Below, piece by piece: positions 1 through 64,000 of a stretch of DNA of 64,000 nucleotides. How positions within the stretch are numbered: position 1 is the stretch's first letter; every line of letters starts with the position of its first letter. The notes beneath the pieces were generated by a model. That model ran no database searches, was not told the origin of the DNA, and saw nothing but the letters and a program-made list of their open reading frames with translations. The translations under genes and the position numbers were made by a program. Source of the DNA: Deltaproteobacteria bacterium (GTDB lineage Bacteria; Desulfobacterota; Dissulfuribacteria; Dissulfuribacterales; DYLC01); assembly GCA_028695735.1 (NCBI GenBank), contig JAQVIJ010000005.1, positions 62,001 to 126,000 of the forward strand, written 5' to 3'.

Positions 1-191
1 CTGCGCCTTCACAGGCTGAACGCACGGGTTTGCCCCTTCCTGCGATTTTTGTAAAATAAATCGGACAATATCTTCGAAAAAGCCTTTACATAGAGGGTTA
101 TTGGCGATTAAAATCATCGTTCGGTCAATTGAGGGCTGCAAAAGAGATTTTATTGCCCAAAGCACCGTTTAAGCCAACAGGAGGAAACATA

Positions 192-407
192 GTGAAGATC
201 GTATATGACCCTGATATACCCACATCCATCAGGCCGTCCATTCAGCATGAGATAAAAAATTCCGTGCACAACCAGTGTGAGTGCGGCTGTGATGAGATTT
301 ATGTCTATTTCAGCTCCAAGGATATCATCGATGTCAAATGTTATGACTGCGGTCACAGTTTTTTTGAGTTGAAGCTCGAAATAGACGACAGCCCTGAAAA
401 AAAATAA
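192..407 (+). CDS. Small zinc-ribbon-like protein, 71 aa
   Basis: Two cysteine clusters, CECGC near residue 30 and CYDCG near residue 55, separated by about 20 residues, look like a zinc-ribbon knuckle pair; the rest is charged and has no membrane segment or signal. The GTG start is chosen because AGGAGG (179-184) lies 7 nt upstream; an in-frame ATG at 129 has no ribosome site and would add 21 unconvincing residues. It stops 23 bp before the inositol-phosphate synthase gene on the same strand and may share its transcript. I do not recognise a named family. A metal-binding or nucleic-acid-binding role is inference only. Confidence 0.7.
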   Translation: MKIVYDPDIPTSIRPSIQHEIKNSVHNQCECGCDEIYVYFSSKDIIDVKCYDCGHSFFELKLEIDDSPEKK

Positions 408-430
408 CAATTCGGTAAGGAGAAGGAGAA

Positions 431-1537
431 ATGCAGGGGATTCGTGTGGCGGTAGTGGGCGTGGGCAATTGTTTCAGCGCCTTGTTTCAGGGTATTCATT
501 ATTATAGAAGCAAGACGGCCCAGGATGCCATTGGTCTTATGCATTGGGAGATAGGCGGATTCAGACCATTTGACATAAAAGTTGTTTGCGCATTTGATAT
601 CGACCGCCGCAAGGTGGGCCTGGATGTGTCAAAAGCGGTGTTTGCCTTGCCCAATTGCACGCAGGTTTTTTGCAGGGACATACCCAAAACAGGTGTTTTG
701 GTGAGTATGGGTCGAATACTGGATGGTGTTTCGGGGCATATGGCCAGTTATCCAGAAGGCCAGACCTTTTCGCCTGCATCCCTGCCCGAGCCGTCCAAAG
801 AGGATGTGGTGCGATTGCTCAGAGAAAGCGGGGCCGAGATATTGCTCAATTATCTGCCCGTTGGATCAGAAGAGGCCAGCCGTTTTTATGCTGAATGCGC
901 ACTGGAGGCAGGGCTTGGAATGGTCAACAATATCCCCGTGTTTCTGGCCAGCGACAGCCATTGGGCACAGAGGTTTCAAGAGCGCAATCTGCCCATCATC
1001 GGCGATGACATCAAGTCACAACTGGGCGCCACTATTGTCCATCGAGTGCTTACGGACCTGTTCATGAAGCGGGGTGTGCGTCTGGATAGGACATATCAGC
1101 TCAATACCGGAGGCAATACGGATTTTTTGAATATGTTAAACCGGCACAGGTTGGCCTCCAAAAAACTCTCCAAGACCGAGGCGGTTCAGGCCATGCTTCC
1201 CGTGAACCTGGCCCCTGAAAATATACACATCGGGCCCAGTGATTATGTACCTTGGCAAAAGGACAACAAGGTCGCCTTTATTCGCATGGAGGGGAGGCTC
1301 TTTGGGGATGTGCCCATGAACCTCGAGCTGAGGCTCTCTGTGGAGGACTCGCCCAATTCTGCTGGCGTGGCCATAGATGCCATTCGTTGCTGCAAGCTGG
1401 CCTTGATGCGTGGCATGGGTGGCCCTGTGTTACCGCCATCTGCATATTTCATGAAACACCCACCGGTTCAGATGACGGATCACGAGGCGTATCTGGCCAT
1501 GGAGAAGTTCATCGGCACAAGTGAGGATAGTCAATGA
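431..1537 (+). CDS. ino1: Myo-inositol-1-phosphate synthase
   Basis: Makes 1L-myo-inositol-1-phosphate from glucose-6-phosphate with NAD+. The N-terminal Rossmann motif GVGNCFSALFQG, the block GDDIKSQLGATIVHR and the motif NTGGNTDFLNML are characteristic of the family. At 368 aa it matches the short archaeal/actinobacterial form rather than the ~530-aa eukaryotic one. AAGGAGAAGGAG precedes the ATG. Its TGA overlaps the carA ATG by 4 bp, so the two are probably translationally coupled. In bacteria the product feeds phosphatidylinositol, inositol glycolipids, or the thermophile solute di-myo-inositol phosphate; which applies here cannot be seen in the window. The identity is secure, the end product is not. 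Confidence 0.92.
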   Translation: MQGIRVAVVGVGNCFSALFQGIHYYRSKTAQDAIGLMHWEIGGFRPFDIKVVCAFDIDRRKVGLDVSKAVFALPNCTQVFCRDIPKTGVLVSMGRILDGVSGHMASYPEGQTFSPASLPEPSKEDVVRLLRESGAEILLNYLPVGSEEASRFYAECALEAGLGMVNNIPVFLASDSHWAQRFQERNLPIIGDDIKSQLGATIVHRVLTDLFMKRGVRLDRTYQLNTGGNTDFLNMLNRHRLASKKLSKTEAVQAMLPVNLAPENIHIGPSDYVPWQKDNKVAFIRMEGRLFGDVPMNLELRLSVEDSPNSAGVAIDAIRCCKLALMRGMGGPVLPPSAYFMKHPPVQMTDHEAYLAMEKFIGTSEDSQ

Positions 1538-2652
1538 AGGCCATTATAGCATTTGAAGATGGCAGGACCTTTGAAGGGGAATCCTTTACAGGCCCTGGGG
1601 AAGTAGCTGGTGAGATGGTTTTCAATACCGGCATGACCGGCTATCAGGAGATTCTTACAGACCCTTCGTACAAGGGGCAGATGGTCACCATGACCTATCC
1701 TCTCATAGGCAACTACGGTATCAATACAGAGGATGATGAGTCTTTGCGCATACATGTCTCTGCCTTTGTGGTGCGGGAATACGAGGATTTTTACAGCAAC
1801 TGGCGGGCCTGCCGTTCCCTGGCGGACTATCTGCGCAGTCAGGGTATTCTGGGTATTCATAAAGTGGATACACGGGCCATTACAAGGCACATTCGTTTGG
1901 CAGGCGCCATGAAGGCCGTGATCTCCACACAGGACCTCTCTGCGGACTCCTTGATAAAAAAGGCCAAGGAATCCCCCGGCCTGGTGGGCAGGGACCTGGT
2001 GCGAGAGGTGACCGTTGAAAGACCTTACGGCTGGGGCAAGGGGCCCGAGCCTCTGAATATCGCCTCTCTGCCAGCCAAGACCGAAAGGCCGCGCGTGGCG
2101 GTGCTGGACTGCGGCCTGAAGTTCAATCAGTTGAGGCTCTTGACTCAAAAGGGTTGTGAGTGTGTTGTGTTTCCATGCTTCGCATCCGCCGATGAAATGC
2201 TGTCCTGTAATCCGGACGGGATTTTCCTCTCCAATGGCCCGGGTGACCCTGCGGCCCTTACGGGTATTGTCAAAAATGTGCGCAGCCTCATCGGAAAACT
2301 GCCCATCTTTGGCATCTGTCTTGGCAATCAAATATTAGGCCAGGCAGTGGGAGGCCGCACATACAAGCTCAAGTTTGGCCACAGAGGGGCGAATCAGCCG
2401 GTCAAGGACCTTCAAACCGGCAGAATCGAGATCACCTCTCAAAATCATGGATTTGCCGTGGACGCAGATTCCCTGCCCGCGGATGCCGAGGTGACTCATA
2501 TCAATCTGAACGACGGCACCGTGGAGGGCTTCAGGCTCAAAAGCGAGCCGGTTTTTTGTGTCCAGTACCATCCGGAGAACGCGCCAGGGCCGCACGATTC
2601 CGAATATCTCTTTGATCGTTTCATAGGCCTCATGGCCGACACCAGAAGATAA
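1534..2652 (+). CDS. carA: Carbamoyl-phosphate synthase small (glutaminase) subunit
   Basis: Hydrolyses glutamine and passes ammonia to CarB for carbamoyl phosphate, used in arginine and pyrimidine synthesis. Residues 1-150 form the CPSase small-chain domain. The C-terminal class I amidotransferase domain has the nucleophile in GICLGNQILG and the His/Glu pair in QYHPENAPGPHDS. The length of 372 aa is normal. It overlaps ino1 by 4 bp and is followed 47 bp later by carB. No attenuator or arginine/pyrimidine operator was recognised upstream, consistent with expression from a promoter before ino1. Confidence 0.97.
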   Translation: MKAIIAFEDGRTFEGESFTGPGEVAGEMVFNTGMTGYQEILTDPSYKGQMVTMTYPLIGNYGINTEDDESLRIHVSAFVVREYEDFYSNWRACRSLADYLRSQGILGIHKVDTRAITRHIRLAGAMKAVISTQDLSADSLIKKAKESPGLVGRDLVREVTVERPYGWGKGPEPLNIASLPAKTERPRVAVLDCGLKFNQLRLLTQKGCECVVFPCFASADEMLSCNPDGIFLSNGPGDPAALTGIVKNVRSLIGKLPIFGICLGNQILGQAVGGRTYKLKFGHRGANQPVKDLQTGRIEITSQNHGFAVDADSLPADAEVTHINLNDGTVEGFRLKSEPVFCVQYHPENAPGPHDSEYLFDRFIGLMADTRR

Positions 2653-2699
2653 AAATGTAATGCAGGGAATATACAGTTACCCCTGCCAATGGGAAGAAT

Positions 2700-5600
2700 A
2701 TGCCGAGACGCAATGATATAAAGAAGATATTGATCATAGGCTCAGGGCCTATCGTCATAGGACAGGCCTGCGAGTTCGACTATTCAGGCACTCAGGCCTG
2801 CAAGGCCTTGAGGGAAGACGGCTACGAGGTGGTGCTGGTGAATTCCAACCCGGCCACCATCATGACAGACCCCGACATGGCCGAGCGCACCTATGTGGAG
2901 CCCATTACACCTGAGGTGGTGGCAAAGATTCTGGAAAAGGAGCGGCCGGATGCCATTTTACCCACTTTGGGCGGCCAGACAGGGCTCAATACCGCTGTAA
3001 AGCTGGCGGACCAGGGCGTGCTGGAGCGTTTAGGGGTGGAGATGCTTGGGGCCAATCGAGAGGTCATACACAAGGCCGAAGACCGTGAGCTGTTTCGAAG
3101 CGCCATGGAGCGCATAGGCCTGCGTGTGCCCAAAAGCGTCATCGTGCGCAGCCTTGACCAGGCCCTGGCCTCGGTGCAGGAGGTGGGTTTTCCGGTTGTC
3201 GTGCGCCCCAGTTTCACTCTGGGAGGCACAGGAGGCGGTATCGCCTACAATCGGGAGGAACTGGAGGCCATCTGTTCTCGTGGGCTGGAGCTCAGCATGA
3301 TTCATGAGGTCATGCTGGAGGAGTCGGTTATCGGTTGGAAGGAATTTGAGCTGGAGGTGATGCGGGACAAAAAGGACAATGTAGTCATCATCTGCGGCAT
3401 AGAAAACATAGACCCCATGGGCGTGCACACAGGAGACAGTATCACTGTGGCCCCTATTCAGACTCTGAGCGATCGGGAATACCAGATGCTTCGGGATGCC
3501 TCCATCGCCATCATGCGGGAGATCGGAGTGGAGACCGGCGGCTCCAATGTGCAGTTTGCAGTCAATCCCAGAAACGGCGACATGGTGGTCATCGAGATGA
3601 ACCCACGCGTGTCCAGGTCATCGGCCCTGGCGTCCAAGGCCACAGGCTTTCCCATCGCCAAGATCGCTGCCAAGCTGGCCGTGGGTTACACACTGGATGA
3701 GATACCCAACGACATCACTCGAGAGACCATGGCCTCCTTTGAGCCCACCATTGACTACTGTGTGGTGAAGATTCCACGCTGGACCTTTGAAAAGTTCCAG
3801 GAGGCCCAGGACCTGCTCACCACCTCCATGAAGAGTGTGGGCGAGACCATGGCCATAGGCCGCACATTTAGAGAGGCCCTTCAGAAGGGGCTTCGTTCCC
3901 TGGAGATAGGCCGGTTTGGGTTGGGCTTCGATGGCCGTAATCCATGGGAAAAGGCCGGAGTAACCCCTGATATGGACGCAGTGCTGAAGAGACTGCGGGA
4001 ACCCAATTCCCAGCGCATCTTTTATATTCCTTTGGCCATGGAAATGGGCATGGGAATAGACGAGATATACGGCATAACCGGCATAGATCCCTGGTTTTTG
4101 CATCAGATCGCCATGATCTTGCAGGAAGGCAAGAACCTGGCGCGCGAGACCTACGACACGCTCACAGCCGAGGGTGGCAGGCACTTGCGTCATTACAAGA
4201 CCGAGGGCTTTTCTGATGTGCAGATCGCCCATACCACAGGCATTCACCTCCCTGAGATTCAAAGGGAGCGAGACCACATGGCTATAAGGCCGGTTTACAA
4301 GCTGGTGGACACCTGTGCCGCGGAGTTTGAGGCCTATACCCCCTATTATTACTCCACCTATGAACTGGAGGACGAGGCCAGGCCCTCTGATAAAAAAAAG
4401 GTCATGATCTTGGGCGGCGGCCCCAATCGCATAGGCCAGGGCATAGAGTTCGACTATTGCTGTGTGCATGCCTCCTTTGCCCTGCGGGAAGAGGGGGTGG
4501 AGAGCATCATGGTGAACTCCAATCCTGAAACGGTCTCCACGGACTATGACACCTCAGACAAGCTCTATTTCGAGCCCCTTACCTTTGAGGATGTCATGCA
4601 TATAGTCAATACAGAGCGGCCCACGGGCGTGATAGTGCAGTTCGGCGGTCAGACCCCTCTAAACCTCGCAGTGCCTCTGGCCAGGGCGGGCGTGCCGATA
4701 CTGGGCACGAGCCCTGAAAACATCGACAAGGCCGAGGATAGAAAGAGCTTTCAGCAGATGCTCAAGAAACTGGAGCTGGTGCAGCCCGAAAACGGCACTG
4801 CCCGCAGCCTGGAAGAGGCCCTGATGGTGGCCAAGGAGATAGGCTACCCGGTGGTAGTGCGGCCTTCTTATGTGTTGGGCGGCAGGGCCATGCGCATTGT
4901 GTATGACGAAGATGGCATTCGCTCCTTTATGGAAGAGGCGGTGCAGGTCTCTGAGGGCCACCCTGTGCTGATAGACAAATTTCTGCAGGATGCCATAGAG
5001 ATAGATGTGGATGCCATTTCAGACGGCGAGCTCACTGTCATCGGCGGCATCATGGAGCATATAGAAGAGGCGGGCATTCACTCCGGTGACTCCGCCTGTG
5101 TGCTTCCAGCCAAGAGCCTGGGCCAGAGGCTTTTAAGGGAGATTCGAGAGGCCACATGCGCCATGGCACGAGAATTAAATGTCATAGGCCTCATGAATGT
5201 GCAGTATGCTGTAAAGGACGGCAGGCTCTATGTCCTGGAGGTAAATCCCAGGGCATCCCGAACAGTGCCCTTTGTGAGCAAGGTCACGGGTGTGCCTTTG
5301 GCCAAGCTGGCCACAAAGGTCATGCTGGGCAGAAGGCTTTCGGAATTGGGTTTCACCTCTGAAAAGACCCTGAACTATGTGGCTGTGAAGGAGGCGGTCT
5401 TTCCCTTTAAGCGTTTTCCTGGTGTGGATATCGTACTGGGGCCTGAGATGAAGTCCACGGGCGAGGTCATGGGCATAGACAGGACCTTTGGCATGGCCTA
5501 TGCCAAGAGCCAGTTGGCCGCAGGGGTGAACCTGCCCCTTTCTGGACGGGTGTTTTTAAGTATCAGGCCAGGTGACAAGGCGGCTATTCTGCCTGTGGCC

Positions 5601-5936
5601 AAAAGCCTGGAGGAAATGGGCTTTGAACTGGTTGCCACTGACGGCACAGCCGGTTATCTGAACGCCCACGGGGTCAAAAGCGGCGAGGTCATGAAGATAT
5701 CCCAGGGCAGGCCCAACATCGTGGACCTCATCAAAAACAACGAGATAGCCATGGTCATCAATACCCCAAGCGGCAAGAAGACCCATTCAGACTCCTATTA
5801 CCTGAGAAGGACCGCCCTGGAGTATGAATTGCCCTATTTCACCACGGTTGCAGGGGCATTGGCCGCAGTAGAGGCCATAGATGCCTTGAAAAAAGAGGAG
5901 CTGAGAGTGGCGGCACTCCAGGACTACTATGCGTGA
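2700..5936 (+). CDS. carB: Carbamoyl-phosphate synthase large subunit
   Basis: Synthesises carbamoyl phosphate from ammonia, bicarbonate and two ATP. It has the expected internal duplication: the motif [19 protein letters not shown] near residue 12 is echoed by [17 protein letters not shown] near residue 570, each opening an ATP-grasp half. The end from about residue 935 is the MGS-like allosteric domain. The length of 1078 aa is standard. The last 8 bp overlap the purF start, which couples pyrimidine/arginine and purine entry enzymes on one message. No frameshift or missing motif was noticed. Confidence 0.98.
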
Positions 5937-7347
5937 TTCATTTCCTATCCTACTTCCGTCTATCTTGAAGGAGGAATGCGGCATATTCGGCGTCTATGGC
6001 CATAAGGATGCCGCAAAGCTTACATATTTCGGGCTTTATGCCCTGCAGCATCGAGGCCAGGAGAGCGCAGGCATAGTAAGCTCGGACGGTGAAACCGTTC
6101 GTGAGCACAAGGGTATGGGCCTGGTGCACGATGTCTTCAATGAGGCGGTCTTAAGCCAGTTGCACGGCCATCTGGCCGTGGGTCATGTGCGCTACTCCAC
6201 CACAGGCTCTTCCGTGCTGCAGAATGCCCAGCCGTTTTGCGTAAAACATGCCGGTTGCTCCATAGCCCTGGCACACAACGGCAATCTGGTGAATGCCGCT
6301 GCCATTCGCTCCAGCCTTGAGGAAAAGGGTTCCATATTTCAGACCACCATGGACAGCGAGATACTGGTGCATCTCATTGCCAAGGCCAGGTCAAGGGGTA
6401 TGGAAGAGGCCATCGCCTCCGCCATGAGTGTGGTAAAGGGGGCCTACGCAGTGCTCATAGCCACAGAGGACAGCCTCATAGGCTTTCGGGACCCCTACGG
6501 TTTCAGGCCGCTGTGCATCGGCAGGTTAAACGGTTCTTATGTGCTGGCCTCCGAGACCTGTGCCCTGGATCTGGTGGAGGCCGAGTACATTCGGGATGTG
6601 GAGCCTGGGGAGGTGGTGGTCATAGATGACAATGGCCTGCGCTCCTTTCAGGCTGTCAGCCACACCGAAACCCGGCACTGCATCTTTGAATTCATCTATT
6701 TTGCCAGGCCTGACAGCCGCATATTCGGCCAGAATGTCTATCTCTTTCGCAAGGCCCTGGGAAGGGCGCTGGCCCAGGAGGTGAGTCTGGAAGCGGATTT
6801 TGTCATGCCTTTTCCCGATTCCGGCAACTATGCAGCCCTTGGTTTTTCCCAGGCCGCAAAGATCCCCTTGGAACTGGCGGTGATCCGCAATCACTATGTG
6901 GGACGCACCTTCATACAGCCCAGCCAGAGCATGAGGGATTTTTCCGTGCGCGTGAAACTCAATCCTGTAAAGGAGATGTTGCGGGATAAACGGGTCATCA
7001 TTGTAGAGGATTCGATCATTCGGGGCACCACCTCCCGTACGCGTGTGCGCGCCATTCGAAACGCCGGGGCCAAAGAGGTCTCCATGCTGGTAAGCTGTCC
7101 GCCAACGCGCTTTCCATGTTTTTACGGCATAGACTTCTCCACCAAGGGTGAGCTGATCGCATCCAAGAACTCCGTTGAGGAGATACGCCGGTTTTTGGAG
7201 CTGGACGGCCTGCATTATTTGAGTATAGAGTCCATGCTCAAGGCCGCGGGCGGGGATGGAGGCCGTTTCTGTATGGCCTGTTTTGACGGCGATTATCCCG
7301 TGGAGAGCGAGGACTTTAGGGGTAAATTTCAGTTGGAGCGGAAATGA
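5929..7347 (+). CDS. purF: Amidophosphoribosyltransferase
   Basis: First committed step of purine synthesis: PRPP plus glutamine to phosphoribosylamine. The N-terminal nucleophile is Cys17 in [12 protein letters not shown], so residues 1-16 are a propeptide expected to be removed by self-processing. The PRPP loop is [18 protein letters not shown]. Cysteines in [15 protein letters not shown] and the C-terminal CMAC match the ligands of the Bacillus-type [4Fe-4S] enzyme, which suits an anaerobe. The gene overlaps carB by 8 bp and kdsD by 4 bp. The length of 472 aa is typical. Confidence 0.96.
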
Positions 7348-8363
7348 GCGCAGAAGATCGTCAGAACGCAGGTGTAAGCGCCTCATCTTCGCAAGCCTTG
7401 TTGGACAGGGCCAGGCAGGTCATAGATATCGAGATCGCAGGCCTCAATCGTGTAAAAGACCGCTTGAATGCAGGATTTTGCAAGGCGGTTCAACTGATTC
7501 TGAATACGAAAGGCAGGCTGGTGGTGACGGGCATAGGCAAGTCCGGGCTCATAGGCCGCAAGATATCGGCCACCCTGTCCAGTACCGGCACGCCCTCGGT
7601 TTTTCTGCACCCTGTGGAGGCCATGCATGGGGATCTGGGCATGTTGGGCAGTGAGGACTGCATTCTGGCCATCTCCAACAGCGGCGAAACCCAGGAGCTT
7701 GTTTCGCTTTTGCCCATTTTCAAGGCCCGTTCCATATCTGTAATCGCCATGACCGGCGGCCTGAATTCCACGCTTGCCCGGGAAAGCCAGGCGGTCATAG
7801 ATGTGGGCGTTGAAAGGGAGGCCTGTTCCCTGGGGCTGGCCCCTACTGCCAGCACTACAGCGGCCCTGGCTGCAGGGGATGCACTGGCGGTGGTGCTGCT
7901 GGAATTACGCAACTTCGACGCACAGGATTTTAGGCGTAATCATCCTGCCGGCAGTCTGGGCGAGGCCTTGCGTCTGCAGGTCAGGACTGTGATGTTGACC
8001 GGTGACGCCATTCCCCGAGTGCGCATGGGGTTGCGGATTGAAGAGGTCCTGGGCATCATGAATGCAGGGAGATTGGGGTGTGTCCTGGTTTTGGATAAGC
8101 ATGACGAGCTGGTGGGCATCATGACCGACGGAGATATCCGCAGGGGGCTGCTGCATGGCAGTGATGTCCTGTTTGCACCTGTGGAGCGTATCATGACCAA
8201 ATCCCCCAAATCAGTGCATCCGTCCACACTGGCCGCTGATGCATTGGCCCTCATGGAGAGGCATCTGATCACCGTATTGCCGGTTGTTGAAGACGGCATA
8301 CTTGTGGGTATAGTTCATTTGCACGACCTGCTCGGAAAGGGGCAGTTCAAGTTCTCGGTTTAA
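7344..8363 (+). CDS. kdsD: Arabinose-5-phosphate isomerase (KdsD/KpsF family)
   Basis: Converts ribulose-5-phosphate to arabinose-5-phosphate for Kdo in lipopolysaccharide. An N-terminal SIS domain carries GIGKSGLIGRKISATL and the phrase AMHGDLGML. The block LGLAPTASTTAALAAGDALA is typical of this family, and two CBS domains fill residues ~205-339. ATGA overlaps the end of purF. Together with gmhB at 10.4 kb it indicates a Kdo/heptose LPS and hence an outer membrane. Capsule-specific KpsF cannot be separated from KdsD by sequence reading, but no capsule genes are near. Confidence 0.94.
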   Translation: MSAEDRQNAGVSASSSQALLDRARQVIDIEIAGLNRVKDRLNAGFCKAVQLILNTKGRLVVTGIGKSGLIGRKISATLSSTGTPSVFLHPVEAMHGDLGMLGSEDCILAISNSGETQELVSLLPIFKARSISVIAMTGGLNSTLARESQAVIDVGVEREACSLGLAPTASTTAALAAGDALAVVLLELRNFDAQDFRRNHPAGSLGEALRLQVRTVMLTGDAIPRVRMGLRIEEVLGIMNAGRLGCVLVLDKHDELVGIMTDGDIRRGLLHGSDVLFAPVERIMTKSPKSVHPSTLAADALALMERHLITVLPVVEDGILVGIVHLHDLLGKGQFKFSV

Positions 8364-8382
8364 TAAAAGGAGACCATAACCC

Positions 8383-8793
8383 ATGGCGCGCAGTCTAAAC
8401 AAAGTCATGTTGATAGGCCGGCTCGGGGCAGACCCTGAGATCCGTTACACACAGGACGGCACGAGTGTATGTACATTCAATATAGCCACAAACCGCCGTG
8501 TCAAGCGCAATGAGCAGTGGGAAGAGGAGACCGACTGGCATAGGGCCGTTGCATGGAGGCAGACGGCGGACATGTTGGGCAAGTTTTTGCACAAGGGCAG
8601 CCTGGTCTATGTGGAAGGTTCACTTCGCACCCGTTCATGGACTGATCAGAGCGGCAACAAGCGTTTTATGACAGAGGTGGTGGTCAATGATTTCGTCTTG
8701 TTGGAGCCCAAGGGTGACAAGGGCGGCGGTGGAGAGTTTGGGTACGATCTGGATGCAGCCGCTCCCCCCATGGATGAGGAAGTGCCGTTTTAG
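8383..8793 (+). CDS. ssb: Single-stranded DNA-binding protein
   Basis: The OB fold spans residues ~4-105 (LNKVMLIGRLGADPEIRYT at the N terminus). A short acidic linker ends in DEEVPF, the tip that docks partner proteins, equivalent to DDDIPF of E. coli. At 136 aa it has a shorter linker than the enterobacterial protein. AAAGGAGACC precedes the ATG by about 8 nt. It is the last gene of the core run before the restriction-modification pair. Confidence 0.95.
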   Translation: MARSLNKVMLIGRLGADPEIRYTQDGTSVCTFNIATNRRVKRNEQWEEETDWHRAVAWRQTADMLGKFLHKGSLVYVEGSLRTRSWTDQSGNKRFMTEVVVNDFVLLEPKGDKGGGGEFGYDLDAAAPPMDEEVPF

Positions 8794-8839
8794 GGGGCAT
8801 CATTGGTCTACGCATACACTGCGCACAAAGTCCCAAAGA

Positions 8840-8868
8840 TTGCCAGTTTATTAAATAGCCGTGTTAAT
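8840..8868 (+). promoter_or_regulatory. Possible promoter of the restriction-modification pair
   Basis: TTGCCA and GTTAAT hexamers are separated by 17 bp. The predicted transcription start falls about 7 nt further on, almost at the ATG at 8877. No ribosome-binding site precedes that ATG, so the endonuclease message may be leaderless. This is weak evidence from hexamer matching only. Confidence 0.3.
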
Positions 8869-8876
8869 CATTTACT

Positions 8877-9503
8877 ATGAAGATCAAGGAACTGTTCACT
8901 GATGGCAGGCTTATCTCAAAGATACAAGAACGCCTGCCATCTTTATTTTATCTTGCTGAATTGGAAAGCTCTCGTGCTGGTAAAGTAGGCATGGAAGTTG
9001 GTTCAATCAGAGAGAAGATTATCATTGCCCTATTGATTTATAAATTCGGCAAGAATAATGTAGAAACTGATATTCCAATTACTCAGTCCGAAGTAGATGT
9101 AAGGGTCTATAATGAACCAATTTCTATAAAAACGATAACTGCGAAACAATTAAGAGGAATAAAACTTAGTTGGACAGTTGACGCAGAACAAGCTTTCAAA
9201 TTCGGCCAAAGTTATTTTCCTAATCTTGATATGTTATTGGTACAAGTAAACTGGAATGATGTGGGATGGTTTTATTTATTCCCCCGAGATGTCCAGGTAG
9301 AGATTTTTAATACAATAGGCCCACAGAAGTATATACAACTTCCTAAGGCAGGAACCAATCCCCGTGGAGTGGAGATCTCAGCGCAGGGCCTTCGTCTTCT
9401 TGCAGGGCATTCAGGAAGTTTTAAGTTTCCCATAAACTGGCTGCGAAAAAGGATTGAGTATAATCCTTATGAACGATGGGTAGAACTTTGGCAAAAGGAT
9501 TGA
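8877..9503 (+). CDS. ThaI-like type II restriction endonuclease
   Basis: 208 aa. The N-terminal phrases LPSLFYLAELESSRAGKVGMEVGS and the C-terminal KAGTNPRGVEIS are what I recall from the ThaI family (recognition CGCG in the type enzyme). A PD-(D/E)XK-like nuclease core is plausible: Asp74 in SEVD, then SIK ending at Lys85, with Ser in place of the usual acidic residue and Glu80 nearby. It is followed 4 bp later by an N4-cytosine-type methyltransferase, the usual order of a type II cassette. The region is visibly AT-richer than its neighbours and sits between ssb and gmhB, suggesting acquisition. Endonuclease identity is fairly sure; target specificity is inferred from the family. Confidence 0.75.
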   Translation: MKIKELFTDGRLISKIQERLPSLFYLAELESSRAGKVGMEVGSIREKIIIALLIYKFGKNNVETDIPITQSEVDVRVYNEPISIKTITAKQLRGIKLSWTVDAEQAFKFGQSYFPNLDMLLVQVNWNDVGWFYLFPRDVQVEIFNTIGPQKYIQLPKAGTNPRGVEISAQGLRLLAGHSGSFKFPINWLRKRIEYNPYERWVELWQKD

Positions 9504-9507
9504 ACCC

Positions 9508-10407
9508 ATGAGTAAAGGCTCAAAGACAAGCAGATTTGGCACCACCACCAGAATAAGCCATGACTCATCTCAGTATTACAGTTCCCGACTCTACTTTGGC
9601 TTATTTAAGGAGGATGGTGCCCCTCTCACTGATGAGAATCCTTTCCCCAAAGACTATGAAAACAACATCATACAGGGAAATGCTGAGTATATGAAAGAAC
9701 TTCCCGATAACTCTGTGCATCTGATGGTTACTTCGCCGCCATACAATGTCACCAAAGAGTATGACATGGACCTGACCCTGGAAGAATACCTACAGCTCTT
9801 AAGAAATGTCTTTGCCGAGACCTATCGTGTCCTTGTTTATGGTGGTAGGGCCTGTATAAATGTGGCCAATCTGGGCCGCAAGCCCTATATCCCCTTATCA
9901 GACTACATCTCGCAACTGATGTTGGAGATTGGATATTTCATGCGTGGTGAGATCATCTGGCATAAAGGGGCAGGGGCTGGGGTTTCAATGGCCTGGGGCA
10001 GCTGGCAGTCAGCCACCAATCCTGTTCTACGGGATACCCATGAGTATATCCTTGTTTTTTCAAAGGGTTCCTTTTCCCGTAAAAGGCCAGAGGGGAAATT
10101 TGACACCATCACGCGTGAGCAATTTATGGAATGGACAAAATCGGTCTGGGTCATGAATCCAGAATCGGCTAAAAAAGTGGGGCATCCCGCCCCATTTCCT
10201 GTGGAACTCCCGTATCGCCTGATTCAGTTATATACCTTTACTGACGACATTGTTCTGGACCCCTTTATGGGAAGCGGTTCCACTGCCATAGCAGCCTTGC
10301 AATCAGGCAGAAGATATGTGGGTTATGAGATTGATTCGAAGTACATAAAGCTTGCTGAAGCACGAATAGCAGCTCTTCATGCGCCATCCCAGGCCTATCT
10401 GTTTTAG
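9508..10407 (+). CDS. Type II DNA methyltransferase, beta-class (N4-cytosine type)
   Basis: Permuted motif order defines the beta class: the catalytic TSPPY (residues 75-79) precedes the AdoMet-binding DPFMGSGST (251-259), with a target-recognition stretch between. Ser before PPY is typical of N4-cytosine enzymes, DPPY being usual for N6-adenine. It starts 4 bp after the endonuclease stop, so protection and cleavage genes are co-transcribed with the endonuclease first. It probably protects the same site as the endonuclease. The 9-bp gap to gmhB suggests the cassette now also leads into gmhB expression. Confidence 0.9.
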   Translation: MSKGSKTSRFGTTTRISHDSSQYYSSRLYFGLFKEDGAPLTDENPFPKDYENNIIQGNAEYMKELPDNSVHLMVTSPPYNVTKEYDMDLTLEEYLQLLRNVFAETYRVLVYGGRACINVANLGRKPYIPLSDYISQLMLEIGYFMRGEIIWHKGAGAGVSMAWGSWQSATNPVLRDTHEYILVFSKGSFSRKRPEGKFDTITREQFMEWTKSVWVMNPESAKKVGHPAPFPVELPYRLIQLYTFTDDIVLDPFMGSGSTAIAALQSGRRYVGYEIDSKYIKLAEARIAALHAPSQAYLF

Positions 10408-10415
10408 TCTTGCCG

Positions 10416-10985
10416 ATGAAGATAGTGTTTTTGGACAGAGATGGAGTGATAAATGAGGAAGTGGGGTATCTCTCCTCCCTTCAGGACCTTCAAATCATTC
10501 CAGGGGCTGTTCAGGCCGTTAAGCTTCTAAATGACTGTGGCTTTCAAGTGGTGGTGGTGACCAATCAATCGGGTGTCGCCAGGGGCTTTTTTGAAGAATT
10601 CCAGGTTCAGGCCCTGCATCAGGCATTAAATCAGATGCTTGCCGCAGAAGGTGCCCGTGTAACAGGCTGGTATTATTGCCCTCACCACCCCACAGAGGGC
10701 AGGCCACCTTATAACATTCCATGTGACTGCAGAAAACCAGGCCCTGGCCTTGTGAAAAGGGCGTGTGAGGAATTGGGGCTTGTGCCGCAAGTGAGTTTTG
10801 TGGTGGGCGATACCTGGCGGGATATGGAACTGGCATTAAATGTTCAGGCCGTGCCTGTCCTGGTGCGCACAGGCCATGGACAAAGGACATTAAATGCCCT
10901 AACGCAAGACCAGCTCAAGCTCATCGGTTATGTGGCTAAGGACCTGCTGGAGGCAGCTCAATGGATATGCGGCTATAAGGCCTGA
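10416..10985 (+). CDS. gmhB: D-glycero-D-manno-heptose 1,7-bisphosphate 7-phosphatase
   Basis: HAD-superfamily phosphatase of ADP-heptose synthesis for the LPS inner core. It shows the DXD nucleophile motif FLDRDGVINEEVGY, the motif VTNQSGVARG, the zinc-binding loop with CPHH and CDC typical of GmhB, and a final VGDTWRDME. I chose ATG 10416 over the in-frame TTG at 10410; neither has a good ribosome site, and translation is probably coupled to the methyltransferase ending 9 bp earlier. Its last 50 bp overlap the 3' end of the opposing LD-carboxypeptidase gene. Confidence 0.9.
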   Translation: MKIVFLDRDGVINEEVGYLSSLQDLQIIPGAVQAVKLLNDCGFQVVVVTNQSGVARGFFEEFQVQALHQALNQMLAAEGARVTGWYYCPHHPTEGRPPYNIPCDCRKPGPGLVKRACEELGLVPQVSFVVGDTWRDMELALNVQAVPVLVRTGHGQRTLNALTQDQLKLIGYVAKDLLEAAQWICGYKA

Positions 10986-11835
10986 GTTCCCCTGTTTCGC
11001 CCTGAATTTCGTATTTCATTCCCAGAATAAACGGCATATTGCGTGTGCCATGGCCTACGGGCAGATTCCAAATGACGGGTATGCCCAGGTCCTGCAAACG
11101 GTCTAAAAGCAGGGCCTTGAGCTGTTGCTCGTCAATGCCTGTGTGCAGTATTTCGCCTACTGCTATGCCGGCCAGCCTGGAGAGCCTGTCTGCGAGCCTC
11201 AAGTGTGTCAACATGCGGTCTATGCGGTAGAGGGCCTCGTTGTGGTCTTCTATCACTAAAATCGCCTGGTCCCACGGCGGTTCAAAGGTGGTTCCCAGGG
11301 TATGAAGAAGGCAGGTGAGGTTCCCTCCTATGAGATGACCCCTGGCCGTGCCTGCGAGCAGTGGTTGGCCCAAAAGGCTTGGGGGCTCGTGATGAATAAG
11401 AAGGCGCTTAACGGCCTCAATGGAGGGAGTATCGGTCTTGATGAGGGTGGTGAGCAATGGGCCGTGAATCAGCACGGGCCAATGCAGGTTTAAGAGGGCC
11501 GAGTGCAGAAAGGTGACATCGCTAAAGCCCATCAAAGGGTTTTTGCGAGGCGCATGGGCCAAGGCATGCCAATCCACATGAGTGAGCCACCTCAAGGAGC
11601 CGTAGCCGCCCCTCATGGCCCAGACCAGGTCTATTTCATCAGTGGTCATCAGGTGTTGAAACAGTTGAGCCTGCTCTGTGTCCTCCTGTGCCAGATAAGA
11701 AAAGGGCGCCGTGGCCTCGTCTTTTGAAAAACAGGTGATGCTGGCAGTGGAAAGAAGGCGTCTTAAGAGCTCTATGCCGCCTTGCATCTTTGCCGAGTCT
11801 GGCGGGCTGGATGGGCTGAAGGCCGCTATTTTCAT
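10936..11835 (-). CDS. LD-carboxypeptidase (peptidase S66, LdcA-like)
   Basis: Predicted to remove the terminal D-alanine from murein tetrapeptides during cell-wall recycling. Family hallmarks are MRGGYGSLR near residue 74, the nucleophile Ser in MGFSDVT, a Glu in LVIEDHNEALYRID and the His in LPVGHGTRNMP, giving the Ser-Glu-His triad. At 299 aa it is normal and has no signal peptide, so it acts in the cytoplasm. The ATG overlaps the stop of the upstream lipoprotein gene by 4 bp, making it the last gene of the minus-strand envelope operon. Confidence 0.9.
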   Translation of the reverse strand: MKIAAFSPSSPPDSAKMQGGIELLRRLLSTASITCFSKDEATAPFSYLAQEDTEQAQLFQHLMTTDEIDLVWAMRGGYGSLRWLTHVDWHALAHAPRKNPLMGFSDVTFLHSALLNLHWPVLIHGPLLTTLIKTDTPSIEAVKRLLIHHEPPSLLGQPLLAGTARGHLIGGNLTCLLHTLGTTFEPPWDQAILVIEDHNEALYRIDRMLTHLRLADRLSRLAGIAVGEILHTGIDEQQLKALLLDRLQDLGIPVIWNLPVGHGTRNMPFILGMKYEIQGETGELRPYSRISIELPPAGP

Positions 11836-12485
11836 GGCAAGGGTGCGCCTGTCTCCTGGCTTGAGATCACATCCGCCATCTTGTGAACGATGGCGGCAAG
11901 GCCCTCTGTTATGGTGGGGGCCTCACGGTAATCCCGAGGGAAGAGGATGTCGTGGCCTCGGTGAAGGGGAATGAGGTCTGCCTCGCCATAGATGTGCCAG
12001 AGAGTGGCGTCGTCCGCAAGTCGAATGAGTTTCAAGTCCAGGGCCACCCAGCCTCTGGAGTTGCCTGCCGGCGCCAGAAAGGACGGCGCGCTGATCTCCA
12101 TGAGATAGTGAAAGCCGCGGTCCTTAAGTGCGGCCCTTGAAATCCCCTTTTCCAAGTCCCTGTGCTGCTCCAGGACCTGAAATATGCGGCGCTGAAGAAA
12201 GATGTCCTGCACTATTCCAGCATAGCTCACAGTCAATGCCTTGTCGTAGCGCTGTGGCAGGTAGAGGGGAGTCAGATAGGTGTTTTGTTTGCCCAATCCC
12301 AGGGGGCGTTGAGGCTGAATATAGACCTGTAGGTTTACATCAGGCAGGCGGCCCATGTCGTTTTGAGGAAAGTTGGGCGGCTGCAGAAAGGGTGGCTGGC
12401 TGCAGGCAATCAACAAGGCCAGCAGAAAAAGGGAAGGCACTTGCCGAAGCATGAAAATGGGTTTTATGGGGTTTTTTTGAGACAT
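11832..12485 (-). CDS. Predicted lipoprotein, unknown function
   Basis: 217 aa with an N-terminal hydrophobic stretch ending in the lipobox LLIAC, so it is probably lipid-anchored after cleavage near residue 27. The body alternates strands and helices and is rich in short motifs such as LKDRGFHYLMEIS and WVALDLKLIRLADDATLWH, which recall periplasmic CsgG/LpoB-like folds; that comparison is inference. Start uncertain: ATG 12485 is taken, ATG 12452 also possible, neither with a ribosome site. A small palindrome GTGCTACTATAGCAC lies just upstream (12487-12501). Its stop overlaps the LD-carboxypeptidase start. Confidence 0.75.
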   Translation of the reverse strand: MSQKNPIKPIFMLRQVPSLFLLALLIACSQPPFLQPPNFPQNDMGRLPDVNLQVYIQPQRPLGLGKQNTYLTPLYLPQRYDKALTVSYAGIVQDIFLQRRIFQVLEQHRDLEKGISRAALKDRGFHYLMEISAPSFLAPAGNSRGWVALDLKLIRLADDATLWHIYGEADLIPLHRGHDILFPRDYREAPTITEGLAAIVHKMADVISSQETGAPLP

Positions 12486-12524
12486 AGTGCTACTATAGCA
12501 CCGTTTTTTTATGACTTCCAGGTG

Positions 12525-13124
12525 TTATTTGGGGAGTTTGTCATAGGCAGTGGGCGCCACCTGGCTTAATCCGGAGAGCAGGGTGTCGATGTCAGGCGTT
12601 CGAATCAGTTCATTATTGGCCACTGCCACAATGCGGTGAGTGCGCATGTCCAAAAGCCTCACCGAGACGGCGATTGACCGTTCTCCCACGGAATATGTGC
12701 CTGTGAGGGCATAGGCTGTGTCCACATAGCCTTTGAGCTCGGCGCTGTCGCGGCTCAAAATGATTTCACCTGTAGTTGGGTGCACAGAGACGGCACCTGT
12801 GTTTCTCAGCTCAGTGACCGCCATGCCTGCCTTGACCAATTCATTGCCCATGCCCTCTGCCAAAAGCCTGCCCAGGCTGTCGGTCTTTTTGAGGTCGTCC
12901 AGACGCACAAAGGTGGTGATGATGCAGGTGGAGGAACGGGCTGCCTCGTCTTGCAGATTGGCCAGCAGCTCCTGTGCCAGCTCTCTTGTGATATCAAAGA
13001 CAGAGGCATGGGAATAAAGCGGATGCGGGGCCTGGGATTGGCGCAGGGAGACCGCCTTCATTTCACAGGCGGTAAGCCCTACCAGCCACAGAGAGAGAAT
13101 CAATACCGGAATACAGTGTTTCAT
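12525..13124 (-). CDS. FlgO-like lipoprotein (paralogue 1)
   Basis: Signal peptide and lipobox LVGLTAC at residues ~14-20 predict an outer-membrane or periplasmic lipoprotein. The body resembles the FlgO domain: a Thr-Phe-Val core (TTFVRLDDLKKTDSLGRLL), then LVKAGMAVTELRNTG and LSRDSAELKGYVDTAYALTGTY, and finally RLLDMRTHRIVAVANNEL. FlgO proteins in Vibrio help assemble outer flagellar structures, but no flagellar gene is in this window. The ATG at 13124 is used because it opens directly on the signal peptide; an upstream in-frame ATG would run into the neighbouring gene. The next gene, 7 bp upstream, encodes a second protein of the same fold. Confidence 0.75.
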   Translation of the reverse strand: MKHCIPVLILSLWLVGLTACEMKAVSLRQSQAPHPLYSHASVFDITRELAQELLANLQDEAARSSTCIITTFVRLDDLKKTDSLGRLLAEGMGNELVKAGMAVTELRNTGAVSVHPTTGEIILSRDSAELKGYVDTAYALTGTYSVGERSIAVSVRLLDMRTHRIVAVANNELIRTPDIDTLLSGLSQVAPTAYDKLPK

Positions 13125-13131
13125 ATGAATG

Positions 13132-13911
13132 TCAGCTGTGCCTTGTGCGTGAAGTGGTTGAGGTGCGCTGCTTGGATGTCCTGATGGCCGGTTTTGTGTT
13201 TGCATTGTCTAAGGCAGGCTTGGCCTCCTGTACAGTGGGCGCAGGCTCGGTGACAGCAGCGGGCTGCACTACAGGAGTGGGCTCACCTAAGCCTTTTATG
13301 GCTATGCGTGCCGGCGGCGCCAAATCAGGTATGGAGGCGTGTTGCAGCAGGTCGGCTATCAGGCCGTCTTTCCGCAGGATTGTCATGCCTGAGGAATGCA
13401 CCAGTTGATTGGAGTCCACTATGCGGGCATTTACCATGACATAGCGGTCTTTTATCATATAGGTGCCCACCAGCACCAGCCCTGCAGGAGTGGATTTGGA
13501 AATCTCCTTGCTGTCGCGAGATAGGGAGTATTCGCCGAAGCCCTCACGGGTCATGATGCTGTTGGTCTTTCGATACTCCATCACATTGAAGCTGGCCCTT
13601 TGAAGCTCGCCTATGAGCTGTTCGGCGATGTAGCGCCCAAAGGGAGATGTCTTATAGAGGTGGTTTACATCCACAAAGGTGGTCACTGCAACGGGTTCAG
13701 CCGGTGTCATACCGTATCTGTAATTTTTTACCAATTGTTCCGCTAAGTTGTGTATCTGTAGGTTGAGATGGGACGCCTCGTCGATCATAACGGCCTTTTC
13801 CATCTGAACAGGCTGAACGACCTGTTCAGATGCTGGTGCGTCCTGAGCCGAAGATACACAGGGGGTTAGAATACAGAGACAGGCTATGTATGCACTGAGA
13901 TGTCTTTTCAT
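13132..13911 (-). CDS. FlgO-like exported protein (paralogue 2)
   Basis: 259 aa with a Sec signal peptide (cleavage expected near SSA-QDA, residues 20-23) and no lipobox. Residues ~55-190 parallel the adjacent FlgO-like lipoprotein: VTTFVDVNHLYKTSPFGRYI, then a LSRDSKEI segment and GLVLVGTYMIKDRYVMVNARIVD. The C-terminal 60 residues are Pro/Thr/Ala-rich and end in a basic Ser/Thr/Arg tail, likely disordered. The two genes look like an ancient tandem duplication. The function is unknown; a FlgO-type envelope assembly role is inferred from fold resemblance. Confidence 0.75.
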   Translation of the reverse strand: MKRHLSAYIACLCILTPCVSSAQDAPASEQVVQPVQMEKAVMIDEASHLNLQIHNLAEQLVKNYRYGMTPAEPVAVTTFVDVNHLYKTSPFGRYIAEQLIGELQRASFNVMEYRKTNSIMTREGFGEYSLSRDSKEISKSTPAGLVLVGTYMIKDRYVMVNARIVDSNQLVHSSGMTILRKDGLIADLLQHASIPDLAPPARIAIKGLGEPTPVVQPAAVTEPAPTVQEAKPALDNANTKPAIRTSKQRTSTTSRTRHS

Positions 13912-13914
13912 GGC

Positions 13915-14181
13915 TTACTCCTGGATTTTAAACGGCAGAGGCTGATAGATGTGGGTATCGGAGCTGTCGGTCTCTATGACCTGTATTTTAGGGGCATCGT
14001 ATCTCTTGAGCACATAATAGGTGGGTTGGGGAGTATTGGGTTGCGGAGCGCTGCAGGGTATCACTACCTGTGTCCGTTGAAAGGGATTTTTGCAGGAGAT
14101 GTCCAGAAGGGATAGATTGCAGCATCCTGCGCACAGAAATGTGGCGCCGCACACCATGGGAATCCAGAGCTTCTTTTGCAT
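13915..14181 (-). CDS. Small predicted lipoprotein, 88 aa
   Basis: Begins with a short basic N terminus, hydrophobic stretch and lipobox LCAGC, so lipidation near residue 20 is likely. The mature part has two further cysteines and a Pro/Gln/Thr-rich middle with PQPNTPQPTYYVLKRY. AGAGAGGA lies 9-10 nt before the ATG. It is the first gene of the minus-strand envelope operon and stops 3 bp before the next start. No family recognised. The operon probably starts in the 183-bp gap shared with the divergent livF-like gene. Confidence 0.65.
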   Translation of the reverse strand: MQKKLWIPMVCGATFLCAGCCNLSLLDISCKNPFQRTQVVIPCSAPQPNTPQPTYYVLKRYDAPKIQVIETDSSDTHIYQPLPFKIQE

Positions 14182-14364
14182 ATTGGGCTGTCCTCTCTTT
14201 CCTTCGTCTTTTGAAGGAATCTATCGGCAGGTTGCGAGGGTTGCTTAAATTCCCTGCCGGCATATTTTCAGACCACAATGCCACGGAAATTGGTTCGGCC
14301 TTTGCCTTGTAAAACTTGTAAAATATGTCCTTCTTTGCTAACATCTCACACAAAGAGAATTGCC

Positions 14365-15105
14365 ATGCTTCAAATCAAGAATCTCAACACATATTACTCA
14401 TCCATCGCCATCTTGCGGCATCTGTCCCTGCATGTCAGGCAGGGTGAGATAGTCTGTCTCATCGGTGCAAACGGCGCGGGTAAGACCACCCTGCTTCGCA
14501 CCATCTCCGGGCTTGTGCCGTCCAGCCAAGGTGAGATATTGTACCAGGGCAAGGGGCTTTTGGGGCTTGCCCCGGATGTCATCGTGAAAATGGGCATAGG
14601 GCATTCACCTGAAGGCAGACAGGTCTTTGCGCCCCTCACTGTGATGGAAAACCTGGAACTCGGGGCATATCATCGTTTTGGAAGGGCTGAAAAGCCGGAG
14701 ATTCAAGGGGATTTTGAAAGGGTTTTTCAGCTGTTCCCAAGGCTCTATGAGCGCAGAAGACAGATCGCAGGCACTCTGAGCGGAGGAGAGCAGCAGATGC
14801 TGGCCATAGGCCGTGCCTTTATGGCCCGTCCCAAGCTGCTTTTATTGGATGAGCCCTCTCTTGGGCTGGCACCCAAGCTGGTAGAGGGCATCTTTCAGGC
14901 CATTATAACCCTGAATCAGGAAGAGGGGCTGACCATCCTGATAGTGGAGCAAAACGCCCGTCGAGTGTTGGAGATGTCTCATCGTGGTTATGTACTGGAG
15001 ACAGGCCGAATAGTGCTGCAGGGAAGCGCCCGGGATCTGCGGGACGATCCTGATGTGCAGCGGGCATATCTGGGCAAGGATTACGCACAAGTGGCGGAGA
15101 GATGA
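14365..15105 (+). CDS. livF: LivF-type ABC transporter ATPase, orphan
   Basis: 246-aa ATPase of the branched-chain amino acid transporter family. It has Walker A GANGAGKT (~residues 34-41), signature LSGGEQQ (~137), Walker B LLLLDEP and the LivF-specific EGRQVFAPLTVMENL. ATG 14365 begins the conserved MLQIKNL; the in-frame ATG at 14278 would add 29 residues not seen in the family. Permease, binding protein and LivG genes are absent within 14 kb upstream and downstream, so either they are elsewhere or this ATPase serves another system. It is followed after 45 bp by a PaaK-like gene, a pairing I have seen in liv clusters of Desulfobacterota. Confidence 0.88.
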   Translation: MLQIKNLNTYYSSIAILRHLSLHVRQGEIVCLIGANGAGKTTLLRTISGLVPSSQGEILYQGKGLLGLAPDVIVKMGIGHSPEGRQVFAPLTVMENLELGAYHRFGRAEKPEIQGDFERVFQLFPRLYERRRQIAGTLSGGEQQMLAIGRAFMARPKLLLLDEPSLGLAPKLVEGIFQAIITLNQEEGLTILIVEQNARRVLEMSHRGYVLETGRIVLQGSARDLRDDPDVQRAYLGKDYAQVAER

Positions 15106-15150
15106 AGCTTGTGGTGGCCGGCCATGTGCCTGCCAGGAAGAGGGAATGAT

Positions 15151-16455
15151 ATGAATACCATAGAATACACCCCATTAAATGAGCTGTTGCAGTTACAGGT
15201 GGAGTTGCTTCAGAGTACCTTGAACCGTGTCTATAATCGCGTGCCATCATATCGAAAGGCCATGGACGCCCTGAAATGCACGCCTGAGGCCGTGACCTCC
15301 CTGGCTGATCTTGCCAGACTGCCCTTTACTACACGTGAGGACCTGACGGCCAATTATCCCTACGGCCAGTTTGCGGTGCCCCTGCGGGACATCATTCGTC
15401 TGCACACCCTGAGCTGCGGCGTCTCCAACCCCATAGTCATGGGCTATACGAAACAGGATGTGGCCCATCGTCAGGGGCTTACCTGTAGATTTCTTTCGGC
15501 GTCAGGCGTTACTGCCGACGATATCGTTCAGATATGTCTGGACCCTGGTATGGCCTTCCTTGCCCAGGAGTTGAAGGAGGCGGCCGAGGCCATGGGGGCA
15601 TTGGTCATTCCACCGGAGCCCATGGCCGTTCAGGAGCGTCTGCGTATTTTGGCGGACTTCAAGACCTCCACCCTCATTACGTTTTCGTCTTATTTACAGT
15701 ATCTGTTTGCTGAGCTGGCGGAAAGCGGTATGCATCTGGCCAATCTGTCCCTGAAGCGGGTGGTGCTGCTGGATGAACATCTGGATATGGACGCCCGAGA
15801 GGAGATGGAGCGGGAATTTGCAGTGGATATCCTGTGTGGACACGGAATTCTGGAGGCAGTCGGGCCTGTCATGGCCTATGAGTGCGAGAAGAGAAACGGG
15901 CTGCATCTGGCCATGGATCACCTCATAGCCGAGGTGGTGCATCCTGCCACAGGGGCCGTGCTGCCTTCCGGTGAAAAGGGTGAACTGGTGATCACCACTT
16001 TGACCACCAAGGCCAATCCCCTTATCCGTTTCCGTACAGGCGAGCTGACCCGCATTCTTGCCGAGCCCTGTGTCTGCGGCAGGACCACCTGGCGCATGGA
16101 GCCCGTTTATGAGCGGACGGACGGCCTGGTGCAGGTGCGCGGGTTGAACATCTCCCTGGACCAGGTGGAGGCCTTTGTAAGGCATGGTTTGGCACGCCTG
16201 AGTCGTGGCCAGGTGTCAAAGGCTGTGCCCCATGTGATGGCAGTGAGAAAGGAGCGTTTTCTGGAGCGGCTGGAGCTGTGGATCGCCATTACGGACGAGT
16301 TTTTTGCAGGAAGCCTGCCCTTGTTGCATGATTGGCTGCGAGAGATGGAGATGGATTTTGAGGATGCCTTTGGCCTGGCCTGTCGCATGAGGCCGGTGGA
16401 GCTCTGCACACTTCAGCCATATCTGAATCAGGGTTTGCGTGTGGTGTACTTATAA
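15151..16455 (+). CDS. Phenylacetate-CoA ligase-like protein with degenerate nucleotide loop
   Basis: 434 aa, aligned along its length with PaaK-type acyl-CoA ligases: N-terminal NRVPSYRKAMDA and LPFTTREDLTANYPYG, central RFRTGELTRI, and C-terminal VQVRGLNISLDQVE. Two catalytic motifs are unusual. The Ser/Thr/Gly phosphate loop, normally like SGTTGKPT, reads SCGVSNPIV (residues 88-96). The adenine-binding motif, normally YGLSE, reads GHGILE. The acid may therefore differ, or the protein may not adenylate. GGAAGAGGGA precedes ATG 15151. Probably co-transcribed with the LivF-type gene. Family assignment is secure, activity is not. Confidence 0.82.
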   Translation: MNTIEYTPLNELLQLQVELLQSTLNRVYNRVPSYRKAMDALKCTPEAVTSLADLARLPFTTREDLTANYPYGQFAVPLRDIIRLHTLSCGVSNPIVMGYTKQDVAHRQGLTCRFLSASGVTADDIVQICLDPGMAFLAQELKEAAEAMGALVIPPEPMAVQERLRILADFKTSTLITFSSYLQYLFAELAESGMHLANLSLKRVVLLDEHLDMDAREEMEREFAVDILCGHGILEAVGPVMAYECEKRNGLHLAMDHLIAEVVHPATGAVLPSGEKGELVITTLTTKANPLIRFRTGELTRILAEPCVCGRTTWRMEPVYERTDGLVQVRGLNISLDQVEAFVRHGLARLSRGQVSKAVPHVMAVRKERFLERLELWIAITDEFFAGSLPLLHDWLREMEMDFEDAFGLACRMRPVELCTLQPYLNQGLRVVYL

Positions 16456-16465
16456 GAGGGGTGCC

Positions 16466-17044
16466 ATGCGCCTTTTGCTGCACATCTGCTGCGGTCCCTG
16501 CCTGCTTTTCCCCATCAAACGCCTAAAGGAACTGGCCATGCCAGTCACGGGTTTCTTTTACAATCCCAACATACACCCATACATGGAATACGAAAGGCGT
16601 ATAGAGGCACTTCAGACTGTGGCACGGCTTCATGACCTGCCTGTAATCTACAGCGAAAAGGGCTATGGTCTCAGGTCGTGGTTGCAGTCAGTGGCAGGGA
16701 ATATGGATTTTGGAAAGAGGTGTTTGGGCTGCTATGAAATGCGGCTCCTGGAGACGGCCAAACATGCCAAAGTGAAGGGTTTTACTCACTTCAGCACCAC
16801 CCTGCTTTACAGCCGTTACCAGAACCATGAGGCCATTTGCAGAATCGCAGAGGAGGTGGCACAGAAGACAGGGATTGAGTTTTATTATGAGGACTTTCGA
16901 AGGGGCTGGCAGGAAGGCCAGGAGATGGCAAAAGAGCTGGGTATCTACCGCCAGGCCTATTGCGGTTGTGTCTTAAGCGAGGAAGAGCGCTATGAAAAGA
17001 GGAGATTGCGGCTTGAGAAGGGATTGAGGCCGGACAATCCCTAA
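16466..17044 (+). CDS. queH: Epoxyqueuosine reductase QueH
   Basis: Last step of queuosine tRNA modification, reducing epoxyqueuosine. The N terminus carries HICCGPC (Cys8, Cys9, Cys12), followed by RCLGCYEMR and a late YCGCV, the cysteine pattern of the iron-sulphur QueH (DUF208) family rather than the cobalamin enzyme QueG. 192 aa fits. GAGGGG precedes ATG 16466; upstream codons in frame overlap the previous gene and are ignored. It converges with cmk, overlapping its stop by 4 bp. Queuosine would modify GUN-anticodon tRNAs, not the tRNA-Gln found in this window. Confidence 0.92.
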   Translation: MRLLLHICCGPCLLFPIKRLKELAMPVTGFFYNPNIHPYMEYERRIEALQTVARLHDLPVIYSEKGYGLRSWLQSVAGNMDFGKRCLGCYEMRLLETAKHAKVKGFTHFSTTLLYSRYQNHEAICRIAEEVAQKTGIEFYYEDFRRGWQEGQEMAKELGIYRQAYCGCVLSEEERYEKRRLRLEKGLRPDNP

Positions 17045-17745
17045 GAAAGCGTTGAAAAATTAGCCATGCGCTGTCTTGCATGCTCATACATGGTGTTTAC
17101 AACCTCTTCTACGCCCATATAAGAGCTGTCCACCAAAATGGCATCGGGTGCCATTTTCAAGGGTGCAATCTCTCGTGAGCTGTCCGCCCTGTCCCTTTCC
17201 TGTATCTCTTTTAGAACCTCTTCAAGTGTCTTTTCAATGCCTTGCTCTCTTAGTTGCAGCCACCTTCTTCGGGCTCGAATCTCCGGTTTCGCAGTGAGAA
17301 AGAACTTGCATTGTGCATCGGGAAAGACCACAGTGCCCATATCCCTGCCCTCGGCCACCAGGTCTGTGCTCTGGGCGATTTTGCGCTGGAGTTCAGTGAG
17401 TTTTTGCCTGACGTACGCAAACTGCGAGATAAATGAGGCCGCCATGCCCACCTCCGGCCTACGAATGGCCTGAGAGACCTCCTCGCCGTTCAGCCGCACT
17501 CGTTTTTCGTCCATTTCAATCTCGATTCCTGCAAGGAGCAGTTGCAACCTGTCTTCGAGGTGTTTTTTTGCTATATTTCCCGAAAGCTCAAATCCCTGTT
17601 TCAATGCGTGCAGGCTGACCGCCCGGTACATGGCGCCTGTATCCAGCCTGGTGAAGCCAAGACGTCTTGCCAAAAGGCTGCTCACCACACCCTTTCCTGC
17701 CCCGGCCGGGCCGTCTATGGTGATGGTACAATGTTTTTTGTGCAT
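17041..17745 (-). CDS. cmk: Cytidylate kinase
   Basis: Phosphorylates CMP and dCMP. The P-loop IDGPAGAGKG starts at residue ~10, followed by RLDTGAMYRAVSL. The CMP-binding region includes AEGRDMGTVVFPDAQCKFFLTA, and the lid has RRRWLQL. 234 aa is typical of bacterial Cmk. It lies 27 bp downstream of the hybrid histidine kinase on the same strand and may be read through from it. Ends converge with queH. Confidence 0.93.
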   Translation of the reverse strand: MHKKHCTITIDGPAGAGKGVVSSLLARRLGFTRLDTGAMYRAVSLHALKQGFELSGNIAKKHLEDRLQLLLAGIEIEMDEKRVRLNGEEVSQAIRRPEVGMAASFISQFAYVRQKLTELQRKIAQSTDLVAEGRDMGTVVFPDAQCKFFLTAKPEIRARRRWLQLREQGIEKTLEEVLKEIQERDRADSSREIAPLKMAPDAILVDSSYMGVEEVVNTMYEHARQRMANFSTLS

Positions 17746-17772
17746 GTCCTATGGCTGTTAAGGCGTGTTTTT

Positions 17773-19911
17773 TTAAGATGAGAGTACCGAGGTAATGGCA
17801 TCGCTCAACTGGTCTAACTTTACCGGCTTGGAGATGACCGCCTCCACACCCTTGGCCTTCAGGTCCTGTCCTTCATATTCATAGCCCCAACCAGTGAGCA
17901 AAATGGCTGGAATGCCATATTCTTTGGCCTTTTGGGCCAGGTCCCAGCCGGTCAGATGGGGCATGCCCAGATCCGTTATGAGGAGTGTATATTTCCCTGA
18001 TTCTATCTCAGAAATGGCCTTTCGAGGGTCTGTAAGGGCCTTAGCCCCATACCCCAGGGATTCAATGGCCATCTGAATCATCTCGGCTATGTCGGGTTCA
18101 TCGTCCACTGTCAGGATGGTCACTCCTTTTGGAGGCTGTTTTTTGGCCTTGATATCCTTCAGGGTATTGGGTGTCAAGGTATTTATCGCTGCTGGCAGGG
18201 AGATGGTAAAGGTGGTGCCCTGTCCAGGTTGGCTTTTGACCTGAATCTCGCCTCCTGCCTGCATGATGATGCCATAGGTTACGCTGAGACCAAGCCCTGA
18301 AGACTGCGGTCCTTTGGTGGTGAAGAATGGGTCGAAGATGCGTTTTTTCAGTTCATCCGGTATCCCTGTGCCTGTGTCTGTAATTTCTATTACAATATTG
18401 TTTCCCTTGAGTGTTGTGCTGATGGTTAGCGTGCCACCCTTCGGCATGGCGTCTATGGCATTCAGGAAGAGGTTTATGAGCACCTCCCTGAGGTCTGTTG
18501 GGTTGATTGCAGCGGGTTCCACCTGAGAGAAATCCAGTTCCACAACAAATGGAATGCCCTGTTTTTCATATTCCGCCTTCCATTTGGGCTCCAGCAGGCG
18601 AATAGTGTCTTCGATGATGGCATTGACATCCGCATATGCTGCTTTAGAGGTGTCTTTCTGATGCAGTCTGGTGTAGTTTTGTATGCGTCTTACGATATAA
18701 GCGCCGTCAGTGGCGGCCGTCAGGATGTTTTCAAGGCGTTTTCTGGCCTTGGGGTCCATGGTCTCCTTGAGCAGTAACTCCGCATTGCCCATGATGATGG
18801 TCAGGATGTTGTTGAAGTCGTGGGCGATACCTCCGGCCATGGCCCCAAGGGCGCTCAATTTCTCGCTCTGGAGCATCTTTTCCGCCATTTTTTTCTGCTC
18901 TGTGAGGTCATGAAACATGACCATGTAGTTGCAGTCAGTCTGCGCACCCTGCTTCAATTGGTCAGCTATGGGGTGCAGGAAGATGTCGATGGAAATGTTT
19001 TGTCCGTCCGTTTTTGTGACAGGTATATCGGAGAACCGGACGGATTCTTTTTTGCTTATGGCCTGTTGAATGGTCTGGTAATGAACGGGATTTTGAAAGA
19101 TGTGCTCCAGGGTATTGTTCATGATTTCGCTTGGCGCTGCACCCAGCATGAAAAGAAAGCGCGGGTTGGCCATGATCACCCTGCCCTGGCCGTCTAAAAG
19201 GCAGATGCCCTCGGGATTGTTTCTTACGATGGCTTCCAGGTGACTGAGAGTGCTTTTGAGGTTTTTGTTGGCAGCCAATACATCTTTGGTCTTAAGCTCC
19301 ACCAATTTTTCAAGATTCTTACGGTGGTCTTCCAGCTCCTGTTTGAGTGTGGTGGACTGCAACAGGTTTGCGATGATGTTTGCCAGAATGACCAACTCAC
19401 GGCGTTGATATGGTAGAATATCTCGAGGTTGGCTGGCGCTGAGATTCAGCACACCCTCTTTTGCAAGGGGAAGACATGCCAGGCATCCGGGTTTGATTAC
19501 TGCATTGTTACCATTTGCAATATGATATTGGGAACAATCCTGAATGAATACAGGATTTTGGCTTTCAAATACCTGCCATGCTATGCTTGGACCAGGCCCG
19601 AATGAGAGGTCTTTGTTGAATGTTTTTTGATTTTGTTCGGCCAGGATATCCCAGACGCCTGCAGCAGCCTTCAGCCTCAGACAGTTGGCCGATTGGTCGT
19701 ATAACAGGATGGAGACATTGTCGAAGCGGGTCTCTTCCAGGAGAATGCGCAGTATCTGCTGCACCACATCCTCTCGCGAGACGCTGTGTATGGCAAGATT
19801 GACGATGCGGGAGACTATGCCCAGAGTCTCCAGCGCCTCATTTTTTTGTTCCCGGATGTTCAAAAAGCCTTCCTGAAGCATGTTTGTGAGTTCTTCGTCC
19901 ATATTGTTCAA
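17773..19911 (-). CDS. Hybrid sensor histidine kinase (GAF-PAS-HisKA-HATPase-REC)
   Basis: 712 aa without membrane segments, so a cytosolic sensor. Domains in order: GAF (~30-190), a short coiled coil, PAS (~230-345, with ICLLDGQGRVIMANPRF), HisKA with phospho-acceptor His364 in GGIAHDFNN, HATPase with GTGIPDELKKRIFDPFFTTKG and GLGLSVTYGI, then a C-terminal receiver domain with VDDEPD, phospho-acceptor Asp in LLITDLGMP and the Lys in VISKPVKL. It lies 37 bp after the HDOD gene, with which it probably forms an operon. No DNA-binding output domain, so it likely passes phosphate through its own REC or to another regulator. Confidence 0.93.
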   Translation of the reverse strand: MNNMDEELTNMLQEGFLNIREQKNEALETLGIVSRIVNLAIHSVSREDVVQQILRILLEETRFDNVSILLYDQSANCLRLKAAAGVWDILAEQNQKTFNKDLSFGPGPSIAWQVFESQNPVFIQDCSQYHIANGNNAVIKPGCLACLPLAKEGVLNLSASQPRDILPYQRRELVILANIIANLLQSTTLKQELEDHRKNLEKLVELKTKDVLAANKNLKSTLSHLEAIVRNNPEGICLLDGQGRVIMANPRFLFMLGAAPSEIMNNTLEHIFQNPVHYQTIQQAISKKESVRFSDIPVTKTDGQNISIDIFLHPIADQLKQGAQTDCNYMVMFHDLTEQKKMAEKMLQSEKLSALGAMAGGIAHDFNNILTIIMGNAELLLKETMDPKARKRLENILTAATDGAYIVRRIQNYTRLHQKDTSKAAYADVNAIIEDTIRLLEPKWKAEYEKQGIPFVVELDFSQVEPAAINPTDLREVLINLFLNAIDAMPKGGTLTISTTLKGNNIVIEITDTGTGIPDELKKRIFDPFFTTKGPQSSGLGLSVTYGIIMQAGGEIQVKSQPGQGTTFTISLPAAINTLTPNTLKDIKAKKQPPKGVTILTVDDEPDIAEMIQMAIESLGYGAKALTDPRKAISEIESGKYTLLITDLGMPHLTGWDLAQKAKEYGIPAILLTGWGYEYEGQDLKAKGVEAVISKPVKLDQLSDAITSVLSS

Positions 19912-19948
19912 TCCTTATTTGTGTTTCATGTCCTGTTTAGGTGATAGG

Positions 19949-20827
19949 TTAGATGAATTGTTTTAACATATCTTGTGCCTTTTCATTTATGTCCGGCAGG
20001 GTGTTTAAGAGTTCTATATAGTTTTCCTCTGAAATATGCAACAGTGCTGCGACATCCTTGCATGAGGATGGAATGACGGCCGAAAGTTGAGTGGGTCTTG
20101 GGCCGTTTGTAGCTGTATCTGAATTGGATAGGTGTTCGGCCATTGCCACCAATCCTGTTTCAAGGATGTGTGTTGTTGCATTTTGCGGCTCATGATGTAG
20201 CAGAATAACTGCGGCAAAGACCTCAGGCATTCCCCATTTTTTTGCAAGGATATGGCCTACTTGGCAATGTGTGACACCAACGGCCTTCTCGGCCTCATAT
20301 ATGCCTGCATGGGGTTTTGACAGAGTCTTTTCGAACAGATCCGGAAGATATACGGCCATGGCAAGGCGGCCGATATCGTGTAACAGCCCCAGGATATACA
20401 TCTCTTCTCGAGGAATGGTGGGGGCGTATCTCCTGGCCAGTTCGGCGCTGAGCATTGCAGTGAGAATGGAGTGATGCCAGAAGGATTTGTTGCTAAAGGA
20501 TGGCGCTGTTTTTTTATTGCGGAATTGCTGGAGCAGCGCTACTGTCAGGCAGATGTTTTGAATCTCCCTTGTGCCAAGTACGAGGATAGCCTTTTTGATG
20601 TCATGAATGCCGCCTCTCACGCCATAAAAGGAGCTGTTGGCAAAGCGAAGCACCTGTGAGGACAGGCCAGGGTCTGCTTGCAGCAGCTCTTCTATCTGCC
20701 TGATGTCGCTGTCCGTATTGCGCATCAACGAGAGGATGCGGCAGAGGTTGGGATTGGGGCTGGGCAGCCATTCCAGTTGTGGAATGAGGTCTCTCAAGGC
20801 TTGTGTGTTGAGTTCGTTTGTCGGCAT
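19949..20827 (-). CDS. HDOD domain signalling protein
   Basis: 292 aa. An HDOD domain fills residues ~15-210: QLEWLPSPNPNLCRILSLM, then a metal-less HD-like core with ILGLLHDIGRLAMAVYLPDL and VTHCQVGHILAKKWGMP. HDOD proteins act as scaffolds in stress, chemotaxis and second-messenger signalling, usually without hydrolase activity. The ATG at 20827 is preferred because GAGGA sits 5 nt upstream; the in-frame ATG 12 bp earlier has none. It is the first gene of the operon with the hybrid kinase and cmk. Confidence 0.88.
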   Translation of the reverse strand: MPTNELNTQALRDLIPQLEWLPSPNPNLCRILSLMRNTDSDIRQIEELLQADPGLSSQVLRFANSSFYGVRGGIHDIKKAILVLGTREIQNICLTVALLQQFRNKKTAPSFSNKSFWHHSILTAMLSAELARRYAPTIPREEMYILGLLHDIGRLAMAVYLPDLFEKTLSKPHAGIYEAEKAVGVTHCQVGHILAKKWGMPEVFAAVILLHHEPQNATTHILETGLVAMAEHLSNSDTATNGPRPTQLSAVIPSSCKDVAALLHISEENYIELLNTLPDINEKAQDMLKQFI

Positions 20828-21189
20828 ATCATTCCTCATGAGGTGTCAGGCCGTATAAATTTGGGCTTCCTTCCTCCCTTGACAAGGGGAGGGGTGGTAG
20901 GGGTTCTCTCGCATCGGATACAAAAGATGGTTCAATCAGGATATTTGACATTATTTAATATTATTATCACGTGAGGTGGGTTTTGAAAACAACTTTTGAG
21001 GATAAGATTCAAATTTCGCTCAAACCAAACCGAAGACAATTTACAACTCAGCCAAGGCGTTATTGTTTTTATGGCAAATTTAATCACGGAATATAGGTCT
21101 TAACTTCTTGACAAGATGTTTGTTTTGTAATAAAGGTATCATCACCGTTTGTATTTTGCGTTAAATAAATCCTTAAAGGAGGGATTTCA
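20828..21189. other. Divergent intergenic region with palindrome and promoter
   Basis: A gene-free stretch between the HDOD gene and the DUF3373 porin-like gene. It holds a GC-rich palindrome at 20871-20895 and, near the right end, TTGACA at 21108-21113, a plausible -35 box. Candidate -10 sequences (TAATAA, TAAAGG) are poor, so an activator may be needed. AAAGGAGGG at 21175-21183 is a strong ribosome site for the next gene. I see no riboswitch or small ORF. Confidence 0.45.
20871..20895. repeat. Short GC-rich palindrome
   Basis: The sequence CCTCCCTTGACAAGGGGAGG is a near-perfect inverted repeat. It is a form of intergenic palindrome common in many bacterial genomes. Without a T-tract it is unlikely to be a terminator. 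Confidence 0.5.
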
Positions 21190-22977
21190 ATGAAGAAAAT
21201 TTGGCTTGGTTTAGTGGCTGGTACATTTCTGTTGCCGGCTCCCATGCAGGCGATAGCTGCACCGCCCACAGCGGATCAGCTGGCTGCGCAGGTCGAAGCG
21301 CTCACAAAGCAGCTTGAGAGTCTTAAGCAGCAGATGGCTGAGGTCAAGGCCGCTCAGGACAAGACCTCTTCCACTGTGGAGTCTGTTTCCGAAAAGGTGG
21401 AAAAGTCTGCTAAATCCTTAAAGAGCAACCTGGAGTTTTCTGGAGACTATCGTTTCAGGGTCGATTCAACTCGTGCCCATGTAACCAACTATTGGAACCA
21501 GATGGATGTGCTCACCGCATCCAACACTATGACTCAATGGAATTCAGCCCAATTGGGCCAGAATCTGATGCCCATGATGGCCATGTTTCCTCCTGCCCTT
21601 CAGCAGCAGCTTGGTGGCGTGATGCAGCAGTGGGATTCCATGTCCCAGCAGCAGCGGTTTGCGGTTTTGAACGGCATGATGGGCGCCCTCACCGAGCAGC
21701 AGCGCGCGGCCATGATGAACATGTTCGGTGCCGAGATGCAGAAGTCCTACAAGACGCAGAATGACCTGCTCTACACCAACAGGCTGCGTCTGAACATGAA
21801 CGCCAAGCCCACCGAGAATGTGGAATTCAAGGGTCGTCTTGCCATGTATAAGATATGGGGAATGGAGTCTGCTGAAGCAACTGCGGTGCCTTTCGGCATG
21901 AATGGCTTTTTGTACGACCCCAATATCACCCGTCGTCCCAACGACAACACCGTTCGTGTGGAGATGGCCTATGTGAGCTGGACCGATATCGGCGGCCTGC
22001 CCATCTGGTTTTCTGTTGGCCGTCGCCCCACAGCAGATGGCCCGCCACTCAACCTAAAATACAACTATGACAAGCGCTATGCCACGCCTGTTGCACTTGG
22101 TGTGGACTGGACATTCGACGGTCTGACCCTGGGTTATGCGTACTCCGATCCTGTTCCAGGCAAGGCGCGTATCTGTTACGGCCGCGGTTATGAGGCCGGT
22201 TTTGCCAATATCCCCAATACGCCTTCCCTGAACGATACAGACCTCTACGGTCTGAGCTGGGATATCATTGATGACAAGAGCCAGAACCTCTTTGCCAATG
22301 TGCAGCTCTTCAAGGCAGCTGATGTGCCAAACTATATGGAGATGAGGCCCATAAACTTCCCCATGTTGGTGGACCCGGGTCAGCCTCTCCCCATCAACGA
22401 TCCTTTGATGTCCACTGCCTACAAGGGCTATCAGGTGGGTGACATCTATCACCTGAGCGGTGTATTCATGCACAAGCTCATGGGCATAGATTACTTCCTG
22501 AGCGCAGGTCTGAGCCGCACCGACAACCGTTTCGTGGATCACTATGGTATGTATCCAGGCCTTTTGAATGCCCCTGGCGAGGATGAGAATCATTGGGGCT
22601 GGGCTGCCTTCCTGGGTGTACGCATTCCAGTGGAGCAGTTGAACAGCAAGATCGGTCTGGAATACAACCATGGCTCTCAGTACTGGATCAACTTCACGCC
22701 TGCTGCTGACGACCTCTACCTCTCCAAGCTGGCTACCCGTGGTGATGTGGCCGAGGTGTACTGGATATATGATATTCCTGACACCCCGCTTACCAAGTTC
22801 GGTAAGGCCTTTATTCGTGCCGGTTATCAGTACTACTGGATCGACTACACCAACAGCGGTAGCTGGATGGGCAAGCCTATCAAGATGGAGGATGCCAAGA
22901 GCGTGTTGAACGCACAGCAGTTTGCACCGGTGGATCGAATGAACAACTTCTATGCCACCTTCGAGGTCTTCTTCTAA
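21190..22977 (+). CDS. DUF3373-family outer membrane porin-like protein
   Basis: 595 aa with a Sec signal peptide (cleavage expected after AIAA near residue 28). Residues ~30-80 form a coiled coil (LAAQVEALTKQLESLKQQMAEV), a pattern of porins that tether to the periplasm. From ~85 on, alternating amphipathic strands end in FYATFEVFF with a terminal Phe, the outer-membrane insertion signal. A Met/Gln-rich insert lies near residues 130-180. It has its own ribosome site and a strong terminator at 23011, so it is monocistronic. DUF3373 proteins are abundant envelope proteins in Desulfobacterota and relatives; the transported substrate is unknown. Confidence 0.88.
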   Translation: MKKIWLGLVAGTFLLPAPMQAIAAPPTADQLAAQVEALTKQLESLKQQMAEVKAAQDKTSSTVESVSEKVEKSAKSLKSNLEFSGDYRFRVDSTRAHVTNYWNQMDVLTASNTMTQWNSAQLGQNLMPMMAMFPPALQQQLGGVMQQWDSMSQQQRFAVLNGMMGALTEQQRAAMMNMFGAEMQKSYKTQNDLLYTNRLRLNMNAKPTENVEFKGRLAMYKIWGMESAEATAVPFGMNGFLYDPNITRRPNDNTVRVEMAYVSWTDIGGLPIWFSVGRRPTADGPPLNLKYNYDKRYATPVALGVDWTFDGLTLGYAYSDPVPGKARICYGRGYEAGFANIPNTPSLNDTDLYGLSWDIIDDKSQNLFANVQLFKAADVPNYMEMRPINFPMLVDPGQPLPINDPLMSTAYKGYQVGDIYHLSGVFMHKLMGIDYFLSAGLSRTDNRFVDHYGMYPGLLNAPGEDENHWGWAAFLGVRIPVEQLNSKIGLEYNHGSQYWINFTPAADDLYLSKLATRGDVAEVYWIYDIPDTPLTKFGKAFIRAGYQYYWIDYTNSGSWMGKPIKMEDAKSVLNAQQFAPVDRMNNFYATFEVFF

Positions 22978-23010
22978 AGCATAAAGCTGTGGCATAATAC
23001 CTTGCTTACC

Positions 23011-23038
23011 AAAGGGGCTGGAGACAGCCCCTTTTTTT
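23011..23038 (+). terminator. Rho-independent terminator after DUF3373 gene
   Basis: A 10-bp perfect stem, AAAGGGGCTG paired with CAGCCCCTTT around a GAGA loop, runs into a T-tract. It is 33 bp past the stop codon. Confidence 0.9.
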
Positions 23039-23082
23039 GTGCCCGTTGTGTCTCTATGTCTCAGGTCATTGGCGTCTCGTCA

Positions 23083-23120
23083 TGATACACTTGAGACACA
23101 TTGATACACCATTGATACAA
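23083..23120. repeat. Cluster of phased TGATACAC repeats
   Basis: TGATACAC, TGAGACAC, TGATACAC and TGATACAA start at 23083, 23092, 23102 and 23113, about one DNA turn apart. A reversed copy TGTCTCA lies at 23058-23064. They sit between the DUF3373 terminator and the cydAB cluster, so a repressor or activator binding array for the oxidase genes is possible. Confidence 0.45.
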
Positions 23121-23236
23121 AAGGCATGAAAACGCAGGGCAGGGCATTGAACTTATCGTAAGAATATCAGATAGTTGTTTCTATATTACTTGGCATTGTC
23201 TTTGAATGTAAAGAACAGCAACAAGGTAGCGCTACG

Positions 23237-23283
23237 CCTCATTCTTCTATCCTCATTCATGCAAGCGATGAGGGAGAATGAGG
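23237..23283. repeat. Stem-loop upstream of the cydAB cluster
   Basis: CCTCATTCT and AGAATGAGG form the base of an imperfect stem, with CTCAT/ATGAG pairing inside. It follows a small palindrome TAGCGCTA at 23226-23233. No T-tract follows, so this may be a leader structure or a relic repeat rather than a terminator. Confidence 0.4.
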
Positions 23284-23410
23284 CTGGGGTCTCTCTTAGT
23301 TTGCGATGCAGGGTTTGGTAAGTCTTATTTCCCGCATACGGTTAAGGGAACAGGAAAGGTTGCTGTGCAGGCCATGTGCCTGTCCGTAAAACAACATGAC
23401 AGGATGGTTT

Positions 23411-23617
23411 ATGCCAACAGAGCAGGAACTTTTCAAAAAGGTATCGAGGCTGGTGACCGATATGATCATCCTGGCGGATGAGGGGGATGAGTTCTGCCAG
23501 CACGACAATTGTCATCTGCTTTTCAGTATCATTCGGGATTCGGCTTATCGCATTAAACAGGAGCTGGAACGGCAACAGCAGGTATCTCAACTATCTATTT
23601 CCTGCGGATGCCGTTAG
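23411..23617 (+). CDS. Small conserved-looking protein preceding cydAB, 68 aa
   Basis: Reads MPTEQELFKKVSRLVTDMI at the start, then acidic residues, FCQHDNCHLLFSIIRDSAYRI, a charged helix and a terminal CGC. I recall very similar short proteins in other Desulfobacterota, which supports a real gene. ATG 23411 follows AGGATGG and is preferred to ATG 23396. The paired acidic/cysteine/histidine residues could bind metal, but no function is known. It ends 45 bp before cydA on the same strand and is probably on the same transcript. Confidence 0.6.
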   Translation: MPTEQELFKKVSRLVTDMIILADEGDEFCQHDNCHLLFSIIRDSAYRIKQELERQQQVSQLSISCGCR

Positions 23618-23662
23618 CCCCTTTTTAAACACAAAATCTTTTATTTCAAGGAGGCAAGGCCT

Positions 23663-24964
23663 ATGGATGTCTTGATGTTGTCCAGGTTGCAGTTCGCTGT
23701 AGCCACTATGTTTCACTTTCTTTTCGTGCCCCTGACACTGGGGCTTTCCATCCTCACAGCCATCTATGAGACCATGTATGTCAAGACCGGCGACGAGGAT
23801 TACAAGCGGGCGGCCAAGTTTTGGGGTAAGCTTTTTCTCATAAACTTTGCCCTGGGTGTGGTGACCGGTATCACCCTTGAGTTTCAGTTCGGCACCAACT
23901 GGTCCAGTTATTCCAAGTATGTGGGTGATATCTTTGGTTCCCTTTTGGCCATTGAGGCCACCCTGGCCTTTTATTTAGAGTCCACCTTCATCGGTGTCTG
24001 GATCTTCACATGGAACAAGGTCAAGCCCAAGACACACGCCCTATTTATCTGGCTGGTGGCCATTGCATCCAATATCTCCGCCCTCTGGATTCTGATAGCC
24101 AATGGCTGGATGCAGCACCCTGTGGGATATACCATGCGAAACGGCCGAGCGGAGCTGGTGGATTTCTGGGCGGTTATTACCAATAAATTTGCGGTGTTGG
24201 AGTTTATGCACACCGTATCAGGCGCCTATATCCTTGCCGGGTTCTTTGTGATGGGGGTGTGCGGCTATCATCTGCTGCGGAAAAACGAGGTGCAGTTCTT
24301 CAAAAAGTCCTTCAATGTGGCCGTGACCTTTGCCCTGGTCTTTGCCCTTTTCGAGGCCTTTAACGGCCATCTGCATGGTGCAGAGGTGGCAGAGACTCAG
24401 CCTGCAAAGCTGGCAGCCATGGAGTCCCATTGGGAGACCGCCTCCAGTGTGCCCATGTATTTGTTGCAGATTCCTGATCCGGCCAATGAAAGAAACAGCG
24501 TGCAGGCCATTCCCATTCCAGGCATGTTGAGCATGTTGGCGCATCATGACCCATCGGCAACGGTCAAGGGTTTAAAGGACTTCCCTGCATCTGAAAGGCC
24601 ACCTGTAACCCTTACCTTCTGGTCATTCAGGCTCATGGTGGGCCTGGGCTTTCTCTTCATTCTCATAGCCGGGCTCGGCTGGCTCAAGCGAAACGACATT
24701 GAAAATCAGGCCGGCTTGCTCAAGCTCTTTATCTATGCCATACCATTGCCTTATCTGGCGTTGGAATTGGGTTGGGCTGTGGCTGAGGTGGGTCGTCAGC
24801 CCTGGATTGTCTATGGGCTCATGAAGACAGCGGATGCTGTTTCTATTCTGGATGTGAGCCAGGTGGCCATTTCTTTAACGGCCTTTGTGGTCTTTTATTC
24901 CATTCTTGGCCTGATTGATTTCTATCTCCTGTCCAAATATGCCCGTAAAGGGCCTGTACACTAA
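23663..24964 (+). CDS. cydA: Cytochrome bd quinol oxidase subunit I
   Basis: Oxidises quinol and reduces oxygen to water in the cytoplasmic membrane. His18 in MFHFLFVPLTLG is the expected heme ligand; the quinol-side motif GRQPWIVYGLM and about nine membrane segments are present. At 433 aa the quinol loop is short, as in the CioA/short-Q-loop group. CAAGGAGG precedes the ATG. It forms a pair with cydB 18 bp downstream. In an otherwise anaerobic-looking gene set it likely serves oxygen detoxification. Confidence 0.96.
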   Translation: MDVLMLSRLQFAVATMFHFLFVPLTLGLSILTAIYETMYVKTGDEDYKRAAKFWGKLFLINFALGVVTGITLEFQFGTNWSSYSKYVGDIFGSLLAIEATLAFYLESTFIGVWIFTWNKVKPKTHALFIWLVAIASNISALWILIANGWMQHPVGYTMRNGRAELVDFWAVITNKFAVLEFMHTVSGAYILAGFFVMGVCGYHLLRKNEVQFFKKSFNVAVTFALVFALFEAFNGHLHGAEVAETQPAKLAAMESHWETASSVPMYLLQIPDPANERNSVQAIPIPGMLSMLAHHDPSATVKGLKDFPASERPPVTLTFWSFRLMVGLGFLFILIAGLGWLKRNDIENQAGLLKLFIYAIPLPYLALELGWAVAEVGRQPWIVYGLMKTADAVSILDVSQVAISLTAFVVFYSILGLIDFYLLSKYARKGPVH

Positions 24965-24982
24965 AAAAGGAGGAATAACTCT

Positions 24983-26008
24983 ATGCTTGAGACCATTTGG
25001 TTTATACTTTGGGGTGTTTTGTGGGCTGTCTATTTCATGCTGGATGGATTTGACTTAGGGCTTGGAACACTGCTTCCTGTGCTTTCCAAGAACGAAACGG
25101 ATCGCCGCATCATCTATAACTCCATGGGGCCGTTTTGGGATGGCAATGAGGTCTGGCTCATCACCGCAGGTGGTGCCACCTTTGCAGCCTTTCCTGTGGC
25201 CTATGCGGTGATGTTCAATGGCCTGTATTCCGCACTGCTACTGCTGCTGTTTGCCTTGATCATTCGCGGGGTGTGCTTTGAGTTCAGAAACAAGATTGAC
25301 AGTGATGGTTGGCGCGGGTTGTGGGATGCGGCCATGGTGATCGGCAGCTTTTTGCCTGCCCTGCTTTTGGGTGTGGCCTTTGCCAATATCTTTGAAGGTC
25401 TGCCCATTGATCAAGACGGTGTGTTTCAGGGTGGTCTCTTTACCCTTCTAAACCCCTACGGCCTGGCAGGCGGCGTGCTCTTTGTCCTGCTCTTTTTAGT
25501 GCACGGAAGCCTGTGGTTGGCACTCAAATCAGAAGGGGCGCTGCAACAGAGGGCTGGCGCCATGGCCAAAAAGCTCTGGCCGGTGCTTCTGGTGGTAGCG
25601 GTCTTGTTTTTGGCCTTTACCTTGGTGGCCACAGACCTCTTCAATAACTACTTCAAAATGCCTGTGCTTTGGATTCTTCCCTTGATAGCCGTGCTCGCCC
25701 TGTTGGGGACCTTTGTGTTCATTCGACAGGCCGCCTGGCTCAAGGCCTGGCTGTCCTCGGCCGTGACCATTCTATTTGTGACATTCTTCGGTGTGGCAGG
25801 CCTTTTCCCCAGACTTTTGCCTTCAAGTCTCAATCCGGCCTATAGCATTACCATTCAAAATGGGGCTGCCAGCCAGTTGACCCTTAAGATCATGTTGGTG
25901 GTGGCATTGATTATGGTGCCCATCGTCATTGCATATCAACTGTGGGTGTATCTGTTCTTGGGAAATAAGGTGACAGAAAAGGACCTGGCCTATGAAGAGG
26001 CATATTGA
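24983..26008 (+). CDS. cydB: Cytochrome bd quinol oxidase subunit II
   Basis: 341 aa, about eight membrane segments. Diagnostic stretches are MLDGFDLGLGTLLP near the N terminus and GPFWDGNEVWLITAGG. AAAAAAGGAGG precedes the ATG. It partners CydA to form the heme-bearing oxidase. No cydX-like small gene or cydDC transporter was recognised nearby. Confidence 0.96.
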   Translation: MLETIWFILWGVLWAVYFMLDGFDLGLGTLLPVLSKNETDRRIIYNSMGPFWDGNEVWLITAGGATFAAFPVAYAVMFNGLYSALLLLLFALIIRGVCFEFRNKIDSDGWRGLWDAAMVIGSFLPALLLGVAFANIFEGLPIDQDGVFQGGLFTLLNPYGLAGGVLFVLLFLVHGSLWLALKSEGALQQRAGAMAKKLWPVLLVVAVLFLAFTLVATDLFNNYFKMPVLWILPLIAVLALLGTFVFIRQAAWLKAWLSSAVTILFVTFFGVAGLFPRLLPSSLNPAYSITIQNGAASQLTLKIMLVVALIMVPIVIAYQLWVYLFLGNKVTEKDLAYEEAY

Positions 26009-26083
26009 CAGACTTGTCTAAATATTTTTTTTATTAAATCTATCGAGATGTTCTCATAAATAAAACATAAGGAGGGTTTTGTT

Positions 26084-27028
26084 ATGTTCAAAGAAGGTGT
26101 GTCTGTTGGTTTGGGTGTGGGATTGGCATTGTTGGCATCTTCGGCTGTGGCGGGTCACTTTGATCAGTATGTAATGCCGGTCAGTAATCCCATCTATGAT
26201 GGCGATGCCCGAAATGTCACCATGGTGCGGCCTATTTATCTGCGTCAAAACCTGCCTGACAAGGTGGATACCATTGTGGGAAAGGTGCCTTTGGGTGGAT
26301 ATGTGAATGGTTTTGCCCTTCAGGCCAGCTATGCCATCAATGAGCGGATGTCCATAGTTGCAGTGAAAGACGGCTATGTGGATTGCAATCCTGACCACAC
26401 CTTAAACGACCATAACGGCTGGGCTGATATCGCTGCCGGGCTTCAGTATTCGTTTTTGTATATGCCCGAGCAGGATTTCATTTTGACAGGCCGTTTGGTG
26501 TACGAGAGCACTACTGGAAGCGATCAGGTCTTTCAGGGCAATGGAGATGGCAATATCAATCCCAGCATACTGTTTTTGAAGGGTTTTAATGGGTTTCAGT
26601 TCTCCGGCGCCCTTGGCCTGGTACTCCCCGTGGACAATGATGAGGAAAATACCCTGTTTTATGACTCCTGGCATGTGAGCTATGCAGTTACGCCCTGGTT
26701 CCATCCCCTGGTGGAACTCAATCATTTCCATGTGTTGAGTGCAGGGGACAGGGATGTGCCCAAGGCTGGCCTTGGCGCCATCGGTACCCATCAGGAGGAC
26801 GATCTGGTCGCTGGCATTGCCAAGTTCAATGGCTGTGATATCATCAATTTAGGTGGTAAGCACAGTGATGATAATAGAGACATGGTCACAATGGCTCTGG
26901 GTGCCCGTTTCAAGGTGAATCAGTGGGTGGATTTGGGTGCTGTCTATGAGTTTCCGCTTACGGATGATTCCAAAGGCCTGTTGCAGGATCGTCTGATGGT
27001 GGATGCCATGTTCACTCTTCGCTTCTAG
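26084..27028 (+). CDS. Predicted outer-membrane beta-barrel protein
   Basis: 314 aa with a signal peptide (GLALLASSAVA, cleavage near residue 23). The mature part alternates hydrophobic/polar residues in barrel strands, for example GFALQASYAINERMSIVAV and WHVSYAVTPWFHPLVEL, and ends in MFTLRF with a terminal Phe. An N-x-D-rich segment GNGDGNINPSILF and a DNDEEN loop could bind calcium. TAAGGAGGG lies 7 nt before the ATG. 75 bp follow cydB and a terminator follows the gene, so it could be the last gene of the cyd transcript. The substrate is unknown. Confidence 0.75.
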   Translation: MFKEGVSVGLGVGLALLASSAVAGHFDQYVMPVSNPIYDGDARNVTMVRPIYLRQNLPDKVDTIVGKVPLGGYVNGFALQASYAINERMSIVAVKDGYVDCNPDHTLNDHNGWADIAAGLQYSFLYMPEQDFILTGRLVYESTTGSDQVFQGNGDGNINPSILFLKGFNGFQFSGALGLVLPVDNDEENTLFYDSWHVSYAVTPWFHPLVELNHFHVLSAGDRDVPKAGLGAIGTHQEDDLVAGIAKFNGCDIINLGGKHSDDNRDMVTMALGARFKVNQWVDLGAVYEFPLTDDSKGLLQDRLMVDAMFTLRF

Positions 27029-27056
27029 TCTTAACCCGTTTGCGAAGTATTTTTTA

Positions 27057-27091
27057 GCGGGATACCCCCTGGTATTCCGCATTTTATTTTT
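27057..27091 (+). terminator. Strong hairpin terminator in front of the AAA ATPase gene
   Basis: GCGGGATACC pairs with GGTATTCCGC (one G-T wobble) around CCCT and runs into ATTTTATTTTT. It ends only 12 bp before the next ATG, and the following AGGAGG is the ribosome site of that gene. It therefore lies inside the leader of any read-through message. Confidence 0.8.
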
Positions 27092-27103
27092 AGGAGGTCC
27101 TTC

Positions 27104-29365
27104 ATGCGCTCCAATAAATTTTTGATCATGGGTTCCAATGCTCGCGTCACCAACCTTCCAGTCAAGGAGGTGAGCCTTCTGGCCCAGGGCAGTCTGCCTG
27201 CTTATGGCTATAATCCAGGGGACTTCATCGAACTCCTGGCCGGCAATGTCACAGTGGTGGAAGGCCGGGTGGAGGAGTGTATCACCTGGTTGTCATCCTT
27301 TTTGACCAATACAGAGCTGACCCCTGAGTTCAATACCGTTACCTATGGGGCACAAAAGGAGATATTTCAGATATTTAGAAAGACCTCCTTCAACGACACT
27401 CACGATGCAGGCCATGGCTGGTTTATGGTGCATCAGATCTTGCCGCCAGGAGGAAGGCATGCGGAGCCGGATACATTAGAGATTACGGATGAAAACAGGC
27501 ATAAATTTCAAAACAATAACGGCATCATCATAGTGGATGACGGTGGAAGCCCTCCAAAGGTGGCGGATCAATTGCGGGAATGGAACCCTGATGCCTGGGT
27601 GATTGCCCTTGGAATCAGCGCCGCCAAATGGGAGTGCTGGGCAGACCACTTCGGTGAGCGGTTTACGCTTTTTTGCAGGCGTTCTGACCTGGAGACCACG
27701 CGTATGGAGATGGACAGCGCTATTTTGTGGGAGACCGTTCTTGCCATGACCATCAGAGGGCTTAAGAATCCAGAGGTGGGGCTTTTTGACTTTATGACCA
27801 ATCGCTTTCGCTGCAATATCGTGGTGGAGATGTACCCAGGAGGTCTGCTTTTTATTACCCCTGAGCACATATTCTTTCGCCACAGAGAGGGCAGGGGGGT
27901 GAGGCCTGACAGGGGGGCTTCTCGAGAAAGAGGGTCTGTACCCTGTCATGATACCATGCCGGTGGCCATGCTGGCCATCGACAGCCTGCGTCTGGGCCAT
28001 GTGCCATCTAATCGTGAATATATCTTTGACTTCTCCAGGCGTGTGCTCACCAACTGGTTTCAGATATTTGATTACGGCTATTACTTTAGTGACAGCTTGG
28101 AGTTTCCCAATATAGACTTTAGAGAGACATATCCCAGCGGTGCCCCATGCAGTATGATTGACAGAGGGGATGACAATTACTTTTTTGAGCTGCCTCATAT
28201 CTCGTTGGAGTTGGATAAGACCCTGGAGCTCCTCTCCAGCCAGCAGTGGACTCCAGAACGAAAGGCTGCGCTCAGAAGTTTTCTGTCCCGCAAGACCTGG
28301 CTGTGCAGTATTCCTGAAAAGAAAAAGGGCATACATCCACCCTATTTCGATGTGATTCTGCGCATATTGGGGCATCTAAAGGACGAGGTAAACCGTAAAA
28401 ATGGTTTTAAAAAATTGCGCATGTTTCAGCTGGGCAATCTCAAGACCATAGACCCTGCGGAGATCGAGCCGGTGATCACCCTTTACAATGTCATAGACAG
28501 CTACATCACCAAGGAAAATTATAAGCGGCCTCTGTGTATCGGGGTGTTCGGCCCGCCTGGGTCAGGCAAGTCCTTTTCCGTGGAGGAGGTGGCACGAGTC
28601 ATATCCCACAGGTTTGCTGTCAATCCATTTGACTTCTTTCAGTTCAATCTGACGCAGTTTACAGGCCCTGAAGAGATAAACGCAGCCATTGACCTGGTCA
28701 GGGCGTCTGTGGCACGAGGCAAGATACCCATCGCCTTCTGGGACGAGTTTGACTGCCGTTATGCCGGAGATGAGTTCGGCTATCTGCGCTATTTTCTGCC
28801 TGCTATGCAGGATGGCGTGACCTATGTCCATGGCACACCGCGCTATATCGGCAGGTCCATCTTTGTGTTTGCAGGCGGAGTAAAGTCCTCCTGGAACGAT
28901 ATGATGGATATTCTGGAAAAGAGTGACGCAGAGACCCTGCAAATGGTGAAGACCCTCAAGATCCCTGACTTCATGAGCAGACTTAGAGTGGTTTTGGACA
29001 TAGACGGCATAGAGATACCGGATCGCCTGCTGCGGGATTCCTCCACGCCAGAGGAATTGGAGGAGCTGGAGCGCATTCTGATGAAGCGCGCCCTCATCAT
29101 AGCGCACCAGATGAACAGCCACTGGAAAAAGGCGGCCAGAAAGACATCAGGCCTGCTTTTACGCCTGCTGTTGGCTGATTATAAATTCGGCGCCCGTTCC
29201 ATGGAGGCGGTGATAGAGACCAGCCAGGTGGCTGACAAGTTGGTTTACGGCCTGCCTGAGCTCATTCCTCCTCCTGCGGCCCGCATACACGCCCAGTGGC
29301 GCGTGGATCTGGAGCGCAGAGTGGATGCAGTGCGAAAGGAGTTAGGGTTGCGGGGAGTCTGGTAG
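27104..29365 (+). CDS. Large AAA ATPase with unusual N-terminal half
   Basis: 753 aa, cytoplasmic. The C-terminal half is an AAA-type ATPase: Walker A GPPGSGKS (residues 483-490), Walker B IAFWDEFD (Asp547, Glu548), a sensor-1-like FVFAGGVKSSW and a sensor-2-like GARS at 696-699. The N-terminal half has no simple motif; phrases such as NNGIIIVDDGGSPP, VIALGISAAKWECWADHF and DSAILWETVLAM resemble, from memory, a ribokinase-like domain found with RyR-domain ATPases in proposed bacterial conflict systems. That link is low-confidence inference. No partner gene is adjacent: cydAB and a porin lie upstream, biotin genes converge downstream. AGGAGG lies 9 nt before the ATG. Confidence 0.7.
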   Translation: MRSNKFLIMGSNARVTNLPVKEVSLLAQGSLPAYGYNPGDFIELLAGNVTVVEGRVEECITWLSSFLTNTELTPEFNTVTYGAQKEIFQIFRKTSFNDTHDAGHGWFMVHQILPPGGRHAEPDTLEITDENRHKFQNNNGIIIVDDGGSPPKVADQLREWNPDAWVIALGISAAKWECWADHFGERFTLFCRRSDLETTRMEMDSAILWETVLAMTIRGLKNPEVGLFDFMTNRFRCNIVVEMYPGGLLFITPEHIFFRHREGRGVRPDRGASRERGSVPCHDTMPVAMLAIDSLRLGHVPSNREYIFDFSRRVLTNWFQIFDYGYYFSDSLEFPNIDFRETYPSGAPCSMIDRGDDNYFFELPHISLELDKTLELLSSQQWTPERKAALRSFLSRKTWLCSIPEKKKGIHPPYFDVILRILGHLKDEVNRKNGFKKLRMFQLGNLKTIDPAEIEPVITLYNVIDSYITKENYKRPLCIGVFGPPGSGKSFSVEEVARVISHRFAVNPFDFFQFNLTQFTGPEEINAAIDLVRASVARGKIPIAFWDEFDCRYAGDEFGYLRYFLPAMQDGVTYVHGTPRYIGRSIFVFAGGVKSSWNDMMDILEKSDAETLQMVKTLKIPDFMSRLRVVLDIDGIEIPDRLLRDSSTPEELEELERILMKRALIIAHQMNSHWKKAARKTSGLLLRLLLADYKFGARSMEAVIETSQVADKLVYGLPELIPPPAARIHAQWRVDLERRVDAVRKELGLRGVW

Positions 29366-29371
29366 CCGACC

Positions 29372-30292
29372 TTATTCCTTAAAGAGTGTGCAGATAACAA
29401 CCTGATAACTGGCGCAAATAGCCTTGTGGTGCTTGAGATATGCCTGTTCTATGCGTTTAAGGCCTTGACTGCTCATGTGCAGAATCTCTCTGTGGCCTGG
29501 CCTTGGTTTGTAGGCACCAAGCCCCTGATTCGCCCTTTCAAAGGCGCGGGCATTGGCCGAGACACCTGTGAGCTTCAGTGTCTTGAGCAGGTGCAACAGA
29601 TTGTCATATCTCCGAGTGATCATCACCTCTTTCATGCGCACAGAAGGCGATATGCTGCATAAAATGGAGTAAAGCCTTTCCCTGCTCAAAAAGCCTGTTG
29701 CAGCCAGGTGCTGGGCGTCAAAACCTGCCTCATGCAGGGCAGTTTGAAGCTCTTTCAGGCTTTGGGGCCCAAAAAAGGAGAAGTGGAGTATGCCATGGCC
29801 TGCCAGCAGGTCGTAGGCGGCCCTGATGGACCTTTCTGGTGTCTGAAACCATTGAAATGTGCTGTTGGAGGTGATGAGGCCAAATCGTGTTTTGGCACAA
29901 GAGAATGGAAGCTCCTCACCATCTGCACATAAAAAGGCGATATTTGTAGGGGCAAGCGGCGCATGAACGGCCTGGGAGAGTGCCTGAAACGATGATCTCA
30001 GGCTGTTTTGGGCCTGTTTTATCATGTCAAAGGAGATGTCCAGGGCTGTAAGCCTGTATTCACGGCTGCCAAGGGAATGCTTGAGGTATTCCATGAGTAG
30101 GGCGGTATAGCACCCTGTGCCACAGCCGATTTCCAAGATATGAAGCGGACTCCTTGAGGAAGGCATGGAAGGGAGCTCAGCCAGCAGCAGGTGCGCCACC
30201 TCTCGCTGCACCGAGGCCCATGAGTCATAGCTGTGTGCTGCCCGAGAAAATGAGTCACAGATGGCCTGTTTCAAGATGTCTTGCCTCTTCAA
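29372..30292 (-). CDS. bioC: Malonyl-ACP O-methyltransferase BioC
   Basis: Methylates malonyl-ACP to start pimelate synthesis for biotin. It has N-terminal FSRAAHSYDSWASVQREVA, AdoMet motif ILEIGCGTGCYTALLM near residue 55 and the substrate motif SNSTFQWFQTPERS. 306 aa is somewhat long for BioC. It is the last gene of a minus-strand set with a bioH-like gene (9 bp gap) and bioF, which supports the assignment over other class I methyltransferases. The opposite-strand AAA gene ends 6 bp away. Confidence 0.88.
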   Translation of the reverse strand: MKRQDILKQAICDSFSRAAHSYDSWASVQREVAHLLLAELPSMPSSRSPLHILEIGCGTGCYTALLMEYLKHSLGSREYRLTALDISFDMIKQAQNSLRSSFQALSQAVHAPLAPTNIAFLCADGEELPFSCAKTRFGLITSNSTFQWFQTPERSIRAAYDLLAGHGILHFSFFGPQSLKELQTALHEAGFDAQHLAATGFLSRERLYSILCSISPSVRMKEVMITRRYDNLLHLLKTLKLTGVSANARAFERANQGLGAYKPRPGHREILHMSSQGLKRIEQAYLKHHKAICASYQVVICTLFKE

Positions 30293-30300
30293 AGCCGTTT

Positions 30301-30987
30301 TTAATCTTTGCTCAAAAAGCGCTGCATTATTTGGCTAAAATCCTGGTGTAGAAACGGAAGATGCCCTGTGTTCAATATGGCTACCTCAGTGCCCTCAGGG
30401 CATTTGGGTATGCGATGGAGTGGAACGATGATGTCCTTTAAGCCATGGCATAACAGGAGCTCTTGAGGCTGAATGCCCTCTATTCTTGCCGAGTGAGACG
30501 CAAGGTAGTTCAACCCCCAAATTATATCTTGAAGTCGCGCTCGTTGCAAAAATCTGGGTTGCAGGGTCTGGCAGAACCAGGAATAGGCCTCCTGCTGGCC
30601 GATAAAACACCTCTTGTAGAGGTGTCGCAGGTAGCTATTTAGGTCCTTTTCTGCGGCCTGAATCTGCATTTCTATCTCATGCGTTGCAAAGGAGTCCCTC
30701 ACTGCCACCAACACCAGCTTATGAATTCTGTGCGGCAGTTGTTCCTTGAGTTTAAGTGCCAGTAGGCCGCCCAATGACCAGCCCATTACATGGCATTTCA
30801 GTCCTTCTTGATTCAAAAGCCCTGCCATGGTCTCGAGCATCCCTGAATGGGGTGCAGTTGGCAAATAGATAAGTCGCCTGTGACCAAAAGAAGGCGGTTG
30901 AACGAGGCCCAGGCCGTTCATTTCCAGAAAGATCTCAGGGCCGAAACCCAGGCCAGGTATGAGGAGCAGGGGGAGGTCAGAGGACAT
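30301..30987 (-). CDS. Alpha/beta hydrolase, BioH-like pimeloyl-ACP esterase
   Basis: 228 aa with the oxyanion phrase LLLIPGLGFGPEIF, nucleophile Ser in GWSLGG, Asp in CHGLKDIIVP and His in NTGHLPF, a complete Ser-Asp-His triad. Its position between bioF (10-bp overlap) and bioC points to hydrolysis of the methyl ester that BioC places on pimeloyl-ACP. BioH, BioG and BioK-type esterases are unrelated enough that I leave the symbol blank. Confidence 0.82.
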   Translation of the reverse strand: MSSDLPLLLIPGLGFGPEIFLEMNGLGLVQPPSFGHRRLIYLPTAPHSGMLETMAGLLNQEGLKCHVMGWSLGGLLALKLKEQLPHRIHKLVLVAVRDSFATHEIEMQIQAAEKDLNSYLRHLYKRCFIGQQEAYSWFCQTLQPRFLQRARLQDIIWGLNYLASHSARIEGIQPQELLLCHGLKDIIVPLHRIPKCPEGTEVAILNTGHLPFLHQDFSQIMQRFLSKD

Positions 30988-32149
30988 CTTTTAGTGCGGC
31001 TACCAGGGCACGAATGTCTTTTGGGGTATGCAAGGCCGTTAGGGAGATGCGCAGCCTGGAGGTCCCCTTGGCCACGGTGGGTGGACGAATGGCCTTTACA
31101 TAAAAACCTCGCTCAAAAAGCCCCTGCGCGGCCTTGAGAGAGGGTTCTTCTGCGCCGATTATGATGGGCAAAATCTGGGAAGAACTAAAGGTCTCAATAC
31201 CCAGTTCATTTGCCAGCAGTTGCGATAACAGGGCGATATTGCTGTGAATGAGGCTGCGCCGTTTTTGAAGGTGAGGCATGAGTTCCAGGGCTGCCAGATT
31301 GGCCCCCACTACGCCAGGTGGCAGGGCGGTGGAGAATATGAAGGATCTGGCATGGTTGATCAACTGGTCTTTGATGGCATGGGAACAGGCTGCAAAGGCA
31401 CCGAAGCTGCCAAATGCCTTGCCAAAGGTGCCGATGAGCACATCCACTTCAGGGGCAGCCTGTACATGAACTAACCCTTCCCCTTTTTCCCCGAACACGC
31501 CCAGGGCATGGGCCTCGTCTAAAAACAGGTGGACATCATAGCGTCTTTTGAGGCTCAAAAGCGTCTCCCAAGGCGCCATGTCGCCGTCCATGCTGTAAAG
31601 GGTCTCTGCCACAATCCAGGCCTTTTTAGCAGAGGGTCTGTGTGAGGCAAGCAGCTCTTCTAAGTGCGCCATGTCGTTGTGCCGAAAGCGATACAGCCTG
31701 GCACGAGAAAGGAGTATTCCATCTATGATGCTTGCGTGCACCAATCTATCTGCAAAGACGAGGTCATTTCTGCTGACCAGTGCTGAAATGACGCCTGTGT
31801 TGGCCAGATAGCCCGCACCAAAGAGCAGGGCCGCCTCAGTGCCCTTGAAGGCGGCCAGCTTGGCCTCCAATTCGTGATGAAGCCCGGTATCTCCGCTCAT
31901 GAGCCTGGAGCCTGTGGCGCCCACACCCCAACGCCCCATGGTCTCAATAGCCGCCTGCATCAAACGGGTGTCCTGTGCCAGACCTAAGTAGTCATTGGAG
32001 GAGAAGTCAATGAGCTCACGGCCTGTTATGGAGATGAGTTGAGGGCGGTTCAGCGTCGTGTCCATCTCCTTCCTTAAGCAGGTATCACACGAGGGCTGAA
32101 GGGCTATTTTGAGGGGCCCTTTGGGTTCAAGGGTGCGTTTTGTGGGCAT
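30977..32149 (-). CDS. bioF: 8-amino-7-oxononanoate synthase
   Basis: PLP enzyme joining pimeloyl-ACP/CoA with alanine. It has SNDYLGLAQ, GATGSRLMSGDTGLHHELE, the DEAHALGVFGEKGEG loop and the PLP lysine in GTFGKAFGSFGAF. I use ATG 32149, giving 390 aa, which fits the family; an in-frame ATG at 32203 adds 18 residues with no ribosome site, so the start is unsettled. First of three biotin genes here; bioA, bioD and bioB are not in the window. Confidence 0.9.
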   Translation of the reverse strand: MPTKRTLEPKGPLKIALQPSCDTCLRKEMDTTLNRPQLISITGRELIDFSSNDYLGLAQDTRLMQAAIETMGRWGVGATGSRLMSGDTGLHHELEAKLAAFKGTEAALLFGAGYLANTGVISALVSRNDLVFADRLVHASIIDGILLSRARLYRFRHNDMAHLEELLASHRPSAKKAWIVAETLYSMDGDMAPWETLLSLKRRYDVHLFLDEAHALGVFGEKGEGLVHVQAAPEVDVLIGTFGKAFGSFGAFAACSHAIKDQLINHARSFIFSTALPPGVVGANLAALELMPHLQKRRSLIHSNIALLSQLLANELGIETFSSSQILPIIIGAEEPSLKAAQGLFERGFYVKAIRPPTVAKGTSRLRISLTALHTPKDIRALVAALKDVL

Positions 32150-32225
32150 GGTGCGAGCTTTAGTCTTTTGAATGGCTGATTTGTAGAGGCATGGCAGCGC
32201 CATTCAAACAGGCATCGAGTGGTAT

Positions 32226-33365
32226 TTAATCGTGTTTTAATGGCCAGTAGATAGTAAATGTGCTGCCCTTGCCAGGCTGGCTCTTTACATCTATGAGGCC
32301 TTTATTGCTATAGACGATTCCATAGACCATGGCAAGCCCTAACCCTGTGGCCTGGCCCATGGGCTTGGTGGTGAAAAATGGTTCAAAGATGCGAGAGATG
32401 AGCTCTGGTTCCATGCCCCTTCCTGTGTCTGTTACAGTGAGTTTCATATACCTGCCTGGTGGAACGCATGGGCAGGGGGCATCAGCTTGTGAGTTTTGAT
32501 TCGTGGAGGCTGGAATGGTCAGATATTCCGTTGTGATGAGCAGTTGTTTGTTGGGCATGTCATTCATGGCCTCACATGCATTTTGTGCGAGATTTAGAAC
32601 GATTTGCTCCAAATCCCCTGGTTTTATGAGCACAGGCGGCAGGTCTGGATCGAGCCTTAACTCCAAGGCGACCCCGTGAGTCTTTGCTAGTTCATGCAGG
32701 GCGGTAAGGCCATTGAGATAGCCATTGACATTCATGGGAAAGGAGGCTGCATGGCACTGTTCTGTGCTGAAGGCCATGAGTTTGTCTATTAAGGAAAGGG
32801 CCTGTTCACACCCCTGCTCCATGCGATTTAGATGGGGTGTGATTTGAGGGGTTTCATGGCGTCGCATCAATTCTATACTGCCTTTGACGCAGGTCAGGAT
32901 GTTGTTGAAGTTGTGTGCAATTCCGTTTACTAACTGGCCTATAGCGGCAAGTTTGCTGGCCTCCAGCAGCCTGGCCTGAAGGGCAGCGTTTTCAGCCTCC
33001 ATGCGTTTTCGTGTGCTGATGTCGCGAAAGATGCCCACAGTGGAGAGAATCCGTCCATCTTTTTCTTTATTGAGGCTGAGATTGCCTTCCACCCAGACGG
33101 TGCGTCCTGTTTTGGAGATAAAGCGTGTCTCCACCTTGCCCAATACCTTGCCGGACATCAGCTCATGAAAGGCGAGATTGCAGTGCTCCCGCTCTTCTGG
33201 ATGTATGATGTCCATGTATGTAAGGCCTGGGAGTTCGTTTGCGGTGTATTCCAAGGTTCGGAGCCAGGCCGGATTCACATAGGCAAAGGTGCCATCGTTT
33301 TTGACGCATTGAATCAGGTCGTTGGCGTTTTCGAAGATGGTTTCGTAATGTATGGTATGCATCAT
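32226..33365 (-). CDS. PAS-domain sensor histidine kinase
   Basis: 379 aa, soluble. A PAS/PAC domain (~5-120) opens with IFENANDLIQCVKNDGTFAYVNPAW. HisKA has His151 in NGIAHNFNNIL (Asn instead of the usual Asp after His), and HATPase motifs are QNACEAM, DTGRGMEPELISRIFEPFFTT and GLGLAMVYGI. It lacks a receiver domain, and no response regulator gene is adjacent, so it is an orphan. It lies upstream of bioF on the same strand, 76 bp away; any link to biotin is doubtful. Confidence 0.92.
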   Translation of the reverse strand: MMHTIHYETIFENANDLIQCVKNDGTFAYVNPAWLRTLEYTANELPGLTYMDIIHPEEREHCNLAFHELMSGKVLGKVETRFISKTGRTVWVEGNLSLNKEKDGRILSTVGIFRDISTRKRMEAENAALQARLLEASKLAAIGQLVNGIAHNFNNILTCVKGSIELMRRHETPQITPHLNRMEQGCEQALSLIDKLMAFSTEQCHAASFPMNVNGYLNGLTALHELAKTHGVALELRLDPDLPPVLIKPGDLEQIVLNLAQNACEAMNDMPNKQLLITTEYLTIPASTNQNSQADAPCPCVPPGRYMKLTVTDTGRGMEPELISRIFEPFFTTKPMGQATGLGLAMVYGIVYSNKGLIDVKSQPGKGSTFTIYWPLKHD

Positions 33366-33497
33366 AAGATATTTTCCGTTGGAATATTTCCCATTGGGAT
33401 TTTAGCTGATTATGGGTTATCAGGGAATATAATTGATTTGGTTGTTACATTTTTCATTATAATTGAAAGGTCAGAAAAATAAAGGAGGAAGTTTGGC

Positions 33498-33535
33498 AAA
33501 AAAAGCGCCGCTGGTATCGAAACCTGCGGCGCTTT
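33498..33535 (-). terminator. Rho-independent terminator of the C25 peptidase gene
   Basis: AAAGCGCCGC and GCGGCGCTTT form a perfect 10-bp stem. Read on the minus strand the second arm runs into seven T residues, 30 bp beyond the stop codon of the peptidase gene. Confidence 0.9.
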
Positions 33536-33565
33536 GTAATTCAATTGTAATGTCCTCAGTCGCTG

Positions 33566-36379
33566 TCAGTCAACTGTCACTTCCACTCCATCATAGTAGA
33601 TATTGCCATTTAGTTGGTTGTCAGGCTGGTCATCCAGACCGAAGTAGAAGGTGTAGGTGCCGGGAGGCAGTGCTATATTCAGTATTTCGTAGGGTGGCAG
33701 TGCGACCGGCATGTATTGAAACACGTTATGGATACCTGCCTGCCAGATGCCTGGTGGGACAAAAGAGAAGAAGCCAAACGGCGTGGCAGCCACCGCCCAC
33801 CAGTCATATTGAGAGTTTTTGAGTACCCCGGGATCTAATTGTACAGTTACAGAAACCTGTTCAGTATGGCTTATGTGCAGGGTTTTTGTGGCACCATTGG
33901 CATAGATATGGGGTGCTGGGGGTCTTTCTTTCTCGGCATAGAAACCGAAAGGCGTGTTGTTCCACCATGTGATGCCGGCCATGCCGTCTTTAGTTTGAGT
34001 GAATAGATAACCTTCAAATTTCTGATCGTCGTTTTGATTCGTGATGGTATCATTGAAATCAATGTAGAATTCGATCTTGTGGTCCACCCAGCCGGCTGGA
34101 TTGGCTACAGATTCTTTTACCTTGCCTCTTACTGCATGGGTCTTGTTGTTTTGATCCGTATATTGGCCGAGCAATGCCCAGAAATCTGAACCGATGACAT
34201 GTATGGTGCTTAGATTCCGCCAGAGTTTTAAAACACCCTCCCAGCCGTCATGGTTCATGCTATAGGTGCCGATGAAGCTATTGGTGGTTACAGGGCCGCT
34301 TATAAGCTGCGGGCCGCCCTGAAGATTACCCTTCTGGTTAATGAAAAAACCAAACGGGATATTGTTCCAATAAGTGATGCCGGCTACGGCGTTTTTAGTG
34401 CGAGTGAATAGATAGCCTTCAAACTTTTGGTCATCATTTTGCGTAGCGGTATCATTGAAATCTATATAGAAGGTGATTTTGTGATCCGGATCCGATGCTG
34501 GGGTCAAAGGATAGTCCGCTGTGCGCACATAACCGCGCACTCCGTGTTTTTTCCCGCTCCCATCGGTATATGTGCCGGACATATTTGGTGTGCCCTCTAT
34601 GAAGTTTCCGTCAGCTTTTTGGAGTGTCAGATGGCCTCGCCACCCGTCATGATCGGATTGAAATGTACCTACGAAATCGGCGCGTTGAATAGTCGAGATC
34701 CCTCCCACACGCAGGGATGGGTCACCGAACAACATGTATTTGTGAATATGGTGCCACATGGCCGCAGGGCACCAATCACAACCTGCGCCGAAATCAATAT
34801 GAAAGTTGTTTGCGATATATCTTCTGACAGCATAGTTCCACATATAGCCGAGTTTGGCAGGATGCATCATGTAGCGGTAGCCTTCGAAGAAATATTTATC
34901 CAGCATTTGGCTGCCGCCCTGGGTGCCTGTGTACGCACCTATATATGCTACCGCCCCTGTGTTTCTCTTGACAAGAAATTCTTCCGCCATGGAGTCTGAA
35001 TCATATACTGCCGGCTGCACGTTTGCAGGTTCAGGCATGTGGGCTGCATTAGGATTGGCAGGCCAGCAGCGATGTGCACCATTATAAACAGGGCATTGTG
35101 TTAGTTGGTTGAAGACGTGGCCGTTGACATCCATAAATGTGGTGCCAAAGTGGAATTGCGCTGTGCTGCACGCGCCGGCAAAGACTATCGGAAGTTTGTC
35201 GCTGTTGGTGAGGGCGGCAAGATCGCTTATGTTGTATGGGCCCCATGTGTCAGGACCGCCATGTCCCAGAAAGTTGACAAATCCAAGGCCGCCGTTGATG
35301 AAATTTTTGATGTTCAGGGCTGTTGGTTCACCATTGCTGAGGCCGGCGGTCAGACCTACGATGCGTGAGTCATAGAGTTTTGTGGGTGTCAATCCAGCGG
35401 CAGCCAGGGTGGTGCTTACGACCTCTTTGGCCTGCCAGCTCCCAGGGTAGTCATAGTATTTACCATCATTATCATCTAGATAGCCGGGTACTATAAGCAG
35501 CGCCTTTTGGGACCATTCGGTCTTATAGGCAGCGAATTCATATTGGATTACTTTGTTTACATAGATTGTGACCTCAGCTGTAGTAGATGCAGGCACACGC
35601 CCCACAGCCACATCGGGATAGAGGTCTATACCGTCTAAATTGATGCTGGATAGGCTTTCATCATTGAGCGTCCCATTCGCTCCTTGGATCTCACAAAAGA
35701 TGTTGTTATGGTTTCCGTCCCAATCGTCGAACTCGGTTCCGTTTGCCTTAAACAGATCTGCATAATAGAGATCACTCGGAGCATAGCCGTCCCCCCAATC
35801 CTGAGAGTCATAGCCTTTGCAGTATCTGACAGGGAAACGGTCCACATCGCCTACCAACATGACGTATTTTATATTACAGCCCTTGCGAAAGGCGGCGATG
35901 GCCTTTTTTATACGTTCAGGGTCATCCCTACCCTGGCTGTGAAATCTCTGCACCAGCTCCTGCCAGCTGTATATACGTGTTGGTATGTCAGTGGCGTCTT
36001 TGTGTGCTTTGAGGGGTTTTAGTGCATCTACGAATTGTTCGTCCGCAATAATGAGAAGATCAAATGGAGTGATAAATTCATAGATTTGATGGATGTCAAT
36101 TATCTGTGGCAATATCCCAATGTTTGGAGGTGCCCATGGTTCGAGTTTTATTGTGGCGTCCTGAGGTAGGGCTGGAGCTGGAGGTAACAGGGTTCCGCCT
36201 GGAGGGGTTGGGGAAACGAGTTGATAGTTTAATGTGACAGGAGTGATATTGGTGATACGAGTGTCTTGAGATACAAAGCCTTCTTCATCCGCTGCCTGGA
36301 TTAACGACGTTTGGGTGGTAGCCAGGAGTGTCGCCCACAAAAAAATGATGGGTATTATAACACGTTGAATGTTTTTCAT
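33566..36379 (-). CDS. Secreted C25-family (gingipain-like) cysteine peptidase with duplicated C-terminal module
   Basis: 937 aa. Signal peptide at residues 1-29, short N-terminal domain, then a caspase-like C25 domain with DLLIIADEQFVDAL and YVMLVGDVDRFPVRY. The catalytic pair is His373 in LGHGG and Cys404 in GACST. After ~590 come two ~115-aa repeats: FVGTFQSDHDGWRGHLTL and FIGTYSMNHDGWEGVLKL each start one, and DQKFEGYLFT with GITYWNN / GITWWNN end them. A last domain resembles an Ig-like or carbohydrate-binding module. Many acidic D/N runs suggest calcium sites. No Por-secretion C-terminal sorting domain is visible. Monocistronic, flanked by its own terminator and the repeat island. Confidence 0.85.
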   Translation of the reverse strand: MKNIQRVIIPIIFLWATLLATTQTSLIQAADEEGFVSQDTRITNITPVTLNYQLVSPTPPGGTLLPPAPALPQDATIKLEPWAPPNIGILPQIIDIHQIYEFITPFDLLIIADEQFVDALKPLKAHKDATDIPTRIYSWQELVQRFHSQGRDDPERIKKAIAAFRKGCNIKYVMLVGDVDRFPVRYCKGYDSQDWGDGYAPSDLYYADLFKANGTEFDDWDGNHNNIFCEIQGANGTLNDESLSSINLDGIDLYPDVAVGRVPASTTAEVTIYVNKVIQYEFAAYKTEWSQKALLIVPGYLDDNDGKYYDYPGSWQAKEVVSTTLAAAGLTPTKLYDSRIVGLTAGLSNGEPTALNIKNFINGGLGFVNFLGHGGPDTWGPYNISDLAALTNSDKLPIVFAGACSTAQFHFGTTFMDVNGHVFNQLTQCPVYNGAHRCWPANPNAAHMPEPANVQPAVYDSDSMAEEFLVKRNTGAVAYIGAYTGTQGGSQMLDKYFFEGYRYMMHPAKLGYMWNYAVRRYIANNFHIDFGAGCDWCPAAMWHHIHKYMLFGDPSLRVGGISTIQRADFVGTFQSDHDGWRGHLTLQKADGNFIEGTPNMSGTYTDGSGKKHGVRGYVRTADYPLTPASDPDHKITFYIDFNDTATQNDDQKFEGYLFTRTKNAVAGITYWNNIPFGFFINQKGNLQGGPQLISGPVTTNSFIGTYSMNHDGWEGVLKLWRNLSTIHVIGSDFWALLGQYTDQNNKTHAVRGKVKESVANPAGWVDHKIEFYIDFNDTITNQNDDQKFEGYLFTQTKDGMAGITWWNNTPFGFYAEKERPPAPHIYANGATKTLHISHTEQVSVTVQLDPGVLKNSQYDWWAVAATPFGFFSFVPPGIWQAGIHNVFQYMPVALPPYEILNIALPPGTYTFYFGLDDQPDNQLNGNIYYDGVEVTVD

Positions 36380-36493
36380 AACCGTCCCTCCTTATTTTGA
36401 TAGTATATAAAATATATTTATGTAAATTCAATTGTCAAGTATTGATTAAGACATTTTTTAGGCTCCTTATCCCCGATATTGAGTCATAAATAC

Positions 36494-36593
36494 AAAAACA
36501 TCATGGATTGCTTTGCTCGCAATGACAGGATGCTGCCTCAAACAGGTCAACAGGAGAGGCATAAGGGGAAAAACAGGCAATGGCCGTTTTCGC
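36494..36593 (+). repeat. 100-bp direct repeat, left copy
   Basis: Matches 37413-37512 almost base for base, offset 919 bp, from AAAAACATCATGGATTGC to GGCCGTTTTCGC. Together the two copies bracket the gene-free repeat island. A related but expanded form of its first part occurs at 54641-54740. Confidence 0.85.
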
Positions 36594-36650
36594 AAGTTAG
36601 AAAAAGTACAGACACATTCCTGAACAACTTTTTTAATTAAATCTCTTGGG

Positions 36651-37162
36651 GCGGCAGCGGTGAAGCATTTGTTCCATGCGTCGCATAACTGCCCTCCATG
36701 GCAGTATGCGCCGCCGGCGCCCTCGTGGCGCCTATTCCACAAACACTTCACCACTGCCGCCCTTTTCGTCCCTACTTAACCCCATGTTCATAACGGGTTC
36801 CCTATTCCTTTTTTCTTTTAATCCTCTTGATATAGGATTGCCCTGCTGTAATGGCTAAACCGGCACTTCTGCCAATAAAAAACGTGGAATTGGTCTTTAC
36901 CCGCTGTTAACCAAAGTTCGAAGGATATGCGGTGTTTTGAAGCGTCGTTTACGGTTGGGCGTGGAGTTCAGGAGGGGTGTTAACCAAACTCCAAAGGGTC
37001 TATGCCTTTTTTAAGCGACTTCTGAGGTAAGATGTGGAGGTGGGGAGGGGCGAGGACAGCCGGTGTTTGTGGAATAGGCGCCACGAGGGCGCCGGCCCCA
37101 CATTCTCCGCCATGGAGGGCGGTTATGTGGGGCATGAAACAAATGCCGGGTGCCCTCGCCCC
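36651..37162. repeat. Composite ~512-bp structured repeat, copy I
   Basis: Two ~112-bp end units face each other (36651-36762 and 37051-37162), one the reverse complement of the other in layout. Between them lie about 290 bp that include a 73-bp imperfect tandem repeat beginning GTTAACC at 36906 and 36979. Each end unit is itself palindromic with two inner hairpins. Copies II and III at 53450 and 54085 have the same length and order. No ORF in the unit resembles a transposase. Confidence 0.85.
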
Positions 37163-37280
37163 GAAAAGATTAAATCTGGGCAGGCACACAAACAATAAGG
37201 GGCAGGCACAGGGGCCTGCCCCTACATTTGTATTCAAGAAGTTGGATGTCCTTTTTTGTTATTAGGGTAAATCTCCTGGG

Positions 37281-37390
37281 GCGGCAGCAGTGTTTGTGGA
37301 ATAGGCGCCACGAGGGCGCCGGCCCCACATTCTCCGCCATGGAGGGCGGTTATGTGGGCCATGGAACAAATGCCGGGTGCCCTCGCCCAG
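37281..37390. repeat. Single, recombinant-looking end unit
   Basis: It carries the inner hairpins of the right-hand end unit (GGCGCC arms and a CCCACAT/ATGTGGG stem). Its left edge, GGGGCGGCAGCAGTG, belongs to the other type, while its right edge is the normal CCCTCGCCC. The outer stem therefore no longer pairs, as if left and right units had recombined and lost the spacer. Confidence 0.75.
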
Positions 37391-37412
37391 ATATTTAATC
37401 ACTGCCTCTCAA

Positions 37413-37512
37413 AAAAACATCATGGATTGCCTCGCTCGCAATGACAGGATGCTGCCTCAAACAGGTCAACAGGATAGGCATAAGGGGAAAAACAGGTAAT
37501 GGCCGTTTTCGC
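37413..37512 (+). repeat. 100-bp direct repeat, right copy
   Basis: Partner of 36494-36593, with only a few differences (for example GCCTCG for GCTTTG). It ends 84 bp before the SDR gene start. The spacing suggests that the island between the copies was inserted or duplicated as a block. Confidence 0.85.
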
Positions 37513-37596
37513 CCAACGCCATGGAAAAGAGACAGAAATTTGGGGCTGTTGAATTCAGTGATTTTTTGTTATTCTTTGGGGAAAGGGGTCATTATT

Positions 37597-38448
37597 ATGG
37601 AATTACAAGGGAAAGCCGCCCTGATTACGGGTGCCATTCGAGGAATAGGTCTGGCCATGGCAAAGGAATTGGCTGCACGGGGTGTGCGGTGTGCCTTGAC
37701 CTATTTTGATTGGCAGGAAGACCTGCCCCGTATGCATCAGGCCTTGCAGGAGGTAAAGGCGCAATATGTGGCCATCGAGGCCAATCTGCTCACTTCAGAT
37801 GGCGTAAATCAAGTGGTAAATGAGACTGTGAAGCGCTTTGGCGGTCTGGATATACTAATCAACAACATAGAACGGGGTGGTTGGCCGGTGGTGCATGGTC
37901 CCTACACGCCTGAGCAGTGGGATTTGGAATTTCACACCACTCTTACGGCCAAGTGGCGGCTTTATGAGGCCTTTAGGCCCTATCTCAAGGCCGCTGAAAG
38001 TGCCTGTGTGATAAACATCTCCTCCATCGCAGGGATTGTGGGTAGAAGCGGCCCTGCCTCTGATGTGTTTCCTGACTGTTATTCCGCGGCCAACAGGGCT
38101 GTTGGCAGCCTTACAGAGACATGGGCACGGGACCTGGCGCCTTCAGGACGGGTAAACGAGGTCGTCCTGGGCCTCTTTGAAACCAGGCACGGGCCTTTTA
38201 CACGGGGTTGGAGTCTGCTCTCAGAGCAAGCTCGCCAGGCCCTCATAGACCATACCCTTCTAAAGCGAGTGGGCAGGCCTGAGGAGGTGGCCAGGCTCGT
38301 GCGCTTTATCTTGGAAGAGGCAGACTATATGACAGGCGCCAGCATTCGTTTGGATGGTGGTTATGTGTTGAGTGGCGAAAGAGTGAAAGAGATGCCAAAG
38401 GGTGTGGTGCAGCCCCATGAGTCTGTATTTGGCGGCAGGCACAACTAA
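37597..38448 (+). CDS. Short-chain dehydrogenase/reductase with altered active site
   Basis: 283 aa. The N-terminal NAD(P)-binding motif reads GAIRGIG, with LDILINN further on and catalytic Ser142/143 in NISSIAG. The usual YxxxK reads YSAAN: Tyr162 is present but position 166 is Asn, so normal proton relay is questionable. A C-terminal MTGASIRLDGGY is typical of FabG-like proteins. ATG 37597 follows GAAAGGGG; the in-frame ATG at 37441 lies in the repeat and is ignored. Followed after 22 bp by a parvulin gene. Substrate unknown. Confidence 0.85.
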   Translation: MELQGKAALITGAIRGIGLAMAKELAARGVRCALTYFDWQEDLPRMHQALQEVKAQYVAIEANLLTSDGVNQVVNETVKRFGGLDILINNIERGGWPVVHGPYTPEQWDLEFHTTLTAKWRLYEAFRPYLKAAESACVINISSIAGIVGRSGPASDVFPDCYSAANRAVGSLTETWARDLAPSGRVNEVVLGLFETRHGPFTRGWSLLSEQARQALIDHTLLKRVGRPEEVARLVRFILEEADYMTGASIRLDGGYVLSGERVKEMPKGVVQPHESVFGGRHN

Positions 38449-38470
38449 TTGAAAAAAGGAGGTAGAATTC

Positions 38471-38761
38471 GTGGCAAAACCCAAACAAAAGGCAAAGGCC
38501 CGCCATATATTGGTGGAGACCAAAGAGGAATGTGAGGCATTGAAACAGCGTATTCAGGCAGGAGAGAGCTTCGATAAGCTGGCTGAGGAGTATTCCAGGT
38601 GCCCGTCAGGTAAAAACGGCGGTTATCTCGGGGAGTTTACGCCAGGGCAGATGGTGGAGGAGTTCGACAAAGTAGTTTTTAATAAGCCGGTGGGCAAGGT
38701 GCACGGCCCCATCAAGACGCAGTTCGGTTATCACCTGATCTATATCATGGAGAGGGGTTGA
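38471..38761 (+). CDS. Parvulin-type peptidyl-prolyl isomerase (PpiC-like)
   Basis: 96 aa, a single parvulin domain without signal peptide: ARHILVETKEECEAL, FDKLAEEYSRCPSGKNGGYLGEF and FGYHLIYIMERG. GTG start with AAAAAAGGAGG upstream. The stop lies 5 bp from the converging HD-domain gene. It probably acts in the cytoplasm as a stand-alone folding helper. Confidence 0.92.
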   Translation: MAKPKQKAKARHILVETKEECEALKQRIQAGESFDKLAEEYSRCPSGKNGGYLGEFTPGQMVEEFDKVVFNKPVGKVHGPIKTQFGYHLIYIMERG

Positions 38762-38766
38762 ACCTT

Positions 38767-39840
38767 TTACACATGCGGTGAGGGCACGAAGATGGATACA
38801 AAAAGGTCTTTTGCGTAGCTGTCGGACATGCCGGCTATGAAGTCGCAGACCTGGCGTTCATAAGGCGTGTCGGCCTCGCCTGCTATCTCCTCTTCAAAGA
38901 GCCGTTTACGCTCTTTTAAAAAGGCATTCTGATTTCGCATGAAGTATCCATAGAGTTCATAGAGGATCTTTCTGGCCTTTTCAAACTCGCTATGTACCTG
39001 TGGAGAGCGATAGACATTGTTGTAGAGGAATGAACGAAGCAGCAGCATTACCTCATGACCTTTCTCTGTAATGCCCAATTGAATGGTGTCTCCCTCAATC
39101 TTTGTGCCTTCTATGACATTTCGTATCATGGAGGTGGTTCGTTCACTGTGGGTGTGTCCCAAAAACTCCCTGCACTCCACTGGAATGTCCTTTTCAGCGA
39201 TGACCTTACTGCGGATGGCATCGTCTAAGTCATGGCTCAGATAGGCGATGATGTCCGAGAGTCTCACGATCTTACCTTCCACGGTTACAGCCCAGGCATC
39301 GTCGTTTTTGGGAATTATATCCCCGAACCCCTTGGAATGCTTGGCTATTCCATCCCGCACCTCGTATGTGAGGTTTAAGCCCTTGCCTCCGTTTTCAAGC
39401 CTTTCTACTATGCGCAGGCTCTGTTGGGTATGGGAAAAACCACTTGGGACTATCTCATTGAGTATGGTCTCGCCTGCATGTCCGAAGGGAGTGTGCCCCA
39501 GGTCGTGGCCGAGGGCTATGGCCTCAGCCAGGTCTTCGTTGAGGCGCAGGGCCCGGCAGAGGGTACGGGCGATCTCGGCCACCTCGAGGGTATGGGTGAG
39601 TCGAGTGCGGTAGTGGTCACCCATGGGGGAAAGAAAGACCTGAGTCTTGTGTTTGAGTCTGCGGAATGCCTTGGAATAGAGGATGCGGTCCCGATCCCGT
39701 TGAAATGCGGTGCGAATTGGGCATTCCAGAATGGGAATGGCCCTGCCCTTGGTATGGGCGCTTAAGGTGGCATAAGGCGCCAGGAACTGCCTTTCCCGCT
39801 CCTCTATGGCCTCTCTTATGGTTTTGGTCGTCATGTCCAT
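38767..39840 (-). CDS. dgt: dGTPase-like HD-domain triphosphohydrolase
   Basis: Predicted to hydrolyse dGTP or other dNTPs to nucleoside and triphosphate. Family motifs are RDRDRILYSKAFRRLKHKTQV, RLTHTLEVAEIART and the metal-binding HD in LGHDLGHTPFGHAGE, and a late DIIAYLSHDLDDA. ~357 aa from ATG 39840; ATG 39834 is as good, and an earlier ATG at 39870 overlaps the divergent gene. It is the shorter dGTPase-like type 2 form. Identity with E. coli Dgt is by family only. Confidence 0.9.
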   Translation of the reverse strand: MDMTTKTIREAIEERERQFLAPYATLSAHTKGRAIPILECPIRTAFQRDRDRILYSKAFRRLKHKTQVFLSPMGDHYRTRLTHTLEVAEIARTLCRALRLNEDLAEAIALGHDLGHTPFGHAGETILNEIVPSGFSHTQQSLRIVERLENGGKGLNLTYEVRDGIAKHSKGFGDIIPKNDDAWAVTVEGKIVRLSDIIAYLSHDLDDAIRSKVIAEKDIPVECREFLGHTHSERTTSMIRNVIEGTKIEGDTIQLGITEKGHEVMLLLRSFLYNNVYRSPQVHSEFEKARKILYELYGYFMRNQNAFLKERKRLFEEEIAGEADTPYERQVCDFIAGMSDSYAKDLFVSIFVPSPHV

Positions 39841-39864
39841 TATGATAGCCTGAGGAATAAAAGA

Positions 39865-40578
39865 GTGCAATTGGAATTCGATGCTGCTGGCTTGCCGGTT
39901 GATTTTGTGCTGGCCATAGGTGATTCAGCCCTGGCAGAGGCCATGAAATTTCAGGACAGCAAGGGTATCTTTCTGCTGGTGACAGATGTTTCCTTGGCCA
40001 GTCAGGCCGTCTCCACCGGCAGGTGGCAGGGGGCCATGATTCAGCCGCCCTATGAATTCCATATGAAGGCCTTGCGCTCTATGCTGCCTCATGTCATTCA
40101 CCTGGGCCTGATTCACAGCCCTGAATCCGAGCAGGCGCTGCACCTGTTGCTACAGGCCGCCTCCAGGACCGGCTTGGTAATAAAGGCGAAAAGGGTGGAG
40201 CCTGCCGGCTCTCTTCAGGCCTTGCGTTTTCTCTTTGATGAGTGTCATGCTGTATTCATGTTTCCTGATACAAGATTGTTGAACAACCTCACCATGGAGT
40301 CCATGCTGCTTTTACAACAGGAAAAAAGAAGGGCCGTCATAGGAATCAGCAAGACCTCGGTTGCCGCAGGCGCCCTGATGGCCGTTGCCTATGACCTGGA
40401 AAGGCTGCCCGAGGTAACTTATAGGGCCATAAAGGGCTATCAGGAATCGGGTCAAATGCCAGATGAAACCGCCTTTGCCGATGCAGTGGTTGTTTATTAC
40501 AATTCAGAGGTTGCTCAACGGCTTGGTTTGCAGTTAAATTCGGGCAAATTGCCTTTCAGGGCAGTGGAGCTGAAATAA
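39865..40578 (+). CDS. ABC substrate-binding-like protein lacking its N terminus
   Basis: 237 aa resembling the central and C-terminal parts of the ABC_sub_bind (PF04392) family: VDFVLAIGDSALAEAMKF, a HLGLIHSPESEQAL interdomain phrase, ALRFLFDECHAVFMFPDT and VIGISKTSVAAGALMAVAYDLE. Family members usually have ~320 aa with a signal peptide; none is here, so this is either truncated or cytoplasmic. GTG start with GAGGAATAAAAGA upstream. The divergent dgt gene starts 24 bp away. Linked to a membrane sensor fragment downstream. Confidence 0.7.
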   Translation: MQLEFDAAGLPVDFVLAIGDSALAEAMKFQDSKGIFLLVTDVSLASQAVSTGRWQGAMIQPPYEFHMKALRSMLPHVIHLGLIHSPESEQALHLLLQAASRTGLVIKAKRVEPAGSLQALRFLFDECHAVFMFPDTRLLNNLTMESMLLLQQEKRRAVIGISKTSVAAGALMAVAYDLERLPEVTYRAIKGYQESGQMPDETAFADAVVVYYNSEVAQRLGLQLNSGKLPFRAVELK

Positions 40579-40611
40579 CTGTGTTATTGAGTTTCTGAAG
40601 AGGTCAATATT

Positions 40612-41109
40612 TTGAATTTATTGAATTTTTCATTTAAAAATACACTGCGTGAGCGTATTTTTGCAGCCTTTGTGAGTCTTTTGTGCCTCTTCGCCCTTCT
40701 GTTTCTGGTGGTTTTCGGCTGGTTGGAGTGGCGGAGCCACAGGCAGCTATTGGTGGAAAAGGGAGTGAGTCAGGCCAAGGCCGTTTCCGATGCCACTGCC
40801 CTGGCCCTTTATACAGAGAATCTCTGGCTACTGAATGCCCGTATGGAGGCCTTGCTGCCCCTTTCAGACAACCTGGTGCTTATCTACAAAAAAGACGGCA
40901 GCCTCTGGCAGGCCTATGGGGATCGGGAGCAGGTCAAGTCCTTTCAAGTAGGGCAGGAAGAGGCCGCAGCCCTGCTTAAAAAGATGACCGTGGGCGGTAA
41001 TGAATTTCGGCAAGAAAAGGGCTGTCTTGTGTTTTTTATGCCGGTTTCCATTCAGGACATGACAGGCCTCAAACAGGTCCTCTTGAAGCTGACTCAATGC
41101 AATGAATAA
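40612..41109 (+). CDS. Membrane protein resembling the sensor half of a histidine kinase
   Basis: 165 aa. A transmembrane helix (~17-40, AFVSLLCLFALLFLVVFGW) is followed by a periplasmic-type domain with VSQAKAVSDATALALYTEN and LVLIYKKDGSLWQAYGD, as in sensor kinases with CHASE8-like domains. No second membrane helix, HAMP or kinase domain follows. TTG start with GAAGAGG 8 nt upstream. It overlaps cobU by 8 bp. With the preceding substrate-binding-like gene it could be a remnant of a sensor locus or a stand-alone receptor pair. Confidence 0.6.
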   Translation: MNLLNFSFKNTLRERIFAAFVSLLCLFALLFLVVFGWLEWRSHRQLLVEKGVSQAKAVSDATALALYTENLWLLNARMEALLPLSDNLVLIYKKDGSLWQAYGDREQVKSFQVGQEEAAALLKKMTVGGNEFRQEKGCLVFFMPVSIQDMTGLKQVLLKLTQCNE

Positions 41110-41650
41110 ACGCATAGTGCTGGTGTTGGGTGGTGCCAGAAGCGGTAAGACCTCCTGGGCGCTGAAAGAGGCGGAGAGGCGCCTGATGCAAGCTCGAGAC
41201 GAGGCTTTCGCTTGCAGTGCCGGGCAACACGCCCTCTATGTTGCCACTGCCCAGGCCCTGGATGCAGAGATGCAGGAGCGCATTCAAAGGCACAAAGAGG
41301 AGCGTGGCGAGCCTTGGCACACCCTGGAGGCACCCATTCACCTGACTGATACCCTGAAGTCCAGTGGGGCATATCCGGTGGTGCTGGTGGATTGCCTGAC
41401 CATGTGGGTATCCAACCTCATGGCCTGTGAAATACCCCTGGAGCAGGCATTTCCCGAGCTTTGCACGGTACTTCGGCAAATGTCCAATCAGACCATTCTG
41501 GTATCCAATGAAGTGGGGCTGGGCATCGTGCCTGACAACCCGCTTGCCCGGCGTTTTCGGGATGCTGCGGGCAGACTGCATCAGGAGATAGCCGCCATAG
41601 CCCACGAGGTCTTTTTTGTGGCAGCCGGAATCGCCATGCGAATGAAGTGA
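41102..41650 (+). CDS. cobU: Adenosylcobinamide kinase / guanylyltransferase
   Basis: Activates adenosylcobinamide for lower-ligand attachment in B12 synthesis. It has P-loop GGARSGKTSWA, YVATAQALDAEMQERI, LVDCLTMWVSNL and VSNEVGLGIVP. 182 aa is normal. It overlaps the sensor-like gene by 8 bp and is followed by cobT after 47 bp. cobS and cobC are not in the window, and no cobalamin riboswitch was recognised. Confidence 0.95.
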   Translation: MNKRIVLVLGGARSGKTSWALKEAERRLMQARDEAFACSAGQHALYVATAQALDAEMQERIQRHKEERGEPWHTLEAPIHLTDTLKSSGAYPVVLVDCLTMWVSNLMACEIPLEQAFPELCTVLRQMSNQTILVSNEVGLGIVPDNPLARRFRDAAGRLHQEIAAIAHEVFFVAAGIAMRMK

Positions 41651-41697
41651 TTGAGTCCAATCTCTGTATTTCACCATGAATTTAAGGAGAAAACTTT

Positions 41698-42768
41698 ATG
41701 AATTATGTGCAGCAACTTACTGATGTCATTAAATCCATTCAGCCTGTGTCCAGGGCACTGGAACAACAAGTGCAGGCCCATCTGGACAACCTCACCAAGC
41801 CCAGAGGCAGTCTGGGCAGGCTGGAGTGGATCGCTAAAAGATACTGTCTTATATTAAACACATTGAGGCCGGTCATTCCTCGCAAGGCCGTGTTTGTGTT
41901 TGCAGGAGACCACGGCGTGGCGGAGGAAGGGGTGAGTGCCTTTCCCAAGGAGGTGACCGCCCAGATGGTCTATAATTTTTTAAAGGGCGGTGCAGGGATA
42001 AATGTCTTGGCGAGGCACGCTGGAGCGGATGTGCGCGTAGTGGACATGGCCGTGGACTGGGATTTTGAGGGTGTAAACGGCCTGATACACGCCAAGGTGA
42101 TGCGCGGTACACGCAATATGGCCAAGGGACCTGCCATGAGCGAAGAGGAGGCGGCAAAGGCCGTGCTCACTGGAGTCGAGCTGGCAAGAAAGGCCGTTGG
42201 TGAGGGAATAGACCTGTTGGCCACCGGTGAAATGGGTATAGCAAACACTACCGCCGCCAGCGCCATCACCGCCTGTCTGTGCGCCAGGGAACCGGCTGAG
42301 GTCACTGGCCGGGGTACAGGGGTGTCTGAGGAGACCTGGCGTCACAAGGTAGAGGTGATTCGCAGGGCATTGCAGGTCAATCGCCCTGACGCCCAAAGGC
42401 CGTTAGCTGTGCTGGCCAAGGTGGGAGGCGCCGAGATAGCTGGTATCTGCGGCCTGGTGCTGGGGGCCGCGGCCATGAGGCGGCCTGTAATCATAGATGG
42501 CTTTATCTCTACAGCAGGGGCATTGGTGGCCTGTTGCCTGTGCCCTGATGTCAGGGATTACATCTTTGCAGCCCATCGTTCGGTGGAACAGGGGCACCGT
42601 ATTCAATTGGAATTTATGGGGCTTGAGCCGCTTTTGGACCTGGATCTGCGGCTTGGAGAGGGCACAGGCGCGGCCCTTGCCATGACTTTAGTGGATGCCG
42701 GCATCAAGATCTATTCTGAAATGGCTACCTTTCAAGCGGCTGGAGTCTCAGCAGGTGCTGAAGAATAG
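41698..42768 (+). CDS. cobT: Nicotinate-nucleotide--dimethylbenzimidazole phosphoribosyltransferase
   Basis: Makes alpha-ribazole phosphate for the B12 lower loop. LTKPRGSLGRLE, FAGDHGVAEEGVSAFP, GGAGINVLARHAGADVRVVDMAVD and the catalytic Glu region EFMGLEPLLDLDLRLGEGTGAAL are all present. 356 aa matches. ATTTAAGGAGAAAAC precedes the ATG. With cobU it indicates at least the nucleotide-loop half of B12 synthesis. Confidence 0.96.
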   Translation: MNYVQQLTDVIKSIQPVSRALEQQVQAHLDNLTKPRGSLGRLEWIAKRYCLILNTLRPVIPRKAVFVFAGDHGVAEEGVSAFPKEVTAQMVYNFLKGGAGINVLARHAGADVRVVDMAVDWDFEGVNGLIHAKVMRGTRNMAKGPAMSEEEAAKAVLTGVELARKAVGEGIDLLATGEMGIANTTAASAITACLCAREPAEVTGRGTGVSEETWRHKVEVIRRALQVNRPDAQRPLAVLAKVGGAEIAGICGLVLGAAAMRRPVIIDGFISTAGALVACCLCPDVRDYIFAAHRSVEQGHRIQLEFMGLEPLLDLDLRLGEGTGAALAMTLVDAGIKIYSEMATFQAAGVSAGAEE

Positions 42769-42800
42769 TTGTGCAATATTAGAAGAATCTGTGTAAAATG

Positions 42801-42832
42801 CTTAAGGGTTTATTTTTCAGGGAACCCTTAAG
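42801..42832. repeat. Perfect 10-bp stem-loop between cobT and the coiled-coil gene
   Basis: CTTAAGGGTT pairs with AACCCTTAAG around a 12-nt loop. No T-tract follows, and the ATG of the next gene is 16 bp on. It could act on either the cobT 3' end or the next leader. Confidence 0.6.
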
Positions 42833-42847
42833 AGATAGAGGTATGCC

Positions 42848-43570
42848 ATGGCTGAAATGGAAAAAGAACCGGAAAAAAAACAGGTAACCCCATTGGAAGG
42901 CGATATCAATTCAAGGGCCTTTGATGTATTGATAACCAATATCATACCTACCTCCAAATATTTTGAGGCCCGTTTTGATGACCTGCAAAATCAGATTCAT
43001 GGGGTTAAGGATAGCATCAAGTCCCTCGAAGTGCACATGGAGGACCGTTTTCGACAGGTAGATGGTCAGATACAGCTTGTACACGGCGAGATTCAGGGCC
43101 TTGAGTCCCGCATGAATCAGCGCTTCGAGCAGATAGACAAGCGCTTCGAGCAGGTGGATGGTCAGATACAGTTTTTACACGGCGAGATTAAAGGCCTTGA
43201 GTCCCGCATGGATAAGCGGTTTGAACAGGTGGACAAACGCTTCGAGCAGATAGACAAGCGTTTTGAGCAGGTGGATGGTCAGATACAGTTTTTACACAGC
43301 GAGATTCAGGGCCTTGAGTCTCGCATGGATAAGCGTTTTGAGCAGGTGGACAAACGCTTCGAGCAAGTTGATAAACGCTTCGAGCAGGTGGACAAGCGGT
43401 TTCTTGAGATAGACCAAAAATTAGACAAGATTCTTGAACGCATTGATACTCGCATCGATGCAGGATTGCGTGAAAATCGTACCATGATTATTCGCATGTT
43501 TACCTTTGCCATGACCTTTTCTGCTATTTCAATGGTGGGTCTTTTGGCCAAATTGATGGGATTGTTTTAG
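42848..43570 (+). CDS. Tail-anchored coiled-coil protein with 7-residue repeats
   Basis: 240 aa. Residues ~45-205 are a continuous coiled coil built from repeats of KRFEQVD and the longer module DGQIQFLHGEIKGLESRMD, found three times. The C terminus has one hydrophobic helix (MFTFAMTFSAISMVGLLAKLMGLF), so the coil is probably anchored to a membrane with the N terminus in the cytoplasm. At the DNA level the 21-bp and longer repeats are nearly identical, so copy number could vary. Such proteins recur in bacteria without known role. No signal peptide. Confidence 0.75.
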   Translation: MAEMEKEPEKKQVTPLEGDINSRAFDVLITNIIPTSKYFEARFDDLQNQIHGVKDSIKSLEVHMEDRFRQVDGQIQLVHGEIQGLESRMNQRFEQIDKRFEQVDGQIQFLHGEIKGLESRMDKRFEQVDKRFEQIDKRFEQVDGQIQFLHSEIQGLESRMDKRFEQVDKRFEQVDKRFEQVDKRFLEIDQKLDKILERIDTRIDAGLRENRTMIIRMFTFAMTFSAISMVGLLAKLMGLF

Positions 43571-43600
43571 TGTTTGAGTGTGAGTTTTGCTTGCCTGTCG

Positions 43601-45232
43601 ATGACAAATCTACATCTTAGGCGTTTAGAATACCTCCTCTTCGGCCTCGTGCCCCTATGTTTTGGGCTTTTTGCCGTATTTTTAGGCCAGGATGCCAACT
43701 GGGACCTGCGAAATTATCACTTTTATAACCCCTATGCCTTTCTTTATGGCAGAATGGATGTGGATGTAGCCCCTGCCCATGTGGCCACCTTTTATAATCC
43801 CATCCTCTATGTGCCGTTTTATTGGATGGTGGTAAGCCTTTCACCCAAATTAGTCGGTTTTCTTTTGGGCCTGATTCAGGGGCTGAATTTCATACCGCTT
43901 TATTTCGTCTCAAGACAGCTCATAACGGCCTTTAGCCCCTCTCATGCGAGCATACAGGGCCATTTTGAGGCCAGGGCCTGTTTTATATCCCTGTGCGTGG
44001 CTGTCCTGGGCCTGTTGGGCGCAGGGAATGTCTCCGAGCTGGGCACCATGTTCAGCGATAACATTCTGAGCATCCTCATTCTTACAGCCCTTTATGTGTG
44101 TCTATCGGCCGTCTCATCAGGGCGCCTTTTGCCCGTGGCCATAGCAGGCCTTTTGTGCGGCCTTGCCATGGGCTTAAAGCAGACCACCGCTGTCTTCGGG
44201 CTCGGCCTGTGTCTCGCTCTGCTTTTTACGCCACAGGGGCTGCCTCGCGGCCTGCTCTTTGCCTTTATATTCGGTATGACAGCCCTGATCGGCATGGCAG
44301 TCACAGGCGGATACTGGCTCTGGGAGATGTGGCACCGCTTCGGGAACCCCCTTTTCCCTTATTATAATCACATCTTCAAGTCTCCCATGGCCTTTCAGGA
44401 CGCGTATCGGGATGCCCGGTTTCTGCCGGATGGCTGGCGGGAATGGCTGTTCATGCCCTTTATTCTGCTCAAGGACCCATATCAGGCGGGTGAAGTGGCT
44501 TTTTTTGACCTGCGCCTGGCGCTTTTCTATCCGGTGGTCGTTACAGGCTTGATTGCCGCCTTGGCGCTGCGATTAAAAGACAAGGCATTGATGGAGAAAT
44601 ATCTTCCAGCCCCTATGAGTGTTGTGCTGGCCTTCTGCGCCATTTCGTATCTTTTGTGGCTGAAGGTCTTTGCCATATACCGCTATATAGTTCCGTTGGA
44701 GATGCTCGCACCTCTGACCCTCTTTCTCTTGATTTATGCCGTGATGCAGAATATGCGGCAGTCATTTCGCATCTGGTGGCTTTTTGCAGCGATTCTACTG
44801 GTCACCACCAGGCCTCTTGCCTGGGATCGGGTGCCATGGCTACCGAATGCCAAAGACTATTTCGGGGTTCAACTCCCTGAAATAACGGATGCCGACCACA
44901 CCATCATTTTGATGACGGGTTATGAGCCAATGGCCTATCTGATTCCATATTTCCCTCGAAACATTCCATTTTTGCGCATTCACAGCTATTTTACAGGCCC
45001 TTCTGACCATCCCAACGGTTATGACCTGCTTATGCAGCGCAGAATAGCCGGACATGCCGGGCCTATCTATGTAATCTTTCGTTCCATGGATGAAAGCACG
45101 GCTGTTTCAGCCACAAAGGCATACGGATTGCATTTAGTCAAGGAGGAGTGCCAGGGCATGAAACCCCATATCGACAGGTGTTGCGAAGGGGTGTTGATGT
45201 TCTGTGCGGTGAAAAAGGATTTCACGAAATGA
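43601..45232 (+). CDS. Polytopic membrane protein, probable glycosyltransferase
   Basis: 543 aa with ten or more membrane helices. After the first helix comes GQDANWDLRNYHFYNPYAF, an acidic loop in the position used by GT-C glycosyltransferases that take polyprenyl-linked sugars, and a late soluble part. ATG 43601 opens on MTNLHLRR; the upstream TTG (43574) is possible. No ribosome site at either. The next gene is a polyprenyl-phosphate sugar synthase-like GT2, the enzyme that makes donors for GT-C proteins, which supports the call. Acceptor unknown. Confidence 0.7.
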   Translation: MTNLHLRRLEYLLFGLVPLCFGLFAVFLGQDANWDLRNYHFYNPYAFLYGRMDVDVAPAHVATFYNPILYVPFYWMVVSLSPKLVGFLLGLIQGLNFIPLYFVSRQLITAFSPSHASIQGHFEARACFISLCVAVLGLLGAGNVSELGTMFSDNILSILILTALYVCLSAVSSGRLLPVAIAGLLCGLAMGLKQTTAVFGLGLCLALLFTPQGLPRGLLFAFIFGMTALIGMAVTGGYWLWEMWHRFGNPLFPYYNHIFKSPMAFQDAYRDARFLPDGWREWLFMPFILLKDPYQAGEVAFFDLRLALFYPVVVTGLIAALALRLKDKALMEKYLPAPMSVVLAFCAISYLLWLKVFAIYRYIVPLEMLAPLTLFLLIYAVMQNMRQSFRIWWLFAAILLVTTRPLAWDRVPWLPNAKDYFGVQLPEITDADHTIILMTGYEPMAYLIPYFPRNIPFLRIHSYFTGPSDHPNGYDLLMQRRIAGHAGPIYVIFRSMDESTAVSATKAYGLHLVKEECQGMKPHIDRCCEGVLMFCAVKKDFTK

Positions 45233-45280
45233 GCGGATTCCCCATGCTGTTGTCTAAACGGTGCAAGAAGGAGAACCTTT

Positions 45281-46204
45281 ATGAGTAACGAACCAAGAAT
45301 CGCAGTGGTTATACCGTGTTATAATGAAGAGGCCGCCATATTCAAGGTAGTCTCTGATTTCAGGCGTGCCTTGCCACATGCGATGGTATATGTCTTTGAC
45401 AACAATTCCAGGGACAGAACCAGTGAAGAAGCGGTGCGGGCAGGGGCGCGTGTTTACAGCGTGAAGCAGCAGGGCAAGGGCAATGTGGTTCGCCGTATGT
45501 TTGCGGATGTGGAGGCGGATGTCTATGTGATGGTGGATGGAGATGACACTTACGATGCTGAAAGTGCCCCCAAAATGATAGAACTGTTGCTGAAAGACAA
45601 ATACGACATGGTGGTGGGTGTGCGCGTCACGGAGGAGGAAGCGGCCTATAGATTGGGCCATCGTTTTGGTAATGCCCTGCTCACAGGCTGTGTCACAGAG
45701 CTGTTCGGCAGGTCGTTTACGGACATGCTTTCCGGCTATCGAGTCTTCTCGCGCAGGTTTGCCAAAAGCTTTCCAGCCCTCTCCACCGGCTTTGAAACAG
45801 AGACAGAGCTCACCGTGCATGCCCTGCAGCTGCGCATGCCCACGGCTGAACTCAAGACCCCTTACAGATCCAGGCCTCCAGGATCCCAAAGTAAACTGCA
45901 TACATACAGGGACGGCATTCGCATCTTGCTCACCATCATCAAGCTTTTGGAGCAGGAAAGACCCCTGTTTTTCTTCAGCCTCCTGGGGTTGTTTTTCGCC
46001 CTGACCTCTATCGGGCTTGCCATCCCCATAATCGCCACATATCTACACACAGGGCTTGTGCCCCGTTTCCCCACGGCCTTTTTGTCCATGGGGCTTATGA
46101 TTTTGGCATTTTTGAGCTTTGTGTGCGGTCTGGTGCTGAATACGGTCACTCGGGGAAGACAGGAGATCAAACGGCTGTTCTATCTCTCGGTTCAGTCGTT
46201 GTAA
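45281..46204 (+). CDS. Family 2 glycosyltransferase (polyprenyl-phosphate sugar synthase type)
   Basis: 307 aa. The GT2 domain (1-220) begins RIAVVIPCYNEEAAI and carries FDNNSRDRT, the metal-binding MVDGDDTY and MLSGYRVFSRRF. Two C-terminal membrane helices follow (~230-295), as in dolichyl-/undecaprenyl-phosphate glycosyl synthases. AAGGAGAACC precedes the ATG. It likely charges a lipid carrier used by the upstream membrane protein. Sugar not predictable. Confidence 0.85.
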   Translation: MSNEPRIAVVIPCYNEEAAIFKVVSDFRRALPHAMVYVFDNNSRDRTSEEAVRAGARVYSVKQQGKGNVVRRMFADVEADVYVMVDGDDTYDAESAPKMIELLLKDKYDMVVGVRVTEEEAAYRLGHRFGNALLTGCVTELFGRSFTDMLSGYRVFSRRFAKSFPALSTGFETETELTVHALQLRMPTAELKTPYRSRPPGSQSKLHTYRDGIRILLTIIKLLEQERPLFFFSLLGLFFALTSIGLAIPIIATYLHTGLVPRFPTAFLSMGLMILAFLSFVCGLVLNTVTRGRQEIKRLFYLSVQSL

Positions 46205-46243
46205 TATGTCTCCAGCCCGAAGCTGTGGGTTGTTTTTGTGAGA

Positions 46244-46693
46244 TTAAAAGGCCTTTTTGCTGTCCAACAGCAGGGTGACAGGTCCGTGGTTAATGAGTTC
46301 TACATCCATTTCAGCCTGAAATCTGCCTTGTTGCACCGGAACCCCCATGTCTTTCATTCGTGAACAAAAGATTCCATAGAGCCTTCTGCCTTCTTCAGAT
46401 GGGGCTGCCTGAATGTAGGATGGCCTTCTGCCTTTTCTACAGTCTCCAAGCAGGGTAAATTGCGATACTATGAGAAATTCACCCTTGATATCCTGAATGG
46501 AGAGATTGAGTTTGCCGTGATTGTCGTCAAATACTCGAAGTCCAGCGCATTTTTCCGCCAGGTATGCGGCATCCGCCTCGGTATCACCATTTTCTACGCC
46601 CAGCAGTATAAGTGCGCCATAGCCGATATGCGCTATCTCTTGGCCGGATATGCGCACTCTTGCCTCTTTTACCCGCTGAAATACAACACGCAT
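46244..46693 (-). CDS. dtd: D-aminoacyl-tRNA deacylase
   Basis: Clears D-amino acids (and glycine) from mischarged tRNA. 149 aa from the ATG that starts MRVVFQRVKEARV; upstream in-frame codons overlap the divergent gene. Active-site landmarks are SQFTLLGDCRKGRRPSY and the Gly-cisPro motif in NHGPVTLLLDS. The divergent trmN6-like gene begins 37 bp away, so both promoters lie in or beyond each other's coding ends. Confidence 0.95.
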   Translation of the reverse strand: MRVVFQRVKEARVRISGQEIAHIGYGALILLGVENGDTEADAAYLAEKCAGLRVFDDNHGKLNLSIQDIKGEFLIVSQFTLLGDCRKGRRPSYIQAAPSEEGRRLYGIFCSRMKDMGVPVQQGRFQAEMDVELINHGPVTLLLDSKKAF

Positions 46694-46730
46694 GTTGTTT
46701 GCTCCTGCCTGGAATTTTCTGGAGAATAAC

Positions 46731-47423
46731 ATGAAATCCGTGAAAGCCAATCTTTCTCTCACCAGACTTAAGTCAGAAGGTTTGATGCTTTGGCAGCCGG
46801 TGGACGGCTATCGTTTTTCCATTGACGCCCTGCTTCTGGCGGACTTCGTGCAGATCCGCAAAAGGGATGCCCGCCTGTTGGAGCTTGGAGCGGGGTGCGG
46901 AGTCATCTCCCTTGTTTTGGCGAAGAGACACTCGGATATCACGGTATTGGGCATGGAATTACAGGAGCTATTGTATGTATGCGCCTCAAAAAATGTGATT
47001 GACAACGGTATGACTGATCGTGTTGACATCCGGCTTGCTGATTTTAGTCTTGTGGAAGGACATATCCAGCCGGAATCCTTTGATTATGTCGTTTCAAATC
47101 CTCCATATAGACAGCCTGAAACAGGCCGGCTCTGTCTCGATTCATGCGATGCCTTGGCCAGGCACGAGATTTTAATGGATTTCAAAGGGCTTTGCAGGGC
47201 CGCCGCCTATGCCTTGCGTACAGGCGGCAGGTTCTGGTTTATTTATCCAGCGCCATTGACTGCAAAGGCCATGGTGTCATGCAGATCGTATGGACTGGAG
47301 CCTAAGCGTATCAGATTTGTGCATTCGCATTGCAATCGCCCTGCGCGGCTTCTGCTTCTGGAGGCCTGCAAGGGCTGCGGTGAAGAGCTCGGTGTGGAGC
47401 CGCCGCTCTTTTTGCAGGAGTAG
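46731..47423 (+). CDS. TrmN6-like tRNA/protein adenine methyltransferase
   Basis: 230 aa class I methyltransferase with GYRFSIDALLLADFV, AdoMet motif LLELGAGCGVISLVLA and the catalytic SNPPYR. The N-terminal RFSIDALLLA and the C-terminal PKRIRFVHSHCNRPARLLLLE match the TrmN6 (YfiC) group that methylates A37 of tRNA1(Val). GGAG sits 7-8 nt before ATG 46731. HemK-like N5-glutamine enzymes are the main alternative. Confidence 0.85.
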   Translation: MKSVKANLSLTRLKSEGLMLWQPVDGYRFSIDALLLADFVQIRKRDARLLELGAGCGVISLVLAKRHSDITVLGMELQELLYVCASKNVIDNGMTDRVDIRLADFSLVEGHIQPESFDYVVSNPPYRQPETGRLCLDSCDALARHEILMDFKGLCRAAAYALRTGGRFWFIYPAPLTAKAMVSCRSYGLEPKRIRFVHSHCNRPARLLLLEACKGCGEELGVEPPLFLQE

Positions 47424-47471
47424 GCCATTTTGTGTTCTGGCCGTAGCTATCATTTTTTGGGGCCGTTGCCC

Positions 47472-47500
47472 TTGACATCCTTTCGTTTTCCAATTATTTT
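47472..47500 (+). promoter_or_regulatory. Promoter of rplU-rpmA
   Basis: Consensus TTGACA, 17-bp spacer, then TATTTT. It is 35 bp before the rplU start, and GGAGG lies 7 nt before the ATG. Confidence 0.65.
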
Positions 47501-47534
47501 TCAAAGCTCATTTGAGTGATAGTGGAGGTTAACC

Positions 47535-47846
47535 ATGTACGCAGTCATAAAAACAGGCGGAAAGCAATATAAGGTCTCTCAGGGCGAGGTATTGCGTGTG
47601 GAACGCCTGCCTTATGAAGTGGGCGCTACCGTAGAGATCAAGGATGTCCTGATGGTCGTAAATGACAGCGATGTCAAAATCGGCAAACCCGTGGTGGCCG
47701 ATGCCTCGGTAACGGCCGAGGTTCTGGGGCATGGGCTTGGGGACAAGCTGGTCATGATGAAAAAGAGAAGACGTAAGGGCTCTAAGGTCAAACATGGTCA
47801 CAGACAGACCTATACCGCCCTTGAGGTCAAGGCGATTTCTGCATAG
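47535..47846 (+). CDS. rplU: 50S ribosomal protein bL21
   Basis: 103 aa starting MYAVIKTGGKQYKVSQGEVL, the family signature, and ending GHRQTYTALEVKAISA. Followed 9 bp later by rpmA, the conserved pair. GGAGGTTAACC precedes the ATG, and the promoter at 47472 serves both. Confidence 0.98.
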   Translation: MYAVIKTGGKQYKVSQGEVLRVERLPYEVGATVEIKDVLMVVNDSDVKIGKPVVADASVTAEVLGHGLGDKLVMMKKRRRKGSKVKHGHRQTYTALEVKAISA

Positions 47847-47855
47847 GAGGAGAGT

Positions 47856-48125
47856 ATGGCACATAAGAAAGCTGGAGGAAGTTCAAGAAATGGTCGTGAC
47901 AGCGCAGGGCAACGCCGTGGTGTCAAAAAGTTCGGCGGAGAACACGTCATTCCAGGTAATATCCTGGTAAGACAGGTGGGCACCAAATTCTACCCCGGTA
48001 TCAATGTGGGTATGGGTAAGGATTACACCCTTTTTGCCAAGACCGAGGGCCAAGTGAAGTTCGAGATGTGGCGCAACAAAATGCGCGTGAGCGTATATCC
48101 TGTAGCCTCTTCGGCAGCCGGGTAA
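47856..48125 (+). CDS. rpmA: 50S ribosomal protein bL27
   Basis: 89 aa starting [20 protein letters not shown], without the cleavable N-terminal extension of Firmicutes. TAGGAGGAGAGT precedes the ATG. A terminator follows 27 bp after the stop; obgE, often the next gene, is absent. Confidence 0.98.
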
Positions 48126-48152
48126 AAAAGATTCAACTGATTTATTCATTTT

Positions 48153-48181
48153 GAAAAGCGGTTTTTACGACCGCTTTTTTT
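48153..48181 (+). terminator. Rho-independent terminator of rplU-rpmA
   Basis: AAAAGCGGT and ACCGCTTTTTTT form a 9-bp stem that runs into T residues. The rimI start codon is 14 bp further. Confidence 0.9.
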
Positions 48182-48194
48182 GTGCCTGTAGCTC

Positions 48195-49815
<1,621 letters not shown>

Positions 49816-49852
49816 AAAGAAAGTCATATCGATGTTCGTTTTTGCCTCTCTC

Positions 49853-49882
49853 TTGACAGGCGTGAGTTTCTCTGGTTAAGAT
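49853..49882 (+). promoter_or_regulatory. Promoter of tRNA-Gln
   Basis: TTGACA and TAAGAT separated by 18 bp, the latter 34 bp upstream of the mature tRNA 5' end. Confidence 0.6.
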
Positions 49883-49916
49883 ATGCTCCGCCTTTAACGA
49901 AGAAGGCACATGCCGC

Positions 49917-49990
49917 TGGGGGATCGTCTAACGGCAGGACAGCAGTCTCTGGAATTGCTTATCGGGGTTCGAATCCCTGTCCCCCAGCCA
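49917..49990 (+). tRNA. tRNA-Gln (anticodon CTG)
   Basis: 74 nt fold: acceptor TGGGGGA/TCCCCCA, D stem GTC/GAC, anticodon stem GCAGT/ATTGC with loop CTCTGGA (anticodon CTG, U33 present), 4-nt variable region, T stem CGGGG/CCCTG with TTCGAAT loop, discriminator G and encoded CCA. It reads CAG only; a TTG-anticodon tRNA-Gln is expected elsewhere. Confidence 0.97.
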
Positions 49991-50164
49991 ATTTGTTTTT
50001 CCCGCCTTGTTTAGTCCTGCCTTTCGGGCATGTTACTGTTTTTTCTGCCCTTCTGTTATGGCCTTTTGGTCTGGCCTGATTTGTTTTTCTGTATTTGCCA
50101 CCGTTCTCCCGCTATCTTTTTGTGTTCTTGAATCCCGTCACGGAATTTGGTCTTATGGTTTCTG

Positions 50165-50192
50165 TTGACTTTGCCGTTTGTATCCTTAAATT
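50165..50192 (+). promoter_or_regulatory. Possible promoter of the dnaJ-type gene
   Basis: TTGACT, 16-bp spacer, TAAATT, 40 bp before the ATG. No CIRCE or heat-shock sigma element was recognised. Confidence 0.4.
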
Positions 50193-50231
50193 TTGTTAAA
50201 ATTTAATTCAAGCAATTCAAAAGGGGGGTAT

Positions 50232-51161
50232 ATGCCTGAAAAGGATTATTACAAGGTGCTTGGTGTTTCCCGTGCAGCCTCTGCCGATGAAATAAAAAAG
50301 GCCTTTCGCAAACAGGCCATGAAGTATCATCCTGATAAAAACAAGGGAGACAAACAGGCCGAGGAGCGTTTTAAGGAGGTAAACGAGGCCTATGCCGTAT
50401 TGAGTGACCCTGAAAAACGCAAACAGTACGACACCTTTGGCTCCTCGGACTTCAACAAACGTTATACCCAGGAGGATATCTTCAGAAACTTCGATTTTGG
50501 CAATGTATTCAGGGACATCGGTATGGGCGGCCGTTTCAAGCAATATGGCGGCTCCAGGGGTGGCATGAATTTCGAGGATATCTTTTCGAGCATTTTCAAT
50601 GTGGGGGGAGGGCCTGATTTTGGAGAGCACTTTCAGCAGACCGCACCGAAGGGGCAAGACCTGGTGCTGGAGATGGCTCTCACACCTAAAGAGATGCTGG
50701 AGGGTTGTCAGAAGCTCATCATGTTGGACAACGGAGGCAGACAGGAGAGGCTTTCAGTCAAAATCCCTGCGGGTGTGGCCCCTGGTAAAAAGATCCGGCT
50801 GGCTGGGAAAGGGAATTACGGCCCTGGGGGCAGAGGGGACCTGTATCTGCTCATCACGCCTCAGGATGACGGCCGTTTTAAGATTCAGGGCGTGGACGTG
50901 TCCTTGGAGCAGGAGATTGCCTTTAGTGACGCCTGCCTTGGGACAGAGATAGAGGTGCCCACCATAGAGGGTGGCAAGGTGCGCGTAAAGGTGCCAGCGG
51001 GTACGGGTGCAGGTCAGCGCCTGCGCTTACAGGGCAAGGGTCTGCCCGATGCCGCGGGTAAAAGAGGTGACCAGTATATTCAGTTTTTTATACGTGTGCC
51101 GAAACGGCTGACTCAGCGGCAAAAAGACCTGCTTCAGCAGCTTAAAGAGGTCGGGCTGTAA
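50232..51161 (+). CDS. CbpA-type (class B) DnaJ co-chaperone
   Basis: 309 aa. The J domain (1-70) has [21 protein letters not shown] and the HPD motif in YHPDKNK. A Gly/Phe-rich linker (~80-150, [15 protein letters not shown]) follows; there is no cysteine zinc finger. Two C-terminal beta domains contain [19 protein letters not shown] and [19 protein letters not shown]. It stimulates DnaK. AAGGGGGG precedes ATG 50232. Stand-alone, not next to dnaK or grpE. The stop runs into a hairpin. Confidence 0.93.
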
Positions 51162-51207
51162 GGAGCCTTGCAAAATTGCCATTAATTCTAATTTTTCAAG
51201 GCCCCCT
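51161..51207. terminator. Hairpin between convergent dnaJ-type gene and thrC
   Basis: AGGAGCCTTGCAAAATT pairs with AATTTTTCAAGGCCCCCT around a short loop; arms resemble the outer arms of the 49622 element. Either strand shows only short T runs, so termination efficiency is uncertain. Confidence 0.6.
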
Positions 51208-51211
51208 GTAA

Positions 51212-52606
51212 TTATAAGGCGTGTTTCTCCACAAACGCCTTGACCTCTGCCATGGAGCAGGGCATCACCGTAAGACGCTGTGGTTTCTGTTCGATGCCAT
51301 TCAGGCTCGAAGGTCTGGGCGGTTCCACACCGGTAGCCGCCCTGACTGCCTCTGCAAACTTGGCAGGGTGTGCCGTGGCCAGACATACGATAGGGCCTGC
51401 GAGGGCCTTTCTGTGGGCCATGGCAGCGGCCACCCCCACAGCGGTGTGAGGGTCGAGGATGTAGCCTGACTTATGATAGAAATCTTTGATGGTTTGAGTG
51501 GTGAGCTTCTGGTTCACTGCAAGGGCTGACATGTCCCCTCGCGCCGTCTCCATCTGTTTCTCGTTGAATTTGATTTCACCCTGCTGTTCGAACAGGGTCA
51601 TGGCGTCTTTGACCAGTTCACCGGACTCGTTCATGAGGTAATACAGGTATCGTTCGAAATTGCTGGCTATCTGTATGTCCATGGACGGACTGATGGTGGG
51701 AACCACCTGTCTGGCCTTTTTGTAGCGGCCTTCTGTGAGAAAACGGGCCAAGATGTCGTTTTCGTTGGTGGCCAAAATGAGCCTTCCGATGAGGCCGTTC
51801 AGCATGCGTTTGGCCACATATCCAGCAAAGATGTCACCGAAGTTCCCTGTGGGCACGGAAAAATGCACCGGGTTCAACGGAGTTCCCTTTAATCTGAGGC
51901 AGGCATAGATGTAATAGACCACCTGCGCCATCACTCTGGCCCAGTTGATGGAGTTCACCGCACCCAAGTGGTGTCTTTCTTTGAATTCCAGGTCGTTGAA
52001 GATGGTCTTCACAATGGCCTGACAGTCATCAAATGTGCCCTCAATGGCTATGTTGAAGACATTGGCGTCCGGCACAGTGGTCATCTGCATGGCCTGTATG
52101 GGGCTTACCCGTTTATGGGGGTGCAAAATGAAGATGTGAATGTTCTTTTTGCCCTTGACGCCATAAATGGCGGCACTTCCGGTGTCTCCTGATGTGGCAC
52201 CCAGGATATTGAGCCTGCCGCCCCGCTTTTCCAGTATGTAGGCAAAGAGATTGCCCAAAAATTGCAGGGCGATGTCCTTGAATGCCAGGGTAGGGCCGTG
52301 AAACAGCTCCAAGATGTGCAGACCGTTTAATTCCACCAGAGGGGTTACTTCGTCTGTGTCGAAGGAGGCATAGGAGGTGTCGATGAGTTTTTGCAGGGTT
52401 TCCGTGGGTATATCCGTTGCAAAGAGGCGGATTACCTCAAATGCCAGATCTGCATAGCCGAGCCGTGACCATTTCTGCAATGTCTCAAATGGAATCACCG
52501 GAATAGTTTGGGGCAGTAGAAGCCCGCCATCCGTGGCCAGGCCCATCATTACCGTATCCTCAAAGCTTATGGGGGTTATGCCTCCTCGAGTGCTGATGTA
52601 TTTCAT
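51212..52606 (-). CDS. thrC: Threonine synthase
   Basis: PLP enzyme turning O-phosphohomoserine into threonine. 464 aa of the long (E. coli/yeast) type with N-terminal MKYISTRGG, PLP-lysine motif HGPTLAFKDIALQFLGN and NILGATSGDTGSAAIYG. Stop is a few bases from the hairpin shared with the dnaJ-type gene. It complements lysC at 60 kb in the aspartate family. A DUF3617 gene lies upstream on the same strand. Confidence 0.96.
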   Translation of the reverse strand: MKYISTRGGITPISFEDTVMMGLATDGGLLLPQTIPVIPFETLQKWSRLGYADLAFEVIRLFATDIPTETLQKLIDTSYASFDTDEVTPLVELNGLHILELFHGPTLAFKDIALQFLGNLFAYILEKRGGRLNILGATSGDTGSAAIYGVKGKKNIHIFILHPHKRVSPIQAMQMTTVPDANVFNIAIEGTFDDCQAIVKTIFNDLEFKERHHLGAVNSINWARVMAQVVYYIYACLRLKGTPLNPVHFSVPTGNFGDIFAGYVAKRMLNGLIGRLILATNENDILARFLTEGRYKKARQVVPTISPSMDIQIASNFERYLYYLMNESGELVKDAMTLFEQQGEIKFNEKQMETARGDMSALAVNQKLTTQTIKDFYHKSGYILDPHTAVGVAAAMAHRKALAGPIVCLATAHPAKFAEAVRAATGVEPPRPSSLNGIEQKPQRLTVMPCSMAEVKAFVEKHAL

Positions 52607-52635
52607 AGGCTAATTCCTGAGTTAACTTCCTTGAA

Positions 52636-53163
52636 TTATTTACTGGGGCACGGGCCCAAATACTTACCCTTGGCAGTTACTATCTGTTTCATGGGTGGTT
52701 CACCTTTTGCCTGCGTGTTAATTACCATTTTGCTCTCCATGACATTGCCGGTATAGGTGGCAGTGCCTTCAGTGGTCATTTTCATGTCTTCTTCATTGCA
52801 GACAGCAGTCCATTTAACTGTGTTGCCCCTTTTCTCCTGATTTATGATTTTACAGTTATGTTCTTTCATGTCTTTATCCTGGGGCACCATATTTTCCTTT
52901 GTGATACACTGTTTGACTGTGACCTGCATGGTATTTCCCTGAGTGGACATGCTCATGCCAGGCGGAAGTTGTACGCCTGGTGGCAGTTTGGGCATCTCTT
53001 CCATGCCTTCCATCTGCATGTGTGTAGTGAACTCCCACAGACCCTCTTTGACTTCTGAATCAGTGGCATGGGAAGTGCCATTGGGCACGAAAATGGTGGT
53101 TGCGGATATGGTCATCAGGCAGGCAATAGCCGCGGTGGTTGTTTTAAATTGTGGCATTTTCAT
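52636..53163 (-). CDS. DUF3617-family exported protein
   Basis: 175 aa with a signal peptide and a mature part beginning near EVKEGLWEFTTHMQMEGM, the DUF3617 hallmark (GLWE), followed by a MP-rich stretch PKLPPGVQLPPGMSMS and QCITKEN. Four cysteines probably form disulphides (QCIT, HNCKI, VCNEE, GPCPSK). AAAGGAGGAG precedes the ATG at 53163. Periplasmic or surface location; function unknown. Confidence 0.8.
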   Translation of the reverse strand: MKMPQFKTTTAAIACLMTISATTIFVPNGTSHATDSEVKEGLWEFTTHMQMEGMEEMPKLPPGVQLPPGMSMSTQGNTMQVTVKQCITKENMVPQDKDMKEHNCKIINQEKRGNTVKWTAVCNEEDMKMTTEGTATYTGNVMESKMVINTQAKGEPPMKQIVTAKGKYLGPCPSK

Positions 53164-53449
53164 GCGGGTTCTCCTCCTTTTTCTTTCCATTCTAATTACA
53201 TAACAATTAAATTTCCATAGTTAAAAATGTGACTGGCCTGTTTCTCGACTTCTACTCCACCCTTGGCATAAAGCCAGGCCCATTACAGGGTTGCGTCGTC
53301 TCCCCTGACTGTATGGCATAAAAACCAATAGTAAGGTCAATGTAGGGTGAAAGATGGGGAAAGGCAAGAGAAAAATGAATGATCATGACTCCTTGGGGGT
53401 GTTTGAGAGGCGTTGGGGGGTGTTTGAAAGGCGTTGGTGGGCGTTGGGG

Positions 53450-53961
53450 GCGGCAGCGGTGAAGCATTTGTTCCATGCGGCGCATAACTGCCCTCCATGG
53501 CAGTATGCGCCGCCGGCGCCCTCGTGGCGCCTATTCCACAAACACTCCACCGCTGCCGCCCCTTTCGTCCCTACGGAACTCCATGTCCATAACGGGTGCC
53601 CTATTCATTCCTGATGTAATTCCACTAATAACGGATTGACCTGCTATAATGGCCAATCTGGCGTTTCTGCCAATGAAAATCTTAGAATTGGCCTTTAATC
53701 TCATGTTAACCAAAATTCAAAGTGTATGTGCTGCCTTGAGACGGCGTTTACTGTTGGACGTGGGGTTTCAGGAAGGGTGTTAACCAAAGTTCAAAGGATA
53801 TGCGGTGGTTTGAAGCGTCGTTTACGGTTGGGCTTGGGGTTCCGGAGGGGCGAGGGTAGCCGGTGTTTGTGGAATAGGCGCCACGAGGGCGCCGGCCCCA
53901 CATTCTCCGCCATGGAGGGCGGTTATGTGGGGCATGAAACAAATACCGGCTGCCCTCGCCC
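53450..53961. repeat. Composite ~512-bp structured repeat, copy II
   Basis: End units at 53450-53562 and 53851-53961 in inverted orientation, spacer with 74-bp tandem repeats starting GTTAAC at 53705 and 53779. In the left unit the inner stem is GCGGCGCAT (53477-53485) with ATGCGCCGC (53505-53513). In the right unit the matching stem is CCCCACAT (53896-53903) with ATGTGGGG (53925-53932): both arms have changed together. A further GGCGCC/GGCGCC hairpin (53877-53893) is common to both. Confidence 0.88.
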
Positions 53962-54084
53962 AGAAATCGAATTATCACCATGTATTAAAACTGGGAAAAA
54001 ACAACAAGCACGATGAGACAGAAGAGGAAAAAAGAACAAGGGCAAATACATTCCTGAACAATTTTTTAAGTTGGATCTCTTGGG

Positions 54085-54597
54085 GGCGGCAGCGGTGAAG
54101 CATTTGTTCCATGCGGCGCATAACTGCCCTCCATGGCAGTATGCGCCGCCGGCGCCCTCGTGGCGCCTATTCCACAAACACTTCACCACTGCCGCCCCTT
54201 CTCGTCCCTGCGGAACTCTATGTCCATAACGGGTGCCCTATTCATTCCTGATGTAATTTCACTAATGACGGATTGAGCTGCTATAATGGCCAACCTGGCG
54301 TTTCTGCTAATAAAAAAGTGGAATTGGCCTTTACCCTCTGTTAACCAAAATTCAAAGGGGATGTGCTGCCTTGAGACGGCGTTTACTGTTGGACGTGGGG
54401 TTTCAGGAAGGGTGTTAACCAAAGTTCAAAGGATATGCGGTGGTTTGAAGCGTCGTTTACGGTTGGGCGTGGGGTTCCGGAGGGGCGGGGGCAGTCGGTG
54501 TTTGTGGAATAGGCGCCACGGAGGGCGCCGGCCCCACATTACCGCCAAGGAGGGCGGTTATGTGGGGCATGAAACAAATGCCGGCTGCCCTCGCCCC
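54085..54597. repeat. Composite ~512-bp structured repeat, copy III
   Basis: Same architecture and length as copies I and II: end units 54085-54198 and 54485-54597, GTTAAC tandem starts at 54340 and 54414. The ~40 bp before it (TACATTCCTGAACAATTTTTT...) match the sequence before copy I, so homology extends beyond the unit. It follows copy II after 123 bp in the same orientation. Confidence 0.88.
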
Positions 54598-54950
54598 AAA
54601 AACAAAAAACATGTTATTAATCAGCCGCATACTATAATCGACAAAAACATCTGGGGATTGCCTCGCTTCGCTCGCCTCGGCGCGAGCGCCCTTCGGGCAG
54701 AGTCCTCTGGCGAAGCCTTCGGCGCCTGGCGCAATGACAGCTTCCTGTGCCGCTCATCGCTCACAAAAGCAAAAATCAATGTCATCATATCTATCAGTTC
54801 TATCAGTTTTATCATTCTATAATCTCAGTAAGATTCTTCAATCGTCCAGACTTCACTGGTGCCCAATGGATGAATGAATTACTCATCCAAAATCAAGGTT
54901 AGACAAGGAGTTATTGCCCTTATGGCAACTTCAATTGCAGCATTTGTGCC
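54598..54950. other. Gene-free stretch with smaller repeats
   Basis: At 54641-54740 a form of the 36494/37413 repeat starts AAAAACATCTGGGGATTGCC and ends CAATGACAG, with ~60 extra bases that can fold (GAAGCCTTCGGCGCC region). At 54790-54816 CTATCAGTT occurs twice in tandem followed by a variant. I see no ORF, RNA gene or clear promoter for the flanking genes. Confidence 0.55.
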
Positions 54951-56273
54951 CTAAAATAACCTCTGCTGAAACGGCTCAGCCCCTTTAGGCTCCACTGTAT
55001 CTTTTATCTCTGACAACAGCCTTACCTCTCCATATACCCCATCGTAGCCAGGTCTGATCTGAACCATTCCTGCCCTCATGTTTTGAATGCCCCTTAAGAC
55101 CGCCTCAGGCAAAAAGGCCTCTAATTCCTTCTCATCCTTCCACAGCAGGATATCCATCTCTGAACCGCCCATCTGCACCAGCCGTTGATATTCCTTTCGA
55201 ACACGGGCGCTTCCCTCGCCCATTTGCATGGCCTCGGCCAGGAGTTCTTGAAGCGGCACCAGGCTTATGTATGGTCGAATCTTCGTGTCGAAATGAAACA
55301 GGCGTAGAATCTCCCTGGCCGTTTCCTCAGTGCGATCGGCCAGTTCCTCCACGCGATATGCCACGCCCAGCGTCAGAGGCCTGTGGCAGACGGGACAGAT
55401 ACCGTTTAATTTTCGTGTCTGCTCAGGGGAGAGCAGAACGCCGCAGTCCCTGTGGCCATCATAGTGGTATTTGCCCTCTTCGGGAAAGAACTCTATGGTG
55501 CCTTCCAGCCCGTGTGCAGGTTGCTTGATTGCCTTGATGATGTCTTGGTATGTCATGGGGCATGAGAAGATATTGGCCTCTCTGCCCAATTTTGCTGGAG
55601 AATGGGCATCTGAATTGGAGATGAGTGTATATTTATCCAGGGTAGAGAGCCTGCGGTTCATCAATGGGTCAGAGGAAAGACCGGTCTCCAGGGCATATAT
55701 ATGGCCGCTTTCCTCCTCGAAGCATTCTTCAATGGAGTCAAAACCGGATTTGGAGCCGAATACGGAAAACCACGGTGTCCAGGCATGGGCCGGTATCACC
55801 ATGCAGTCCTCAGAGATGTTCATCACTATGCGTACCAGTTGCTTTACTGAAAAGCCCAGCATGGGCCTTCCATCGGAGGTGATGTTTCCCAGTTTGGCCA
55901 ATTGGGCCTGAAGCCTTTCTGCCGCCTTTAGGCTGGGCATGAGTATCAGGGTGTGAATGCGGCGTCCCTTGCCGCCTTGAGAAAAGATGTTGGAGACCTC
56001 TGCCGTAAGTAAAAAGCGTGTGCCTTTTAAGTCGTCCTTGCAGACAAAGAGCCCCTCTTCCGCAGGCTCTAATTCGTTCTTCAGCTCTTTTAGGTATTGC
56101 GGATGAGTGATATCACCTGTGGCCATCACTTGAATGCCCTTTTCCTTGGCCACTCGATTGATGGCGGCGGGATGCATCTCAGGGCTGGTGGCCCTGCTGT
56201 ATCTGGAGTGAATGTGTAGGTCCGCAAGAAAACAGGGCCGTTGTTTGAGGTGTGAGATATTCAAGGATTGCAT
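54951..56273 (-). CDS. EndoQ-like PHP-domain nuclease
   Basis: 440 aa. The PHP domain begins ADLHIHSRYSRATSPEM with metal-binding His/Asp residues, GDITHPQ, and SNSDAHSPAKLGREAN. After it comes a zinc-binding region with CGVLL and CPVCHRPL, then VAYRVEELADR and a helical tail. This order matches endonuclease Q, which nicks 5' of deaminated bases (uracil, hypoxanthine) in DNA; known first from archaea and some Bacillus. UvrD-type helicase fused forms are excluded, since no helicase motif is present. Divergent with the DUF3108 gene, whose ATG lies 49 bp away. Confidence 0.8.
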   Translation of the reverse strand: MQSLNISHLKQRPCFLADLHIHSRYSRATSPEMHPAAINRVAKEKGIQVMATGDITHPQYLKELKNELEPAEEGLFVCKDDLKGTRFLLTAEVSNIFSQGGKGRRIHTLILMPSLKAAERLQAQLAKLGNITSDGRPMLGFSVKQLVRIVMNISEDCMVIPAHAWTPWFSVFGSKSGFDSIEECFEEESGHIYALETGLSSDPLMNRRLSTLDKYTLISNSDAHSPAKLGREANIFSCPMTYQDIIKAIKQPAHGLEGTIEFFPEEGKYHYDGHRDCGVLLSPEQTRKLNGICPVCHRPLTLGVAYRVEELADRTEETAREILRLFHFDTKIRPYISLVPLQELLAEAMQMGEGSARVRKEYQRLVQMGGSEMDILLWKDEKELEAFLPEAVLRGIQNMRAGMVQIRPGYDGVYGEVRLLSEIKDTVEPKGAEPFQQRLF

Positions 56274-56322
56274 GGCAGGATTTTATAGGATAGGCTCTTT
56301 TTTGCAAGGAGGAGCATGCCTC

Positions 56323-57036
56323 ATGTATCGGTATATGCCCTATGTCTTTTGTGTGGTGCTCATAAGCTGTTTATGCCTCAACGCTGAGGCAGAGACCCTG
56401 TCATATAACATCTCTTGGCAGTCCATTCCAGCAGGCACAGCTACTTTGAAGTTTGTAGAGAATGGAGACAGGGTGCAGGTCATTTTAAACGCCCGAAGCC
56501 TTTCGGTGATGGATGCCATATATCCTGTGAGGACCCATGTGGAGTCGGAGATACTGGCCTCTTCTGGCCTGCCCAAGAGGTATTTCAAGCGCTCCAAAGA
56601 GGGCTGGAGAGAGGAAAAGACCGGCGAGGTAGTGTTTGACAGGGAGAGATTGGTGGCAGATGTCTATAAAAACGGCAGGCCCAAGCGGACCCTGGCCATA
56701 CCGCCTGATGTCCATGACCCCATTTCCTGTCTCTATTTCTATCGCAAACTGCCGAATTTGAGCGAAGGGCCTGTGCATTTGGCCCTCACAGATGGCAAAA
56801 GGGTCAGCACTGGCGTGGCTACTGTCTTGGGCAGGGAGACCATAGAGACACCGGCTGGCAGGTTTCAGACCATCTTGGTGGAACCAAAGATGGAGGGTTT
56901 GACAGGTGTCTTTCAAAAAAGCCCTAATGCCCGAATACTCGTCTGGCTCACAGACGACAAGCGTCGCCTGCCTGTGAGGCTCAAAAGCGAGGTAATTGTA
57001 GGGGCATTTATCGCCCAGGTCACTGCTATTGAATAA
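56323..57036 (+). CDS. DUF3108-family periplasmic protein
   Basis: 237 aa with a signal peptide (residues 1-22, VLISCLCLNAEA). The mature part LSYNISWQSIPAGTATL, ATVLGRETIETPAGRFQTI and the end RLPVRLKSEVIVGAFIAQVT fit DUF3108, a beta-rich family of unknown role in the Gram-negative envelope. AAGGAGGAG lies 9 nt before ATG 56323, which is preferred to an upstream in-frame ATG inside the divergent gene. Confidence 0.85.
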   Translation: MYRYMPYVFCVVLISCLCLNAEAETLSYNISWQSIPAGTATLKFVENGDRVQVILNARSLSVMDAIYPVRTHVESEILASSGLPKRYFKRSKEGWREEKTGEVVFDRERLVADVYKNGRPKRTLAIPPDVHDPISCLYFYRKLPNLSEGPVHLALTDGKRVSTGVATVLGRETIETPAGRFQTILVEPKMEGLTGVFQKSPNARILVWLTDDKRRLPVRLKSEVIVGAFIAQVTAIE

Positions 57037-57076
57037 TGAATTCCCTTAAAAAATATCCTGTGCTGGCAACAAGTAA

Positions 57077-57205
57077 ACCTCTGCCGAATTATATGTGGCA
57101 GGGGTTGGTAGAGATACCAGCAATAAATCAGACCTGATCGCAGCATTGGCGCAAGAAGCAGGGATACAAGAAATCATCGAGGCGATGATAACTGCCTTGA
57201 CGTAG
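57077..57205 (+). pseudogene. Short ORF remnant between DUF3108 gene and toxin-antitoxin
   Basis: An open stretch preceded by a stop reads TSAELYVAGVGRDTSNKSDL, IAALAQEAGIQEIIEAMITALT-like helix and stops at 57203. Its composition looks protein-like (GVGRDT, amphipathic helix) but it has no start with ribosome site, so it may be the end of a lost gene. Not assigned to a family; could be chance. Confidence 0.3.
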
Positions 57206-57225
57206 TAAGGAAAATGCCTTACATT
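57197..57225 (+). promoter_or_regulatory. Promoter with operator palindrome for prlF-yhaV
   Basis: TTGACG (57197-57202) and TACATT (57220-57225) are 17 bp apart. The palindrome GTAAGG-aaaatg-CCTTAC (57205-57222) fills the spacer. This is the layout of an autorepressed antitoxin promoter. Confidence 0.65.
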
Positions 57226-57262
57226 AAAACTAACTTATCCTTATCTTCAAAGGGGACGCTAT

Positions 57263-57583
57263 ATGTCTGTCATTCATGCAATCGCAACAGTTACATCGAA
57301 AGGCCAGATCACTTTGCCTAAATCCATTCGCCATGTACTTGGTGTGCAGACCGGTAGCCAATTAGTCTTTGATTTTACAGGCGATCATGTCATTGTCACA
57401 CGGGTTAACGATGAGCTGCACGAAGACCCTGCTATTGCCAGCTTTCTTGCCTTATTGGAAAAGGATATTCGGTCAGGTCAGCATATCACGACGCTACCGA
57501 ATGATCTGGCGCAATCCATGCTTGCCAGGCTTGAAAGAGGGCTAAACCTGAATGAAGACATCGAAGGCGATGTGGCTCTATGA
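57263..57583 (+). CDS. prlF: PrlF-like antitoxin (SpoVT/AbrB fold)
   Basis: 106 aa. The N-terminal AbrB swapped-hairpin domain reads ATVTSKGQITLPKSIRHVLGV, and the C-terminal part (AIASFLALLEKDIRSG) is the toxin-binding region seen in PrlF/SohA. AAGGGGACGCT precedes the ATG. The last 4 bp overlap the toxin start. As AbrB proteins bind DNA, it likely represses its own promoter at 57197. Confidence 0.9.
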   Translation: MSVIHAIATVTSKGQITLPKSIRHVLGVQTGSQLVFDFTGDHVIVTRVNDELHEDPAIASFLALLEKDIRSGQHITTLPNDLAQSMLARLERGLNLNEDIEGDVAL

Positions 57584-58047
57584 TAGAGCGCCATGGATGG
57601 ACACTGCTTTTTCATGAATGCCTGATTGAACAACTGCGAAAGCTTGAAGCCGCGGTCTCGCGTGCTCAGATACAAGACTCAAAAGGCTTCACATCCAACG
57701 CCAATGTAAAATTGTTCGATGCCTTAACGACGTTGATCTTTGATGTGATTCCCAGCGATCCACATAGAGATGTGTATTTACTTGGCAATACCATGGGACC
57801 CGCATTTCGTCATTGGAGGCGGGCCAAGATCGGTCGGCGTTTCCGCTTGTTTTTTCGCTTTGATTCCAAGAGTCGTATTATCATCTTTGCCTGGATCAAC
57901 GACAAAAACACCTTGCGCGCCTCTGGTGCCAAGACCGATCCATATGTTGTCTTTCAGAGGATGCTTCAGTCTGGCCATCCACCCGATGATTGGGCAGCCT
58001 TGCTGATGGCCAGCAAGACAGAAATGTGCCCAACTTCCAATCCTTAA
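57580..58047 (+). CDS. yhaV: YhaV-like toxin (ribosome-associated RNase)
   Basis: 155 aa. RelE-superfamily toxin: GWTLLFHECLIEQLRKLE at the start, NANVKLFDALTTLIFDVIPSDP in the middle and GRRFRLFFRFDSKSRIIIFAWINDK with TDPYVVFQRML late, all family landmarks. It overlaps prlF by 4 bp. It is expected to cut translated mRNA unless bound by PrlF. The gene appears intact. Confidence 0.9.
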   Translation: MIERHGWTLLFHECLIEQLRKLEAAVSRAQIQDSKGFTSNANVKLFDALTTLIFDVIPSDPHRDVYLLGNTMGPAFRHWRRAKIGRRFRLFFRFDSKSRIIIFAWINDKNTLRASGAKTDPYVVFQRMLQSGHPPDDWAALLMASKTEMCPTSNP

Positions 58048-58098
58048 AAATAGATTATCTTGTTTTCTATCTGGCCTGTTTCTCTTATAGTTATGTTC

Positions 58099-58170
58099 AT
58101 AGCGTCATTTTCCTATGTTAAGTGGATTTGCTTGGTAACAAACCCAGTTTAACATGGATTACGACGCTAT
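58099..58170. repeat. Imperfect stem-loop between yhaV and the aminotransferase
   Basis: ATAGCGTC (58099-58106) pairs with GACGCTAT (58163-58170), and CCTATGTTAA with TTTAACATGG further in. It lies in the 205-bp gap between convergent genes, so it may be a two-way terminator or a relic of a small mobile repeat. Confidence 0.5.
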
Positions 58171-58252
58171 TCTATAATAATTACAGAAAGTTATCAAAAA
58201 TAGGCAACTGCGAAAGTTGGGTTAAAGAGAAGCGATAGAAATGGGTGTGGTT

Positions 58253-59455
58253 TTATGCCCCGTAGTGCTTGCGCATAAAGCCGTCAAGCCTGCTGTATGC
58301 CTTTTCCAGTTCGTTTTCAGTGGGCAGAAACGCCAGCCTGAAGTGTGGAGATGCTGGAAACGGACCAAAGCCGCTGCCGTGCACCACTACCACGCCGGTC
58401 TCTCGTATGAGATGTTTTACGAACTCTTCATCGGAGATGGGCACATCTACTTTGGGAAAGGCATAAAAGGCGCCGTTTGGCACCTGACATGAGATGCCTG
58501 GAATGGCGTTTAACATCTCTACGGTGAGGTCTCTGCGCCTCTTGAGCTTTTCAAGGGGCAGTTGCAGGTGCGAAAGGCCGTTTTGCAGGGCCGCTGGTAT
58601 GGCATATTGTTCAGGATGGCAGGCGCAGAGCCTGGCGCGGGCCAGCTTTTTCATGCCCTCTACATAGTCTTCCGTGAGCTCCCTTGCCCCGCTTATGATG
58701 GCCCAGCCTATGCGGAAACCTGGTGCCAGATAACACTTGGAGATGCCGTTAAAGGTGACTATGGGGATGTCACGGTTCAGGGAGGCTATGCTGATGTGTT
58801 TTTGGCTGTTTAAGATGAGTTTATCGTATATTTCATCGCTTAAAATAACCAGATGATACTTGATGGCCAGTTTGATGATCTCTCTCAAGGTGTCTTCGGT
58901 ATAGATGGCGCCTGTGGGGTTGTTGGGATTTATGAGGACTATGGCCTTGGTTTTGGCATCGATCTGGCTTTCCATGTGGGCTATGTCAGGCTGCCAGTTG
59001 TTGTTTTCATCCAGGATGTATGGTTTGCCCTCTGCAAGCAGCCTGGAGAGCAGGGCGTTGTAGAGGGGATAGCCTGGAGATGGGACCAGGACATTTTCTC
59101 CATGGTTCACCAGGGCGGACAGGGCGAGATCAATGCCCTCACTGGCCCCTGTGGTGATCAGTATGTCCGTAGGCACTATGCCATCAGCTACGGCCTGCTT
59201 ATGAATGGCATCTATGGCGATTCCAATGCCTTCGGATGGGGAATAACCGTTATGGCGTTCCTTCATGGCCTGATAGGTGGCCTCTATGAGATGCGGCGGG
59301 GTGTCGAAGTCAAAGAGCAAGGGGTCGCCTATGTTCAGAAAGATCAGGTCACCTCCAGCGGCCTTGCGTTCATTTGCAATGGCCAGGATGTCCCGAATGG
59401 CGTATGTTATGTGCTGGGTCCTTAATGATGGGATTATTTTGGGAAATGTGTTCAT
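58253..59455 (-). CDS. Class I/II aminotransferase (AlaA-like)
   Basis: 400 aa PLP aminotransferase with FLNIGDPLLFDFDTP, INPNNPTGAIY, SDEIYDKL and the PLP lysine in FNGISKCYLAPGFRIGWA. It is closest in feel to glutamate-pyruvate (AlaA) and archaeal broad-substrate enzymes. The position next to lysC and cimA in the opposite direction fits amino acid metabolism. Substrate assignment is inference. Confidence 0.9.
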   Translation of the reverse strand: MNTFPKIIPSLRTQHITYAIRDILAIANERKAAGGDLIFLNIGDPLLFDFDTPPHLIEATYQAMKERHNGYSPSEGIGIAIDAIHKQAVADGIVPTDILITTGASEGIDLALSALVNHGENVLVPSPGYPLYNALLSRLLAEGKPYILDENNNWQPDIAHMESQIDAKTKAIVLINPNNPTGAIYTEDTLREIIKLAIKYHLVILSDEIYDKLILNSQKHISIASLNRDIPIVTFNGISKCYLAPGFRIGWAIISGARELTEDYVEGMKKLARARLCACHPEQYAIPAALQNGLSHLQLPLEKLKRRRDLTVEMLNAIPGISCQVPNGAFYAFPKVDVPISDEEFVKHLIRETGVVVVHGSGFGPFPASPHFRLAFLPTENELEKAYSRLDGFMRKHYGA

Positions 59456-59604
59456 AAAGATGTCCTTTTTCTTGCAATCATGCTACATTTTGCTAATTTT
59501 GCAAAGCAGTCTTCAAGAGGCGATATTTTACTGGAAAATTTCACGAAATGCCATTATTTTTCATGGGATTCCAACAAATGGAGAAATTTTGTATTTAATC
59601 GAAT

Positions 59605-59913
59605 ATGAATGACAAATGGCAGGACATAGCCTGGGCCAGGCAGATGCTTGAATTGCCGGAGGAGGTAACCAGGCTCGAGATACAGAATGCCTATCGCAGA
59701 AAGGGCAGGGAACTGCATCCGGATACGGCTGGATTTAATTCCGACGCAATGACGGATCTGAACAGGGCATACAGGTTGCTGATGGATTATGTGGATTCCT
59801 ACAAGATACATCTTGCGCCCAGTGAAGCAGGCATGAACGATGAGGACTGGTGGATGTATCACTTCGGCCAGGACCCTGTCTGGGTCGGCGATAAGAAAGG
59901 TCAAGATGAATGA
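59605..59913 (+). CDS. Short J-domain protein, 102 aa
   Basis: Residues 1-70 form a J domain with a canonical HPD (ELHPDTAG) and NRAYRLLMDY. The C-terminal part is acidic with DEDWWMYHFGQDPVWVGD. No G/F linker or substrate-binding domain, so it may recruit DnaK to a specific partner. No good ribosome site before the ATG. lysC starts 63 bp later. Confidence 0.8.
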   Translation: MNDKWQDIAWARQMLELPEEVTRLEIQNAYRRKGRELHPDTAGFNSDAMTDLNRAYRLLMDYVDSYKIHLAPSEAGMNDEDWWMYHFGQDPVWVGDKKGQDE

Positions 59914-59976
59914 TAATCCAATGGGGCATGCCGCATGGGCTGCTTGAATAAGTAAGCATGAAAGGATGAGTGAGTT

Positions 59977-61194
59977 ATGGCGCTTATAGTCAGAAAATAC
60001 GGTGGAACATCCGTGGCGGATTGCGAAAAGATCGAACGGGTGGCTGCAAAGGCGCTGGAGTGTCAGCGCGCCGGAAACCAGGTGGTGCTTGTGCTGTCAG
60101 CCATGTCCGGAGAGACCAACAAGCTCATAGGTTTTGCGCACAAGATTACAGACAGGCCTAATTTGCGGGAAATGGACGTGCTTATGGCCACAGGCGAGCA
60201 GGTGACTGTAGCCCTCTGCGCCATAGCCATAGAAAAGATGGGTGGTAAGGCCAGGTCGTTTCTGGGGGATCAGGTGCCGATTCTTACCAGCGATGCCCAC
60301 ACCAAGGCCCGTATTCTGGATATTCCAGCGGACCGGCTGCGGGCGTGCCTGGAGATGGGCGGCATTCCCATAGTGGCTGGTTTTCAGGGTGTGACTGCCG
60401 CAGGGGACATCACCACGCTGGGCAGAGGCGGCTCCGATACCACGGCTGTGGCCTTGGCTGCGGCGCTCAAGGCGGATGTGTGTGAGATATATACGGACGT
60501 GGACGGCGTATATACCACTGATCCCAACATGTGCCCCAAGGCCCAAAAGATAGATCGTATTTCCTATGAAGAGATGCTGGAGATGGCAAGTCTTGGCGCA
60601 AAGGTCCTGGAGATCCGGTCTGTGGCCTTTGCTATGCGCTATGATGTCCCTGTGCACGTGCTCTCCAGCTTTACCCATTTACCAGGTACCATAGTTACAA
60701 AGGAGGATAAATCCATGGAAGAAAGGCTGATCTCAGCGGTCACATATAGCAAGAACGAGGCGCGTATAACCATTTCCAAGGTGCCTGACAGGCCTGGCAT
60801 CGCTGCTACTATCTTTAAGCCCATCACGGATGCCAATATAGTGGTGGACATGATCATTCAGAACACACGCGCCGGAGACATGACGGACATGACCTTCACC
60901 ATTCCACGCACAGACTATGCCCAGGCCATGGAGATAGTGGAAAAGGTGGCCAGGGAGATCGGCGCCGAACGGGTGGCCGGCAGCACCGATATCGCCAAGG
61001 TATCAGTGGTGGGTGTCGGCATGCGCAACCACGCAGGTGTGGCCAGCCAGATGTTTGATATTCTGTCGAGGCACGGCATCAACATTTTGATGATCAGCAC
61101 CTCTGAGATCAAGATCTCCTGTGTGATAGAGGAAAAATACACTGAACTGGCGGTCAGGGCCCTACACGAAGGCTTTGGCCTGGATGCAAAATGA
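59977..61194 (+). CDS. lysC: Aspartate kinase
   Basis: First step of lysine/threonine/methionine synthesis. It begins IVRKYGGTSVADCEK, has GRGGSDTTAVALAAAL and ITSDAHTKARI-like kinase motifs, then two ACT domains (~265-405) for feedback control, with GVGMRNHAGVASQMF. 405 aa is the monofunctional form. The ATG follows AGGATGAG. It overlaps cimA by 4 bp. Confidence 0.96.
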   Translation: MALIVRKYGGTSVADCEKIERVAAKALECQRAGNQVVLVLSAMSGETNKLIGFAHKITDRPNLREMDVLMATGEQVTVALCAIAIEKMGGKARSFLGDQVPILTSDAHTKARILDIPADRLRACLEMGGIPIVAGFQGVTAAGDITTLGRGGSDTTAVALAAALKADVCEIYTDVDGVYTTDPNMCPKAQKIDRISYEEMLEMASLGAKVLEIRSVAFAMRYDVPVHVLSSFTHLPGTIVTKEDKSMEERLISAVTYSKNEARITISKVPDRPGIAATIFKPITDANIVVDMIIQNTRAGDMTDMTFTIPRTDYAQAMEIVEKVAREIGAERVAGSTDIAKVSVVGVGMRNHAGVASQMFDILSRHGINILMISTSEIKISCVIEEKYTELAVRALHEGFGLDAK

Positions 61195-62780
61195 CTATGG
61201 CAAACTGGATTCAGATCTACGATACGACCTTGCGGGATGGAACGCAGGCCGAGGACTTCAGCCTTTCAGTGGAAGACAAGGTCCGCATCGCCTTAAAGCT
61301 CGATGAACTACATGTGGATTTCATCGAGGGCGGATGGCCTGGTTCCAATCCAAAGGATGAGCAGTTTTTCAAAGAGATTCAGCAATATGCCCTGAAACAT
61401 GCCCAAATAGCCGCATTTGGCAGCACACATCAGGCTAAACATCAGGCACATGAAGACCCTAACCTGAACGCCCTGGTGGCGTCAGGGGCGCCTGTGGTCA
61501 CCATATTTGGCAAGACCTGGGATGTGCATGTGACCGACGCCCTGCGCATCAGTCTGGAGCGCAACCTGGAGATCATTCGGGACTCTGTGGCCTGGTTAAA
61601 GGGCCAGGTGCAGACGGTCTTTTATGACGCCGAGCACTTTTTTGATGGCTTCAAGGCCAATAAGGACTATGCCATGCAGACCGTCAGGCAGGCCATAGCA
61701 GGGGGTGCGGATTGTCTGGTGCTGTGTGACACCAATGGCGGGACCCTTCCCCATGAGATTTATGAGATCTGCACTCAGGTGCGCCGAGAGCTGCCTGAGG
61801 CCTCTCTGGGTATCCATTGCCATAACGATGCCGATGTGGCCGTAGCCAATTCCCTCATGGCTGTGCGAGCAGGGGTGTGCCAGGTGCAGGGCACCATGAA
61901 TGGCTTTGGAGAACGCTGCGGAAATGCCAACCTCTGCTCCATCATACCGGCTATTTCCATTAAAATGGGGCTTCAGTGCCATGCGAGTGGGCATCTCTCC
62001 TCCTTGACCAATATCTCCCGTTATGTAAGTGAAATCGCAAACCTGCCCCACAACAAATATCAGCCCTATGTGGGCAGAAGCGCCTTTGCCCATAAAGGCG
62101 GAGTCCATGTCAGTGCTGTGAGCAGGAATGCCTCCACCTATGAGCACATGGCACCTGAACTGGTGGGAAACCACAGGCGCATTCTGGTTTCAGATCTCTC
62201 TGGTAAGAGCAATGTGCTGGCCAAGGCCAGACAGTTCGGCCTGGATATAGAGAGCCACGACCCAGTGGTTATGGATATAGTTGCCCGGCTCAAGGAGCTG
62301 GAGGCCCAGGGATTTCAGTTTGAGGGCGCAGAGGCGTCTTTTGAGCTGCTCATGCGCAGGGCCATGGGACAGGCCCGCAAGTATTTCGACCTCATAGGCT
62401 TTCGCGTGATAGATCAAAAGGTGGAAGAGGATGCCCCGCCTCAGGCAGAGGCCACAGTGATGATTCGAGTGGGGGGGCATGTGGAGCATACGGCAGCTGT
62501 GGGAGAGGGGCCTGTAAACGCCCTGGACAATGCCATTCGCAAGGCCTTGGAGAAGTTCTATCCTGCGCTTAAGGATGTGAGCCTGGTGGATTACAAGGTC
62601 CGTGTACTGCCTGGTGTGCCGGGCACATGCGCTCGCGTGCGGGTGCTCATCGAGTCCACTGACAGGCATGACAAATGGGGAACAGTTGGCGTCTCCCATG
62701 ACATTCTGGAGGCGAGCTGGCAGGCCTTGCTGGACAGTATCAGTTATAAGTTATTGAAAATAGAACAGAGGGGGGAATGA
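61191..62780 (+). CDS. cimA: (R)-citramalate synthase
   Basis: Condenses pyruvate with acetyl-CoA for threonine-independent isoleucine synthesis. N-terminal YDTTLRDGTQAEDFSLS and HCHNDADVAVANSLMAV are HMGL/LeuA-family active-site motifs. The C-terminal regulatory domain ends around LLIESTD and the length of 529 aa matches the Geobacter-type CimA; a 2-isopropylmalate synthase would differ in the RDGEQ motif (here RDGTQAED). Coupled to lysC by overlap, and its stop overlaps the next ATG. Confidence 0.92.
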   Translation: MTMANWIQIYDTTLRDGTQAEDFSLSVEDKVRIALKLDELHVDFIEGGWPGSNPKDEQFFKEIQQYALKHAQIAAFGSTHQAKHQAHEDPNLNALVASGAPVVTIFGKTWDVHVTDALRISLERNLEIIRDSVAWLKGQVQTVFYDAEHFFDGFKANKDYAMQTVRQAIAGGADCLVLCDTNGGTLPHEIYEICTQVRRELPEASLGIHCHNDADVAVANSLMAVRAGVCQVQGTMNGFGERCGNANLCSIIPAISIKMGLQCHASGHLSSLTNISRYVSEIANLPHNKYQPYVGRSAFAHKGGVHVSAVSRNASTYEHMAPELVGNHRRILVSDLSGKSNVLAKARQFGLDIESHDPVVMDIVARLKELEAQGFQFEGAEASFELLMRRAMGQARKYFDLIGFRVIDQKVEEDAPPQAEATVMIRVGGHVEHTAAVGEGPVNALDNAIRKALEKFYPALKDVSLVDYKVRVLPGVPGTCARVRVLIESTDRHDKWGTVGVSHDILEASWQALLDSISYKLLKIEQRGE

Positions 62781-63328
62781 AGATGGCACAAGAGACTTCT
62801 ATATTGACCATTGCACAGATCATGGGAAAGACCATTCAGGATATATTGGCCAGATCCGCTCGAATGCAGGTAGCGGTGTCCAAGACTGCACAGATGCTCC
62901 AATCCCTGCAGATGTGTGAGGATATCAGCGCATTTGTGAGCTTTTATGGGAGTTATAACGGCATACTTGTTATGAATTTCCATAGGGCGGCGGCCGTGGA
63001 GATCGTGGCCAATTCCTTTCGCACCATGGGGCTTCCTGAGGCGGAAATACCAAAGCACCATATGTCAGAGTCGGTGAGGAGCTCTCTTGGAGAGCTTTTG
63101 AATCAGATCATTGGTGGTGCCCGTGCCACCATTCAGTCTGTTTTTGATCTGACGGCAGAGGCCAACATACCAGCAGTGGTGCCCATAACCACCCCCATCG
63201 GCCTGGTCTTCAAGTCCTCTACCATCGAACAGATGCCATGCTGCCGCCTTTCCTTTCTGACGGACAATAAAAACCGTTTTCACATGGATCTGACCATTGA
63301 ACCCACGCTGTTTGTGCCGTTGAAATAA
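62777..63328 (+). CDS. DUF3334-family (CheX-like) protein
   Basis: 183 aa. VSFYGSYNGILVMNFHRAAA, LGELLNQIIGGARATI and the end FHMDLTIEPTLF resemble CheX/CheC-like phosphatase folds and DUF3334 proteins. No transmembrane or receiver domain. ATG 62777 overlaps cimA's stop; ATG 62783 is equally possible. In other genomes such proteins act in chemotaxis-like signalling, but no che gene is adjacent. Confidence 0.8.
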   Translation: MKMAQETSILTIAQIMGKTIQDILARSARMQVAVSKTAQMLQSLQMCEDISAFVSFYGSYNGILVMNFHRAAAVEIVANSFRTMGLPEAEIPKHHMSESVRSSLGELLNQIIGGARATIQSVFDLTAEANIPAVVPITTPIGLVFKSSTIEQMPCCRLSFLTDNKNRFHMDLTIEPTLFVPLK

Positions 63329-63338
63329 GAAAAGACAT

Positions 63339-64000
63339 ATGAAAATGCCCTTATTGCCTGCTTTAGTTGGTATGGTCTGTTTTTTGGGGTTGACACCTGT
63401 TGTGTCCTGGTCATTTAGTTTCAGCAGTGCCTCTGATACAGCCAATCGTGAGGCGGATTCCCGCATGTATCAGGAGCGGTCTTATGCCAATGCCCGTGTG
63501 CAGGGCCCCAGCGTTATAGTGATGCCAGGCGAGATCAAGAGTAACAATGCCACCTTCCGCCAGAAGATTACTGCCAACAACATCAAGGACTTTGCTGAAT
63601 TGGAGCTTTCCAGGGCCAATTTTAGAGTGCTGGAGCGAGGTGATATAGACTCACTGCTCAGGGAACAACAGCTTGCCCATGAGATGGGCAGCGCAGACAG
63701 GGGGCAGTTCAAAAAAGGGCAGTTCAAGACCACCAAGTGGTTTGTGCGCTTTGACATCCTCAAGGCTGAACCGGTTGCCGCCGCCTCACAGGGTTTTGAT
63801 GGAGGCGTGGCAGGCGATATAGCCGGTTCACTCATACGGCATGGCCGGACCGCTGCCGCTGTGGATACCGGAGTCTCCTCTGTGCAATACAGGGATTCTG
63901 CCAAGGTATGGGTGATAGGTATGAGATATAAGGTCATGGATGCATCTACATCCGAGCAGGTTACCAGTGGCTATCTTGAGAAAAAGATGGAAGTGGATGA
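63339..64000 (+). CDS. CsgG-family-like exported protein, cut by window end
   Basis: 220 codons open from the ATG to the window edge, no stop seen. The N terminus is a signal peptide (LVGMVCFLGLTPVVSWSFS). The mature part has PSVIVMPGEIKSNNATFR, FAELELSRANFRVLERGDID and SLLREQQLAHEMGSAD, the pattern of the CsgG fold. No lipobox cysteine is visible near the cleavage site, unlike classical CsgG. Only 10 bp follow the DUF3334 gene. A role in envelope assembly is inference; its fold may be related to the FlgO-like proteins at 12.5-13.9 kb. Confidence 0.7.
   Translation, partial: MKMPLLPALVGMVCFLGLTPVVSWSFSFSSASDTANREADSRMYQERSYANARVQGPSVIVMPGEIKSNNATFRQKITANNIKDFAELELSRANFRVLERGDIDSLLREQQLAHEMGSADRGQFKKGQFKTTKWFVRFDILKAEPVAAASQGFDGGVAGDIAGSLIRHGRTAAAVDTGVSSVQYRDSAKVWVIGMRYKVMDASTSEQVTSGYLEKKMEVD

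What the first reader, a model, noticed from the sequence alone, without database searches (positions are those of the whole stretch)
27104..29365. Large AAA ATPase with an uncharacterised N-terminal half
Walker A, Walker B and a GARS sensor-2 motif are clear, yet the first ~430 residues carry no recognised domain. Remembered similarity to ribokinase-like/RyR-associated ATPases of proposed conflict systems would make it a candidate defence or stress component. It has no obvious operon partner.
Basis: partly seen in the sequence, partly recalled or inferred. Interest (0 to 1): 0.55.

Follow-up and report, generated by a model that had tools for sequence, protein, structure and literature searches.

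The report
Clp-like ATPase beside oxygen-reductase genes
This gene makes a two-part protein, a sugar-kinase-shaped half joined to a protein-remodelling motor, whose distant cousins sit next to bacterial immune genes but whose own close relatives often sit next to the enzymes that anaerobic bacteria use to remove oxygen, which suggests a defence-type machine re-used for coping with oxygen.

Summary
The ORF (27104-29365, 753 aa) and its AAA motifs are real and invariant in 29 aligned orthologues. Pfam sees nothing in the N-terminal half, but its predicted fold is a complete ribokinase/PfkB fold. The AAA half resembles Clp/HslU/Lon motors. Distant paralogues share both halves, and 7 of 9 scanned carry a C-terminal RyR domain; several lie beside TIR, NB-ARC/NACHT or SIR2 genes. 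The window protein has no RyR domain, and its orthologues form one separate clade with no recurring defence neighbour.

"No operon partner" is wrong. In the window the gene follows cydAB (cytochrome bd). In another order, 37 of 63 genomes with both genes placed have cydA within 2 kb on the same strand, in five families and both arrangements. In nine further genomes the gene lies 95-266 bp upstream of a COX1 (cbb3-type) oxidase gene instead. Orthologues also persist where neither oxidase was found (17 of 109).

Best reading: a Clp-like remodeller with a sensor domain, recruited from a conflict-type family into an oxygen-reductase/oxygen-response module. Architecture and linkage are shown here; client, ligand and activity are inferred. 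A defence role is not supported.

The parts
27104..29365 (+). AAA+ ATPase gene, 753 aa; N-terminal ribokinase-like domain plus Clp-like AAA+ motor, no RyR domain
27104..28192 (+). Ribokinase/PfkB-fold domain (residues 1-363); invariant D283 lies where the catalytic Asp of GAGD would be by spacing, but GAG is not conserved (P-x-x-D)
   Evidence: fold; sequence
28193..28423 (+). Linker, residues 364-440, holding the least conserved stretch (blocks 376-400 and 401-425 mean 0.57 and 0.52)
28424..29242 (+). AAA+ motor, residues 441-713, shared with RyR-type ATPases
28550..28573 (+). Walker A, GPPGSGKS, residues 483-490
28655..28663 (+). Putative pore loop 1, Q518-F519-T520, aligned with the aromatic pore loop of the order's HslU/ClpX set; aromatic at 519 in 14 of 15 rows including paralogues
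28730..28747 (+). Walker B, residues 543-548 (D547, E548)
28979..28981 (+). R626, candidate arginine finger (PDFMSRLR)
   Evidence: role inferred
29189..29200 (+). Sensor 2, GARS, residues 696-699
23663..24964 (+). cydA, cytochrome bd oxidase subunit I (433 aa)
24983..26008 (+). cydB, cytochrome bd oxidase subunit II
26084..27028 (+). Porin-like gene (weak Phenol_MetA_deg match, under the curated cut-off); a relative lies between cydB and the ATPase in L075
27057..27080 (+). Terminator-like hairpin (10 pairs, then ATTTTATTTT) between the porin-like gene and the ATPase; possible attenuator
   Evidence: function inferred
27093..27098 (+). Ribosome-binding site AGGAGG

Best explanation
The gene encodes an AAA+ protein-remodelling ATPase of the Clp/HslU/Lon type. 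A ribokinase-fold N-terminal domain, probably a ligand-binding sensor rather than a working kinase, is fused to a motor with a ClpX-like pore loop, a candidate arginine finger and a GAR sensor 2. It descends from the same family as the RyR-domain ATPases found beside TIR, STAND and SIR2 genes, but in this lineage it lacks RyR. It has become part of an oxygen-handling module with terminal oxygen reductases (cytochrome bd or cbb3), in several genomes next to an Rrf2 regulator with three conserved cysteines. I propose that it is expressed with the oxidase and uses ATP to remodel or clear a client in that module (oxidase subunits or oxygen-damaged proteins), gated by a small ligand in the ribokinase-like pocket. 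Shown here: architecture, homology, clade, gene linkage. Inferred: ring assembly, threading, ligand, client, co-expression.
For: N-terminal fold: Foldseek's leading PDB matches are ribokinase-family kinases (best E 5e-7, prob 1.00); VIA Z 16.5, rmsd 4.4, 267 aligned, residues 1-363. Same family as RyR ATPases: hhalign of the N-terminal halves, probability 95.4, E 2e-8; AAA halves about 30% identical with shared invariant motifs. Motor type: profile match to Lon (E 1.2e-10, 205 columns) and HslU/ClpX (E 1.9e-7, 238 columns, pore loop and GAR aligned), against FtsH over 67 columns only; ClpX leads the structural list, though only at Z 7.7 on a weak model. Oxidase linkage: cydAB upstream in the window; in another order 37 of 63 genomes with both genes placed have cydA within 2 kb, 37 of 37 on the same strand, in 5 of 8 families (chance expectation 0.04 genomes); 9 of 26 orthologue genomes with a COX1 match have it 95-266 bp downstream, same strand, with COX1/CcoN and FixO/CcoO-type domains confirmed where scanned. 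In the window's order 3 of 28 genomes with both are linked. Rrf2 with C-x6-C-x5-C in 9 of 9 sequences from these clusters. Tightest spacing: ATPase about 10 bp before cydA in L016, and about 50 bp after cydB in L048.
Against: Presence of the ATPase does not track presence of cydA in the second order: 79 both, 30 ATPase only, 107 cydA only, 26 neither; odds ratio 0.64, p 0.17. By comparing the lists, 17 of 109 orthologue genomes show neither cydA (E up to 1e-100) nor COX1 (E up to 1e-60), though many are incomplete. Family f71 has 0 of 17 linked, f83 0 of 2, f118 0 of 1; the window's order has only 3 of 28. A terminator-like hairpin lies before the ATPase in the window and stable hairpins in L014, L083 and L084, so co-transcription is not certain there. 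The AAA model is weak (mean pLDDT 63; no Foldseek hit at E 0.001 or better). The sensor-1 region reads AGG rather than ending in the usual polar residue (recalled norm), so ATPase activity needs testing.
Confidence: 0.5

Rival explanations
1. It is a dedicated assembly or cofactor-insertion chaperone for terminal oxidases, working like the MoxR-type ATPase NorQ does for nitric oxide reductase.
For: Tight same-strand linkage to two structurally unrelated oxidases. An AAA+ ATPase needed for cofactor insertion into nitric oxide reductase is known (NorQ/NorD, PMC9976466, start of abstract seen in the listing).
Against: 17 of 109 orthologue genomes show neither oxidase at the cut-offs used. cydA is common without the ATPase (107 of 242 genomes). 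No VWA partner was found among the ten window genes scanned. The motor is Clp/HslU/Lon-like by profile; the Pfam bpMoxR match is below cut-off.
Confidence: 0.22
2. It is still an anti-phage or conflict ATPase that kept its defence role without RyR, and its place beside oxidases is incidental.
For: Family relation to RyR ATPases that neighbour TIR, NB-ARC/NACHT, SIR2 and, below cut-off, SLATT genes.
Against: Single separate clade with strong conservation; no match in 50,697 phage records; only two distant matches in plasmids; no PADLOC family in more than 2 of 119 neighbouring proteins; repeated oxidase linkage in five families.
Confidence: 0.07
3. The N-terminal half is an active small-molecule kinase and the protein is a metabolic enzyme with an ATPase-driven regulator.
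For: Complete ribokinase fold; D283 is invariant in 29 of 29 and falls where the catalytic Asp is expected by spacing.
Against: The GAG of GAGD is replaced by P-x-x before that Asp; none of the ten aligned paralogues has the GAGD motif there (by eye); PF00294 does not match at E 0.1; the profile match to true PfkB kinases of the order is negligible (probability 0.4).
Confidence: 0.07

Closest known systems
Bacterial RyR-domain AAA ATPases (for example WP_264051538.1, 'RyR domain-containing protein', plasmid of Methylobacterium sp. FF17)
   Same: Both halves are homologous: ribokinase-like N-terminus and AAA motor about 30% identical.
   Different: No C-terminal RyR domain, no recurring TIR/STAND/SIR2 neighbours, separate clade, oxidase linkage.
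ClpX/HslU/Lon AAA+ unfoldases
   Same: Walker motifs, aromatic pore loop, GAR sensor 2; best profile and structure matches.
   Different: Ribokinase-like N-domain; no protease domain matched in Pfam; sensor-1 region reads AGG.
Ribokinase/PfkB family
   Same: Fold of residues 1-363.
   Different: Not recognised by PF00294; GAGD motif not conserved.
NorQ/NorD and other MoxR-type chaperones
   Same: AAA+ ATPase serving a respiratory oxidoreductase (analogy; PMC9976466, start of abstract seen).
   Different: Different AAA type by profile, no VWA partner in the ten window genes scanned, partners include cytochrome bd, which is not a heme-copper enzyme.

Membership tests
RyR-type conflict ATPases | Ribokinase-like N-terminal half homologous to theirs | tested here: met
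   hhalign probability 95.4, E 2e-8
RyR-type conflict ATPases | Shared AAA motor | tested here: met
   15-row alignment, K489, D547, E548 and R626 invariant
RyR-type conflict ATPases | C-terminal RyR domain (present in 7 of 9 distant family proteins scanned) | tested here: not met
   no RyR match in the window protein at E 0.1; paralogues (L096 and L033 also lack it)
RyR-type conflict ATPases | Conflict genes as neighbours (TIR, STAND, SIR2, SLATT) | tested here: not met
   for orthologues; for paralogues (both SLATT matches are below Pfam's cut-off)
Clp/HslU/Lon (HCLR) AAA+ clade | Profile similarity over the whole AAA module, including sensor 2 | tested here: met
   clade name recalled
Clp/HslU/Lon (HCLR) AAA+ clade | Structural similarity of the motor | tested here: inconclusive
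   ClpX best, Z 7.7, rmsd 5.3, 216 aligned, on a model with mean pLDDT 63
Clp/HslU/Lon (HCLR) AAA+ clade | Hexamer and threading activity | not testable with these tools
   needs biochemistry
Ribokinase/PfkB kinases | Fold | tested here: met
   Z 16.5, rmsd 4.4, 267 aligned
Ribokinase/PfkB kinases | Family profile PF00294 | tested here: not met
   no match at E 0.1; PfkB genes found in nine genomes of the order score up to 164.5 bits
Ribokinase/PfkB kinases | GAGD anion hole and catalytic Asp | tested here: inconclusive
   D283 29 of 29, but GAG absent; the position rests on spacing and profile alignment, not on a superposed structure
MoxR/NorQ chaperones | MoxR profile above cut-off | tested here: not met
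   bpMoxR 19.8 bits against a cut-off of 27
MoxR/NorQ chaperones | VWA-domain partner gene | tested here: inconclusive
   none in the ten window genes scanned; only the first 25 of 170 families were listed for other loci
Known anti-phage systems in PADLOC | Match to a PADLOC model | tested here: not met
   only mad8 at E 0.04, AAA part

The most novel reading that the evidence does not exclude
A conflict-type AAA+ machine has been recruited as a general partner of oxygen reductases in anaerobes: a ligand-gated, Clp-like unfoldase that serves cytochrome bd and cbb3 alike, staying at its locus while the oxidase beside it changes type. That would be an oxidase-type-independent quality-control or switch-off device for oxygen consumption.
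Probability: 0.3. Interest if true: 0.75.

Novelty: new variant of a known kind. Interest (0 to 1): 0.58.

Why it matters
It links two subjects not usually joined: AAA ATPases of the RyR/conflict type and oxygen defence in sulfur-cycling anaerobes. If the linkage reflects function, these bacteria hold an unstudied ATP-driven factor that works with oxygen reductases of two unrelated folds, and a ready case of a defence-type protein re-used for housekeeping. It also marks the RyR-ATPase/TIR/STAND loci as a candidate defence system: PADLOC (2023) gave 5 of 6 RyR ATPases tested no match at E 0.001, the sixth a weak mad8 match.

Tried and rejected
Rejected: a defence role for the window gene (see rivals). 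Rejected: strict dependence on cytochrome bd. Co-occurrence looked strong in the window's order (28 both, 1 ATPase only, 6 cydA only, 11 neither, counted by eye with cydA E below 1e-100, and driven largely by one family that lacks both), but it failed in the larger order (odds ratio 0.64, p 0.17).

Led nowhere: Rfam scan of window 20000-34000, no match. Phage collection, no match. Viral contigs gave one distant relative, L131, found again as L132; two more viral scans gave none. Literature: ten searches turned up, in the titles, abstract starts and passages that I saw, no description of this ATPase or of its oxidase linkage; only open-licence papers are held. The paper I recall as describing prokaryotic RyR conflict systems (10.1093/nar/gkv1267) is not held, nor is 10.1128/JB.00365-20, so that resemblance rests on recall plus my own domain searches. 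PMC7159879 was searched for RyR, ryanodine and ribokinase: no occurrence (abstract seen). PMC7016017 passages were not relevant.

Limits: one search does not list all cydA places, so 16 of the 79 genomes with both genes could not be tested for distance and were left out of the 63. The 2-kb chance figure treats genomes as independent, which they are not; five families are the safer count. Of 58 papers found I saw 12, of 37 I saw 15, of 25 I saw 20. The ORF caller in my scripts is a longest-ORF heuristic, so small genes can be missed and gene starts are approximate. Neighbour families show only the 25 commonest (of 84 and 170). Sixteen linked loci (12 bd, 4 cbb3) were held as sequence; the other linkages are coordinates only. 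One 2654-aa neighbour (L083) was skipped in the 119-protein set.

Mistakes: searches failed on wrong frames and were redone with corrected coordinates (with another choice of rows). Alignment A4 contains one row too long and was not used for any conclusion. In L012 the frame is broken between about 2051 and 2115; it was left out of A1 and of the tree, and only its intact downstream part was used in A6.

Full report
What is there. The window holds one intact 753-codon ORF at 27104-29365 on the + strand. A ribosome-binding site, AGGAGG, lies just ahead of the ATG. Relatives came from 31 loci of a collection of 84,980 species genomes: 29 matched over nearly the whole protein, two are contig-end fragments, and one of the 29 (L012) has a broken frame. 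The other 28 plus the window were aligned: 58-68% identity to the window protein and 76% mean column identity.

The N-terminal half. Pfam, NCBIfam and PADLOC recognise nothing there. The AlphaFold model built from the 29 rows has mostly good confidence over residues 1-395, apart from some loops, and poor confidence in the AAA half. Foldseek against the PDB returned ribokinase-family kinases in all 50 listed rows (best E 5e-7). VIA-align gave Z 16.5 (rmsd 4.4, 267 aligned) to tagatose-6-phosphate kinase, spanning residues 1-363, with pseudouridine kinase equal. The kinase signature is largely lost: PF00294 does not match at E 0.1, while PfkB genes in nine genomes of the order score up to 164.5 bits. 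An invariant D283 sits where the catalytic Asp should be by spacing, but the preceding GAG is replaced. I read the domain as a probable ligand sensor; activity is not excluded.

The AAA half. A profile of 15 AAA regions, four orthologues and eleven distant relatives, was compared with AAA proteins from the same order. The best match is Lon (E 1.2e-10, 205 columns), then HslU/ClpX (E 1.9e-7, 238 columns), ClpA (3.1e-7, 209 columns) and ClpB (1.7e-5, 166 columns). FtsH gave E 4.6e-7 but over only 67 columns. The HslU/ClpX alignment places the invariant F519 at the aromatic pore loop and GARS at the GAR sensor 2. A second structure model, of this half alone, is weak (mean pLDDT 63). Its Foldseek hits do not reach E 0.001, and ClpX leads the VIA list at Z 7.7, so the clade rests mainly on the profile result.

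Family. Two plasmid genes match the AAA half at about 30%; one of them is annotated as an RyR protein. In 395 genomes of the phylum 31 match: 23 are orthologues (57% identity or more, two of them partial) and 8 are distant. A ninth distant one lies in a genome that also has an orthologue (G018). Of nine distant proteins scanned with Pfam, seven carry RyR (L091, L092, L093, L095, L097, L099, L034) and two do not (L096, L033); L094 and L098 were not scanned. Their neighbours include TIR-NB-ARC-WD40 (L097), TIR-TPR (L092), a ThsB-like TIR (L095), NACHT-WD40-DUF4062 (L099), a 1728-aa WD40 protein (L093), SIR2 (L034), separate RyR proteins (L094, L097), and sub-threshold SLATT matches (L091, L095). 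Their N-terminal halves are homologous to that of the window protein (hhalign probability 95.4, E 2e-8). A tree of 57 proteins puts 48 orthologues in one clade, separated by a very long branch from nine distant ones. The tree program warns about long branches among the distant rows, so their order is unsure, but the split itself is fully supported.

Neighbourhood. In the window the order is cydA, cydB, a porin-like gene, ATPase, all on one strand, then convergent biotin genes. Across 17 lineage groups, cydA and cydB are the most widespread neighbour clusters within 6 kb, in 5 groups. A histidine kinase cluster also reaches 5, but that cluster lumps a large superfamily. I then examined another order (242 genomes, centred on G388). 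The tool does not name it; in the tree loci titled Desulfobulbaceae lie among its members, hence my label Desulfobulbales-like. There 109 have an orthologue and 186 have cydA. Of 63 genomes with both genes placed in the lists, 37 have cydA within 2 kb of the ATPase, all 37 on the same strand. By family: f105 21 of 23, f25 10 of 13, f113 3 of 4, f112 2 of 2, f121 1 of 1, f71 0 of 17, f83 0 of 2, f118 0 of 1. In f105, f25 and one f113 genome cydA is upstream; in f112, two f113 genomes and f121 it is downstream. In the window's own order 3 of 28 genomes with both are linked: the window, G031 and G032, with cydA ending 2.1, 3.7 and 1.1 kb upstream (read by eye).

The swap. In four genomes without cydA that I fetched (G451, G445, G464, G436), an Rrf2 gene abuts or nearly abuts the ATPase (gaps of 15, 8 and 8 bp, and a 4-bp overlap, by ORF prediction). 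The next oxidase gene was scanned in three of them and is a COX1/CcoN-type subunit; the FixO/CcoO-type gene after it was scanned in two. A search for COX1 over the 242 genomes found it in 26 orthologue genomes. In nine it lies 95-266 bp downstream of the ATPase, same strand (f112 three, f113 three, f121 three). Three of these nine (G461, G463, G478) also have cydA elsewhere in the genome. The ATPase thus keeps company with an oxygen reductase although the enzyme type changes. The Rrf2 proteins of the bd and cbb3 clusters share three cysteines, C-x6-C-x5-C, in 9 of 9, as expected of an iron-sulfur sensor (recalled knowledge of IscR/NsrR).

Against a simple story. Presence of the ATPase does not correlate with cydA in the larger order, and 17 of 109 orthologue genomes show neither oxidase at the cut-offs used. 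Some lineages have no linkage at all. Other close same-strand neighbours vary: an NADH-dehydrogenase/hydrogenase-type small subunit 6 bp downstream in L025, a peroxiredoxin upstream in L018, a PAP2 gene downstream in L077, a DUF3124 gene upstream in L013. So the protein is not bound to one enzyme. A wider oxygen or redox response fits better than a dedicated maturation factor.

How it probably works. From the anatomy I propose a ring ATPase that threads or remodels a client, gated by a ligand in the kinase-like pocket, made together with the oxygen reductase. Anaerobes are thought to use cytochrome bd for oxygen detoxification (stated in PMC7478628 on Dissulfurirhabdus thermomarina, passages seen). 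The closest precedent is NorQ, an AAA+ ATPase needed for cofactor insertion into nitric oxide reductase (PMC9976466, start of abstract seen), but that is a MoxR protein with a VWA partner. In cable bacteria the closed genomes of one study lack a complete bd-II oxidase and one species encodes a cytochrome c oxidase (PMC10030654, passages seen). This may bear on genus g294, three complete genomes of which have several ATPase copies, a COX1 and no cydA found; that these are cable bacteria is my guess.

Novelty. PMC5322542, on bd oxidase gene clusters in proteobacteria, holds no occurrence of 'ATPase', 'DUF4492' or 'accessory' in its main text. Ten literature searches showed no report of this linkage in what I saw (listed under Tried and rejected). 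I call it a new variant of a known kind: a known domain family in a reduced architecture and a new setting.

Noticed in passing
L014 7718-7989, L083 8761-9133, L084 4887-5136: An unannotated ORF of about 30 codons for a single hydrophobic segment ending in K-x-x-LL lies between the cyd genes and the ATPase in all three; it looks like a CydX-type small oxidase subunit. None was found after cydB in the window.
   Followed up: partly
window 27057-27080: Terminator-like hairpin in the 75-bp gap before the ATPase; stable hairpins also occur ahead of the ATPase in L014, L083 and L084. Possible attenuation.
   Followed up: partly
L097 3257-9333, L092 8549-13576, L095 6435-11712, L099 3685-11592, L034 3-9368: RyR-type ATPases beside TIR-NB-ARC-WD40, TIR-TPR, ThsB-like TIR, NACHT-WD40 or SIR2 genes: a candidate defence system. 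Five of six RyR ATPases had no PADLOC match at E 0.001, the sixth a weak mad8 match.
   Followed up: partly
L213-L217 (G542, G559), G562: Genus g294 of family f25 has two or three copies of the orthologue per single-contig genome, with extra residues near the linker, one COX1 gene and no cydA found.
   Followed up: no
G034-G043 (family f10 of the window's order): Ten genomes lack both the ATPase and full-length cydA, while their family mate G033 has both.
   Followed up: no
L012 2051-2115; G510:C88, G457:C45: Broken frame in L012 and single in-frame TAG codons in two other orthologues; may be sequencing errors.
   Followed up: no
window 33566-36379 -: 937-aa protein with a peptidase family C25 domain.
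   Followed up: no
window 29372-32203 -: Biotin genes: bioC-like, bioH-like and bioF, convergent with the ATPase, 6 bp between the ends.
   Followed up: no
L131 8231-11125: A 964-aa distant relative of the ATPase on a 117-kb contig of the viral collection.
   Followed up: no
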